A stretch of DNA of 64,000 bases. It comes from Eurosta solidaginis (lineage: Eukaryota > Arthropoda > Insecta > Diptera > Tephritidae). The stretch lies in contig NC_090320.1 of NCBI RefSeq assembly GCF_040869045.1, positions 250,976,978 through 251,040,977 on the forward strand. Direction: 5' to 3'. Shown here in pieces: positions 1 through 64,000 of this stretch (its first letter is position 1; each line of letters begins with the position of its first letter). A program made the position numbers and the translations under genes. Below the pieces are notes generated by a model. It had not been told where the DNA came from, made no database searches, and was given only the letters and a program-made list of their open reading frames with translations.

Positions 1-330
1 CTCTTACCTCAATCAAGACGGTCCATATCACTATTAGGTTAAGTTTTGGGGTAAAACGTTGGACTGTTGGTCGCTTAAGCGAGCACAACTCTCAGTAGAG
101 TTTCATGCAGAAAACCGTTAAATGGATTGCACCACAAAAATCCTGGCAACGATAACCAACAAGAACTTACATGAGACACCTTTAAACTTGAAGACTACTT
201 TTTTAAGCTATTTAAACCAATGTAGTAGAGTAAGAATAGCAGATATTATTGTAATATATTTTATGATTAGCTTTAATACTTATTTTGAAATGAATTAATA
301 GAGAATTATTTCTATTTTGCAACATTGCTC
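1..330. other. sec5 3' UTR and downstream flank
   Basis: AT-rich sequence downstream of the sec5 stop codon. No gene or repeat was recognised. A canonical-looking minus-strand splice donor (GAG|GTAAGAG) sits at positions 1-10, but only a handful of codons could lie beside it before the window edge. Confidence 0.5.
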
Positions 331-469
331 TTAAGGATCCTTCACTGCAAAACACATCAATTGCAGTTTCATGCAATTCTTCACGTCTGCCAATATCTCA
401 TCGCTTTTTGTTAATTGCTCGGTATTGAGCGGGGGCTTTATAGCCTCCAAGGCTTCCAGGAAATAATTT
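331..469 (-). CDS. sec5: sec5 exon 9 (stop)
   Basis: Encodes residues 870-915 (ending [13 protein letters not shown]) and the TAA stop at 333-331, matching the short C-terminal 'KSSMHLQLTCF' tail of EXOC2. The acceptor is ttttcag. Confidence 0.92.
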
Positions 470-3400
470 CTGAAAATCGTAAAAAAAAATTTTTTTTTTA
501 AATTTATCAATAGTAAAAGCAACACATCATACTTTCCAGTCTCATTTGTATAAAATTTCAAGGCATCTCTTATTAAACGTATATCAACATTGGCTTGAAT
601 ACCACCGGTGTAGCTAAATTCTTGTACACAACTCATAAGACGTGCCAGCTCTTCGGAAACGGTAAGCACAATCGGTTCAAGTATTGGGCGTAGTAGCGCC
701 GGTGAAATAGTATAAATTTCTGAATAAACACCAACTAAATTATCGCAACATTCATGCGCATATGGGCGTAGCTTGCCGATTTCCATTTCAATATCCCATT
801 GAAAACGACCCAAATACATTGATGGTTCTATAGTACCCACTAATGGATCGCCTTTATGTTCAACATAAGCTTCTAAAAGATTTGTGAATAATTGATTAAC
901 TGAATAGCGTGATGTTTCGATAGCTAACGTGGGTAGAGGATAGCCATATCTGAAATGGAATACATTTTTTATGTTAACGTAAATTTAGCTGTAAGTACTT
1001 GTATGTTACTTACTTAACAAATATATCGCCTACATGTGGAAAGAAACTCTTATTACAATATGCGCAATTGGCGAGACAGCAAAGCATACGTTGTTCCCAA
1101 GTTATAACATTTGAGCTCCAAAAACGTCCAGACGATAGACCGCTTTGGTGGGCATTCGGATAGCCTATCAGCTGTGAAACATTATGTGTTGGTGTTTCTT
1201 CGTCATGTGACTGGTACGCGAGCTCATCAATAACACCGCAGAATGTTGATAAGAATTCTTGTAGACGTTGTGAGACTTCGCGTTGTCCATCCGATTGTGG
1301 TTCCAGTAAATTTCCTTCTCTATAAATTAGAAGAAAAAAATTTTGCAAAATATATATTATGTCTAATTGTTATACTCAGGTGAGCAGAGCTCACAGAGTA
1401 TATTAATTTTGTTCGCATTACGGTAATCGGTAACGGCATAAACTAATCGTAATAGATATAGACTTCTATATATTGTAACGAATTTACTTGCAAATCCTCT
1501 TATTTGCAATCTTCTGCCAACGTTCGTATCGCTAAATTGTTGAATAAATAACTCCAATTTTGAATAATGGAAAAATGGCCTTTATTAAAGTACTTCACAA
1601 TAACACTTATACTTTGCAACGAATAACTTGCTTAACAACCAAACTGATTGATAGTTCAAATGAAACTCTACTATTCAAAATAATACTGCTATTGCTAGAT
1701 ATCGTCTTAATCGAAACTGATTGAGAACTCAAATCAAACTGAATTACTTTTTACTCGCTTGTGCCGCTTTTATAGTTTACGCTGCATATGTACATCTAGG
1801 CTCTTCTATTTTCAGAACTTACCAACTATTTCGAGTGTTTATAGTTCTCATATAGTTTCTATTTGTTTACAATTTTCTACTTTTCAGCGTCTCTCAGATG
1901 TATGTGAGTTTGTAGTTTACAGTCTCTCGCACACACATAGGCGTAAAAGTAAATGCATCTGTGTGTGACATCTCTCTGGGCTGCCTTATATATGTGTATA
2001 CTTGATTTGATTATTGACGTAAATACTGCTTAGCATGGCCTTAGTGATGGTATAGCTTAGTGATGCTAATATCCGTGACACTGCCCTCCACCTAAGTCTG
2101 ATCGTCCCGATCAGACAAATCTCCCGATCTAACTGCCGCTAGCATCTCCAAATGTACCTCTCTTCTAATCCGTGGTTTCCCAGTGGTTTGTATGCGGTAG
2201 ATGGTATCACTGATCTTCTTCACAACTTTGTACGGGCCTTCCCAACTGCACCGAAATTTGGCTGGAACACCTTTCCGCCGGTGAGGGTTGTTTAACAGTA
2301 CCAAATATCCTGCCAAGAAACCTTCCGAATTAAAGTTCTTGTCATGCCAGTGTTTCATCTTACTACTCGTTACCCTGAGCCGTTCCTTCACACTCTGTTG
2401 TTTGGTCAATGAACCACTTCGTAGAGCTTGCGCTGGACGGATTTGCTTTGCATAATCGGTATCGTTCCCACATTTCACAACAGTAGTGCGCTCCGGCTTG
2501 AAACTACCCTCGTATTCTTTCTCGGAAATTCGTTGCTTCGTTTTCCTGCGTCTTTTAGGTTTTGTCAATGTCAGTGTTTCTCTCGCAGGTACCTTTGATT
2601 TTGATTTATTTGGCCCATTCGATCTATCAACCTTTGCCTTTGACTTTCGTGGTCTTTGTCAAGTCTTTTCCACCAGTATCTGATTACTGCTGAACCCTTT
2701 TTCCAAACTAAAGTTAAGTGGTATGTCCTGATTCTTATAGCGCATAATTTTTCTCCGCATATCGATCCTGACGTCATGGTCAACCAAGAAGTCCACTCCC
2801 AATATGACTTCATCAACGATCTCCGCCACAACGAATTTGTGTAGAACCATGACTTTTCCAATTAATACCTCACATACCACTTCGCCTTGGACTTGATTAT
2901 ACTCGCCTGTGACCGTATGCAACCTTGCTCCAGGTAATGAATTTACTCTCCTGTAGACCAAATCAGATCGAATCAAGGAATGAGATGCCCCCGTATCTAC
3001 AGTCAGTACACGCTCTTTACCATCCACATTCCCTCTGATGGTAAGACTGCTTGATTTCCTTCCAATCTGCGACACAGATATCACAGGACATTCAATAGCC
3101 GGGGCAAGTTTTCGTTCTTTACATCCGACACGCTCTTGCTCATTTCCGCCAGCTTTGCGTTTACGGCCACCCACATTGTTGGAACTATTAGGACCAAGAT
3201 CGCAATGACGTGCAATGTGACCTGGGTTGCCGCACTTGAAACATTTAATAACTCCGGCATTCTTCTGTTGAGATCCCTTCAGTGCTTCCAAAATTGTGTC
3301 TATCCAATCTGGTCTTTCCACTTCCACACGATGAGCTTTGTATGCTGGTTTACTCAATAGCGACGCTGTTTCTTGAGTCAGTGCATAGGATACCGTTTCT

Positions 3401-6400
3401 GCGAATGTGGGTTTTGGGTTTGCATATGCCATATATAAAACTCTGGATTTTTACCCTCTCGGTGTACTCCACGGGTGCGTCCGCATTTGCCAAATGTGCC
3501 AACCTTTCAACATCCGAGGCAAACTCCTGCAAAGTCTCATTCGCTCTTTCGTGGCGGTTTTGCAACTCAATTTGGAATATCTGTTTTCTATGCTCGCTTC
3601 CATAACGTCGTTCTACAGCAGCCATGAATGCTTCATAATTGTTCCGCTCTCCTTCGGGAATCGTCTGTAGGATTTCCGCTGCTGGCCCCTTCAATGCCAC
3701 GAACAGTGCAGCAACTTTATCTTCCGCATTCCAGTTGTTCACTGCTGCGGTCTTCTCAAACTGTAGCTTGAAGACCTGGAAAGGAACAGAACCGTCAAAA
3801 GATTGAGTTTTTACCTTCGTATTACTCGCTGAAGCAGCCGGCCGATTAAGTTTCAATTCCTGTATACGACCTCTGAACGCATCCACCTCTGCATCGAATT
3901 TTTCTTCAAACTGCGTTATTTTCTCGTCCATACGCGCTTCGAGTTTTGATGTTATACGCGCCTCTTGTTCTTTCAGTTGTGTTTCCATCTTTGATGTAAT
4001 CTGTGTCGACATTTCTGAAATACGTGTCTCATGTGATTCCAGCTGGGATGCCATATATGTCTTCTGCTCTTCCAATTGTGATGTTATACGAGTTTCCTGC
4101 GATTCCAGTTGGGATATCATATACGTCTTCTGTTCTTCGATCTTCGATGTTATTCGTGTCTCTTGGGATTCCATCTGTGATGACATATACGTTTTCTGTT
4201 CTTCCAATTGTGATATTACTTGCGACGCCATTTCTGAAATGCGTACCTCCTGTGATTCTAGTTGGGATGATATTTGCGGCGACATTGATGTTACTGTCGA
4301 TGTTTGAGCAGCTATTGCAGCCAATATCATGTTCAAGTCTGTGCTCGTAATTGTCTGCGATGTTTCGTTTTTCTCTTCAATTTTTGTTGTTGTCTCGTGC
4401 CCATCAGGATAAAAGACATACTCGTCCACATAAATTCCTTCTGCTTCCATTGCCTCTCGCAGCCGTGCCTGAAGTTCGAGTTTAACGCCGCTTGTATTCA
4501 ATCCACGGCTCTCCAACTCCTTCTTCAGTTGCTGGATCTTAAATTCACTGAACTTTGCCATGTCCTTGTTGTCCTCCGGAATTTATTCCACAATCCCACT
4601 TCTGACACCAATTGTAACGAATTTACTTGCAAATCCTCTTATTTGCAATCTTCTGCCAATGTTCGTATCGCTAAATTGTTGAATAAATAACTCCAATTTT
4701 GAATAATGGAAAAATGGCCTTTATTAAAGTACTTCAGAATAACAGTTATACTTTGCAACGAATAACTTGCTTAACAACCAAACTGATTGATAGTTCAAAT
4801 GAAACTCTACTATTCAAAATAATACTGCTATTGCTAGATATCGTCTTAATCGAAACTGATTGACAACTCAAATCAAACTGAATTACTTTTTACTCGCTTG
4901 TACCGCTTTTATAGTTTACGCTGCATATGTACATCTAGGCTCTTCTATTTCCAGAACTTACCAACTATTTCGAGTGTTTATAGTTCTCATATAGTTTATA
5001 TTTGTTTACAATTTTCTACTTTTCAGCGTCTCTCAGATGTATGTACACACATAGGCGTAAAAGTAAATGCATCTGTGTGTGACATCTCTCTGGGCTGCCT
5101 TATATATGTGTATACTTGATTTGATTATTGACGTAAATACTGCTTAGCATGGCCTTAGTGATGGTATAGCTTAGTGATGCTAATATCCGTGACAATATCA
5201 AAATGATCTGGGCGAAAAAAGAAATTCATTTAGCCATGTCCGTCCGTCCGTCCGCCCGTCCGTCCGTAAACACGATAACTTGAGTAAATTTTGAGGTATC
5301 TTAATGAAATTTGGTATGTAAGTTGCTGGGCACTCATCTCAGATACAATAAACGAAATCGAACTATAACCACGCCCACTTTTTCGATATCGAAAATTTCG
5401 AAAAACCGAAAAAGTGCGATAATTCATTATCAAAGACGGATAAAGCAATTAAACTTGGTAGGTGGGTTGTCCTTGTGACGCAGAATAGAAAATTAGTAAA
5501 ATTTTGGACAATGGGCGTGGCGCCGCCCACTTTAAAAAGAAGGTAATTTGAAAGTTTTTCAAGCTGTAATTTGGCAGTCGTTGAAGATATCATGATGAAA
5601 TTTGGCAGCAACGTTACTCCTATTACTATATGTTTGCCAAATAAAAATTTGCAAAATCGGATAACGAACACACCCACTTTAAAAAAAAAAAAAATTTAAG
5701 TAAAATTTTAACAAAAAATTTAATATCCTTACAGTATATACGTAAATTATGTCAACATTCAACTCCAGTAATGATATGGTGCAACAAAATATAAAAATAA
5801 AAGAAAATTTCAAAATGACTCCGCACTTTTTCATTTAATTTGTCTAGAATACTTTTAATGCCATAAGTCGAACAAAAATTTACCAAACCTTGTGAAGTTT
5901 GGCAAGGGCATAGCTTCTATCCCGGTAAATTTTAAATCATTGACTTAAGAATGCTGTTTCTTCATTCTTTCATTCCTTGTTAAGGAATGTGGCTTAAAAG
6001 TCAACCCATTCTTCATTCAGTAGTGGGAAAAAAGGATGCACTCATGAACTCATTCGAGGAAAGAATGAAGTAATTGAATGAAACACAAACATTTTTCAAC
6101 ACAGAATAAGCATTCAAATGAATACAGCCTTTGCTGAGTGTGCACACACTTTTCTAGTACCAATCAGTTATGAAAAATGTCGTACATGCACAAAACCCGC
6201 TCAAATATCACATGGTTGCATTGAATTAAAGCCACTTCAAAATATCTACACACAAATTTAATTATTGTTCGTAATGACCAATTTTTTTCGATATTTAAAT
6301 GGTAATAAAACACAAAGAAGTTAACTGGAAAAGTATTCTTATTGAAATTTTCTTTAAAATTTAATAATAAAAAAAGCAAATGACAAAGAGTTCAACATCC

Positions 6401-9400
6401 CTGTTCCGAAAATTGTCATCGTTCTAAATAAGTGTTGCCAATGTGGCATATAAAAGGCTTGCAGGAAAAAGTACTAATCTACATTTGAACGTCCTCAATT
6501 GTTGATTAAACAAATGAAATATATATATTCTTCCTAGCGGTTTATGGTCAAATGCTGTATAGATAATGGCTTGTGAGTTTCCAAATTGCAACAGCAATAT
6601 ACTATTTTTCTCTATTTTCTAATTAAATATTCTTCTAAACACAATAGTTTGTAATTACAGTCATTTAAAGTAGGCTCTATAGGTAGTTGTAGCTTTACTG
6701 ATAGCAAAGAAAATTAACTTTGAATACAAATCTGCCCAAGTAAGAGACTAATGAACCTTCTCAATCACTCGGGTCCTATATTTATATTCCGTCAAACACT
6801 GTCAAAACATCAGCTGTAAAAAACTGTAATCCGATGGAGCCAGTCAATCTCTTTATGGGGAGGGAAATTAATAACCTCTGAAGAGTTTCTCCCAATGAAA
6901 CATTTTTTTTTTCGTGGCACATATGAAGGAAAACTGGGAAGGTGACTCAGGTGAATAGAAAAAGCCTGAATCGCTGTAGGACGATGCCATGGAATTAGAC
7001 ATATATTTACCGAAATTCTCGGAATTAGGAAGCTCCAACGAAATCGCCGATAGACCTATGTACTTTGATGTACATATTTAAATTTAAACGACTTAAACTC
7101 AAGTATCTGTTTTCGTTATATTATCGGCAAAAAATATCCACAATTTACTCTATTTGGTCAATGCACAATGTGTTCATTTACAATATCCATTTTACTACAA
7201 TAGCAAAATAAGTAGAACATATAGAACCATTTTGACATATAGCAAGAAAGCCATAGATTGTCTTTGCGAAGTTTAAAGAGAAACTGAAAAGAAAGAAATA
7301 TTTACTGGCATATTTCGATGATTTAAGCTGCAGACATTGGTGCTTTATAGGTAACCGTATCGGTAACCTCATAACAGCTGATTCGACCAACCTTATGAGA
7401 ATCAATGCAATCGATTATTGGTGCCGCTAAGGTCGTAACCGTATCGTAGCCAACCAATTGGTTTTTGGTTTACCATCGTAACGATAAACAGCTGATTACG
7501 TTAGGGATACGACTACAGCGATACGACAAACGGCACCAATGACTACAGCTTTAAGGCAACTGCAGTTTCACCGTGTGATTCGCGGTTCGAAGTGAAGCCT
7601 TTGATAACATTCGAAATTGACTGATGATGATTATGTGGCGGTTTTCGAAATGTTAAAATCGCACTATGCCAGTAAATTTTACTTTCTTTTCAAAAATAAT
7701 GATTGAATATTCAATTATTATAAGCCGGTGTTAAGCTCATGAATTCTTAAATATTAAACTACTTGAATAATTAGAAGGGGCTATTATTTCTATTGATAAA
7801 TTTTACGCCTTTTTTGCACCCAACTCCCAAATTGATTTAACATATCTGATGGCAATGAAAGTATACAAAAAAAGAACCCTAGGGAAAAAGTATTTAGTAC
7901 TGAATGGAGAAAAAGTGTGCATTCATTTCAAGTTTACATTCGTTAAAGATTGGGAATGGTTCCAACATTCTCACTCTATATTGAATTATATTTTACCATT
8001 CAATAACACACACACTGTAGATTTTGAGCCATTCAGGAATGGAGATTTATAATATGCAACCAATAAATCACAATTTTTTAAAAGAATGCTGAGAGAATGC
8101 ACACTCAATTGATTCAATCTTTTTACAGCTCTGATATGTAATGTTCGGTTACACCCGAACTTAGCCTTCCTTACTTGTTGCTCTATGCATAGTTTGAGGA
8201 TTTTCTTCAACTACAAGAACTGACTACCGTCCACTAATTTAAAAGATCCGCATACCTTATCTCTGGATTCATGCAGGCATTTTGCGCTTCATCCAATGTT
8301 TCTATCAGCAGTTTCTCTAAACAATTCGGCAACATTGTCGCGCCAGGAAAATCTTCAACATCCATATCCCATGTCTCCTCATCACCCAATTTCTTGCAGC
8401 GATCGCTGGCGCGTTTAAATGTTATTGAAAAACAGAAAATACGTATTTCATCGATTAATTTCTGTATAATATCCAATGCCTCAGATGGTAAATCTAAGCG
8501 TATTAGCGTAGCATAAGTTATGCGCGTATAACGTAAACATTGTGAAATCCATGGTAAGAACTGATGTGTTGCCGACGATGAGCCAATAGGCCAGGCTAAA
8601 CCGGTAGTTTGACGTAAAGCGCGCAAATCTGAGGCGATTAATATAGCGACACGCAGGTAAGCGCAAAATTTCTCAATCGCATTTAAGACCATGCGCTATT
8701 CAAAACATCAAATGTTACAAACATTAAATCAATACTTAAAGTTGTTAGTACCTTAAAATCGCCTGGTTTTGGATCGTGCGCTCCACGCAGTTCTCCAGTA
8801 AAATATAACTGTCCCAAACGCCATAAATCTGGTAGCTGTGATGCCGCAATATCGCATATTTCTTCACAAAATAAGACGCGACTGTGCGGCTGATTAGAAC
8901 TATCGCGGTTTTTGGTTTCTGTAACAAAATTTGTTAATTTTTTTTTTTTCAGAGAGAATAAATTTGAGATCATACTCTCTTGAGCTGCCGAGTCCTTAGA
9001 TGCATATTGCTCGAATGTTTGTTTAAATGTGCACTCCAAATATTTTGCGCGTGCTTCAATAGCATCCCAAGCCGGATCAGCATTGCGCATGCGATCTCCG
9101 ATTGTAGTGCCACTTTGTTGGGCCTGAAAAAAGAAAAGCCATGTACATTTAATTTATAATGTAATAAATTAATTTAATATAACAAGTGCCTTATCAGTTC
9201 CACGTTCTTACTGAATTTCTCTGTTACAAGATTTTAACAAGTCATGAACCTGTTGTTGTTATAATAACGATAAAGACAATCGACACTGATGATGGCACAA
9301 CGCCGTAACCGGTTTGTCTCAAAACCAAATTTGACAAGGGATGACGGAAAATCGTTCCAATATACATCACAATCCCCGAGGTTTTTCGGGGGTGTCGATG

Positions 9401-12400
9401 TTGATGATCTTTTGCCGTATACAGATCCGGTACGTTCCGGTAACAAGCACCATTAAGGTACTTGCCCGACCATTTCGGGAACGATTAATTTGACCACATT
9501 AAACCTTCTAGGCCAAAGAGACCGGCCCTAATAGTGGATGAGATTCGAATCTGGCACAGAACTGTTCGTGTTGCGATAAGAACACTGCCCGACTATCATC
9601 AATATCCTCTAACGGGAGTCCAAGGAAACTTGCTGTTTCAACAGGGGTCGACCATAATGTGAGGGGTATTAGAGGCGTTGGTTCCACATTACAATTAAAG
9701 AGATGGTTGGTGTCATGTGTTGACACATTGCAAGCGGGGCATACATTTTGTATGTCCGGGTTGATTCTGGATAGCTAAGAGTTTAACCTCTAACAGTATC
9801 CAGATCGAAGTTGAGCTAGAGTGACTCGCGTTTCCCTGGGGAGTGTGCGTTCCTCTTCCGCAAGTTTTGGGTACTGTTCTTTGAGTACTGCATTCACCGG
9901 GCAATTCTTGGCATAAAGGTCCGATGCCTGTTTGTGGAGTTCACTGAGGACCTGCTTGTGTTTTTTTGCTTCATACGGCTGAGTTGTCAGGTGCCGTATT
10001 TCCTCATAATGCTTGCGGAGATGACTCCAGAGGCTGTTAAAGAAACAGTATTCGCCACTCGTGTATGCTGATGACATTGATATCATCGGCCTAAACACCC
10101 GCACCGTTAGTTCTGCTTACTCCAAACTGGAAAAAGAAGCGGTAAATATGGGTTTGTTAGTGAATGAGGACAAAACGAATTATCTGATTTCATCGAGCAA
10201 AGAGTCAGCGCATATGCGCCTTGGCAACCACGCTACTTTCGGCAACCATACTTTCGAATTAATAAAAGTCCTTATTTGGGAACCAGCTTCAACACTAGCA
10301 ACAACATCAGCACTGAAATCCAGCGAAGAATCAATCTTGCCAATAAATGCTACTTTGGACTAGGTAGGCAATTGAAAAGTAAAGTCCTCTCTCGGAAAAC
10401 GAAAATCATACTCTACAAGTCACTTATCGTACCCGTCCTGCTATATGGTGTAGAAGCATGGACCATGACAACAGCAGATGAAGCGGCTCTGGTAGTGTTC
10501 GAGAGAAGTTTTTCGAAAGATTTATGGACTTATGGACCTCAAGACAACAACATAGTCCAGCGAATTAAAACGAAGCGGCTGCGCTGGCCAGGCCATGTTA
10601 TGCGAATGAAAGATGATTTCTATCGGAATCCGCCTATGGAAGCAGAGGTAGAGGGCGGCCCCCACTCCGTTGGAAGGATCAGGTGGAAAACGATTTAAAC
10701 TCCCTTAGTGTGACCAATTGGCGCCGGTTGGCAGAGGACCGACTGGTGAGCTGATGTCATATCATGAGAAGTGGTAGGATGTGATGAAAGTAGTTTTTTT
10801 TTTATTTTTTTTATGTACACAAAGACCGAACTACTTTTAAGCCAAATAATAAGTATATTCATCAAAATACTTGTAATTTATCCATTTATTACAAATGGAT
10901 CATTCTTTGTGTGGAGTAACCATCAGTCAGTAAAGAAAAGTAATTCAAAATTCTTACAATTAACGATCTTAGCCTAAATAACATGAACAAAAAGTATGGC
11001 ACAAATATTAAAAATCTTCATGGATATCTGACTTGTCCGCATAAGTTTCATTGAATTTTGAGATCCATGCCGCTATAGTGGCATCGGTGATAGTTATACT
11101 TCTTAGCAATGTCTTTCTTTGTGCTATTGGTATTAGGTCGCTACGGTATGCGACGATTGCATAACTCAGAACATGGTCCAGCACAGATCTTCCCTGTGGT
11201 ATTTTGAATTTCAGAGTTGTTGCCTCCACTACTGAATATGCTAACATTGCTTTGATCATGCCTTCCTTTTGGGGATGATCCTGTGATATGAGGCTATAAA
11301 AATACCCTCCACACATTTCCTTGGGAAAGTCAGTATACCCATTGATACACATGTCTTGCGGTAACACAGGTCTTGACGGATTCGTTGCCTTATTCATGTA
11401 TTGGAAAGCGAAATCTGGAAAGCTGTTGACAACTCTGGGCAGCGTGATGCTTTTATTATCACTCAACACCGCTGTCCTCTTAATATCATATTTTCCGATC
11501 AATCCATCCAATCTTGCGATCATTTCTGGTTTCGATTTCAATCTCTTTTTGTCTATAACAGATGGGCCTCGGGTTAGGCACAAAACAACCATAAATGCAA
11601 TGTCTTCAGCTAAAGTTACCACGTTGGTTTCCTTTCTGACTAAAGCATTCCTGACTTCATTGGGGTCAAATCCCATGGTGTAGCGTGCAATAACGTACAG
11701 AAAGCTATAAAATGTTTATGTGATAATAATTTTATTTCACCCACTTTCTAAAAACAATCTTGTTAATAACTTTCAAAATGAAAATTTTTGAAATATAAAA
11801 ATTGAAAATAAATACTTAGACAACTTGATAAATATTAAAACCATTAAAAGTGGTACAGGAGTTAAGTTGTAATAAAGTTAAAAATCAGAGTAAAACAATA
11901 AAAGTACCCTCCATTACTCCCCCTTCCAAAAATTAATTGCTCAATAAATTAAATCTAACCTTTTTCTTTTTATACTCAGCTAAGCAGAGCTCACAGAGTA
12001 TATTAATTTTGTTCGCATAACGGTAACATAACATAACGTAACAGCATAAACTAATCGAGATAGATATAGACTTCTATATATCAAAATGATCTGGGTGAAA
12101 AAAGAACTTCATTTAGCCATGTCCGTCCGCCCGTCTGTCCGTAAACACGATAACTTGAGTAAATTTTGAGGTGTCTTAATGATATTTGGTATGTAAGTTC
12201 CTGGGCACTCATCTCAGATCGCTATTTGAAATGAACGAAATCGGACTATAACCACGCCCACTTTCTCGATATCGAAAATTTCGAAAAACCGAAAAAGTGC
12301 GATAATTCATTACTAAAGACGGCTAAAGCGATGAAACTTGGTAGGTGGGTTGACCTTATGACGCACAATAGAAAATTAGTAAAATTTTGGACAATGGGCG

Positions 12401-14694
12401 TGGCACCGCCTACTTTTAAAAGAAGGTAATTGAAAAGTTTTGCAAGCTGTAATTTGGCAGTCGTTGAAGATATCATAATGAAATTTGACAGGATCGTTAC
12501 TCCTATTACTATATGTGTGCTAAATAAAAATTAGCAAAATCGGATGACGAACACACCCACTTTTTAAAAAAAAATTTTAAAAGTCAAATTTTAACAAAAA
12601 AGTTAATATCTTTACAGTATATAAGTAAATTATGTCAACATTCATCTCCAGTAATGATATGGTGCAACAAAATACAAGAATAAAAGAAAATTTCAAAATG
12701 GGCGTGGCTCCGCCCTTTTTCATTTAGTTTGTCTAGAATACATTTAGTGCCATAACTCGAACAAAAATTTACCAATGCTTGCTCAATTTGGTAGGGGCAT
12801 AGATCCTTTGACGATAACTGTTTCTGTGAAAATGAGGGAAATCGTTTGAAACCACGCCCAGTTTTTATACACAGTCGACCGTCTGTCCTTCCGCTCGACC
12901 GTTAACACGATAACTTGAACAAAAATCGATATATCTTTACTAAACTCAGTTCACGTAATTATCTGAACTCACTTTATCTTGGTATTAAAAATGGGCGAAA
13001 TCCGACTATGACCACGCCCACTTTTTCGATATCGAAAATTTCGATAAATTAAAAAAAATGTCATAATTCTATACCAAATACGAAAAAAGGATGAAACATT
13101 GTGATTGGATTGGTTTTTTGACGCAAAATATAACTTTGGAAAAAACTTTGTAAAATGGGTGTGACACCCACCATATTAAGTAGAAGAAAATGAAAAAGTT
13201 CTGCAGGGCGAAATCAAAAGCCCTTGGAATCATGGCAGGAATACTGTTCGTGGTATTACATAATTCAATAAATAAGCGGTGCCCGACAGATGATGTTCTG
13301 GGTCACTCTGGTCCATATTTTGGTCGATATCTCGAAAACGCCTGCACATATACAATACAATATATATATACTCCCATATCGTACAAACACATTCTAGAGT
13401 CACCCCTGGTCCATCTTTATGGCGATATCTCGAAAAGGCGTCCGCCTATAGAACTATGGCTCACTCCCTTTAAAATACTCTTTAATACCTACCATTTGAT
13501 ACCCATGTCATACAAACACATTCCAGGGTTATCCTAGGTTCATTTTCGTACATGGTGATTTTCCCTTATTTTGTCTCTAAAGCGCTCAGCTGAGTATGTA
13601 ATGTTCGGTTACACCCCAACTTAGTTTTTGTTGTTGCTTTGGGGAGTGTTATCGATGTGATGGTCCTTTGTCGGATACAGATGCGATACGCTCCGGTAAC
13701 ACAGCACCATTAAGGTGCTGGCCCGACCATCTCGGGAACGATTTATATGGCCACATTGAACCTTCAGGCCATCCCTCCCTCCCCACCCCCAAGTTCCATG
13801 AGGAGCTTGGGGTCGCCAGAGCCTCGTCTGTTAGTGAAACGGGATTCGCCGCTCGAAGGTGAGGTTGACAATTGGGTTGGAGAAGCTATATATTGCGCTA
13901 CACAACCCCTTGAATCCCACCCGAACTTAGTCTTCCTTAATTGTTAAATGTAGGTACGTCAGTGTAATTGATAGTGTTAAAAGTTGAAGCCCTTTCAATT
14001 GTTGCTGGCTTCCATCTGTCAACATGAATAGGTCTTTTCCTCATCATTTATTTCGATTTTAAAATATTTCTTATCTTTTTCAACAATCCTGTAAGGTCCT
14101 TTATACGGTTGTTGAAGGGGCCTTTTATTAATAATTCGTACAAACACAAATTTACAATTTTGTAAATCTTTCGGAACATATATACCAGTGTCTAAGTTTT
14201 GATGATGTTTCACATCTGAACTAAGATTTCTTAAACCTTCGCGTAATCTTTTCAAAATTTCATTTGAAGAAAAAGGTTCAGTAGTTGAAACAACTAATTC
14301 AGCGAAATATCTTCTCGATCGCAATCCTAACAGAACAATAGGTAACTCTTCATACCAATTTCTGCAGTTTTGGCTACTTTGAATTTATTAGCATCTAAAC
14401 GCCTTGGTTTAGAGTATGGAAGATTTCCGTCAGTAACTAGCCTATGAACTGTTGAATGTTTAACTGGGTGCGAATAATCTGGTTCAGCAAACAGTGAAGG
14501 AAACTCTTTTAACAGCTTAGTATATTTGTTATCAACAACAAACACTTTCGGAAGCGAAACATTACAAGCGCATGAAATTGTATTAACTGAAAGATTTGTT
14601 ACTGGGTCAATCAAAAGTTTACAACTGATGTGAACTAAAAGACCATATTTGGATAGAAAATCAGCACCACTGTTGTTGTTGTTGTTATTGCAGG

Positions 14695-14736
<42 letters not shown>

Positions 14737-17700
14737 AGGGATAAGGACACTCCCCGAAGGCCTTGGGGAGTGTTATCGATGTTGATTGTCCTTTGCCGGA
14801 TGCAGATCCGGTACGTTCCGTTAACAAGAACCATAAAGGTATTAACCCGACCATCTCGGGAACGATTTGGTATGACCACATTAAACCTTCTAGACCATAC
14901 CGCCCTCCCACCCCCTAGATCCATCAGGGGTTCGGCGTTGACAGAGCCTCGGCTGTTAATGAAACAGGATTCGCCACGGGTAGGTGAGGTTGCCAATTGG
15001 GTTAGAGAAGCTATATATTGCGCTGGCAACCCCTTGAAAGGCTTGCGCTACACAACCTCTTGAATCAATTTAGTACTTTAGTCGCTTCTTACGACAGGCT
15101 TACCTACCGCGGGTATATTCTAAGCCCCCTAACTCACTAATTTCTTTCGCTATATCAGCTATCAAAAATGTTAACGGAAACTCACGACGTAAAACCAAAT
15201 TGACGTTTAAAAGTTTTCTACCATACGTTGAAATCGTTGAACCATTAGCTGCAGCCTGCAGTAGGAATTAAATCTGATGAACGTTTTGTGAAAGGAAATT
15301 TTATCACTGGAAGCACCGATATTTCCGCCCCACTATCAATTAAAAAATTCAATTTGTTTGCTTTATCAAAAATAAATAAGCGACATGTAGAAATGTCTAA
15401 ATTTCCGTTGTTTGTCGCCGCAACAACGAATGATTTCAGTTTGACGACTTACTATTTTTAGAAAAAGCACAAGGCTACTCCCCTTTCTGAGCTTTTTCTC
15501 CAAATTTATAATGAAGTCTACATAACCAATTTGTATTACACTGAGATTTTGAACGATGCCTAAAATGACTTCTATAATAATCATTCCTATTATATGTCCT
15601 AGATCCCGAATTTTGACTGACTTCTTGCCTCAAAGAATCCAATTCTAGTGAGAGTTTTTGAAAATTTTCACACATCTTACTTACTTACTTAATTGACGCT
15701 TAACCGTCTAAACGGTTATGGCCCTCCAACAAGACGTGCCAGTCGCTCCTTCGCTCCGCCAACCGGCGCCAATTGGTCACACCAAGGGAGTTTAAATCGT
15801 TTTCCACCTGGTCCTTCCAACAGAGTGGGGGCCGCCCTCTACCTCTGCTTCCATAGGCGGGTTCCGATAGAAACACTTTCTTGGCCGGAGCATCATCATT
15901 CATTCGCATAACATGGCCTAGCCAGCGCAGCCGCTGCGTTTTAATTCGCTGGACTATGTTGATGTCTGCGTATAGCTCGTACAGCTCATCATTAAATCTT
16001 CTTCGGTAGTCGCCATCGCCAACGCGTAGAGGTCCATAAATCTTTCGAAGAACTTTTCTCTCGAACACTCCCAAAGCCGCTTCATCTGCTGTTGCCATGG
16101 TACATGCTTCTGCCCCATATAGCAGACGGGTACGATAAGTGACTTGTAGAGTATGATTTTCGTTCGCCGAGAGAGGACTTTACTTATCAATTGCCTACCT
16201 AGTCCAAAGTAGCATTTGTTGGCAAGATTGATTCTTCGCTGTATTTCAGTGCTGATGTTGTTGCTAGTGTTGATGCTGGTTCCCAAATAAACGAAGTCTT
16301 TTACTATTTCGAAATTATGGCTGCCAACAGTAGCGTGGTTGCCAAGGCGCGTATGCGCTGACTCTTTGCTGGATGACAGCAGGTACTTCGTTTTGTCCTC
16401 ATAGTTACCAGTCATATAAATGTATATTTGTAGTTTGTAGCTATATGCGGGTGTATATGTGAGTACTACTTCGGCTGATGATTACATGTGTTTGTGAGTA
16501 TTTCTCCGCTGCCTTGTATGTATGCGTGTACATGATGATTGATTTATTTACGTACATACGGCTGCTTAGTATCAGCTTAGAGATGGTAATATTCGTCACA
16601 ATATGAAATTAAGAAATCAGGCATCAAATAACCAAGTTCAGCTGTATTTGCAAGGATACAAAAATTTAAAAACATTTTTTCAAGACCCTCTCAACATAGA
16701 ATTTTTGAAATTTAGGAGCAAACTGTTGCAATTTTTTTTCGACCCAGTCTAATCTGATATATATTTAGTTTTGTTTTATTTCGAAAACCATTTTTGCAGT
16801 GTTTCGATTTACGTTAAAAGTGAGCATATTTTGGCTTTCGTTTCGAGTCCAGGCAATGGTTTTTCGTATTGCTTCATTTTATCCTTTAAGGTTTCACTCA
16901 TATTCCATGTGGATGTTTTATGATCACGGGTGGGAAAATTGTATGAAATATTTTATCTTTTTTGAAGCATTCTGATAAACCCAGCTGGAGATTTCAGAGT
17001 CTAATAGACAAGTTGAAGCACGTAACATGGGATTCAAGCTTGTTACCGGAACGTACTGGGTCTATATCCGCCTAGGGACCATAAACATCGATAACACACC
17101 CCAAAACCTTCGGGGAGTGCTTTTATCTCTATTTAATAATTTATGCCTACTCATTACTAACAATTTTTTCTAAGTACTTGTCACGGGTGAGACATTCTTC
17201 ATGATTGAATAAACCAATGCAAGTAAGACGGATATGGCCTTGTTTAATAAGAGGCACAAGGTCCCAAATTGGACCAGGCCTAAGCCAGATGGGGTGACCC
17301 TGAAGAAGAAACCTTGCACAAAATATCTAGTAATCATTCTAGACAGTAAGTTGTCGTGGAAGCTCAACGTGAAGGAAAGAGTGAAGAAGGCCTCGACGGC
17401 AATTTATGCACGTAAAAGAATGCTGGATTGTACTTGGGGTTAATCGCCCTCTCTCAATGGGTTTTTACAGCGATTATAAGGTCTATCCTATACTATGGAG
17501 TGCTTGTTTGGTAGACAGTCACGAAAAAGAACCTACCTCAAAAAATTATAGAGGGTATGTAGGATATCAATTCTTAGCATCAAACAATCCCGACGGCTGC
17601 ACTGTATGCCATTCTGCACGCTCCGCCTGTAGACCTGGTGACAAATTACATAGCGTTAACAACTGCAACAAGGCTCAGCGACTCGGGGCCGCTTCCCCCC

Positions 17701-20700
17701 AGCGGGTTAGGGGGTTAGAATATGCCCACGGTAGGTATGCCTGTCGTAAGAGGCGACTAAAAGGCGGTATGGCCTAGAAGGTTGTTGTTGTTGTTGTGCC
17801 TAGAAGGTCGCATGTGGTCATAACAAATCGTTCCCGAGATGGTCGGGTTTGGTACCGGAACGTACCGGATCTGCATCCGGCGAAGGACCATCAACTCGAT
17901 AACACTCCCCAAGGCCTTCGGGGAGAGTCCTTATCGCTACAACATCAACAACAACTCGGGCCGCTTTGAGCGCAGATCATACGGCCATAGTAGTATAGCG
18001 TCATCAATTACAGGACGAACAGACTACATGATTCCGCATATGTGCTTCGAAGGGGCTCTTAGAGACACAATAGTGGTAGATGGTTGGCGCAAGGGTGCTC
18101 ACGAGGTGCGTGTATCTCACACGTGTCACGGATGTTTCCAAAGTAGTGAAAGTAATAGGGTCTGCGGTATACTGTGCTGATTCGGAAAGAAACGGATCCT
18201 ACAAGCTGCCAGATCACTGTAGCGTTTTTCAGGCGGAAGTAGTAGCCGTAACCAAAGCAGTAGAAACACTGCAAAAAAATACTCATAACGGGTCTTCTGA
18301 CTGGACACTGCCTTCTAACATAACCTTTCATAATTTACTTATTGGTTGCAAATTGGTTTTTTATTTTCTGCAGTTTTAAATTTTTTTCGGTATTTCTGTA
18401 GCAAAAGTTCAAAATCGTAAAACATTCAATGTCCAAGTGGCAAAATTAAATAAGAATACTGCTTTTAAAATAAAATACATTTTTTGTTGCTTAACAATTT
18501 TTACTCGTCTTTTTACATGTTTTACTTCACTGTGCGAATTACTTTGAAAAGTTTGCGTACCTATGCTATGCTGAAGATTGATAAGTGCGCCGTTGCGTTG
18601 GCACACAAAAAAATTATTTAAATACTCAGATCATTTGGCCACAAGTTATTCAAAAAGGTGGGTGGTGCAAGAGGATTACAGTCTTTATTTCAAACACAAA
18701 AAACAAGTTGGAGAGCATACTTTGATCTTTATTTTGAAAATCGTTTGACATGTCTGGAATTTGTTACATCTTTAACATTGGTGACCTGTTTGTCATACTG
18801 TTCTTGAAAATAAATTCTTGCAAAAAAAATATATACATACATATAAAAATAAATTGTACGAAAATTTAACACATTCAAGTTTCCACGGGAAACTGAATCT
18901 TTGTGCGACAAAAATATATAAAACGAGCCAGACCCGTGCGCATCTTGCGCAACCAATATAAAAGTCTCTTATCAAATATCAACAGAAATCAGCTCTTCTA
19001 TCAATCAGTTAAAGCTTTCAGCATGCGCTGCCATCGGGCGTATGGTAGCAACTGTCGGTAATGCAGTGTAAATATTCAAAATAGTGCCATAGTACAAATA
19101 GATTTCTTTGTGTGCTCACAATCGTTTATTTTTAACAAATTATTTTAATAAATATAGCTAAACAAAAGCACTTCCACCAAAATTGCCCAAAAGCTCGCTA
19201 ATAGCCCGAATATCTATCTCTACAGCCAAACTTTATGTATAGATTTGGATTCAAAATAAGAGCGCAAAAGGAACCGTACATAAAAACAGGAATTAGAAAT
19301 AATATATACGAGCCGGACCCGTGCACATCTTGCGCTACCAATATAAAGTTCTTATCAAATATCAACAGAAATCAGCTGTTCCATCAATCAATTAAAACTT
19401 ACAGCATAGTAGTGTGGTAAATGAATACATTTTGCTATACTGAATATTTGAGTTACTTATTCGACAGTTCAGCGATTCGTAAGGTAACAAAAGGTGCAGA
19501 GTAATCAATAATTTCCTGAAATTCACTACAGTATATTAGAAAAGGTTAGAGAAAAAACGTTTAAAAAAGTGAATTAAAGATATATATTGTTAACAACACA
19601 ACACTTTGTGGTGCTGTACTCTATAAAAACCAAAAAAATTGTGAATTTCATCCCCAAAAAGTGTTGAAAAAAACTAAAATTAAAATTTAAATTATAACAA
19701 GTAAGAAAGGCTAAGTTCGGGTGTAACCGAACATTACATATCTACTCTGCTGAGAGCTTGGAGACAAAATAAGGGAAAATCACCATTTAGGAAAATGAAC
19801 CTAGGGCAGCCCTGGAATGTGTTTGTATGACATGGATATCAAATGGAAGGTATTAAAGAGTATTTTAAAAGGGAGTGGGCCATAGTTCTGTAGGTGGACG
19901 CGTTTTCGAGATATCGCCATAAAGTTGGACCAGGGGTGGTGACTCTAAAATGTTTTTGTACGATATAGATATCAAATGAAAGATGGTGATGAGTATTTTA
20001 AACGGGAGTGGGCTTTAGCTCTGTAGATGGACGCCTTTTCGAGATATCGCCATAAAGATGGACCAGGGGTGACTATAATGTGTTTGTACGATATGGGTAT
20101 CAAATTAAAGGTATTGTAACGAACTTAGTGAAACTCCGCTTATTTTACACCTTCTACTAACGTTCGTGTCGCTAAACTGTTGAATAAAACGCTCCAATAT
20201 TCTGTATTACAAAATGGTCTTATATTACTTTGAAAGTACTTCGCAACTGATAGCGTGCTTAAATCAAACTGATTGATGCTTACTCAGCTTTCGCTCCTTT
20301 TATACTATCTGCTGTCTCGTTCGCATACTTCTAGGCGTTTCTTCTTCTAGAATTTATTACTTAGTTACCAGATACATATGTATATGCATATGAATTTGTA
20401 GTTTATAGTCTATTGCATAACCATGTGCGTTGTTATTACTCTGCTGATGATTGCATACTTTTGTGAGTATCTCAGATATATGCATGTGTATACTGCTTGT
20501 ATGTACATATGTGTAAACATAATGATTGATTTGTTTATGTACATACACGTGACTGCTTAGTATCGGCTTTTTTTTTTTTTTTTTATTTTTTAGAGATGAT
20601 AGTATCCTTTAGTGTTGCTAATATTCGTCACAGTATTAATGAGGGTTATAAAAGGGAGTGTCCGTCAGTTGTATATGTGCAGCGTTTTCTAGACATCGAC

Positions 20701-23700
20701 CAAAATGTGGACCAGGGTGACCCAGAACATCATCTGTCGGGTACCGCTAATTTATTTATATATGTACTACCACGAACAGTATTCCTGCCATGATGCCAAG
20801 GGCTTTTGATTTTGCCCTGCAGAACTTTTTCATTTTCTTCTACTTAATATGGTAGGTGTCACACCCATTTTATAAAGTTTTTTCCAAAGTTTTATTTTGC
20901 GTCAAAAACCAATCCAAGCACCATGTTTCATCCCTTTTGTCGTATTTGGTATGGAATTATGGCATTTTTTCATTTTTCGAAATTTTCGATATCGAAAAAG
21001 TGGCCGTGGTCATAGTCGGGTCTCGCCCATTTTTAATACCAAGATAAAGTGAGCACAGATAAGTACGTGAACTAAGTCTAGTAAAGATATATCGATTTTT
21101 GCTCAAGTTATCGTGTTAACGGCCGAGCGGAAGGACAGACGGTGGACTGTGTATAAAAACTGAGCGTGGCTTCAACCGATTTCGCCAATTTTCACAGAAA
21201 ACAGTTATCGTCATAGAAGCTATGCCTATGCGTGTTCGTCATCCGATTTTGCTAATTTTTATTTAGCGCACATATAGTAATAGGAGTAACGTTACTGCCA
21301 AATTGCATCATGATATCTTCAACGACTGCCAAATTACAGCTTGCAAAACTTTTAAATTACCTTCTTTTAAAAGTGGGCGGTGCCACGCCCATTGTCCAAA
21401 ATTTTACTAATTTTCTATTCTGCCTCATAAGGTCAACCCACCTACCATTTAGTTTTATCGCTTTATCTGTGTTTGGTAATGAATTATAGCACTTTTTCGG
21501 TTTTTCAAAATTTTCGATATCGAAAAAGTGGGCGTGGTTATAGTCCGATTTCGTTCATTTTATATAGCGATCTGAGATGAGTGCCTAGGAACTTACATAC
21601 CAAATTTCATTAAGATACCTCAACATTTACTAAAGTTATCGTGTTTACGGACAGACGGACGGGCGGACGGACGGACATGGCTAACTGAATTTCTTTTTTC
21701 GCCCAGATCATTTTGATATATAGAAGTCTATACTTATCTCGATTAGTTTATGCCGTTACGGATTACCGTTATGCGAACAAAGTTAATATACTCTGTGATC
21801 TCTGCTCAGCTGAGTATAAAAATTGGATGTTGCTTCGGAGGGTTTAACTGTGCAGGGTTAAACTCTAGACAACTTTAACTGGAGTTTAAACTCGCACTGA
21901 AAAAACGAGCACTAGACACATAAGAAAAGCGTCGCCAACAGAAATAACGAACGGTAAGCGATAGTGTGTTGCTCAAATTCAAAACACGATTATCACGAGC
22001 AAACTTGAACATTACTCCTTACCCTGCAAAAATCGTTGGATCATGTGGTCCACTGGAGTACTTACCATTATACTCCACTGTAATGCAGCAATGGACCAAC
22101 TCATGTTTCTACACCAAGATATTGTAAGCCGCTCATTGCTCGTTTTTAACGATTGTAATCACTACACGATGTTTATTGACTGTGGGTACTCCATGGATTA
22201 CTCTGATGTAATGCGGAGCTAGAGTATATGGTCCAGTCCTAGGACATCGCAATGCCCTTCAAAAAACGCGAGTACTCCATAAATAATGTAAGGAATACTC
22301 CTTTGGGAGTATAGGAGTATTCCAAAACTAATCTGTATTCATACAAAAAATGTGCTCCAATTAACATTGCGATGTCCTAGGAGAGGAGTAGGTGATCCCA
22401 CTCTCGCTTTGTTTGTGAGTATTCCATATAGTACATACGTGAGAGTACTTTCCAAAGTACTTTCACTGTAGTACTCCATGGAGCACCCACAGAGGATCAT
22501 ATGCTAAAGTACTAAAGAGGAATTGTGTCGGAAAGAGTTATCGGAGTGAATTTAATTTAATATGAAGGAAAATGAAGAGGGGCAATACAACTTTTATATT
22601 TTTTACTACGAATATTCTTATGTTATTTAGCATTTGCGTGAATAAAGAAACTAATATTTCTCTATACTATAGTATGTATACATAAAACCAGTGCGCGGTT
22701 GCATTTTATCAGAGTTGCCATAGTAAAATTTTATTATCAGTTATTTGTATGCAATATTTTTTTTTTTTGGCAACTCTGTTCGATCGTCATCGTGTCGTGA
22801 TCACGGTCGCTAAAAAACGAGCAATGATCGGCTGATGGTGGTCCGCAAACGCATTGCAAAGGAGTATTGTTAGAGTACTCCAACATGAAGAAAATGGAAC
22901 ACGTAATCCAACAATTTTTGCAGGGTGTTAATTGCACCCTATTTTTTGTATGAATTGTGGTTAATTTTGGAGCACTCCATAGCGAGTACTCCATACATGC
23001 ATGCATGGAGTACTCGCGATTTTTGCAGGGTAGTTAACAAACAAGAAGCAAACCACAATCACAGTATTCAACACAGACAACCTCATAAACATCCTAATTA
23101 CCCATAACCAAAAAATGTTGAAGAAATCGCTAAATTCATCGAAGAAAAAGAAATTGTATGCTAAATAAACAACGACATCTTTAACTAGTATCAACAGAGC
23201 TGATGGCAAAGTAGCCAATGCCCATTAAGTTTGTTCAAAAGCTTTTGACACAGTCAACCACGGGCGCTACTCCTAAACATAGATGATTCACCCTGCCTTC
23301 TTGTCTAAAAAGGTGACCGCAAATTATCTGAATGGTCGGCAATCGTCGGTTCAAATTAGGAACGAGCTCTCAAAACCCAGGAGAATTAAACAGGGAGTGC
23401 CACAGTGTGGTGTCCTATCCCCGCTGAGTTTTTATACTCAGTTGAGCAGAGCTCACAGAGTATATTAACTTTGATTGGATAACGGTTGGTTGTACAGGTA
23501 TAAAGGAATCGAGATAGATATAGACTTCCATATATCAAAATCATCAGTATCGAAAAAAAAATTCGATTGATCCATGTCCGTCCGTCCGTCCGTCCGTCCG
23601 TCTGTCCGTTAACACGATAACTTGAGTAAATTTTGAGATATCTTGATGAAATTTTGTATGTAGGTTCCTGGGCACTCATCTCAGACCGCTATTTAAAATG

Positions 23701-26700
23701 AACGATATCGGACAATAACCACGCCCACTTTTTCGATATCGAAAATTTCGAAAAATCGAAAAAGTGCGATAATTCATTACCAAATACGGATTAAGCGATT
23801 AAACTTGGTAGGTGAGTTGTATTTATGACGCATAATATAAAACTAGTAAAATTTTGGACAACGGCCGTGGCACCGCCCACTTTTAAAAGAAGGTAATTTG
23901 AAAGTTTTGCAAGCTGTAATTTGGCAGTCGTTGAAGATATCATGATGAAATTTGCCAGGAACGTTACTCTATTACTATATGTCTGCTCAATAAAAATTAG
24001 AAAAATCGGAGAACGACCACGCCCACTTTTTAAAAAAATTTTTTTTTTAATTCAAATTTTAAAAGAAAAGTTAATATCTTTACAGTATATAAGTAAATTA
24101 TGTCAACATTCAACTCCAGTAATGATATGGTGCAATAAAATCCAAAAATAAAAGAAAATTTCAAAATGGGCGTGGCTCCGCCCTTTTTCATTTAATTTGT
24201 CTAGGATGCTTTTAATGCCATAAGTCGAACAAAAATTTACCAATCCTTGTGAAATTTGGTAGAGGCTTAGATTCTAGGACAATAACTGTTTTCTGTGAAA
24301 AAGGGCGAAATCGGTTGAAGCCACGCCCAATTTTTATACACAGTCGACCGTCTGTCCTTCCGCTCGGCCGTTAACACGATAACTTGAGCAAAAATCGATA
24401 TATCTTTACTAAACTCAGTTCACGTACTTATCTGAACTCACTTTATATTGGTGTAAAAAATGGCCGAAATCCGACTATGACCACGCCCACTTTTTCGATA
24501 TCGAATATTACGAAAAAAGAAAAAAATGCCATAATTATATACCAAATACGAAAAAAGGGATGAAACATGGTAATTGTATTGGTTTATTGACGCAAAATAT
24601 AACTTTAGAAAAAAACTTGTTAAAATGGGTGTGACACCTACCATATTAAGTAGAAGAAAATGAAAAAGTTTTGCAGGGCGAAACCAAAAGCCCTTGGAAT
24701 CTTGGAAGGAACACTCTTCGTGGTATTACATATATAAATAAATTAGCGGTACCCGACAGATGATGTTCTGGATCACCCTGGTCCACATTTTGGTCGATAT
24801 CTCGAAAACGCCTTCACATATACAACTAAGGGCCACTCCCTTTTAAAACCCTCATTAATACGTTTAATTTGATACCCATATCGTACAAACACATTCTAGA
24901 GTCACCCCTGCTCCACCTTTATGGCGATATCTCGAAAAGGCGTACACCTATAGAACTAAGGCCCACGCCCTTTTAAAATACTCATTAACACCTTTCATTT
25001 GATACCCATATCGTACAAACAAATTCTAGAGTCACCCCTGGTCCATCTTTATGGCGATATCTCGAAAAGGCGTCCACCTATAGAACTAAGGCCCACGCCC
25101 CTTTTAAAATACTCTTTAACACCTTTCATTTGATACCCATATCGTACAAAAAAATTCTAGAGTCACCCCTGGTCCACCTTTATGGCAATATCTGGAAAAG
25201 GCGTCCACCTATAGAACTAAGGCCCACGCCCTTATAAAATACTCATTAACACCTTTCATTTGATACCCATATCGTACAAACAAATTCAAGAGTCACCCCT
25301 GGTCCACCTTTATGGCGATATCCCGAAAAGGCGTCCACCTTTTAGAACCAAGGCCCACGCCATTTTAAAATACTCATTAACACCTTTCATTTGATACCCA
25401 TATCGTACAAACAAATTCTAGAGTCACCCCTGGTCCACCTTTATGGCGACATATCGAAAAGGCGTCCACCTATAGAACTAAGGCCCACGCCCTTTAAAAA
25501 TACTCATTAACACCTTTCATTTGATACCCATATCGTACAAAAAAATTCTAGAGTCACCCCTGGCCCACCTTTATGGCGATATCTCAAAAAGGCATCCACC
25601 TATAGAACTAAGGCCCACTCCCTTTTAAAATACTCTTTAACACCTTTCATTTGATACCCATATCGTACAAACAAATTCTAGAGTCACCCCTGGTCCACCT
25701 TTATGGCGATATCTCGAAAAGGCGTCCACCTATAGAACTAAGGCCCTTTTAAAATACTCATTAACACCTTTCATTTGATACCCATATTGTACAAACGCAT
25801 TCTAGAGTCACCCCTAGTCCACCTTGATGGCGATATCTCGAAAAGGCATCCACCCATAGAACTAAGGGCCACTCCCTTTTAAAACACTTATTAACACCTT
25901 TCGTTTGATACCCATATTGTGCAAATGCATTCTAGAGTAAACCCTGGTCCACTTTTATAACGATATTCCGAAAAGGCGTCCACCTATAGAACTAAGGCCC
26001 ACTCCCTTTTAAAATACTCTTTAACACCTTTCATTTGATACCCATATCGTACAAACAAATTCTAGAGTCACCCCTGGTCCACCTTTATGGCGATATCTCG
26101 AAAAGGCGTCCATCTATAGAACTTAGGCCCACGCCCTTTTAAAATACTCATTAATACCCATATCATACAAAATAAATTCTAGAGTCACCCCTGGTCCACC
26201 TTTATGGCGATATCTCGAAAAGTGGTCCACCTATAGAACTTAAGCCCACTCCCTTTTAAAATTATCATTAACACATTTCATTTGATACCCATATCGTACA
26301 AACAAATTCTAGAGTCAAGCCTGGTCCACCTTTATGGCGATATCCCTAAATGGCGTCCATCTATAGAACTATGGCCAACTTCCTCTTAAAATACTCTTTA
26401 ATACCTGCCATTTGATACGCATGTCATACAATCACATTCCAGGGTTACCCTAGGTTCTTTTTACAACATGGTGATTTTCCCTTACTTTGTCTCCACAGCT
26501 CTCAACTGAGTATGTAATGTTCGGTTACACCCGAACTTAGCCTTCCTTACTTGTTACATATTAAAGTTGTTTTCCCCAATAGACGAACTAGCTTGTAGAA
26601 TAAACACCTATCTTTCCACTCTTTCTGCTTTCTTCACCACGCGCGACCTGGTACTATCACTGACCAAATCCACGGTCTCTGTTTATGGCGTGTAAGAAAC

Positions 26701-29700
26701 AGATGTCGCAAATATTGGACGATCACGAAAGGTAACGTTGCTACCACTTACAAAGCAATAGGGCCGCTCATGTGCTACGCGTCACAAGTTTGGTCGCCTG
26801 GTCTTTAAAACACACTCTGGAAAATGCTGCAGGCCTGCCAAAACTCTGCACTGAAAACTGTCACGGCATGTCTACTTATGGCCCCTCAATATTAAAGAGC
26901 ATAACGAAATGTTAAATAGGTAGTTCTTGCTAAACTGTGGCAAACCAGAGCATCCTAGCAAATAACTGCTTAATTTAACCACTACTTTAAGAGTGATAAG
27001 GAAACATCTTCGTAAGCACTATGATGAGTTCCGGCACCTGCCTGAACAGCCGTTTGGTCCAGATAAGCATAAGGGGCCCCTAAGCAAAATCCACTAAAAA
27101 TCGTAAGACCTTTGCTAGGTCGCGCCCGGTTAACCCCGTTATCAATATACACTATCCTACCATAGCAGAATAATAAAGCAGACTACCAAGGGAGACACGA
27201 GTCACCCTGGCCTAACTTCGCTCTGGATACTGTAACAGGTTATTGGTTACAGGTTAAACTGTTACTTATCCAGAATGATCCCCGACATCCGTAATGTATG
27301 TCTTGCATGCTATACATATGTCCCCACATGAAACCAACCGTCCTTTCAATTGTAATGGTGAACCTACGCCTCTAACAGCAACTCCTGTTAAAATTGCTAG
27401 TATCCTTGCACTCTCGTTAGAGGCGGACTGTTAACACAACTACAACACAAGCAACCTCTGCATAGAGGCAACCCGTTATAGTGCAAAAACTGCGCCTACT
27501 CTATCACAGCGGGCACCATATCACGTATTCTATGTTCGATCGGCATCTGCAAGGCAGATGAGTTTTCACTGAAAGCTTTTCATAGCAGAAATATACTCGG
27601 AGCGCTTGCCAAACACTGCCGAGGGGCGACCCTGCTTAGAAAAAATTTCTTCTAATTGAAAAACCTTATTTATAAAATTTAGATGTTGCTTTGTCCGGGG
27701 TGCGAACCCAGGGCATGCGGTGTGGCAGGCGGTGCACGCTACCATCACACCACGGTGGCCGCCAGTCCGCAAATTACTGTAGACAAATTTACAGATTCTC
27801 TTTATACATTTTTGGATATCTTTTCTTTAAAACTTTTTCGGCCCCAAAAACTACTTCGCAAAATTTTATGTAACCGACCGACTTGTATTTGTAATTGCAC
27901 TTTTTTAGCCAATCATATATATTATTTCTAATGGCTGTTTTTATGTACGGGTCCCTTTTTCGCTCGTATTTGGTATCCAAATCTATAAATAAAGTTTTGG
28001 TTGTAAAGATGGAGATTCGGGCCATTAGCGAGCTTTGGGAAATTTTGGTCGTAGCGCTTTTGTTTAGCTATATTTTATTAAAATAATTTGTTAAAAATAA
28101 ACGATTGTGAGCACATAAAGAAATCTATTTGTACTATGGCACTATTGTGAATATTTGCACTGCATTACCGACAATTGCTACCATACGCCCGATGGCAGCG
28201 CAAGCTGTAAGTTTTAATTCATTGATAGAACAGCTGATTTCTGTTGATATTTGATAAGAGACTTTTCTATTGGTTGCACAAGATGCGCACGGGTCCGGCT
28301 CGTATTTATAATTTTTGTGTACATGTTTTATAAAAACTTCTTTCTATGTTACTTGCAGATTAACTTAAAATGCGTGCCTACGGGTGGCTGCTGTCCACCA
28401 TGCTTACGAAGCGATGTCTTTTAACGGTTACATTCTTTGCGATTTTTGGCAATTTGAATTTTATTGCTGCACAACAAGATAATTATTATAATACACAGCA
28501 ACAACAAGATCCGCAGCAACAACAACAACAACAAAACTACAATCAGCAACAACAGCAGCAACAAAACTATAATACAAATAACACACAAAATCCATTCCAA
28601 GGATCACAAAACTACGATGACGTAAATCAACGTTTCAATAATGATCCATACAATCCAAATCTTAATCAAAATGATAATCAAAATATAAAATACACTTCAA
28701 ATGAACGTGATCGCACAAGATGTCGTACTGATAATTATAATGATTTGCCACTTGATGAGCAACGTCCAAATACCAATTATGGTGCTGATGAAGATTTAAA
28801 TTTCGGTGGACGTGGCAAAACATCGTATAATGTTAAAGAAAAATTTCTTGAATCATTTCATTCACGTGAACAAACTTATTTTATTGTCGCATCACGTATG
28901 GTACGTCCCAGTCTTATCTATCAAGTAGCAGTTTCAATATTACAAGCACAATATCCCATAACGGTACATGCAAGTGTATCATGCGATGCTGTGCAAATAA
29001 GTGGCGATTCCAAAGATGTTAAAGCGGGCGTACCCGAAACAATGTTAATGCGTGTACCACCTACAAGCGTAATGGGTGAATATAAGCTGCGTGTTGAGGG
29101 TTTCTATCAGAATGTTTTTGATGGTTTGGCTTTCTTGAATGAGACACGCTTAGATTTCTCTCAACGTTCGATGACAATCTTCTTACAAACCGATAAACCT
29201 TTGTATTTGCAAGGTGAAACGATACGTTTTCGTACTATACCAATAACAACCGAATTGAAGGGTTTCGATAATGCTGTCGATGTGTATATGTTGGATCCGA
29301 ATAGGCATATTGTACGGCGGTGGATTTCACGGTGAGAAACAAATTGCTATTTGAATTTAATTAAACTCAATTTATGGGGTATGACTAAGGAGTAAAACTA
29401 CTACAGTTAAATTAAAATTCCGTTTTTAAACCAAGCTGAAAGTATGTTTAAAATCTACATCTGAGGATTGAAAACCATTCTAAAAATATGGGAATTTTAA
29501 TTTCTACTGCCTCAGCGTTTTTATACTCAGTTGAGCAGAGCTCACAGAGTATATTAACTTTGATTGGATAACGGTTGGTTGTACAGGTATAAAGGAATCG
29601 AGATAGATATAGACTTCCATATATCAAAATCATCAGTATCGAAAAAAAATTCCGTCCGTCCGTCTGTCCGTTAACACGATAACTTGAGTAAATTTTGTGG

Positions 29701-32700
29701 TATCTTGATGAAATTTGGTATGTAGGTTCCTGGGCACTCATCTCAGATCGCTATTTAAAATGAACGATATCGGACAATAACCACGCCCACTTTTTCGATA
29801 TCGAAAATTTCGAAAAATCGAAAAAGTGTGATAATTCATTACCAAATACGGATTACGTGAGTTGAACTTATGACGCAGAATAGAAAACTAGTAAAATTTT
29901 GGACAATGGGCGTGGCACCGCCCACTTTTAAAAGAAGGTAATTTAGAAGTTTTGCAAGCTGTAATTTGGCAGTCGTTGAAGATATCATGATGAAATTTGG
30001 CAGGAACGTTACTCTTTTTACTATATATCTGCTTGATAAAAATTTGCAAAATTGGAGAACGACCACGCCCACTTTTTAAAAAAAAAATTTTTTAAATTCA
30101 AATTTTAAAATAAAAGTTAATATCTTTACAGTATATAAGTAAATTATGTCAACATTCAACTCCAGTAATTTTATGTTGCAACAAAATACAAAAATAAAAG
30201 AAAATATCAAAATGGGCGTAACTCTGCCCTTTTCCATTTAATTTGTCTAGGATACTTTTAATGCCATAAGTCGAACAAAAATTTACCAATCCTTGTGAAA
30301 TTTGGTAGAGGCTTAGATTCTAGGACGATAACTGTTTTCTGTGAAAAAGGGCGAAATCGGTTGAAGCCACGCCCCGTTTTTATACACAGTCGACCGTCTG
30401 TCCTTCCGCTCGGCCGTTAACATGATAACTTGAGCAAAAATCGATATATCTTTACTAAACTCAGTTCACGTACTTATCTGAACTCACTTTGTATTGGTGT
30501 AAAAAATGGCCGAAATCCGACTATGGCCACGCCCACATTTTCGATATCGAAAATTACGAAAAATGAAAAAAATGCCATAATTATATACCAAATACGAAAA
30601 AAGGGACGAAACATGGTAATTGTATTGGTCTATACACGCAAAATATAACTTTAGAAAAAAACTTGGTAAAATGGGTGTGACACCTACCATATTAAGCAGA
30701 AGAAAATGAAAAAGTTTTGCAGGGCGAAATCTAAAGCCCTTGGAATCTTGGAAGGTTCGTGATATTACATATATAAATAAATTAGCGGTACCCGACAGAT
30801 GATGTTCTGGATCACCCTGGTCCACATTTTGGGTCGATATTTCGAAAACGCCTTCATATATACAACTAAGGGCCACTCCCTTTTAAAACCCTTATTAATA
30901 CCTTTAATTTGATACCCATATCGTACAAACACATTCTAGAGTCACCCCTGGTCCACGTTTATGGCGATATCTCGAAAAGGCGTTCACATATAGAACTAAG
31001 GCCCACTTTTTTAAAATACTCATTAACACCTTTCATTTGATACCCATATCGTACAAAAAAATTCTAGAGTCACCCCTGGCCCACCTTTATGGCGATATCT
31101 CGAAAAGGCATCCACCTATAGAACTAAGGCCCACTCCCTTTTAAAATACTCATTAACACCTTTCATTTGATACCCATATCGCACAAACAAATTCTAGAGT
31201 CACCCCTGGTCCACCTTTATGGCGATATCTTGAAAAGGCTTGGGTATCAAACGAAAGGTGTTACTGAGCATTTTAAGAGGGAGTGGGCATTAGGTCTATA
31301 GGTGGAAGCCTTTTCGAGATATCGCCATTAGGGTGGGCCGGGGGTGACTCTAGAATGTTTGTACGATATGGGTATCAAACGAAAGGTGTTACTGAGCATT
31401 TTAAGAGGGAGTGGGCATTAGGTCTATAGGTGGACGCCTTTTCGAGATATCGCCATTAGGGTGGGCCAGGGGTGACTCTAGAATGTGTTTGTGCGATATG
31501 GGTATCAAATGAAAGGTGGTAATGAGTATTTTAAAAGGGAGTAATCCTTAGTTCTATAGGTGGACGCCTTTTCGAGATATCGCCATAAAGGTGGACCAAG
31601 GGTGACTCTAGAATGTTTGTACGATATGGGTATCAAACGAAAGGTGTTACTGAGCATTTTAAGAGGGAGTGGGCATTAGGTCTATAGGTGGACGCCTTTT
31701 CGAGATATCGCCATTAAGGTGGGCCAGGGTGACTCTAGAATGTGTTTGTACGATATGGGTATCAAATGAAAGGTGGTAATGAGTATTTTAAAAGGGAGTA
31801 ATCCTTAGTTCTATAGGTGGACGCCTTTTCGAGATATCGCCATAAAGGTGGACCAAGGGTGACTCTAGAATGTTTGTACGATATGGGTATCAAACGAAAG
31901 GTGTTACTGAGCATTTTAAGAGGGAGTGGGCATTAGGTCTATAACTGGACGCCTTTTCGAGATATCGCCATTAGGGTGGGTCAGGGGTGACTCTAGAATG
32001 TTTTTACGATATGGGTATCAAACGAAAGGTGTTACTGAGCATTTTAAGAGGGAGTGGACATTCGGTCTATAGGTGGACGCCTTTTCGAGATATCGCCATT
32101 AGGGTGGGCCAGGGGTGACTCTAGAATGTTTGTACGATATGGGTATCAAAAGAAAGGTGTTACTGAGCATTTTAAGAGGGAGTGGGCATTAGGTCTATAG
32201 GTGGACGCCTTTTCGAGATATCGACATTAGGGTGGGCCAGGGGTGACTCTAGAATGTGTTTGTATGATATGGATATCAAATTAAAGGTATTAATGAGGGT
32301 TTTAAAAGCGAGTGGCCCTTAGATGTATATGTGAAGGCGTTCTCGCGATATCGACCAAAATGTGGACCAGGTGATCCAGAAAATCATCTGTCGGGTACTG
32401 CTAATTTATTTATATATGCAATACCACTAACAGTATTCCTGCCAAGATTCCGAGGGCTGTTGATTTCGCCTTGTAGAACTTTTTCATTTTCTTCTACTTA
32501 ATATGGTAGGTGTCACACCCATTTTACAAAGTTTTTTCCAAAGTTATATTTTGCGTCAATAAACCAATCCAGTTACCATGTTTCATCCCTTTTTTCGTAT
32601 TTGGTATAGAATTATGGCATTTTTTTCATTTTTCGTAATTTTCGATATCGATAAAGTGGGCGTGGTTATGGTGAGTTCAGATAAGTATGTGGGCTAAGTT

Positions 32701-35700
32701 TAGTAAAGATATATCGGTTTTTGCTCAAGTTATTGTGTTAAGGGCCGAGCGGAAGGACAGACGGTGGACTGTGTATAAAAACTGGGCGTGGCTTCCACCG
32801 ATTTCGCCCATTTTCACAGAGAACAGTTACCGTCATAGAATCTATGCCCCTACCAAATTTGAGAAGGATTGGTAAATTTTTGTTCGACTTATGGCATTAA
32901 AAGTATTCTAGACAAACTAAATGAAAATGGGCGGAGCCACGCCCATTTTGAAATTTTCATTAATTTTTGTATTTTGTTGCATCATATCATTACTGGAGTT
33001 GAATTTTGACTTAATTTACTTATATACAGTAAAGATATTAAATTTTTTGTTAAAATTTGAATTAAAAAAAATGTTTTTTTTAAAAAGTGGGCGTGTTCTT
33101 CATCCAATTTTGCTATTTGGCACATATATAGTAATAGTAGTAACGTTGCTGCCAAATTTCATCATGATATCTTCAACGACTGCCAAATTACAGCTTGCAA
33201 AACTTTTAAATTACCTTCTTGTAAAAGTGGGCGGTGCCACGCCCATTGTCCAAAATCTTACTAATTTTGTGTTCTGCGTCATAACGTCAACCCATCTACC
33301 AAGTTTCATCGCTTTAGCCGCCTTTGGCAATGAATTATCGCATTTTTTCGGTTTTTCGAAATTTTCGATATCGAAAAAGTTGGCGTGGTTATAGTCCGAT
33401 ATTGTTCATTTTAAATAGCGATCTGAGATGAGTGCCCAGGAATCTACATACCAAATTTCATCAAGATACCTCAAAATTTACTCAAGTTATCGTGTTAACG
33501 GACAGACGGACGGACGGACGGACATGGCTCAATCAAATTTTTTTTCGATACTGATGATTTTGATATATGGAAGTCTATATCTATTCCGATTTATACATGT
33601 ACAACCAACTGTTATCCAATCAAAGTTAATATACTCTGTGAGCTCTGCTCAACTGAGTATAAAAAGCTAAGGAAGGCGTAAGTTCAGGCGAAACCGAACA
33701 ATATATAACCAGCTGGGTGGTCCTATATATATTAAGGAGAAATTTTAGGAGAAATGTAACCAACATTAAACGATTTCAAATCTGGAACACACTACCTACA
33801 CATACGCAAATATTGTCTTCCGTAAGCACATATCAAACAATTACTGTCAAAGAAGCAAATTTGGTCGATTTTTGTTCGAATTTGATATTGAAAATTTTGT
33901 GAAGTGCTTAATTAAAAGGAGCGGATTTTTTAATTATTGTATCATCTTTGCGTAATATATCTATAATGGCAATTTAGTTACTTGTCATAAGTATGCTGCC
34001 AATTTTGTGACACTTTAAACTTAAAACACTTAAAACAGTTAAAAACAAGTAAGGACGTGACTGTTATAGGCTGTGCCGAAGACTTTATACCTTTCATGAA
34101 TGGGGCTGAACAATAATCTTATCCCATTCGTAATATCCAAATAATCGGCTGTATAAGATATGAAATATATAGTGAACAGATGTACATACCTAAGCGATTT
34201 TTAAGATAAATATAAAATAAAAACAAGTAAGGAAGGCTAAGTTCGGGTGTAACCGAACATTACTTACTCAGCTGAGAGCTTTGGAGACAAAATAAGGGAA
34301 AATCACCATTTAGGAAAAAGAACCATGGGTAACCCTGGAATGTGTTTGTATGACATTGGCATCAAATGAAAGGTGTTAATGAGTATTTTAAAAGGGAGTG
34401 GGCCATAGTTCTATAGGTGGACGCCTTTTCGAGAAATCGCCATAAAGGTGGACCAGGGGTGACTCTAGAATGTGTTTGTACGATATGGGTATCAAATTAA
34501 AGGTATTAATGAGGGTTTTAAAAAGGAAGTAACCTTAGTTGTATATGTGAAGGCCTGTCATGATCCAAGGGCTTTGGATTTCGCCCTGCAGAACCTTTGC
34601 ATTTTCTTCTACTTAATATGGTGGGTGTCACATCCATTTTACAAAGTTTTTTGCGTCCAAAAACCAATCCAACCACAACGTTTCATCCTTTTTTTCGTAT
34701 TTGGTGTAGAATTATGGCATTTTTCATTTTACGATTTCGAAAAAGTGGGCGTGGTCATTGTCGGATTTTGTCCATTTTTAATGCTAAGATAAAGTGAGTG
34801 CAGAAGAAGAGACGGTCGACTGTGTATAAAAACTGGGCGTGGCTTCCACCGATTTCGCCCATTTTCACAGACAGTTATCGTCATAGAATCTATGCCCTAC
34901 CAAATTTCACAACGATTGGTAAATTTTTGTTCGATTGATGGCGTTAAAAGTATTCTAGACAAATTAAATGAAAAAGGGCGGAGCCACGCCCATTTTGAAA
35001 TTTTCTTTTATTTTTGTATTTTGTTGCACCATACCATTACTGGAGTTGAATGTTGACATAATTTACTTATATACTGTAAAGATATTAAATTTTTTGCTAA
35101 AATTTGACTTAAAATATTTTTTTAAAAAGTGGGCGTACTCGTCATCCGATTTTGCTGATTTTTATTTAGAACACATAGAGTAATAGGAGTAACGATCCTG
35201 CCAAATTTCATCATGATATCTTCAACGACTGCCAAATTACAGCTTGCAAAACTTTTAAATTACCTTCTTTTAAAAGTGGACGGTGCCACGCCCATTGTCC
35301 AAAATTTTACTAATTTTCATCGCCATTACCAAGTTTCATCGCTTTATCCGTCTTTGGTAATGAATTATCGCACTTTTCCGGTTTTTCGAAATTTTCGATA
35401 TCGAAAAAGTGGGCATGGTTATAGTCCGATTTCGTTCATTTTAAATAGCGATCTGAGAAGAGTGTCCAGGAACTTACATACCAAATTTCATTAAGATACC
35501 TCAAAATTTTCTCAAGTTATCGTGTTTACGGACGGACATGGCTAAATGAATTTCTTCTTTCGCCCAGATCATTTTGATATATAGAAGTCTATATCTATCT
35601 CGATTAGTTTATGCCGTTAGGGGGTACCATTATGCGAACAAAATTAATATACTCTGCGAGCTCTGCTCAGCTGAGTATAAAAAAAGTCGGTGTGTTCGTT

Positions 35701-38700
35701 AACGATTTCTCGTCAGATCTTAATACTTGAACCATAATTCTGCAAAATTGGTTAGTGATACCATCGGCTTCCACTTATTTTCTTCTCTTTAATGTTTGGT
35801 TTTTGTTGAAAAACAATCCTTATACCAATCCTTATATCGCTGACGTGAAATACCACGGTCGGTATAGTGTTTTACAATCATTTTCGTTCAAACGATAAAT
35901 ATGAAATGGTTAACCGTTTTTTGAAAATGACTATCAATTATGGATTTTATGAGTACGAATTGTCCCCATCTCACATACATATGTTACTACTCCGATTCAC
36001 CATCTTAAAGCTATTAAGATTTCAAAAATAGTTTTCAGTCACAGATCGTAACACACGTTACGGGCCATTATAATTTAGTTATATACCGCAAGGGTGTTCA
36101 ATTTATAAATAAATACAAGGCACGATACACGATGTTGCTTTGCTATGTTACTAATTTTCATAAAGTGTATGTTTGGTGGCAAGGTTAACGCCTACGCTAA
36201 ATTTCAGCATGATACTTTCAACGGCTTAGGATTTATGGCTTAAAAGGCTTTCAGATGTTCTTATTCTAAGTGTAGGCGATGCCACGCCCATTTCCCAAAA
36301 TTGTACCAAATTTCGATTTCTCGTTACAAAGTCAACCCTCTTATTAAATTTCATCACTTTATCGGTCTTTGGCAATGCATTCGCGCAAAAATTTTCAAAT
36401 TTTGTTTTAATTTTCCAAGTGCCGCCACGACATTTTCCAAACGTTTTCCCAATTTCTGTTTTTTTTGGCAAAAAGTCAACTCACATATCAAGTTTAGTTA
36501 CTTTATTTGGTTTTGGCAAAGAATTATCAAATTTTTGGAATTTTTCGAAATTTTGGATGTCGAAAATGTGGGCGAAATCCTTAAAATTAAAACCATTGAA
36601 AAATGCAGCCTGAGCGAAGCACGCTTAAAATACAAAAATAGCTTACCACCATCGCAACGCCTAAATACCTACGCCAGTACCATAAAAAATGGCACATCCA
36701 CCAATACAGACGCCACAAATCCTAAAGATAAAACACTTACCAAAAACAACCACCCTACCGACTCCAATTTACCTACAAACACCATTACAAACCACTCAAC
36801 CAATCTAACCGAAAAGCCAATTTCAAGCACCAACTTTAAAAATAATCCTACTCTCTCTCACTCTATAAACTGTTCAACCCCACAAACTAATAAACTACCT
36901 AACCAAAAAAGTTCGACATCAGAATCAAACCTCACACAACTAATGTCACCAATATCCGTTTTCACTCAAAATCTCCTAAAAATAACGACTACTACGTCAA
37001 AGAAAATGACAAAAGCAACAAGCCCTTCTCGATGGATTATTCCATCGAGGATCATTAAATCAATCTCTCTAAAGTCCTCGCTTCTGTAAAGCTCGCCTCT
37101 ACAAAAGACAGAGCACTCCCCTCTCTCCTCTCCCCATCCATGAACCTTAACATTCTCCAGTGGAATATGAAAGGTTTTTACAACAACCTCTCTGAACTAC
37201 AGCTACTAATCAAACAGCACAACCCAAGTCTTATCGCAATCCAAGAAACCCATTGCCCTCACAACCTAAACCCAGCTTACCTAAACAGTTACTCCACATA
37301 CTTTGCAAATGCGATATCAAATACCACAGCCAAGCAGGGAGTGGGCTTAGCAATAAGGAGCTACATACCACACAAAAAGATCGACGTAAACTCTCATCTC
37401 CAAGTGGTGATGATCGAAATCGAATTAAGCATCAAATTCACCGTGGCATTCATCTATATCCCCCCCCCCCCCCCCCCCCTGTCAAAAATTCAGCAGTAGA
37501 GACTTAACCAACATTTTCGGATCAGTTAATACTCCCCTTATTGTGCTCGGCGATTTCAACGGTTGGAGCAGCCTATGGGGTGCTACCACCGACAATCACC
37601 GAGGACATATAATAGAAAGTGCTATAAGACTATCCGACCTGAGCGTTTTGAATGATGGCAGTCCGACCCACTTTTCTACCCACTCCTCCTTTTCCCATGT
37701 AGACATTTCTCTTTGCTCTCCCCCATTGTTTCCACTAATAAAGTGGAACATATTAGATAACCTCCATAACAGTGACCACTTCCCGATAACCTTAAGTTTC
37801 TCCCTAAATCCCAATATTTCCTATCGCACCAAAATGCCACCAAAATTCCTCTTAGACTTTGCTGACTGAAAGAACTTTAAAAAAGAGGTCGCCCTCGAAC
37901 TAAGAGCCCGTGCTGAATCCAAGCGCACAACCCATGAAGCCTCTAACATTGCTAAAGCAATACGCAAAGCAGCAAACCACTGTATCCCTCAAGCATCACC
38001 CTGCGGAAGAAACCACGTACCCTGATGGAATAAAGAACTCACGACACTAAGGAGAGAAAAAATGCAAGCTTGGCATAAATTTAAAAGAAACCCCATACAC
38101 GCCAACCTTATAAACTTCAAAAAATTAAATGCCAAATTCCGGAAAGAAATGAAAATCCAAAAAAAGTGCAGCTTCCAAAAATTTACTGAGTCCATTTCTC
38201 CCAACTCCTCCGTGCCCGAAATCTGGAATATAATTAACAAATTATGCCATAGAAATCCACACACACCTTTAGTTGCCATTAAAACCAACAACTGCATATC
38301 CTCTGACCCGTCCGCAATATCCAACGAGTTCGGTACAATGTGGTCAGACCTCTCATCTGACGCAAACTTTTCAAATCACTACAGGGAATCAAAAAGTCAT
38401 ATCTTGAGCCAGGTGCCTCCTCTCACTAGAACACACCCAAAAGCTGATTTAATCGAAAAACCAATCACACCAATCGAACTGCTAACTTGCATCGGTAAAG
38501 CAAAGGGCAAAACCCCCGGCTATGACCGGATATCTTATAAAATGATTAGTGAAATGCCGGAAACTGGTATATCCGGACTGTTGCAGCTTTATAACAATAT
38601 CTTGGATACCAGTATCATCCCCCATAATTGGAAAATTGCCACCATTATTCCAATACCAAAGCCAAATAAGAACTCTCTTTCAACCGATGGGTACCGCCCC

Positions 38701-41700
38701 ATTTCACTTCTCTCGTGTCTTTCCAAAGTTATGGAAAAGATAGTGGCAAACCGAATCGCATGGTTCACTGAAACAAAACACCTCATCGAACCCAATCAAG
38801 TTGCTTTTAGACCCAACAGAGGCTGCACTGACGCTCTCCTCCACATTGATTTTTTTTGTTACAAAAGCCCTCTCAGCCCGTAACCATGTATCCATTCTTT
38901 CGCTAGATTTCGAGAAAGCCTTCGATCGAATTGGCCCTCATGTCGTTTAAGATGCCTCCGCTCATGGGGAATAGGCCCAAAAATATTTCACTTCGTTAAA
39001 TCCTACCTAACTAATCGAAAGTTTCGAGTAAAAATTAGAAATGTATTCTCCGATGTATACCCACTGGAAAATGGTATACCCCAGGGCTCACCATTATCCG
39101 TGATCCTGTTCAGCATAGCATTCAATGAAATAAGCAACATAATACAATCTAATAGTGCTGTAGACCATTGCCTTTATGCAGACGATGTCTATATACTCTG
39201 CAAAAGAAGCAACAACATAGAAACCAAGTTAATCTTCAAAAACTTAATAAAGGATATCATGGACTGGGGCGATTACTCCGGTGCCATGATATCTTTAGAA
39301 AAAACTAAAAACTTTCACATATGTAGAAAACACTCATGCGATTTTCACAGCCATATTTTGACAATAAATAACGTAGAGATCGAAAATGTAAAGAGACTAA
39401 AAATCTTAGGTATCACATTCTCGCATAATTATAAGTGGATAAGTCACTTACTAATTTAAAAAAAGTATTAGCTGTCAGAATTAACATTATTACGTACCTT
39501 GCTAGTAAAAAATGTCATGTACACATTAATACTCTTATATACTTAACAAAAACGTTAGTGCTAAGCAAAATTGACTACGGGGTCTTCCTCTTTTGGAATT
39601 CTCCTAAATCAACCATCAATATTATAAAGCCAACATACCACCACGCAGCACGAGCAAGCGTCTACGCATTTCGTACAACGCCCACAAAAAACATCTTAGC
39701 TGAAGCCGGCTTACCAACTTTCGAAGAAAGAATATACCAAGTCCATACAAGACTCGTACCCAAACTCCTCATTCCAACCAACTCGATTGTCGATTGTGAC
39801 ATAAAAAATATTCTCTGCGGGAAAGGACATCTACCATGCATCATATACTTGAAATCGCCATAAAGCTAGAGTTACCAAACCCAGTGGAGAACTATCAAGC
39901 ACAAAACCCAACATGGCAAATCAAAAAAACATCATGTGACCTTTCTCTATCTAAATTTAAAAAAAGTTGTACGACACCAGAAGTTTTCCACACTATGTTC
40001 CAAGAGCGTAAAGAATACTACGAAGCAAAAAACTGGACCTTGTGGTTCACAGACGGTTCAAAATGTGGACCAACTACCGGCGAGTTTCGCAGTAGTAGAC
40101 ACAAATGGTGACCCCCTTAGGGTGCAAACCCTACTGGACTGCGCATCTGTTTTCACTGCAGAAGCAGTCGCAATCAGCTGCGCAATATCTATGGCGTCAG
40201 AAAACAACTATAAAACCCTCATATGCACCGACAGCCAGTCTGTCTTACAAGCTGTTCAAAACCCAATATCAGCCTCTACGACGATAAGCAGAATTAGAGA
40301 TACACTCATCGACAAAGAGGCAACAATACGCCTACTTTGGATACCAGGCCACATCAATATACATGGAAACGAAATGGCAGACAGAGCAGCAAAACTAGCT
40401 CCAAAAGCCCCAGTACCAAAAAACGACACATGCGAAAGAAAAGACATGCGCACCACAATTAAACGACACCTAAACGCTAAAATAAAACGAGAATGGCAAG
40501 ACTACACGCACCATCATTACACTGCCATAAACAGAGAATTTACAACTCCAAAATACCCGAACGGCATTTCGAAATCTCGCACAAAACTTTTCTCACGCCT
40601 ACGCCTTGGCCATACTGTGGACACCCATTCACATCTCCTTACCGGTGAACCAGCGCCAGTCTGCGCACACTGCGGCGATACCATGTCATTAAAACACATA
40701 TTCATAGACTGCCCTGCTTTAATAGATGTCAGAAACCAATACCTCAAAAAAAACTAGACTGAGCTCCTAATAAATGCAACCATTGAGAATATTAACTCTA
40801 TCTACGACTTCATCAAACACATCAGAGCCCGAGTTTGAGTGATCTAAAAGTTTATTTTTACATTAACGTATATACGTATATACTATTTTTACTTATATGT
40901 TATATATCTTCACCTAGCTTTTTTATATAATACAACCTAGTAAACTTTACATATAATATTTCTCAAAGAGCTGATAGCCCTGGCAGCTAATGCTCCTTTA
41001 ATGTTAACATGTTAATTTTGTTAATTTGTTAATAAACAATAATAATAATAATAATAATTTATTTCTAAGGAACCTTTCGTTGTTGTTGTTGTTGTAGCGA
41101 TAAGGTTTCTCCCTGAAGGCTTTGGGGAGTGTTATCGATGTGATGGTCCTTTGCCGGATACAGATCCGGTACGCTCCGGTAACACAGCACCATTAAGGTG
41201 ATAGCCCGACCATCTCGGGAACGATTTATATGGCCACATTAAACCTTCAGGCCATCCCTCCCTCCCCACCCCCTAGTTCCATGAGGTGCTTGGGGTCGCC
41301 AGAGCCTCGTCTGTTAGTGAAACAGGATTCGCCACGGGTAGGTGAGGTTGACAATTGGGTTTGGAGAAGCAATATATTGCGCTGGCAACCTGAAAGGGTT
41401 GCGCTACACAGTCGCCTCCTACGACAGGCATACCTACCGCGGGTATATTCTGACCCCCTAACCCGCTGCAGGGGGAACCTTTCGTAATGTACTTACCTCA
41501 AGACTGATGAGCGCTTTAATCAATTTCTTCTGTTGATCAACACTTTGCGGCATTTTTACTACTTTTTCATGCAATTGCTTGCGTATTTGTAGTATACGCT
41601 CATCCACCTCCTCGAGTACACGACGAAACATCTACAAATACAAGCATAATTAAATAAATCGAAGCTCTTAACATATAAGCGAAAGTCATGTATCCATGCT

Positions 41701-43192
41701 ACTCACTGGTATTTCAGTTTTACCAAAAAGATTCTTAGCACGCGCATAATCATTTACAACAATGTCATATTCGCCAGCTTGTGCACGACGTTCCACAGAG
41801 TTGGGCAAGCAAAATAAAAACTTATGACGTGAAAGTGCAAATAGCACAGCTCGCGTAGAGTCAGCTTTCTCCTTTCGCAGCAACACTTCAGTGAAAATAT
41901 TTTGTGACTCGGTAATTGAATCTGTCAAAAGTGGAGAGGTATAAGACTTAAGTAAAATTGCAATGTTATCGACAACTACTAACTCTCTATTGAATGCTCA
42001 AGCACATTTAACGCCTCTGTGCCATAAATGCGTGTGTCCTCTTGCAGTTTATCACGTATATTCATCAAAGTATCCAATTGATCAATTACCGATCCGGCAT
42101 TTGATTTCAAAAATGAAAGTTGGCCTTCCTTTTGACTTTCTACTTTACGTTTCAAATAACCCAAGCCAAATTTCAAATCCTCAAAGGATGTAGCCAAATG
42201 ATTTTCAAGTAAAAACCATGACGGTGAGAAGTTTTCTTGTGATAAATCACCACTTGCATCGGGAAATAAATCACGTAAATCTTCGGGAATTTTTTGTTCA
42301 TTTCCTTCAATGGATAAACCAAGCGGATCCTCCTGTGCTAACACAGATTGTGCCAATGTGCGTCGTCCCCAAGAAAAATTGTGTGATGGCGACTCCTCTA
42401 TCCATACTGCTGACTCTTTGAGTGGTCCAATAGTTTCATGATATGCACGGAATTGTACGGTTGATGTGCCCTCGCCACCACTGATCGTTGTAACAATAAT
42501 ATCCCCTTTGCCCTTAGCGGGACCGGTGCGTGCTATAATTTTATTTGGTGATTTCCATTCAGCCGATAACAAGCAGTCGGTGTCACAAATTTTTAAACCT
42601 TTAAGAAAAGAAAAAATAAAAAAATGGGCGTTACCGATACATTCGTACGAGATGCCTTTTATGTTGTTGTTGTTGTAGCTATAATGACACTCTCCGAAGG
42701 CCTTAGGGGTGTTATCGAGGTTGATGATCCTTTGCCGGATGCAGAACCGGTACGTTCCGGTACCAAGCCCGACCATCTCGGGAATTTGTTATGACCACAT
42801 GCGAACTTCTAGGCCATCCCGCCCTCCCATCCACAAGATTAGTGATGAATTCGGGGTCGCCAGAACCTCGGCTGTTAATGAAACAGGATTCGCCACGGAT
42901 AAGTGAGGTTGACAATTGGGTTTGGAGAAGCTATGTATTGCTCTGGCAACCTGAAAGGGTTGCGCTGCACAACCCCTTGACTCTATTTGGTACTTAAATC
43001 GCCTCTTACGACAGGCATACCTACCGCGGATATATTCTAACCCCTAACCCGCTGGGATGGATGCCTTTCATCCCTTTACTTACCAATTAGATCAGTTGCT
43101 CTTGTGCCCAAAAATTCACCTCGAATTGTCACACGTGTACCTGGTGGACCCTCCTTTGGCGAGAGTCCTGTTACGACGGGTTGCGGTGCCAT
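331..43192 (-). CDS. sec5: Exocyst complex component 2 (Sec5), complete gene, 9 coding exons
   Basis: Sec5 is a subunit of the octameric exocyst, which tethers secretory vesicles to the plasma membrane; its N-terminal TIG/IPT domain is the known Ral-GTPase binding site. Exons read on the minus strand: 43192-43084, 42598-41984, 41921-41707, 41631-41497, 9123-8752, 8695-8256, 1319-1014, 949-533 and 469-331. They total 2748 nt (915 residues plus TAA), with matching phases at every junction and GT..AG sites throughout. Residues 1 to about 95 form the TIG domain ([17 protein letters not shown] visible); the rest aligns along the whole length of animal EXOC2, for example [30 protein letters not shown] and [13 protein letters not shown]. 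The start is fixed by an in-frame TAG nine codons upstream. Intron 4 is about 32 kb and intron 6 about 7 kb, both packed with transposons. A TATCGAT (DREF-like) site lies near 43337, upstream of the start. No lesion was found. Confidence 0.95.
533..949 (-). CDS. sec5: sec5 exon 8
   Basis: Encodes residues 731-869 with the strongly conserved [15 protein letters not shown] and [16 protein letters not shown] blocks. The acceptor is tttcag and the donor GTATGA; a 63-bp intron follows. Confidence 0.93.
1014..1319 (-). CDS. sec5: sec5 exon 7
   Basis: Encodes residues 629-730 ([20 protein letters not shown], the conserved 'LSNC.YL..HTF' region of EXOC2). The acceptor is tttatag. The donor GTAAGT is followed by a 64-bp intron. 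Confidence 0.92.
1474..2080 (-). repeat. 3' LTR of the gypsy element
   Basis: 607 bp, the pair of 4613-5194. It carries an extra ~25 bp near 1905-1932 relative to its partner. On the minus strand 'acatatataaggcag' near 1983-1997 is a plausible TATA region. Confidence 0.88.
2092..2568 (-). pseudogene. Integrase C-terminal remnant of the gypsy element
   Basis: 158 residues: basic, then [23 protein letters not shown], the SH3-like/GPY-F module at the C-terminus of gypsy integrases. The HHCC and DDE core is absent. It abuts the deletion junction near 2570-2660 and ends 12 bp from the 3' LTR. Confidence 0.75.
2659..3432 (-). CDS. Gag tail (zinc knuckle) and aspartic protease of the gypsy element
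   Basis: 257 residues. A CCHC knuckle ([14 protein letters not shown]) lies at residues ~63-76. A retropepsin domain follows, with the active-site motif [11 protein letters not shown] near residue 145 and the ILGVDFL flap-distal motif near residue 210. The frame relation to upstream Gag requires a frameshift. The reading frame ends where the internal deletion begins, just short of reverse transcriptase. Confidence 0.8.
   Translation of the reverse strand: MAYANPKPTFAETVSYALTQETASLLSKPAYKAHRVEVERPDWIDTILEALKGSQQKNAGVIKCFKCGNPGHIARHCDLGPNSSNNVGGRKRKAGGNEQERVGCKERKLAPAIECPVISVSQIGRKSSSLTIRGNVDGKERVLTVDTGASHSLIRSDLVYRRVNSLPGARLHTVTGEYNQVQGEVVCEVLIGKVMVLHKFVVAEIVDEVILGVDFLVDHDVRIDMRRKIMRYKNQDIPLNFSLEKGFSSNQILVEKT
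3350..4561 (-). CDS. Gag of the gypsy element, with N-terminal SAP domain
   Basis: 403 residues. Residues ~4-40 fit a SAP DNA-binding motif ([18 protein letters not shown]). Residues ~90-215 are a run of near-identical coiled-coil repeats of the type [10 protein letters not shown] / [11 protein letters not shown]. The C-terminal part is a retrotransposon Gag domain (residues ~245-385, with [12 protein letters not shown] and [20 protein letters not shown]). The frame is lost near 3430: the Gag tail and zinc knuckle continue in another frame in the next entry. Gag binds RNA and builds the particle. The SAP domain suggests it may also contact chromatin; that is inference. Confidence 0.82.
   Translation of the reverse strand: MAKFSEFKIQQLKKELESRGLNTSGVKLELQARLREAMEAEGIYVDEYVFYPDGHETTTKIEEKNETSQTITSTDLNMILAAIAAQTSTVTSMSPQISSQLESQEVRISEMASQVISQLEEQKTYMSSQMESQETRITSKIEEQKTYMISQLESQETRITSQLEEQKTYMASQLESHETRISEMSTQITSKMETQLKEQEARITSKLEARMDEKITQFEEKFDAEVDAFRGRIQELKLNRPAASASNTKVKTQSFDGSVPFQVFKLQFEKTAAVNNWNAEDKVAALFVALKGPAAEILQTIPEGERNNYEAFMAAVERRYGSEHRKQIFQIELQNRHERANETLQEFASDVERLAHLANADAPVEYTERVKIQSFIYGICKPKTHIRRNGILCTDSRNSVAIE
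4613..5194 (-). repeat. 5' LTR of the gypsy element
   Basis: 582 bp, starting tgtaacgaat and ending ccgtgaca on the plus strand, followed by the ATAT duplication. In the sense direction it lies directly upstream of the primer-binding site and Gag. Confidence 0.88.
5936..7324. other. Unassigned intronic DNA with GAATG/CATTC-rich edges
   Basis: Between DINE copy A and the MITE. Positions 5950-6130 contain many gaatg/cattc words (catgaactcattcg, gaatgaagtaattgaatga), and similar words recur at 7920-8105, suggesting the subterminal repeats of a DNA transposon lodged in the DINE copy. No transposase frame and no clean terminal inverted repeat was found. Confidence 0.35.
7335..7541. mobile_element. 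MITE family A, copy 1
   Basis: 207 bp running cattggtgc...gcaccaatg, with a longer imperfect terminal inverted repeat extending outward (AGCTGNAGNCATTGGTGC). An equally long copy at 48393-48599 shares nearly all bases (gtaaccgtatcg, acaaccaattgg, cgataaacagctgattacg). It has no coding capacity. Flanking TAA on both sides may be a 3-bp target duplication of the PIF/Harbinger type. Confidence 0.72.
7545..8127. other. Unassigned intronic DNA
   Basis: Low-complexity AT-rich sequence. The 67-codon frame at 7849-8052 has no recognisable domain. The right end (7920-8105) repeats the gaatg/cattc words seen at 5950-6130. Confidence 0.35.
8128..8179 (-). repeat. Terminal fragment of a DINE-like element
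   Basis: 'ttcggttacacccgaa' hairpin followed by 'cttagccttccttacttgtt', the standard terminus of this family (compare 26513-26556). Probably the end of copy A, separated from it by an insertion. Confidence 0.65.
8256..8695 (-). CDS. sec5: sec5 exon 6
   Basis: Encodes residues 483-628 of the helical-rod region ([20 protein letters not shown]). The acceptor is gaatag and the donor GTATGC. It ends in phase 2, completed by the first base of exon 7 across the 6.9-kb intron 6. Confidence 0.92.
8752..9123 (-). CDS. sec5: sec5 exon 5
   Basis: Encodes residues 359-482 in phase 0. NADPAWDAI matches the conserved DPAW motif that directly follows the exon-4 segment in other EXOC2 proteins, so no coding sequence is missing across the giant intron. 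The acceptor is tttcag and the donor GTACTA; a 56-bp intron follows. Confidence 0.92.
9235..10057 (-). pseudogene. LINE (Jockey-superfamily) 3' end, decayed
   Basis: On the minus strand, 10057 to about 9520 encodes the C-terminus of an ORF2-type protein. [17 protein letters not shown], a stop, and then the C-x2-C...H...C motif [17 protein letters not shown] are visible. The 3' UTR (~9500-9250) ends in the sequence block also found as the tail of the (CAA)n SINE here (gtaccggaacgtaccgg-like, 'ccccgaaaaacctcgg'), followed by a short aacaacaac tail. Nonsense changes show it is dead. Confidence 0.65.
10058..10757 (+). pseudogene. LINE reverse-transcriptase fragment (RTE-like), copy 1
   Basis: Starts at the catalytic YADD motif ([15 protein letters not shown]) and continues through the RT thumb ([36 protein letters not shown]) to [15 protein letters not shown] and the basic C-terminus. 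It is broken by frameshifts at about 10290 and 10540. It is 5'-truncated, as is usual for dead LINE copies, and shares its family with the minus-strand fragment at 15676-16400. The clade assignment is tentative. Confidence 0.7.
10758..11007. other. Unassigned intronic DNA beside the viral relic
   Basis: AT-rich, with a poly-T run near 10795-10811. No gene or repeat was recognised. It lies downstream (in the sense direction) of the nucleoprotein-like frame, and no viral 3' UTR motif could be identified. Confidence 0.3.
11008..11676 (-). CDS. Endogenous viral element: phenuivirus-like nucleoprotein frame
   Basis: An unbroken 222-codon frame (ATG 11676, stop 11008) whose order of conserved positions resembles the nucleocapsid proteins of phenui-/phlebo-like segmented negative-strand RNA viruses (Tenui_N family): a GFD..EV segment at the start, a LTRG motif near residue 34, a basic K-rich stretch, an LPRVVNSFP helix and a C-terminal helical lobe. 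In the virus this protein coats genomic RNA. Against a family length of roughly 245 residues it appears to lack about 20-25 N-terminal residues; an upstream in-frame stop lies 14 codons before the ATG. It has no partner viral genes nearby and sits in sec5 intron 4, co-directional with sec5. Being intact, it may be recent or maintained. The family call comes from pattern recognition, not a search. Confidence 0.66.
   Translation of the reverse strand: MGFDPNEVRNALVRKETNVVTLAEDIAFMVVLCLTRGPSVIDKKRLKSKPEMIARLDGLIGKYDIKRTAVLSDNKSITLPRVVNSFPDFAFQYMNKATNPSRPVLPQDMCINGYTDFPKEMCGGYFYSLISQDHPQKEGMIKAMLAYSVVEATTLKFKIPQGRSVLDHVLSYAIVAYRSDLIPIAQRKTLLRSITITDATIAAWISKFNETYADKSDIHEDF
11710..11965 (-). repeat. 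Possible LTR edge: polypurine tract plus AT-rich segment
   Basis: On the minus strand a purine run (ttggaagggggagtaatgg, 11937-11919) is followed by ~230 bp of AT-rich DNA ending just upstream of the viral nucleoprotein-like frame. The same layout (purine run, AT-rich tail) occurs at 52250-52500 and 52560-52810. It may be the 3' end of an LTR element; no second LTR was found. Confidence 0.35.
11971..13945 (-). mobile_element. DINE-1/mini-me-like repeat copy B, with SINE near its end
   Basis: A near-complete short copy: starts tatactcagctaagcagag, then (GTCC)n at ~12122-12141, paired 'cactttctcgatatcgaaaa' and 'cactttttcgatatcgaaaa' blocks (12260, 13019), and the terminal 'ttcggttacacc' hairpin at 13602-13624. 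A SINE splits the last ~45 bp; the terminus resumes at 13919 (acccgaacttagtcttcc). Non-coding. Confidence 0.78.
13625..13918 (-). mobile_element. (CAA)n-tailed SINE copy 1, truncated
   Basis: Plus strand reads ttgttgttgc, then the shared 'gggagtgttatcgatg' and 'cccgaccatctcgggaacga' blocks, then the 'ttggagaagctatatattgcgc' block. It is flanked by a ~13-bp duplication of DINE sequence (cacccgaacttag-like: 13612-13624 and about 13918-13930), the hallmark of target-primed retroposition. The sense direction is minus. Confidence 0.75.
14019..14330 (-). pseudogene. gypsy-like integrase C-terminal remnant
   Basis: About 100 codons, including [17 protein letters not shown] and the [18 protein letters not shown] motif, which is the GPY/F-type C-terminal module of integrase. 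It abuts the RT remnant without the integrase core. Confidence 0.65.
14340..14690 (-). pseudogene. gypsy-like protease end and reverse-transcriptase N-terminus
   Basis: Visible blocks: [20 protein letters not shown] (end of the protease domain), [20 protein letters not shown] and [10 protein letters not shown] (start of the pol region before the RT palm). The frame runs on into the SINE's microsatellite as a long artefactual asparagine run, which is not part of the element. Confidence 0.65.
14671..15138 (-). mobile_element. (CAA)n-tailed SINE copy 2, full length
   Basis: The plus strand begins with a long (TTG)n run (14672-14735), then 'gataaggacactccccgaag', 'gatccggtacgttccg', 'accatctcgggaacgattt', 'gaaacaggattcgccacggg', 'gcttcttacgacaggcttac' and ends 'ccccctaactcact'. 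In the sense (minus) direction the head is 'gggttaggggg...gtaggtatgcctgtcgtaaga' and the tail is (CAA)n. It interrupts the decayed gypsy element's protease/RT boundary. Confidence 0.78.
15135..15690 (-). pseudogene. gypsy-like Gag tail and protease remnant
   Basis: The Gag end reads [14 protein letters not shown], a C..H-type nucleic-acid-binding stretch seen in such elements. The protease follows with [19 protein letters not shown] sequence (active site D-S-G; here interrupted by frameshifts) near 15350-15290 and [19 protein letters not shown] near 15210-15160. The reading frame is broken several times. Confidence 0.6.
15676..16400 (-). pseudogene. LINE reverse-transcriptase fragment (RTE-like), copy 2
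   Basis: Same family as 10058-10757 in the opposite orientation. Minus strand: [40 protein letters not shown], then a frameshift near 16100, then [38 protein letters not shown] and [15 protein letters not shown]. It ends with a short (TAAG)n tail (ttacttacttac on the plus strand, 15678-15690), which marks the 3' end. It is 5'-truncated and dead. Confidence 0.75.
16403..16600. repeat. Partial gypsy LTR
   Basis: 'agttaccagtcatataaatg' to 'aatattcgtcaca' matches the right half of the solo LTR at 20115-20632 (tttgtagtttatag, gatgattgcatac, cgtacatac, ctgcttagtatc). The left half is missing, apparently removed or displaced by the LINE fragment. Confidence 0.65.
16601..17200. other. Unassigned DNA with a LINE/SINE tail scrap
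   Basis: 16601-17030 holds nothing recognisable, apart from a short minus-strand frame around 16900-16790 without known domains. 17038-17135 is a decayed copy of the shared LINE/SINE 3' tail (ttaccggaacgtac, cgataacacaccccaaaacc, cttcggggagtgct). Confidence 0.4.
17200..18300 (+). pseudogene. LINE (Jockey-superfamily) RT-thumb and RNase H fragment, split by a SINE
   Basis: 17234-17450 encodes the RT thumb ([41 protein letters not shown] has clear LINE character) and 17450-17690 continues with frameshifts. After the SINE, 17956-18290 encodes the RNase H region ([36 protein letters not shown]). Several stops and frameshifts show it is dead. Confidence 0.7.
17695..17953 (+). mobile_element. (CAA)n-tailed SINE copy 3, with target duplication
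   Basis: Sense on the plus strand: 'ccccagcgggttagggggtt' head, 'gtaggtatgcctgtcgtaag', 'cgttcccgagatggtcgggt', 'ggccttcggggaga', 'acaacatcaacaacaac' tail. It is flanked by ACTCGGG(G)CCGCTT at 17681-17694 and 17954-17967. The middle third present in the copies at 14671-15138 and 41080-41473 is deleted. Confidence 0.8.
18301..18922. other. Unassigned AT-rich DNA
   Basis: No gene or recognised repeat was found. It is the spacer between the LINE fragment and the repeated block at 18923. Confidence 0.35.
18923..19405 (-). mobile_element. Small element with ~100-bp terminal direct repeats (TRIM-like candidate)
   Basis: Two direct repeats (about 18923-19030 and 19310-19402) share 'cccgtgc.catcttgcgc', 'accaatataaa' and 'tcttatcaaatatcaacaga' and bracket a ~280-bp centre. 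An inverted copy of one repeat plus the centre lies at 27905-28312, next to the Mcr exon. No coding capacity. In the minus sense the terminal repeat begins TGTAAGTTTTAAT. Alternatively it is a duplicated promoter/5' UTR (TATAAAAG at 18957 and a TCAGTT initiator-like word at 19006). Confidence 0.5.
19406..19696. other. Unassigned AT-rich DNA
   Basis: Nothing recognised. It leads into DINE copy C. Confidence 0.3.
19697..21822 (+). mobile_element. DINE-1/mini-me-like repeat copy C, split by a solo LTR
   Basis: Starts 'acaagtaagaaaggctaagt' with the 'ttcgggtgtaaccgaa' hairpin, has two to three ~130-bp tandem units (19800-20110), is broken by the solo LTR, continues from 20633 through paired 'ttttcgatatcgaaaaagtg' blocks (20983, 21512), and ends with (GGAC)n at 21648-21675 and 'tctgctcagctgagtataaa'. 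Non-coding. Confidence 0.8.
20115..20632. repeat. Solo gypsy LTR
   Basis: 518 bp, tgtaacgaac...attcgtcaca, flanked by the 4-bp target duplication GTAT (20111-20114, 20633-20636). The host sequence resumes perfectly as 'aaaggtattaatgaggg', as in intact DINE copies. It is related to the LTRs at 1474-2080 and 16403-16600. No internal sequence is left, the expected result of recombination between two LTRs. Confidence 0.88.
21823..22021. other. Unassigned spacer
   Basis: Contains two ggtttaac/gtttaaac-type words around 21850-21895. No element boundary could be defined. Confidence 0.3.
22022..23030. mobile_element. Non-autonomous TIR DNA transposon (CCCTGCAAAAATC family)
   Basis: The left end CCCTGCAAAAATCGTTGGAT (22022) pairs with an inverted right end at 22896-22925 over ~30 bp with about 25 matches. 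A second inverted copy of the terminus closes at 23017-23030 (14/14 bases with the left end). The interior is packed with agtactcc/ggagtact words in both orientations (22059, 22190, 22270, 22474, 22862, 22986, 23005), like subterminal transposase-binding repeats. An inner inverted pair TCCTAGGACATCGCAATG lies at 22237-22254 and 22365-22382. No transposase frame. The superfamily is not decided. Confidence 0.68.
23031..23224. other. Unassigned spacer
   Basis: Nothing recognised. It may be decayed upstream LINE sequence. Confidence 0.3.
23433..26556 (-). mobile_element. DINE-1/mini-me-like repeat copy D with long tandem array
   Basis: Full copy in minus sense: plus strand starts 'tatactcagttgagcagagc', (GTCC)n at 23575-23608, two 'cactttttcgatatcga' blocks (23728, 24488), then about twelve ~130-bp tandem units (24830-26400), and the terminal hairpin and 'cttccttacttgtt' at 26513-26556. 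It sits inside a LINE. Non-coding. Confidence 0.85.
24830..26400. repeat. Tandem array, about 12 units of ~130 bp, inside DINE copy D
   Basis: Each unit contains 'tttgatacccatatcgtaca', 'ctagagtcacccctggtcca' and 'atggcgatatctcgaaaagg'. Units are highly alike with small indels. The same unit in the opposite orientation builds the array at 31240-32290. Confidence 0.85.
27535..27770 (-). mobile_element. tRNA-derived SINE
   Basis: In the minus sense the head carries Pol III-type promoter words: an A-box-like TGGTGTGATGGT (27752-27741) and a B-box GGTTCGCACCC (27708-27698), ~40 bp apart, as in tRNA genes and tRNA-derived SINEs. The body continues 'aaaaccttat' to 'ttttcactgaaagc' and 'atctgccttgcagatg'. 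It lacks a foldable acceptor stem and continues well beyond tRNA length, so it is not a functional tRNA gene. Confidence 0.65.
27905..28312 (+). repeat. Inverted copy of the 18923-19311 block
   Basis: Its reverse complement aligns with 18923-19311 at high identity over about 390 bp ('accatacgcccgatggcagc', 'gatttctgttgatatttgat', 'aataaacgattgtgagcaca'). Its right edge is 46 bp upstream of the Mcr exon's splice acceptor, so it could contain the gene's promoter or an upstream non-coding exon. Confidence 0.7.
28370..29331 (+). CDS. Mcr: Macroglobulin/thioester-protein family 5' coding exon, probably Mcr
   Basis: 320 codons plus two bases. A splice acceptor (acttgcag) lies 11 bp before the ATG, so a non-coding exon should lie upstream. 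An N-terminal hydrophobic segment ([19 protein letters not shown], residues ~17-35) is a likely signal peptide. Residues ~36-135 are Gln/Asn-rich low complexity. From ~155 on it is the first macroglobulin (MG1) domain and the start of MG2, with [20 protein letters not shown] at 270-289 and [17 protein letters not shown] at the end, characteristic of TEP/Mcr proteins. The donor is CG|GTGAGA. In Drosophila, Mcr is a secreted/septate-junction protein that lacks the thioester cysteine; that region is not present here. No further exons occur in the 34 kb to the right. It lies antisense within sec5 intron 4. Confidence 0.78.
29332..29521 (+). other. Start of the intron after the Mcr-like exon
   Basis: Unique AT-rich sequence after the GTGAGA donor, ending at a DINE copy. 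No further coding exon of this gene was recognised downstream. Confidence 0.5.
29522..31236 (-). mobile_element. DINE-like copy E1 (left arm of an inverted pair)
   Basis: The plus strand begins 'tatactcagttgagcagagc', subfamily 'ttgattggataacggttgg', (GTCC)n at 29653-29669, paired 'cgatatcgaaaa' blocks, then about three tandem units (30850-31230) and stops abruptly inside a unit at ~31236. Confidence 0.85.
31237..33664 (+). mobile_element. DINE-like copy E2 (right arm of an inverted pair)
   Basis: Joins E1 head-on inside the tandem array: about eight ~130-bp units in plus sense (31240-32290), then the non-repetitive body, (GGAC)n at 33503-33523 and 'gctctgctcaactgagtata' at the end. It belongs to the same subfamily as E1 ('caaccaactgttatccaatc'), so E1+E2 form a ~4.1-kb imperfect palindrome. 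Neither arm has the 'ttcgggtgtaaccgaa' terminus. Confidence 0.85.
33665..34050. other. Unassigned DNA after the inverted pair
   Basis: 33665-33705 is a decayed DINE terminus (aaggaaggcgtaagttcagg). The remainder is AT-rich with no recognised feature. Confidence 0.35.
34052..36574 (+). mobile_element. Second, divergent Helitron-like repeat family, split by DINE copy F
   Basis: 34052-34221 begins 'aacaagtaaggacgtgactg' with a TCGGCTGTGCCGAAGA hairpin, parallel to but distinct from the DINE terminus. 35681-36574 resumes with diverged versions of DINE body blocks ('tcagcatgatactttcaacg', 'gatgccacgcccatttccca', 'atttcatcactttatcggtc'). The two parts flank DINE copy F, so F inserted into an older relative. 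Confidence 0.55.
34222..35680 (+). mobile_element. DINE-1/mini-me-like repeat copy F
   Basis: Complete short copy: 'aacaagtaaggaaggctaag', 'ttcgggtgtaaccgaa' hairpin, one to two tandem units, body with 'ttttcgatatcgaaaaagtg' (35393), and the end 'gctctgctcagctgagtata'. Non-coding. Confidence 0.82.
36575..37089 (+). pseudogene. I-clade LINE ORF1 C-terminal remnant
   Basis: About 170 Asn/Thr/Ser-rich codons starting [19 protein letters not shown], typical of the low-complexity tail of ORF1. The upstream part, including zinc knuckles, is missing by truncation; the frame begins in flanking repeat DNA. Confidence 0.55.
37140..37869 (+). pseudogene. I-clade LINE ORF2: endonuclease domain
   Basis: APE-type endonuclease: [20 protein letters not shown] at the start (conserved N), QETH near residue 39, then a frameshift at a 20-base C run (37460-37479), then [12 protein letters not shown] (conserved D-N), [15 protein letters not shown] (S-D-H). 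The codon at 37867 is TGA; another TGA lies near 38023. Both are where a tryptophan would fit. Confidence 0.78.
38062..39460 (+). pseudogene. I-clade LINE ORF2: reverse transcriptase domain
   Basis: Blocks in order: [51 protein letters not shown], frameshift near 38865, [28 protein letters not shown], and the catalytic YADD at 39175-39186. A stop replaces one codon near 38950 and the frame shifts again near 39455. Confidence 0.82.
39470..40838 (+). pseudogene. I-clade LINE ORF2: RT thumb, RNase H and C-terminal Cys/His domain
   Basis: RNase H residues are visible as [10 protein letters not shown] (40040), [11 protein letters not shown] (40155) and [11 protein letters not shown] (40224), with the late [18 protein letters not shown] (His/Asp). 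The C-terminus carries [17 protein letters not shown] (40663-40713). A frameshift near 40085 breaks RNase H, and there is an in-frame TAG at 40755. The final stop TGA is at 40836-40838. Confidence 0.8.
41080..41473 (-). mobile_element. (CAA)n-tailed SINE copy 4, with target duplication
   Basis: 394 bp; plus strand ttgttgttgttgttgtagcg...taacccgctgcaggg. It is flanked by the exact 11-bp duplication GGAACCTTTCG at 41069-41079 and 41474-41484. It sits between the I-element's (AAT)n tail and the donor site of sec5 exon 4. Confidence 0.88.
41497..41631 (-). CDS. sec5: sec5 exon 4
   Basis: Encodes residues 314-358 (45 codons, starting [12 protein letters not shown]). The acceptor is tttgtag and the donor GTAAGT. 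It is followed by the ~32.4-kb intron 4, whose transposon content begins 12 bp beyond the splice site with a SINE. Confidence 0.9.
41707..41921 (-). CDS. sec5: sec5 exon 3
   Basis: Encodes residues 242-313, with the conserved stretches [11 protein letters not shown] and [16 protein letters not shown]. The acceptor is tttgacag and the donor GTGAGT; the exon ends in phase 0 before a 75-bp intron. Confidence 0.93.
41984..42598 (-). CDS. sec5: sec5 exon 2
   Basis: Encodes residues 37-241: the rest of the TIG domain ([20 protein letters not shown]) and the following EXOC2 N-terminal helical region ([21 protein letters not shown]). The acceptor follows cttaaag; the donor is GTTAGT. It is in phase with exon 3 across a 62-bp intron. 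Confidence 0.93.
42661..43058 (-). mobile_element. (CAA)n-tailed SINE copy 5, with target duplication, in sec5 intron 1
   Basis: 398 bp; plus strand starts ttgttgttgttgtagctata and ends ctaacccgctggga, with a 9-bp-plus target duplication GATGCCTTT at 42651-42659 and 43060-43068. It ends about 20 bp from the exon 1 donor. It is sense to sec5 transcription. Confidence 0.86.
43084..43192 (-). CDS. sec5: sec5 exon 1 (start and TIG domain start)
   Basis: Encodes residues 1-36, beginning [18 protein letters not shown], the first strands of the TIG/IPT fold. It ends in phase 1 at a GTAAGT donor (43083-43078). The next exon completes the split glycine codon. Intron 1 (485 bp) contains a SINE insertion. 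Confidence 0.93.
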
Positions 43193-43449
43193 TTCGTATG
43201 TTATTTCTATTCGGCGCTAGAGCATCTACGATTTCTTCGGATGAAGTAAACAAACGACATAAACAAATGATTGGAGATGATTGGAGCACTGCTTCCATAC
43301 AAAAGGTGTTCTGTCAGCTGTTCAATCATTTTGATAGCTATCGATTTTATTCCAAGGTGTGACAAAAAGCTATCGGTAGCAAATAAGACCATATTTACAT
43401 ATATCGCTTTGCCAGAGCTTCTGATAAGAAGCGCGGTGTGAAGGTCATA
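43193..43449 (-). promoter_or_regulatory. sec5 5' UTR and putative promoter region
   Basis: Non-repetitive stretch upstream of the sec5 ATG. It contains gctatcgat (43334-43342) and gctatcggt (43370), resembling DREF sites (TATCGATA) common in fly housekeeping promoters. No TATA box stands out. The transcription start was not determined. Confidence 0.35.
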
Positions 43450-43850
43450 AAGGGCCAATTAATGGTGACATAAGTTATAACCATAAAACCATAACCAGAT
43501 AAAACAGCAGATCGTACCTACCTTATGGAAATCAATGTGGTCGATTAATGGTGCCATACCGTAACGCTAATTCCATAACCATACCATAGCCAACCAGGTT
43601 CCATAACCTAAAATGATATGAGTTGGTGATTTTAATAACTTTTTGTAGATTTTATTCATTGTTTTCGATATATTATGACCAAGGGACTTATTTTTTGTGG
43701 AATATGTTTGTAATTTTTTGCGTTTTCTTCATTTTTATGAAAATTTCACGATTTTTAGGTTAAGGCACCATTAATCGATCACATTGGAGATGGATATGGA
43801 AATTGGTATGGTAACGACTATGGCGTTATGGTTAAAGGGCCGTTTAAACT
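43450..43850. mobile_element. MITE family B, copy 1
   Basis: ~400 bp fold-back element. The left arm has 'ataaccataaaaccataacc', 'tcgattaatggtgccatacc'; the right arm the inverse 'ggcaccattaatcgatcaca', 'ggttatggcgttatggttaa'-type words. The AT-rich centre is shared with the copy at 47920-48310. No coding capacity. Confidence 0.7.
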
Positions 43851-44600
43851 TGACTTATCTATATCAATATAAAACAGCTGATCGAACCAACCTTATGGAA
43901 ATCAATGTGATCAAGTTTTATTACCCCTTAAGAAAACACTTGACAAATATTTTTCCCCCTTGTAAGCCAAAATTTAGGTATTTTATTTATTTATTTATTT
44001 TTTTATTTATTTTTAATCTTTGAAATACAATGTTTCTTACATACTACATAACGATTTAAAACTATTTACAAAATAATTGTTTAAGTTGAAAATTCATTTA
44101 ATTGTTATTTAATTAGAAAACAGTCTATTAAACTTGAAAATACGCGTTTTCATTTTTTGTTATTGATTATCTTCACAAAATTTCGTTATTTGTGCGTTCT
44201 GCATGCATCAATTAAAAATTTTCTAAGAGGACATTTTTTTAACAAAAACCCCTGTGGTAAATTATTGTTGAGCACTTTTTCGAGGGTTCAAGGAATGCTC
44301 AAGAAATACTTGACTATAGTAAAAATATGTGCTATCAATATACAACATGGGTCAGCTGCTAGTACGCATCCAAAAATATCAGAAGATGTGTCGAACGACT
44401 CATCATGACCTCGGCCATTGTAAAGGTCTACAAGTAGGATATGAAGTACCACGCACATACACAGCCACGCTCACTTGGTAAAATGCTTGTTCTTGTTCGT
44501 TTTTTTTTTTGGTGGATACTATTTGGCACTGTTGTACTTCTTAGGTTCAAGAAAAGTGTAGTAGCTGCTAACGAAAACTGCGTAAAATTTGTATAGTAAA
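43851..44600. other. Unassigned intergenic DNA
   Basis: 43851-43920 resembles a scrap of MITE B (aaaacagctgatcgaaccaa). 43978-44030 is (TTTA)n low complexity. The rest shows no gene. Confidence 0.35.
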
Positions 44601-44604
44601 ATTA

Positions 44605-44793
44605 TGTAAGATCATAAATGCAACCATGTCAACTAATTAATAGAATAAGCAAAAATACATCACTTTAAAGGAATAAAAGAGAAGATGGTGGACTTCAGGT
44701 TCATGATTGGATTGACGACTGAAGAATAAAGTATTAAGATAATTAATCCGGACGTTTCTGCTGTTTTATTAACCATCGAAGGTAGATATTACA
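44605..44793 (+). repeat. 5' LTR of the gag-only element
   Basis: Shares ~95% of bases with 46436-46623, including 'atgattggattgacgactga' and 'taaccatcgaaggtagatat'. Confidence 0.85.
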
Positions 44794-44801
44794 TCTCAGG
44801 T

Positions 44802-46148
44802 GTGTTAACGAACCTCGCGCACTATTATAAACAACTATTTTGTAAAATGGATGCTCCAGAGACAATTGTCAGGGTTTTAACTGAAAATAATGTGGATTTC
44901 CCTCCTACTGCCAACATTATACAATTACGCAGATTACTGCAAAATATAGCTGGCGTGGGAGATAATAGCGCCGCAAATACGATCAATACCATTCCGAACA
45001 CAAATATATTGGACAACACTTCGAACGAAATGATTGAGGTAAACACTGCCGTTTTTATTGATTCTACTGCCGCCACTGCCGTCTATTCTGCTGCCGCTAC
45101 CGTCTGCTCTGCCGCCACTGCCGTCACCGCCGTTCATACTGCCGCCACTGCCGTTTCAACTGCGTCTACTACTAATATTTTGGTTGAATTCAATTCAACA
45201 CCTGCCGTTCACGATGTTTTTGCTGCCGTCTATTCTGCTTCCGCTACCGTCTGCTCTGCTGCCACTGCCGTCACCGTTGTTCATACTGCCGCCACTGCCG
45301 TTCCAACTGTCTTTACTACCGATGTTTTGGTTGAATTCAGTTCAACACCTGCCGTTCACGATATTTTTGCTGCCGCCACTACCGTCTGCTCTGCCGTTCA
45401 TACTGCCGCCACTGCCGTTCCAACTGCCTTTACTACCGACGTTTTGGTTGAATTCAATTTAACACCTGTTGTTCACGATGTTTTTGCTGCCGCCCCATCA
45501 AAATGTGCCCCAATTGACGCAAGAGCCACGACCATAAGTGTGGATGACGAACTGGTGGCGCTACGAAAACGTATGGAAATGTTAAAATTAATGAAATAAA
45601 TCGACGAGCTAAGAGCTTGTACTGGGGTACAACAGAAACGTAGACTGGATTTTTCCGATATAGAGCATGCTATGCCCAAGTTCAGTGGTGATGATGTATC
45701 AGTGACGGTGGGACATTTTCTTTAAGATTTCGAAGAAGTAATGGAGTCGTCAAGAGTAGACGAACGATTTAAATTGCTGGCTTTTCGTCGCTGCCATGTG
45801 GGAACAGCTAAAGATTTCCTTACCACCACCAAAGCGTTAAGCTGTGCCGAGTTAAAAAAGGCCCTTACGACGGAATTTGACCTGCCGATACAGAGGAACG
45901 AAGTTTATACGATGTTGGCAAGACGCAAGTGGGACAAAAAGAGCGAGTCATTACATTGCTACGTTCTATTGATGCACGCAATAGGAAAACGGGCAAACAT
46001 ATGCGAAACAGAAATCATCGATTTCATAATAGACAGCATAGGCAATGTAGTGCCAAATGCACATCTACTGTTACCGGCCAAAACACTTGACGAGTTGAAG
46101 GTATTAGACAGCCGTTTTCAAAGAAAATATTTCACAGAACCGGACTAA
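44802..46148 (+). pseudogene. Gag-like protein with Ala/Thr/Val repeats, two in-frame stops
   Basis: One frame throughout, stopped by TAA at 45597 and again at 45723. Residues ~1-85 are a helical N-terminus (MDAPETIVRVLTENNVDF). Then three ~50-60-residue repeats (about 45060-45480) each contain VCSAATAV-type, VHTAATAVPT and LVEFNSTPAVHDVFAA words. The C-terminal ~140 residues (MPKFSGDDVSVTVGHF onward; KLLAFRRCHVGTAKDFL; SLHCYVLLMHAIGKR) look like a Ty3/gypsy Gag capsid domain. No zinc knuckle. Both stops are one substitution from a Gln codon. Confidence 0.68.
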
Positions 46149-46435
46149 TATTTGTTAGAAATTAAGTTATACTCTATCGAGGTCGATTACAGTGTCAGAT
46201 TGGCGGAGCGGTAACTCTGAACACAAATAGCGAATTGTATTAGATTAGGTATTAGACTAAGAAATGTACGATAGTGAAGATAGAATTTAAGTTATAACGT
46301 ATCAAGGTCAATACAGTGCGAGCTGTAACTCTGAAAACAAATAGCGAATTGTATCAAATTAAAAGTAAACAGTAACAGTAAAAATAGAAATTAAGATAAT
46401 GTATCGAGGTCGATACAATTTCAGGCTGGTCGAGT

Positions 46436-46623
46436 TGTAGATCATAAATACAACCATGTCAACTAATTAATAGAATAAGCAAAAATACATCACTGTAAAG
46501 GAAGAAAAGGGAAGATGGTGGACTTCCGGTTCATGATTGGATTGACGACTGAAGAATAAAGTATTAAGATAATTAATCCGAAGGTTTCTGCTATTTTATT
46601 AACCATCGAAGGTAGATATTACA
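46436..46623 (+). repeat. 3' LTR of the gag-only element
   Basis: Partner of 44605-44793. Followed directly by the ATTA target duplication. Confidence 0.85.
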
Positions 46624-46627
46624 ATTA

Positions 46628-47919
46628 CAAAGAAATATCATTATTGACTTTCAAACGAGCACTTAATTACATCCTTCTTTAAAATCCATGGCGCATATTC
46701 ATAGTTGACAGATAGCTCATAGAAATTATGTCAAAAAGCTGCACCTAAATTTAAAACCTATTTTATTTTGTCTATGATTATGCGCCCATATGTTTTGGAC
46801 AATTTTAATTAACAAATTGTCATATTTTATTACTGGGGACAATTGCTAAAATACGACCAAAACCGTCGGCAGAGGTATTAATAGACGCGTTTTTGCCTCG
46901 CTTACAATAATTCGAATACTTTTTCGCCTTTTAACTATTGATAACAGGACAAAACGCGTCTTTTCATTTCTCTTTCCACATTTTTTGGCGGGTTATTGCA
47001 GTCAACTTCGGTTTCAAACTGTTTTTCGCGGAGAACTTTTGAACGGGTAGAAAAACTTAGCACCCGTGTTTGTATTCTTAATACAGGAATAACTACGCGT
47101 TCTCAGATACCCCAATTCAAGATTTTTGTATAATTTTCTGTAGGCCCCATATAGGTGCACTACATTTTCATACTAAATTCGTTCAAAAAAATGTTCCATC
47201 ACAGCAACCCTTTTCTGATATTCCGCTCTTTTTTTGTTTCCCTGCGTCGCTTTCCACGACAGCAACCCCGGTATGTTTGACACTTCGTTCAGTGTCAAAC
47301 GCATGTTCCACGCAGGTTCCACTGAGTTCCACAATAGTTTGACACTGACCGAAATAGCAAACGGCAGTGTGTTAGCAAGAGAAAGAATTGTTTCCTTCTC
47401 ATACATATCATACTTGAAAACCTGTACTATGACCTCAGCAACAATAGCTGTGTTTTTTTTACATCTATATAGGTTTACGCTTAAACTTTATATGGACTGC
47501 TAAGCGTTAAACTTTATCTACCCTTCTGAAATTGCTGCGCAGACAAATAGTACTCCTAAATTTCAATATGCATTATACTCAGATGCAACTGAAATATGTG
47601 TCTATGTTTCACCTCTATGTATTACCTCAACAAATCGTGTGTGCCCACCATTCACCGCAACCGATTCAGCTATAGGATATATAGTATGGCCAACGGAGGT
47701 TTGCGTCTCCGCTTTTCGGTACAACATGTCCTGTAGCTAGTTTCCGCTAGATGGGTCTTCCAAGCATTATCTAAGTGAGTATAAGCATTTTTTAAGCGCA
47801 AACGTAGACGTATATACGTTTAAAAAAATACGACTAAAAAGAAAAGGTGTAATACCTGCGTAAATAAAAATTGCAATGCTAATGACCACGCTAATGACAG
47901 CCCCCTAAAAGGGTTAATT
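46628..47919. other. Unassigned intergenic DNA
   Basis: An inverted pair agacgcgtttt / aaaacgcgtct at 46884 and 46951 suggests another small DNA element around 46830-47100. The 77-codon minus frame at 47173-47406 has no recognisable domain. No host gene was identified. Confidence 0.35.
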
Positions 47920-48310
47920 AAACTTCCTTAACCATAACGCCATAGTCGTAACCATACCCATATCCATAACCATCTCCAATGTGATCGATTAATGGTGCCT
48001 TAACCTAAAAATCGTGAACATTTCATAAAAATGAAGAAAATGCAAAAAATTACAATCATATTCCACAAAAAAAAAGTTCTTAGTCATAACGTATCGAAAA
48101 TAATGGATAAGATCTACCAAAAGTTATTAATTCACCAACTCAAATATTTTTAGGTTATGGATATGGCGAGAAACCAAAAACCAATTGGTTGGCTATGCTA
48201 TGGTTATGGCGTTAGCGTTATGGTATGGCGCCATTAATCGATTACATTGTTTTCCATAAGGTAGGTTCGATCAGCTGTTTTATCTGGTTATGGTTATAAA
48301 GGCCGAATTA
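47920..48310. mobile_element. MITE family B, copy 2 (inverted relative to copy 1)
   Basis: 'aaccataacgccatagtcgt' and 'gatcgattaatggtgcct' on the left, AT-rich centre, and 'ggtaggttcgatcagctgtt', 'tatctggttatggttataaa' on the right. It matches the reverse complement of 43450-43850. Confidence 0.7.
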
Positions 48311-48735
48311 ATGTGGATTATAACCATAAAGCCATAACCAGATAAAACAGCTGATCGAACCTACCTTAAGGAAATCAATGTAAAGCTGGAGACATTGGTG
48401 CTTTATCGGTAACCGTATCGGGAACCTTTTAACAACTGATTCGACCAACCTTATGAGAATCAATGCAATCGATTATTGGTGCCGCTAAGGTCGTAACCGT
48501 ATCGTAGCCAACCAATTGGGTTTTGGTTTACCGTCGTAACGATAAACAGCTGATTACGTTAGGGATACGGATACAGCGATACGACATACGGCACCAATGA
48601 CTCCGGGTTAATCGAGTTAGCGTTATGGTATGGCACCATTCATCGATTACATTGACTTCCATAAGGTAGGTTCGATCAGCTGTTTTATCTGGTTATAGCT
48701 TTATGGTTTTAAGTCACCATTAATTAGCCCTTAAT
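48305..48735. mobile_element. MITE family B, copy 3, carrying a MITE A insertion
   Basis: Left arm 48311-48381 ('ataaccataaagccataacc', 'agctgatcgaacctacctta') and right arm 48608-48735 ('ggtaggttcgatcagctgtt') are inverted repeats; their centre is replaced by MITE A. It ends about 145 bp from the Cog3 ATG. Confidence 0.68.
48393..48599. mobile_element. MITE family A, copy 2
   Basis: 207 bp, cattggtgc...gcaccaatg, the same length as and nearly identical to 7335-7541. Nested within MITE B copy 3; flanking TAA words may be its target duplication. Confidence 0.75.
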
Positions 48736-48878
48736 AATTGCAATGCTCATGACAGTCCCTTAAATCGGAAAATATATCTATAATCTACCGATTAAAATGC
48801 TCATCGCTTAACTTGCAAATTGACGTTTACAATTTCGCAAAACACAAACAAAAATCCACTTATTCCAAGTCAAAAGAA
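48736..48878 (+). promoter_or_regulatory. Cog3 5' flank and 5' UTR
   Basis: Only ~140 bp of non-transposon sequence separates the MITE nest from the Cog3 ATG, so the core promoter should lie here or in the MITEs. No TATA box is obvious. Confidence 0.35.
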
Positions 48879-49043
48879 ATGGATGACGTTGCGGTGGTCC
48901 AGAGTGAAAATGAGAATCTACGCAAAGTGCGTATGAGATTGCTGCAATGGGTATCCAGTATTGATGCATTGGCTGCATTGAGTCCACTACAATTAGAATG
49001 CTTAGATGTGATAACGAGCGAGTGTCGGAGTGATGATAGTCAG
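48879..49043 (+). CDS. Cog3: Cog3 exon 1
   Basis: 55 codons, [20 protein letters not shown]..., ending at CAG|GTAATT in phase 0. A 58-bp intron follows. Confidence 0.88.
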
Positions 49044-51831
49044 GTAATTAATTGCTACCCACCCATTGATTTTGGTAATTTCACAAAATATTCCAACATA
49101 GATTCCGACAGATGCTGCTGCTATCAAATCGAGTCCTGCAAAATCGACAATTGAATTAAATACAAAACAACAACAAATATGCATAGCGGCTAGTGCCAGT
49201 GCACAGGAATTAGAAGCATTGCCATCGCCTGGTATTAACAATACTAAAGATTTCCTTCTTTGGTATGATCGTGTCAATGAAGAAATTATGCGCAATGCCG
49301 ACACACAGCATTATCAATACCTGCAACAATTGGAGCAACGCAAAACTGAGTGTAGTGAAATCTTGCAGCAGATAGACTCAGCATTGCAGCAACTCTCCTC
49401 ATTGAAAAGTGAATATGAAATGGTATCACAAAATACTAGTGCATTAAATACAGCTAGCGAAAAGTTGACCGAGGAACAACAGCGACTACAAAAACTTGGT
49501 GAAGAAATACAACGACGATTACATTATTTCAATCAAGTTGAATTGTTGCATCAGCGGTTGCAAAGTCCCACATTATCAGTAGCAAGTGACGCTTTTCGTG
49601 ATTGTTTGGATCGCATCGATGAATGTTTGGAGTATCTTAGAGCTAATGTAAGTATGAGTAGTTGTAAAAATATACGATGCTGATAGTTTGTGGTAAATTT
49701 TTTTCTGCTCAGTGGTAGCGATTTTCTGAACAAAATCTGAATTATATCTTGTCCAAACTCTGAGGCGCAGCCATTGACGATAAATTCATTTTTTTTGTAT
49801 GATAACAAAAAGTTATCATCGGTAGTTCTTATCCTAACGATTGATCGAGGGAGGAAACTGGATCAGGCTTACCTAACCACAATTTGTTAATCATCTTAGA
49901 AACATGCCTACTTTTGCACTATATCTCTTAATCAGAAGTGGAATTGAACTTAATGTGATATCGACGATTAACAGGAGATTCATTTGAATCTAATAAATAC
50001 TACCCCGCCTGCTAGTTCGGAAGCACAACTCTAAAATTTGACTCAAAAACACCCCATGTTGTAGCGGTAAAGACACTTCTCGAAAGTTTTGGAGGTATTA
50101 TCGATGGTGATGGCCTTAAGCTGGATATCAATTCGGTACTTTCCGAAAACTATCATCATTGCGGTAAAAGCCCGATCAAAGAGGATAAATATAATAAGAG
50201 ACGTCACTCGTTGTATAATGTTTTCGTTATGGTAGTCGTAGGGTTTTTTTGGGCTAGATGTGCATAAACGGCTCCCATACATTTTCGTGGGGTATTTGTG
50301 TTTATTTTTCCAACTGTATTTAATTAATTAATTAATTCTCTTTCTAAAAATCACATTTGCATAAGGTGAATTAAAAATGTCCCCCTTGGAAAACAATGGG
50401 CATAAATTTTTTAATTTCCAGCGAATTACTCGCCACTCGTAGCAGACTGGTGGCTCTTCTTATATTTATCCTCTTTGGCCGGATCATCTCGAGAACGATT
50501 TGATACGACCACGTCGAACCTTTTAGGTCTATAGATTTTAGTCGCCTCTTAGCTCTTACGACAGGCATGCATACCGCGGGAATATTCTAAGCCCCTTAAC
50601 CCTCTGAGTTACAAAAAGAGAGATGAGGTTTTGTTTAGTGTGGAGTGTTATCGATATTGATGGCCTTTTGCAGGATGCAGATCCGGTACGTTTCGGTAAC
50701 AAGCATGATTAAGGTAAAAGCCCGACCATCTCGGAAACGATTTAATAAAACCACATTGTACTTTCTAGACCCTCCCTCCTCCACCCTTTAGTTCCCTGAG
50801 GAACTAGGGGTGGCCTGATAAATATGTGTATGATACATTAACAATTGTAACAGGACCCGCCTCGCGTAGGTGAGAATGAAAATAGGTTTGCTGAAGCTCT
50901 GAATTACGCATATCAACCTCTTTGAATTCCGGTATAACCTAGTCCCTTATAGTATCGCATCGAGGTACTGAGTTGAGTTAAAGCTAAACACTTCTCTGCA
51001 TTACTTTGTATTTGCTTGAAAAGTTAAATAATATTCAGACTCACCTAAACTTAAACTCCTTACTTTTTTAATTACTTTATTAGCCCAAGTTCAAAGATGC
51101 TACCAGCTATTCAGTAAAATATAAGCATTGTTTAGCGAAAGCGGTGACATTAATAAAAAACTACACGACTGTTGTTATGTCACAAGCTACTGCTGCCACA
51201 TTGCATCCGAAGCAACAACATGCAACAAAAACTTTACAAAGCACCTCAACGGATGGTGAAAAGAAAACGCGTACAGTTACTCCTGTAAAATCTTCGCCCG
51301 ATGCTGCTTTCGCTTTGTATTATGGCAAATATCAAACGGCAGCTATAAAAATTAAACGCATAGCACAATTAGTTGAATCACGCGTGGAACGTAGCTCTGA
51401 ATATGAGCAATTGCTTGGGGAAATGCATCAAAATTATCTGAGTGAGCGAGCAACAATAATGTCACCAGCTGTAAATAAGGCGATACAAGAGTTAAAGGCC
51501 GCACATAAGGGTGATCATTGCGCGTTGACGCGTGGTTCTTGCGCATTCCTCGTGCATGTGTGTCAAGATGAGCAGAGATTATTCTTTCAATTCTTTGCTC
51601 TAGGAAGTGACCAATTGACGTGAGTTAAAGTTTAATGTTTTCGAATTGATTTTTATTCCAAATATGAATACTTACATATGTTTGCTTATAGCACATACTT
51701 AGAGGGGCTTTGCACAATCTTGTATGACACAATGCGACCATTCATCATACATATAAATCACTTAGAGACATTGGCAGAAATTTGCTCGATTTTGCGTATT
51801 GAAATGCTGGAGGAGCATGTCCAACAAAATC
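48879..51831 (+). CDS. Cog3: Conserved oligomeric Golgi complex subunit 3 (Cog3), 5' part, 4 exons
   Basis: COG3 is a lobe-A subunit of the COG tethering complex for retrograde vesicles at the Golgi. Exons 48879-49043, 49102-49647, 51084-51619 and 51692-51831 join in phase (0, 0, 2) to ~462 codons, about half of the protein. Matches to the family run along the length: a coiled-coil N-terminus ([20 protein letters not shown]), [16 protein letters not shown] and LQSPTLSV (SPTLSV is strongly conserved in COG3), then [34 protein letters not shown] and [18 protein letters not shown]. The fourth exon ends in phase 1 at GTAAGT; the next ~12 kb is transposon sequence, and no further exon appears before the window ends. 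No lesion in the visible part. Confidence 0.93.
49102..49647 (+). CDS. Cog3: Cog3 exon 2
   Basis: 182 codons after the acceptor ccaacatag. Contains [18 protein letters not shown] and the coiled-coil and SPTLSV region. Ends AAT|GTAAGT in phase 0. Confidence 0.93.
49648..51083 (+). other. Cog3 intron 2, with SINE scraps
   Basis: 1436 bp. 50055-50135, 50455-50600 and 50630-50950 are decayed pieces of the (CAA)n-tailed SINE (acttctcgaaagttttgg; 'acgacaggcatgcataccgc'; 'gcagatccggtacgtttcgg'). The rest is AT-rich with no gene. Confidence 0.7.
51084..51619 (+). CDS. Cog3: Cog3 exon 3
   Basis: After the acceptor tttattag: [20 protein letters not shown], then a Thr/Lys-rich loop and the conserved [16 protein letters not shown] and [19 protein letters not shown]. 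Ends in phase 2 at GTGAGT; 72-bp intron. Confidence 0.93.
51692..51831 (+). CDS. Cog3: Cog3 exon 4
   Basis: Encodes [20 protein letters not shown] and [20 protein letters not shown]. The donor GTAAGT follows, and the gene continues outside the window. Confidence 0.92.
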
Positions 51832-51860
51832 GTAAGTTTTTTAAACTAACGTTTTATATT

Positions 51861-52145
51861 TATACTCAGCGTGCTTCGCACACAGAGTATATTGACTTTG
51901 ATTGGATAACGGTTGGTTGTACAGGTATAAAGAAATAGATATAGACTTCCATATATCAAAATCATCAGTATCGAAAAAAATTTTGATTGAGCCATTTCCG
52001 TCCGTTAACACGATAACTTGAGTAAATATTGAGATATCTTCACCAAATTTGGTACACGAGCTTATCTGGACCCAGAATAGATTGGTATTGAAAATGAGCG
52101 AAATCGGATGATAACCACGCCCATTTTATATATATATAACATTTT
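51861..52145 (-). mobile_element. DINE-like fragment G
   Basis: 'tatactcagcgtgcttcgca' then the 'ttgattggataacggttggt' subfamily core and 'aacacgataacttgagtaaa', decaying near 52145. It begins 30 bp inside Cog3 intron 4. Confidence 0.75.
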
Positions 52146-52189
52146 GGAAAACACAAAAAAGCTGATTCTTTTGTAAATAATACACCTAG

Positions 52190-52820
52190 AATGCTGAAAT
52201 TTGACATGTGGACTGATATTGAGACTCTTCATAAAAATTTGAAAATATTATGGATATTCAATCCATCTATATTTGTTCAATAAGTTTTATAATTAAATAA
52301 TCACGATATATTTATTAATAATTATATTCGTTCAATAATCAATTCAAAAAAAATAAAACTTTTCACATCAAAAAATAACATGAAATATAAAAACTTGAAA
52401 CTCGATTTTTAAAGAAAAATTAAAGTTTTAACAATAACAAGTATTTCATAACAACGTGTAGTAAATCCCTACACTACTCCCCTCCCAAATTTTATGGATA
52501 TATTATGGATATTCAATTCATCTATATTTGTTCAATAAGTTTTATAAAAATTTTATGGATATATTATGGATATTCAATTCATCTATATTTGTTCAATAAG
52601 ATTTATAATTAAATAATCACGATATATTTATAATTAATTATATTCGTTCAATAATCAATTCAAAAAAAATAAAACTTTTCACATCAAAAAATAACATGAA
52701 ATATAAAAACTTGAAACTCGATTTTTAAAGAAAAATTAAAGTTTTAACAATAACAAGTATTTCATAACAACGTGTAGTAAATCCCTACACTACTCCCCTC
52801 TTCCAAATTGTTCCATATTT
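52190..52820 (-). repeat. AT-rich direct duplication with polypurine-type ends (LTR remnants)
   Basis: Two near-identical ~240-bp segments (52249-52500 and 52560-52805), each with 'atctatatttgttcaataag', 'cacatcaaaaaataacatga' and 'atttcataacaacgtgtagt'. Each ends on the plus strand in 'tacactactcccctc', i.e. a minus-sense purine run followed by TGTAGGG, which resembles a polypurine tract and LTR start. No linked coding sequence. Confidence 0.5.
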
Positions 52821-53390
52821 AACAAATTAAATGTCACTCTTTTTTTTATCCAAACAACTATATTTACTCGCACCCACATATGCAGGTTTAATTCTGTCTA
52901 TAGAAATATTCATGAATTTATTATAATAATTAATTTTGAACTACTTTGGTGTGAGGATAAAATCCCCCAAATTAACTTTTTAATAATCATCTGGCAACAT
53001 CGCAACATTGTTGCTCACAATAATATTTAATTGTGAATGTTACAAATAAAATGAATACAACACAACACAATATGCCAGGAGCATTGAAATATAGCGTGTA
53101 AGAGAGAGTAAGATATATGTGGGGTGAAACACGAAAAATGACTGGCAATGATGGCTCGGCATTTTTCATGTTTCACCGCCATCATTATAATTTTGCCAAC
53201 TCAAAAGTGCAGACGCGTTCCGAGAAAGTTTTATTTAAATAAAGTGTAATTTAATTAATATAAAAATCTGTACACTTTATTGACCTCGATGCCTTATAAA
53301 GTTTGGCGACGGCGCCCACCGAAATTAATATAAAACCAATATTGGAAACATGGCCTAACCAAATTCAATTAGCATCAAAAAACCTAATAA

Positions 53391-53873
53391 TACTACGCAG
53401 TGATAATACAAATTTTTCTAACTCAAGCGTTTCTACAACAACTCTAATAATTCTAATCAGATATAACAATAAAAATTTTTTCTAATTAATTGTGATTTTC
53501 TACAAGAACTCTAATAATACTATACGGAGATAATAAGTCTAAAGAAACTTTTTAAAAAAGTAATAATAATATGCAGATATAATAAAAATTTTTCTAACAA
53601 ATGCGATTTCCTACAAAATCTATTAATACTATGCGGAGATAATAATTCTAATTAAAAACAATTTTCAAAAATCCAATAATACCATGCGGAGATAATAAAT
53701 TTTTCCAACAATTTTCCAAAATTATAATACGATGCAGAGATAATAAAGTTTTTTTAATTAAATATAATTTTTAATAAAGAGCGGAGATAAAAGATTTTTC
53801 GAAGCTACTAATACAACAATACATAATGGAAAAAATAAAACTGTAATAAAACTAAATACTACGGAAATAATAA
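53391..53873 (+). repeat. Leader array of ~8 degenerate 'tatgcggagataataa' motifs
   Basis: Instances near 53393, 53520, 53570, 53629, 53682, 53730, 53778 and 53860, spaced 30-130 bp in AT-rich DNA; the reverse complement has a GCATAGTAT-like core. It lies between LTR and Gag, where gypsy carries its Su(Hw) insulator array. Repeated in copy 2 at about 60030-60512. Confidence 0.6.
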
Positions 53874-54281
53874 AAAGAATTAAAATTCGAATATCTAAAA
53901 ATTTATAAAATAATACAAATTACTACACTCATCAGCATTCATAACGGCATCCAAAAACCCACGCGACTCAGACAACGGGATCAGCAACTGTACCACCGCC
54001 AGCAGCAACATCAGCAGCAGAGAAACCAGCAGCAACATAAGCAGCAGAAACAACTCCGGCATCAGCAGCATTGGCGACGACAGCGGCAGCGTTTACGGCA
54101 GCAGCACGATAAGTATAATATACATATGCGTATTTAACATTTCTTTTGCCTACGGGTATTTTTTCTTTAAAACCTATATATGCATGTATATTAAAAATTA
54201 AAATTTTGTATTAAATTCGGTGTCTTCGCTTTCCAATTAAAATAATTTCACATTCATATAAATTTTGGATTTTGATATTAG

Positions 54282-54515
54282 GGTGGTTTTCGATAAAACC
54301 AATTAATTTTTTTGGTACATACGGTGGTTTTCGAAAAAACCAATTAATTTGTTTGATACATACGGTGGGTTCCGTTAAAAACCAAGTAATTTTTTTGACA
54401 ATATGCGGTGGTTCCGTTAAAAACCAATTAATTTTTTTTTAAATACATGCGGTGGTTCCGTGAAAAACCAAATTGAGATTTTTTTGAATAAAGCGGTGCG
54501 TCCGTGATTATCACA
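54282..54515 (+). repeat. Leader array of six ~42-bp hairpin repeats
   Basis: Each unit contains ggtggtttcc/tcg-type sequence followed by aaaaacc, able to fold as a short stem (ggttttcgataaaacc), then 'aattaattttttt'. Copy 2 has the same array at about 60920-61152. Confidence 0.65.
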
Positions 54516-54738
54516 TTTTGAGATTTTTTTTTACAATTCATACCTATATACTTTTGTGCCATTTTAAATTCAATTACTTTTTATAGATTTTTCATACAAG
54601 TTTACTGCAGTTTCAATTAATTCTTCTAATAAATTGTTAAATATTTCTTTAATTTTTTCCTTGGTTTTTTTTTTTCCTCAACAATTTAACTTCAAATATA
54701 AATTCAACATTCAAACAAGTGCTTTAGTAATTTCATAT

Positions 54739-55886
54739 GTACAACCTTAGAAGTGGTAGACAAGTGCAAAAAACTTCAGATTCAGAATCCGATTCAGATA
54801 AATCAGGCTCAAGCTACGACAGTTTAGCTTCATCATCGACCGAAAAAGTCACAAACCAGGAAAATAGATTTTCTTTATCAACAGATTTTCCAGGCTTCGA
54901 ATCTTAACGATCCAATTAGTACAAACGTTGCCTCACCTTCTAATTCAGCTCCAGATCTTAACGATCAAGTCATGGCAACACCAGAGGATAAAAGAATTTT
55001 TATTAACACATGTGCTAACTCTATTAGAGAAAACTACAGTGGTGATCCACTAGCACTTGATTCTTTCATAGACAAAATTGCATTACTCGAACAATTCGCT
55101 ACTGCAGATTTAACCGATACTTTTATAGCGTTCTTAAAATCAAAATTAGAGGGTAAAGCTCGTGAAGCAATACCAACACAAGTAACTTCAGTCAACGAAA
55201 TTAAAACAGCTCTACGTAATAGGATAAAACCGGACAACTCGAAAGTTGTAGCAGGGAGAATTGCAGCGTTGCATGTTAACGGAAACAATTATACAGATTT
55301 TGCCAAAAAAGTTGAAGATTTAGCTGACTCACTTGAGCGGTCTCTTATTATTGAAGGGATCACTCAAACGAAAGCTCATGAAATGGCAGTCGAACAAACT
55401 GTTAACGTGTGTCGTTTAAACGCAAAATCCAATTTAGTAAAAACCATTTTAGCCTCAACGGCATTTACTGATCCGAAAGACGTAGTAGCAAAATTAATTG
55501 TAGAACAAAACAATGAAGTAACTGAGCGTCAGGTTTTAGCTTTTCGATCACGTGGTAACAGTACATTTAGAAATTCACGTGGTAGTTATCGAGGTTTTTA
55601 CCCAAACCGCGGCTATACTGGTTATAGAAATAATAGTTCATTTTCATATTATAGTAACTATAACGGTAACAACAATCAAAGATATAGAAATTATAACGGA
55701 AATAGATATCAGAATAATCACAACAATAATACGCGTCCAAATACCAATCCTAATCCAAACAATAGTAACAATAGAAACAACAATGCAAGATCCTCAAACG
55801 GTAGAGGTCGAAACGCAAACGTTCGCGCTTTAAACGCCAGTGCCCCTCAGGAGCGAACACTGAGGGAGGACGAATTAAGCGAGTAA
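54739..55886 (+). pseudogene. Gag of the micropia/mdg3-like element, copy 1
   Basis: The frame begins MYNLRSGRQVQKTSDSES at 54739 and shifts near 54895. The main part (54972-55886, 304 codons, MATPEDKRIFINTCANSIRE) is an intact capsid-type domain (LLEQFATADLTDTFIAFLKS) with an Asn/Arg/Gly-rich C-terminus (residues ~205-285) in place of zinc knuckles, a trait of the micropia/mdg3 group. The same frameshift occurs in copy 2. Confidence 0.75.
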
Positions 55887-55904
55887 GCGAACTTCCCTCA
55901 CCAA

Positions 55905-56550
55905 TAGCCATCTATTGTTTAAATTTAAATTAATCTGACTTCATAGAATTACAATTAAACGAGTCACAAAAATTTTGTTCTTTCCTAGTAGACACTCAAG
56001 CCGACATTTCTTAAATAAAAATATCATGTCTAGCCAGTAATATTTCCTTAAATACGAACGATATTATTAACATTACCGGTGTCACTTCCAATTCAGTTTG
56101 AACTTTAGGTAAAATTACAGCAAATTTAAATTTTTCTAACTTTTCTATTAAACATACTTTACATGTAGTAAATGAAGACTTTAATATTCCATCCGATGGC
56201 ATACTGGGTAAAGATACAGCATTAGGACAGAACAACTTTCAAACTACAATGTTTATACAATTAACAAGACAGAAACAGAAGACAAACGTACCAAAAAACT
56301 AATTTCGATTTTAAAAAATCAAATACCTCAACATGCTCATAGTAAATTAATTGACCTTTGCATAGATTATGCCGACATTTTCGCTCTTGACACGGACAAA
56401 ATGACTCTAAATAACTTCTACGAGCAAAAATTAAGACTGACAGACAACGAACCGGTATATGTTAAAAACTATAGATTGCCATACTCTCAACGCGAAGAAA
56501 TAAATCGCCAAGTAAATAAATTATTAGACAATGATTTGATTGAACCCAGT
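55905..56550 (+). pseudogene. Protease and RT N-terminal remnant, copy 1
   Basis: FLVDTQADIS at 55980-56010 aligns with a retropepsin active site, but the third residue is Gln (DTQ instead of DTG) and a stop follows immediately. SDGILGKD (56195-56215) matches the end of the protease domain. 56215 onward lacks ~196 bp present in copy 2. The RT N-terminus (LPYSQREEINRQVNKLLDND) then runs to a frameshift at ~56560. Confidence 0.65.
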
Positions 56551-56570
56551 TATTCGAATTAAATAGTCCT

Positions 56571-57218
56571 TTGATTGTAGTCCCAAAGAAATATACTAAT
56601 GGTCAAAAAGCATATCGTATGTGCGTAGATTTTCGCGCGGTAAACAAAAAACTCATTGCTGATAAATTCCTACTAGCTAGAGTTGACGATATTTTAGACA
56701 ATCTCGGTAGAGCAAAGTATTTTTCCACTTTGGATCTTTTTTCAGGATTTCATCAAATCCCCTTGCATCCTGACTCTCGTGACATTACGTCTTTCAGCAC
56801 TGACCGTGGCGCATTTAGATGGAAAGTGCTTCCATTTGGCTTAAATATAGCACCAAATTCATTCTCACGAATGATGACCATAGCTTTTTCGGGTATACCA
56901 CCCAATGTCGCATTTTTGTACGTCGACGATATTATCGTCATAGGGTGTAGTGAAGCACACCACATCAAAAATCTTTCAAAAGTCTTCGATACTTGTAGAT
57001 CTTTCAATCTCAAACTTAACCCAAATAAATGCAACTTTTTACGACCAGAAGTTACATTTTTAGGTCATAAATGTTCAGCCAAAGGTTTGTTGCCAGACGA
57101 CTCTAAAATAAACGCAATTGAAAAGTATACAAAACCGACTGACAAAGACGCGGTACGACGATTCGTCGCGTGTGCAAACTGTTTATGCCTAAATTTGCGT
57201 CTCTGGCAGCGCCTCTAA
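56571..57218 (+). pseudogene. Reverse transcriptase palm, copy 1
   Basis: Conserved blocks: PLIVVPKK, YRMCVDFRAVNKKLI, YFSTLDLFSGFHQIPL (catalytic D), FRWKVLPFGLNIAPNSF, and the catalytic YVDD at 56919-56930, then FLGHKCSAKG. The frame is lost near 57180. Confidence 0.85.
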
Positions 57219-57269
57219 ATCGATTAAGCAGAAAAAGAGTTGAATTTGTAATGATTTACCAATTTGTTT

Positions 57270-57693
57270 CGCTTCTAAAGCATTTAATAAAGCTGAACAG
57301 AAAAAGCCCATTATAGAATTAGAGCTTTTAGCTATTTACTTTGCAATCAAGCAAATCCGACCATATGTGTATGGTACCCATTTCATTGTAAAATCAGACC
57401 ATAGACCTCTAGTATACTTATTCAACATGAAAGACCCATCTTCAAAACTTTCAAGAATAAGACTGGAACTATCTGAATATAACTTTACTATTGTATATAT
57501 AAAAGGTAAATCAAACGTTTGTGCTGATGCACTATCGCGTATAACAATCGATGAGATTAAAGAAGCTAATAAACAAATTTTGGCAGTACAGACAAGATCC
57601 ATGACAAAAAAGGCAAACGACAAAAATTTACATAGAAAAACAGACAAAAACGACGAAAAACAACTTACATGTCTACGACAAATTTTCATTTAA
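57270..57693 (+). pseudogene. RNase H domain, copy 1
   Basis: KKPIIELELLAIYFAIKQIR (catalytic Glu region), HFIVKSDHRPLVYLF (catalytic Asp) and KGKSNVCADALSRI (catalytic Asp) are in order. The upstream Asp region is disrupted by the frameshift at ~57180-57260. Confidence 0.78.
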
Positions 57694-57915
57694 TTTTTCG
57701 AAAAAAGTCCCACGAATAAGATCTGCAATTACGTACGATAAAAATAATAAAACAACAAATTTAAGAATTTTTGCGCATATTAAACATAAGAAACTCGAGT
57801 TACTTAGTTTTGAGCTTGTTAACGAAATAATGACTTTAGAGAAATTACTTTCGAGGCTTGAATCAGAAGCCGGCAAACGCAAAATTAAGAAAATTGAATG
57901 GCTTAAAACGATATT

Positions 57916-59064
57916 ATGTTCGAACATTACACTATTACAAATTTCAAAAATATTGGAAATAAAATTTTAAAATCATTAGAAATTATACTAACAGATCCAG
58001 TGGAGACAGTAACAGATGAAGATACAAAATTAAAACTTATGGAAATTTACCATAATGATCCCATTTCTGGTGGACATTGCGGAATGAAAAGACTTTACGC
58101 AAAATTGCGAACACAATTTTATTGGAAGAACATGACTCGTGATATATCGAAATATATCAAAAATTGTAAGGATTGTCTTTTAAACAAAGTTAAACCTAAA
58201 ACAAAAGAAAAACTTGTTTTAACACCAACTCCTTGTAAACCATTTGATATACTAGTAATTGACACAATAGAACCCCTACCTGAGTTCAAATATGGTAACA
58301 AGTTCGCACTTACCATGATTTGCGACATGACTAAATATCTGGTAACAGTCGCTGTACCAGACAAACCGGCAAAAACAATCGCTTCAGCTATTTTTGAAGG
58401 ATTCATTTTAACTTACGGCACAATGAATGCCATAAAGTCAGATTTAGGTACTGAATTTAAAAATGAATTATTCGAAGAATTAACAAAGCTTTTAAATATC
58501 CAACATAATTTTTCAACTGCATACCATCATGAAACTGTTGGCACGATTGAACGTAATCATAGAGTTTTTAATGAATACTTACGTGCATATCTAAAAGACA
58601 CTTTTTCTGATTGGGATGTTTATTTAAAATATTTTACCTTCCTACACAACACTACGAGTAGCACAGTTTTCGACAATCAATTCTCGCCTTACGAGTTAGT
58701 CTTTGGGAAAAAGGCAACTTTGCCTAATGAATTGACAAAAGAAACAATTGACCCAATTTATAATGTCGAGAACTATGCCAAAGAAGTTAAGTTTAGGATG
58801 CAGAAAACGCACAAAATGGCACAAAACCTAATTAATAAAAATAAGCTACAAAGTAAAAATCTATATGATAAAACGGCACGACCTTTAATTGTAGAAATCG
58901 GAAATAAAGTACTTTTACAAAAAGAACCACATTATAAGCACGAAAATATTTACCAAGGTCCTTTTATTATAACTAAAATTAATGAACCTAACGTAACTAT
59001 TTTCGATGAGGTTAAAAACAAAGAAAAAGTGGTACACAAAAACCGCCTAAGTAAAGTAAATTAA
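57916..59064 (+). CDS. Integrase, copy 1, apparently intact domain
   Basis: 382 codons. The HHCC zinc domain is visible (IYHNDPISGGHCG ... NCKDC). The DDE core is ILVIDTIEPL, KSDLGTEFKN and ETVGTIERNHRVFNEYL. The C-terminus has NIYQGPFIITKINEP (GPY/F-type). It would be translated as part of a pol polyprotein, which is broken upstream, so it is not expected to be made from this copy. Confidence 0.85.
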   Translation: MFEHYTITNFKNIGNKILKSLEIILTDPVETVTDEDTKLKLMEIYHNDPISGGHCGMKRLYAKLRTQFYWKNMTRDISKYIKNCKDCLLNKVKPKTKEKLVLTPTPCKPFDILVIDTIEPLPEFKYGNKFALTMICDMTKYLVTVAVPDKPAKTIASAIFEGFILTYGTMNAIKSDLGTEFKNELFEELTKLLNIQHNFSTAYHHETVGTIERNHRVFNEYLRAYLKDTFSDWDVYLKYFTFLHNTTSSTVFDNQFSPYELVFGKKATLPNELTKETIDPIYNVENYAKEVKFRMQKTHKMAQNLINKNKLQSKNLYDKTARPLIVEIGNKVLLQKEPHYKHENIYQGPFIITKINEPNVTIFDEVKNKEKVVHKNRLSKVN

Positions 59065-59586
59065 CATTACTCCAATTCGTTTACTTTAAATTTGATTAAA
59101 AAAAAAACAAATCCAAAATTTACTTACTAGCATTTAAGCAGCCACGAAGGCTTAAAAACTGTTAAAACAAAAAAAAAAGTTAAATAACACAAATTTTGTA
59201 TATTCAAAAAAAACCTATTTCATGAAAATTGTTCGTATTTCTTAAGTTCAAACAAAAAAAAAAAACAAAACAGAAAAAAAGATATATTTCAAAAGCAGCA
59301 AAGATTAAAAATGTAAAACTTTAACAAATTTAATATATATTAAAATGTAAATATCTACAACAGAAAGAAGAACAAACAACATAATTTAATAAATTAAAAT
59401 CAAATTCATTCATTTGTAATAATCAGTAATAAAAATGGTTCCGAACCAACGAATTAAAAAGGGGAGGAACACCCTAATATAAATATATATTCGTTTGTTC
59501 GCAACAATTTTTATAAGTTTTTGGCCAAAGAAGAATGTGACAAAATTGATCACTTTGTCAATTCTTCTTTTCCCCAACAAGGGTGA
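59065..59586 (+). other. 3' untranslated region, polypurine tract and LTR start, copy 1
   Basis: AT-rich region with A runs, the purine tract aaaaaggggaggaac at 59457-59471, and 'accctaatataaatatatat' after it, plausibly the true left end of the shared LTR. Confidence 0.55.
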
Positions 59587-61377
59587 TGTGAAGATAAAAT
59601 CCCCCAAATTAACTTTTTAATAATCATCTGGCAACATCGCAACATTGTTGCTCACAATAATATTTAATTGTGAATGCTACAAATAAAATGAATACAACAC
59701 AACACAATATGCCATGAGCATTGAAATATAGCGTGTAAGAGAGAGTAAGATATATGTGGGGTGAAACACGAAAAATGACTGGCAATGATGGCTCGGCATT
59801 TTTCATGTTTCACCGCCATCATTATAATTTTGCCAACTCAAAAGTGCAGACGCGTTCCGAGAAAGTTTTATTTAAATAAAGTGTAATTTAATTAATATAA
59901 AAATCTGAGTACACTTTATTGACCTCGATGCCTTATAAAGTTTGGCGACGGCGCCCACCGAAATTAATATAAAACCAATATTGGAAACATGGCCTAACCA
60001 AATTCAATTAGCATCAAAAAACCTAATAATACTACGCAGTGATAATACAAATTTTTCTAACTCAAGCGTTTCTACAACAACTCTAATAATTCTAATCAGA
60101 TATAACAATAAAAATTTTTTCTAATTAATTGTGATTTTCTACAAGAACTCTAATAATACTATACGGAGATAATAAGTCTAAAGAAACTTTTTAAAAAAGT
60201 AATAATAATATGCAGATATAATAAAAATTTTTCTAACAAATGCGATTTCCTACAAAATCTATTAATACTATGCGGAGATAATAATTCTAATTAAAAACAA
60301 TTTTCAAAAATCCAATAATACCATGCGGAGATAATAAATTTTTCTAACAATTTTCCAAAATTATAATACGATGCAGAGATAATAAAGTTTTTTTAATTAA
60401 ATATAATTTTTAATAAAGAGCGGAGATAAAAGATTTTTCGAAGCTTCTAATACAACAATACATAATGGAAAAAATAAAACTGTAATAAAACTAAATACTA
60501 CGGAAATAATAAAAAGAATTAAAATTCGAATATCTAAAAATTTATAAAATAATACAAATTACTACACTCATCAGCATTCATAACGGCATCCAAAAACCCA
60601 CGCCACTCAGACAACGGGATCAGCAACTGTACCACCGCCAGCAGCAACATCAGCAGCAGAGAAACCAGCAGCAACATAAGCAGCAGAAACAACTCCGGCA
60701 TCAGCAGCATTGGCGACGACAGCGGCAGCGTTTACGGCAGCAGCACAATAAGTATAATATACATATACGTATTTAACATTTCTTTTGCCTACGGGTATTT
60801 TTTCTTTAAAACCTATATATGTATGTATATTAAAAATTAAAATTTTGTATTAAATTCGGTGTCTTCGCTTTCCAATTAAAATAATTTCACATTCATATAA
60901 ATTTTGGATTTTGATATTAGGGTGGTTTTCGATAAAACCAATTAATTTTTTTGGTACATACGGTGGTTTTCGAAAAAACCAATTAATTTGTTTGATACAT
61001 ACGGTGGGTTCCGTTAAAAACCAAGTAATTTTTTTGACAATATGCGGTGGTTCCGTTAAAAACCAATTAATTTTTTTTAAATACATGCGGTGGTTCCGTG
61101 AAAAACCAAATTGAGATTTTTTTGAATAAAGCGGTGCGTCCGTGATTATCACATTTTGAGATTTTTTTTTACAATTCATACCTATATACTTTTGTGCCAT
61201 TTTAAATTCAATTACTTTTTATAGATTTTTCATACAAGTTTACTGCAGTTTCAATTAATTCTTCTAATAAATTGTTAAATATTTCTTTAATTTTTTCCTT
61301 CGTTTTTTTTTTTTCCTCAACAATTTAACTTCAAATATAAATTCAACATTCAAACAAGTGCTTTAGTAATTTCATAT

Positions 61378-62522
61378 GTACAACCTTAGAAGTGGTAGAC
61401 AAGTGCAAAAAACTTCAGATTCAGAATCCGATTCAGATAAATCAGGCTCAAGCTACGACAGTTTAGCTTCATCATCGACCGAAAAAGTCACAAACCAGGA
61501 AAATAGATTTTCTTTATCAACAGATTTTCCAGGCTTCGAATCTTAACGATCCAATTAGTACAAACGTTGCCTCACCTTCTAATTCAGCTCCAGATCTTAA
61601 CGATCAAGTCATGGCAACACCAGAGGATAAAAGAATTTTTATTAACACATGTGCTAACTCTATTAGAGAAAACTACAGTGGTGATCCACTAGCACTTGAT
61701 TCTTTTATAGACAAAATTGCATTACTCGAACAATTCGCTACTGCAGATTTAACCGATACTTTTATAGCGTTCTTAAAATCAAAATTAGAGGGTAAAGCTC
61801 GTGAAGCAATACCAACACAAGTAACTTCAGTCAACGAAATTAAAACAGCTCTACGTAATAGGATAAAACCGGACAACTCGAAAGTTGTAGCAGGGAGAAT
61901 TGCAGCTTTGCATGTTAACGGTAACAATTATACAGATTTTTCCAAAAAAGTTGAAGATTTAGCTGACTCACTTGAGCGGTCTCTTATTATTGAAGGGATC
62001 ACTCAAACGAAAGCTCATGAAATGGCAGTCGAACAAACTGTTAACGTGTGTCGTTTAAACGCAAAATCCAATTTAGTAAAAACCATTTTAGCCTCAACGG
62101 CATTTACTGATCCGAAAGACGTAGTAGCAAAATTAATTGTAGAACAAAACAATGAAGTAACTGAGCATCAGGTTTTAGCTTTTCGATCACGTGGTAACAG
62201 TACATTTAGAAATTCACGTGGTAGTTATCGAGGTTTTTACCCAAACCGCGGCTATACTGGTTATAGAAATAATAGTTAATTTTCATATTATAGTAACTAT
62301 AACGGTAACAACAATCAAAGATATAGAAATTATAACGGAAATAGATATCAGAATAATCACAACAATAATACGCGTCCAAATACCAATCCTAATCCAAACA
62401 ATAGTAACAATAGAAACAACAATGCAAGATCCTCAAACGGTAGAGGTCGAAACGCAAACGTTCGCGCTTTAAACGCCAGTGCCCCTCAGGAGCGAACACT
62501 GAGGGAGGACGAATTAAGCGAG
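61378..62522 (+). pseudogene. Gag, copy 2
   Basis: Same N-terminal frameshift (~61534) as copy 1. The main frame starts at 61611 and is stopped early at 62277 by a TCA-to-TAA change; downstream sequence still matches copy 1's Asn-rich tail to 62522. Confidence 0.75.
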
Positions 62523-62544
62523 TAAGCGAACTTCCCTCACCAAT

Positions 62545-63397
62545 AGCCATCTATTGTTTAAATTTAAATTAATCTGACTTCATAGAATTACAATTAAACG
62601 AGTCACAAAAATTTTGTTCTTTCCTAGTAGACACTCAAGCCGACATTTCTTAAATAAAAATATCATGTCTAGCCAGTAATATTTCCTTAAATACGAACGA
62701 TATTATTAACATTACCGGTGTCACTTCCAATTCAGTTTGCACTTTAGGTAAAATTACAGCAAATTTAAATTTTTTTAACTTTTCTATTAAACAGACTTTA
62801 CATGTAGTAAATGAAGACTTTAATATTCCATCCGATGGCATACTGGGTAAAGATTTTCTGAAAATTAACAAATGCATTATTAATTATGAAAGAAATAGTA
62901 TTTTTTTTGGGTAGGTAATGAAAAAGTCGCGATACCAATCCTACACGGAACAGAAGGCGACAGTTGTATCATTCCACCAAGATGCGAAATATTCAGACTT
63001 TTTAATTAAAGTTATAAATACCACGGACGATATAAAGTATGTGAAAAGAAACAGCATTAGGACAGAACAACTTTCAAACTACAATGTTTATACAATTAAC
63101 AAGACAGAAACAGAAGACAAACGTACCAAAAAACTAATTTCGATTTTAAAAAATCAAATACCTCAACATGCTCATAGTAAATTAATTGACCTTTGCATAG
63201 ATTATGCCGACATTTTCGCTCTTGACACGGACAAAATGACTCTAAGTAACTTCTACGAGCAAAAATTAAGACTGACAGACAACGAACCGGTATATGTTAA
63301 AAACTATAGATTGCCATACTCTCAACGCGAAGAAATAAATCGCCAAGTAAATAAATTATTAGACAATGATTTGATTGAACCCAGTTATTCGAATTAA
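62545..63397 (+). pseudogene. Protease and RT N-terminus, copy 2
   Basis: Has the same DTQ active-site change and stop as copy 1 near 62640, but keeps the ~196 bp lost there (about 62857-63052: DFLKINKCIINYERNS-type sequence through KYVKRNSIRTEQL). 62918-63397 is open and leads to the shared frameshift at ~63395. Confidence 0.7.
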
Positions 63398-63405
63398 ATA
63401 GTCCT

Positions 63406-64000
63406 TTGATTGTAGTCCCAAAGAAATATACTAATGGTCAAAAAGCATATCGTATGTGCGTAGATTTTCGCGCGGTAAACAAAAAACTCATTGCTGATAA
63501 ATTCCTACTAGCTAGAGTTGACGATATTTTAGACAATCTCGGTAGAGCAAAGTATTTTTCCACTTTGGATCTTTTTTCAGGATTTCATCAAATCCCCTTG
63601 CATCCTGACTCTCGTGACATTACGTCTTTCAGCACTGACCGTGGCGCATTTAGATGGAAAGTGCTTCCATTTGGCTTAAATATAGCACCAAATTCATTCT
63701 CACGAATGATGACCATAGCTTTTTCGGGTATACCACCCAATGTCGCATTTTTGTACGTCGACGATATTATCGTCATAGGGTGTAGTGAAGCACACCACAT
63801 CAAAAATCTTTCAAAAGTCTTCGATACTTGTAGATCTTTCAATCTCAAACTTAACCCAAATAAATGCAATTTTTTACGACCAGAAGTTACATTTTTAGGT
63901 CATAAATGTTCAGCCAAAGGTTTGTTGCCAGACGACTCTAAAATAAACGCAATTGAAAAGTATACAAAACCGACTGACAAAGACGCGGTACGACGATTCG
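63406..64000 (+). pseudogene. Reverse transcriptase palm, copy 2, cut by window edge
   Basis: Same blocks as copy 1, including YVDD at 63754-63765, reading to the window end without a stop. Confidence 0.82.

What the first reader, a model, noticed from the sequence alone, without database searches (positions are those of the whole stretch)
11008..11676. Intact endogenous phenuivirus-like nucleoprotein frame inside a sec5 intron
A 222-codon frame without any stop or frameshift resembles nucleocapsid proteins of phenui-like segmented RNA viruses, while every transposon frame nearby is broken. An RNA virus without a DNA stage must have been copied by a retrotransposon RT. An intact frame suggests either recent capture or retention for a role, such as an antiviral decoy or piRNA template.
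Basis: partly seen in the sequence, partly recalled or inferred. Interest (0 to 1): 0.88.

Follow-up and report, generated by a model that had tools for sequence, protein, structure and literature searches.

The report
Fossil viral nucleoprotein in an intron
A piece of an insect RNA virus's nucleoprotein gene, with what looks like the virus's own genome end still attached, was copied into an intron of a host gene and is still readable, but it lacks the arm such proteins use to assemble.

Summary

"Intact" is too strong: homology starts at the hinge, so the roughly 30-residue N-terminal arm used for assembly is missing. And 191 nt past the stop lies the printed phenuivirus segment end ACACAAAGAC, then an A-tract; the opposite end motif lies so that both bound 96 nt with a panhandle-like fold (z -4.77).

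Most likely a plus-sense RNA of a beidivirus-like N segment was copied by a retrotransposon RT and truncated at its 5' end. Whether the 96 nt are a captured mini viral RNA is open. Nothing here shows a host function. Orthologues, other copies, age and expression went untested: the genome search was unreachable in 11 of 11 tries. Phenuivirus nrEVEs in flies are in print: a new member of a known kind.

The parts
11008..11676 (-). Open frame of 222 codons: phenuivirus-like N core, from the hinge Gly-Phe-Asp to the C-terminal helix, without the N-terminal arm
11053..11091 (-). Codons 196-208: C-terminal helix that resembles the arm helix of phlebovirus N
   Evidence: against:
10913..11007 (-). 95 nt of noncoding sequence between the stop codon and the inner end motif
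   Evidence: its viral origin is inferred from position
10817..10912 (-). 96 nt bounded by both phenuivirus-type segment end motifs; 10817 is the presumed viral terminus
10794..10816 (-). ACAT then A8-T-A10 on the minus strand, directly after the viral end
9124..41496 (-). sec5 intron that holds the insert, in the same orientation

Best explanation
It is a non-retroviral endogenous viral element. A plus-sense RNA (antigenome or run-off mRNA) of the nucleoprotein segment of a beidivirus-like insect phenuivirus was reverse transcribed by a host retrotransposon enzyme. The copy kept the segment terminus, gained an A-rich tract and stopped near the codon for the conserved Gly-Phe-Asp at the start of the N core, so the 5' noncoding region and the N-terminal arm were never copied. 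It landed in sense in a long sec5 intron. Its open frame most simply means that it is young; no function is shown. Shown: homology, fold, missing arm, terminus motif, A-tract, intron, orientation. Inferred: sense and kind of the RNA, the retrotransposon RT, truncation as the cause of the missing arm, youth, lack of function.
Against: No flush target-site duplication; best candidate 12 of 14 bases and not at the ends. Phenuivirus RNAs carry no poly(A) (recalled), so the A-tract needs another source. The inner end motif is not expected in a plain 3' UTR. No close exogenous relative was found by sequence. Youth is untested.
Confidence: 0.75

Rival explanations
1. Chimaeric insert: the RT first copied a complete 96-nt mini viral RNA that had both segment ends, then jumped end-to-end onto the 3' end of an N RNA and copied it up to the arm.
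For: Only one ACACAAAG...CTTTGTGT pair within 3 kb in the window, 96 nt long and next to the N frame; such a pair within 100 nt in 2 of 300 null windows of 64 kb. Nine terminal pairs, z -4.77, 0 of 200 shuffles as stable. Complementarity goes on at 9 of the next 15 positions, 114 of 5000 shuffles. Both ends are flush with the motifs. Template jumping of non-LTR RTs at RNA ends is known (recalled).
Against: A plain N 3' UTR of 191 nt needs only one event and fits the UTR length of a related contig. 96 nt is very short. Motif and distance were noticed before they were tested. No parent segment is known.
Confidence: 0.3
2. Host-retained protein: the arm-less N core is expressed and acts as a dominant-negative nucleocapsid decoy.
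For: Open frame; core fold predicted well; arm deletion 1-31 in Rift Valley fever virus N abolished minigenome activity and bound RNA, so such a core is defective (PMC5764413, passages). Survival of a neutral open frame at 5% divergence is 0.005-0.28 depending on the indel rate.
Against: No orthologue, selection or expression evidence. At 1% divergence a neutral frame survives with 0.35-0.77, so a young age suffices. The deleted mutant bound no detectable RNA and formed oligomers only at very low efficiency, so interference is not obvious.
Confidence: 0.08
3. The source virus had a permuted N: the oligomerisation arm sits at the C-terminus (codons 196-208), so the frame is a complete N and the ATG is the viral start.
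For: Arm HMM 5.0 bits at 196-208; 0 of 58 arm-less N proteins reach 5 bits (best 0.1), 1 of 2000 C-terminal shuffles, 0 of 2000 whole shuffles; a tail HMM does not match. Best arm match lies there for 37 of 58 arms. I-x2-W-x3-F spacing as Ile23, Trp26, Phe30 of Toscana N (PMC4027202, passages).
Against: The model superposes this helix on the native C-terminal helix: model up to 209-214 on chain up to 243-253, though the alignment given to the predictor favours that. The C-terminal piece alone has no Pfam or PDB hit. The arms are related to each other, so 37 of 58 is not independent. The motif was noticed first.
Confidence: 0.07
4. Assembly artefact or viral contamination joined to host sequence.
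For: No reads or second assembly could be examined.
Against: The piece is truncated, lacks its other end and lies between host repeats inside a gene.
Confidence: 0.03

Closest known systems
Phenuiviridae-derived nrEVEs of tephritid fruit flies (nrEVE_CcapPhenui_1, nrEVE_EdiaPhenui_1 to 3; PMC10689555, sections 13 and 15 read)
   Same: Nucleocapsid ('Capsid') pieces of phenuiviruses in insect genomes; 4 of 64 nrEVEs listed
   Different: Listed lengths 248-751 nt; no terminus or intron is described in the parts seen. Host of this window is not identified, so identity with a listed or unlisted element could not be excluded.
N of Hubei diptera virus 3 (Beidivirus-related by PMC10535300, passages)
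   Same: First viral model match, E 3.6e-12, 30% identity
Phlebovirus/bandavirus N with solved structures
   Different: N-terminal arm missing; one of three mutated cleft residues replaced
Influenza mini viral RNAs (abstracts in listing; detail recalled)
   Same: Very short RNAs that keep both genome ends, as the 96-nt stretch may be
   Different: Other virus family; here only a DNA candidate without a known parent segment

Membership tests
Non-retroviral endogenous viral element | Sequence homologous to an RNA virus without a DNA stage | tested here: met
Non-retroviral endogenous viral element | Lies in host DNA | tested here: met
   between sec5 exons; not verified with reads
Non-retroviral endogenous viral element | Marks of retrotransposon insertion (A-tract, target-site duplication) | tested here: inconclusive
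   A8-T-A10 present; no flush duplication
Phenuivirus nucleoprotein | Tenui_N domain and core fold | tested here: met
Phenuivirus nucleoprotein | N-terminal oligomerisation arm | tested here: not met
   absent at the N-terminus and in 14 upstream pieces; so a partial N, not a complete one; arm-like helix at the C-terminus unexplained
Phenuivirus nucleoprotein | RNA-binding cleft residues (R64, K67, K74 of Rift Valley fever virus N) | tested here: inconclusive
   R36 and K47 kept, V40 in place of K67; alignment gapped there
Phenuivirus segment | Terminal ACACAAAG-type sequence | tested here: met
   10 of 10 bases of the printed 5' decamer at 10817; inner motif 9 of 10 of the printed 3' decamer
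Beidivirus | Placement by RdRp phylogeny | not testable with these tools
   no RdRp in the insert
Domesticated viral gene | Conserved frame in orthologues, purifying selection, expression | not tested
   The genome search unreachable in 11 of 11 tries; no read data

The most novel reading that the evidence does not exclude
The insert is an end-to-end fusion made by template jumping of a retrotransposon RT: a complete 96-nt mini viral RNA of a phenuivirus, with both segment ends, joined to an N RNA. That would be a genomic fossil of a bunyavirus mini viral RNA and of the jump that captured it.
Probability: 0.3. Interest if true: 0.7.

Novelty: new member of a known kind. Interest (0 to 1): 0.42.

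Why it matters
It adds an open-frame phenuivirus N fossil with an identifiable segment terminus, which tells what kind of RNA was captured and from which end. If the 96-nt unit is a mini viral RNA, it would be direct evidence for such RNAs in insect phenuiviruses. The arm-less core is a concrete, testable candidate for a nucleocapsid poison, but nothing here shows that it is used.

Tried and rejected
Cellular or transposon protein: the only other Pfam match of the frame, UBA at E 0.16, is below its cut-off. Relatives in IMG/VR viral contigs: none confirmed by tblastn with the protein (8 pattern matches) or with a three-sequence alignment (145 pattern matches). Protein database with the single sequence: none of 372 candidates. 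A tree put the frame on a branch of 2.4 with no informative sister. Structure from the single sequence failed (pLDDT 36.6). Foldback/MITE reading of the 96 nt: no target-site duplication of 2-10 bases and no other full-length copy in the window. Arm remains upstream of the ATG: none. Missing end of the left-hand retrotransposon beyond the insert: the self-comparison lists no repeat in 11677-11948. Bacterial-type promoter scan upstream: not meaningful for a eukaryote, 3 found against 1.6 expected. Target-site duplication: unresolved. Literature: the listings (the rows shown) name no report of this element, nor of a phenuivirus nrEVE with a mini viral RNA; open-licence PMC papers only. Seen of papers: PMC10689555 abstract, sections 13 and 15, passages; passages only of PMC8652140, PMC8148189, PMC5764413, PMC4027202, PMC4384744, PMC10535300; all else listings.

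Full report
What was checked. The frame at 11008-11676 on the minus strand is real: 222 codons from ATG to stop. A frame of that length is unusual but not decisive: 0 of 60 null windows with window composition and 3 of 60 with the frame's own composition hold one. The protein matches Tenui_N (PF05733) with E 8.7e-14, profile 30-221 of 224. Searches by single sequence were weak: best solved structure E 0.0033, none of 372 candidates in the protein database.

The arm is missing. Model residue 1-3 falls on chain residue 30-35, and all 58 N proteins have 30-34 residues before the frame's Gly2. Upstream of the ATG the frame is open for 13 codons only, and an arm HMM scores no better than -1.1 bits on 14 pieces from three frames of 11677-11965. 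In phleboviruses this arm drives oligomerisation (PMC4027202, passages). Deleting residues 1-31 of Rift Valley fever virus N removed minigenome activity and detectable bound RNA, and left oligomers only at very low efficiency (PMC5764413, passages). The protein, if made, would be an N core without its assembly arm. Of three mutated cleft residues two are kept.

A puzzling C-terminus. Residues 196-208 look like the arm helix: 5.0 bits to an arm HMM, reached by 0 of 58 arm-less N proteins (best 0.1), 1 of 2000 C-terminal shuffles and 0 of 2000 whole shuffles; a tail HMM does not match at all. The best arm match lies there for 37 of 58 arms. The spacing I-x2-W-x3-F is that of pocket-binding residues of Toscana N. 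Against this, the model superposes this helix on the native C-terminal helix (the alignment used favours that), the piece alone has no hit, the arms are related to each other, and I noticed the motif before testing it. I keep it as a lead.

The viral end. On the minus strand, 191 nt after the stop, comes the reverse complement of ACACAAAGAC, ending at 10817. This decamer is printed as the 5' end of all four segments of oriental wenrivirus 1 and as identical to uukuviruses (PMC8652140, passages). Then follow ACAT and A8-T-A10. So the copied RNA most likely ended at a segment terminus. A virus with a single-gene N segment fits: the N contig assigned to a Beidivirus-like virus in PMC10535300 has a 3' UTR of 242 nt (passages).

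The second end. Inside those 191 nt lies the complementary end motif, in the orientation of the other segment end, so that the two bound 96 nt. ACACAAAG occurs twice and CTTTGTGT twice on the + strand of the window, and only this pair lies within 3 kb in that order. In 300 null windows 2 had such a pair within 100 nt; scaled to the 1.3 kb around the frame that is about 1 in 10,000 (own extrapolation). As RNA the 96 nt closes with 9 terminal pairs, z -4.77, 0 of 200 shuffles as stable; part of that energy comes from two inner hairpins. Complementarity goes on at 9 of the next 15 positions, reached by 114 of 5000 shuffles. Either the inner motif is a chance or regulatory feature of the UTR, or the RT copied a complete 96-nt mini viral RNA and then jumped to the N RNA. 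I lean to the plain copy because it needs one event and fits the UTR length, and give the jump 0.3.

Place and orientation. Sec5 profile positions 1-263 are encoded at about 42332-41491 and 264 onward from about 9090 down, on the minus strand; GT at 41496 and AG at 9124 bound an intron of 32,373 nt. The insert is in sense with sec5. On its left lies a retrotransposon fragment whose second copy in the window is 87-91% identical. No flush target-site duplication was found, so the insertion mechanism rests on the A-tract, the exact 3' end and the truncation.

Function. Nothing here shows one. With transitions weighted double, 3.9% of point changes would make a stop; with 0 to 0.12 indels per substitution the frame would survive with probability 0.35-0.77 at 1% divergence and 0.005-0.28 at 5% (indel rates assumed). 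So it is either young or kept; orthologues would decide, and the genome search was unreachable in 11 of 11 tries. Phenuivirus capsid pieces in fruit-fly genomes are in print (4 of 64 nrEVEs, PMC10689555), and most EVEs found by PMC4384744 in arthropods have disrupted frames (passages).

Verdict. A true, open-frame but arm-less phenuivirus N fossil with a viral-type terminus: a new member of a known kind, with one bold but unproven reading.

Noticed in passing
window 28370-29335 (+): A 321-codon frame inside the same sec5 intron, on the other strand, with a sub-threshold match to the MG2 domain (E 7.5e-6, 26.7 bits against 32.8); perhaps part of a nested gene of the thioester protein kind (recalled).
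   Followed up: no
window 10787-10795 and 10829-10837: A 9-nt inverted repeat straddles the viral end and the A-tract (I7); a snap-back or chance.
   Followed up: no
window 11966-12200: Repeat family with 8 other places in the window at 78-90% identity, starting about 290 nt upstream of the viral ATG.
   Followed up: no
window 10164-10736 (+) and 15754-16402 (-): Two copies of one non-LTR-like retrotransposon end, 87-91% identical; the left one lacks the TAAG-repeat tail seen after the other.
   Followed up: partly
window 2140-3250 and 4448-4561 (-): Aspartyl protease, zinc knuckle, integrase C-terminal and SAP domain matches between sec5 coding parts on the same strand: a retroelement in another sec5 intron.
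   Followed up: no
window 54972-55886 and 61611-62279 (+): Two frames with the same weak DUF3972 match at residues 91-146, probably copies of one element; not compared.
   Followed up: no
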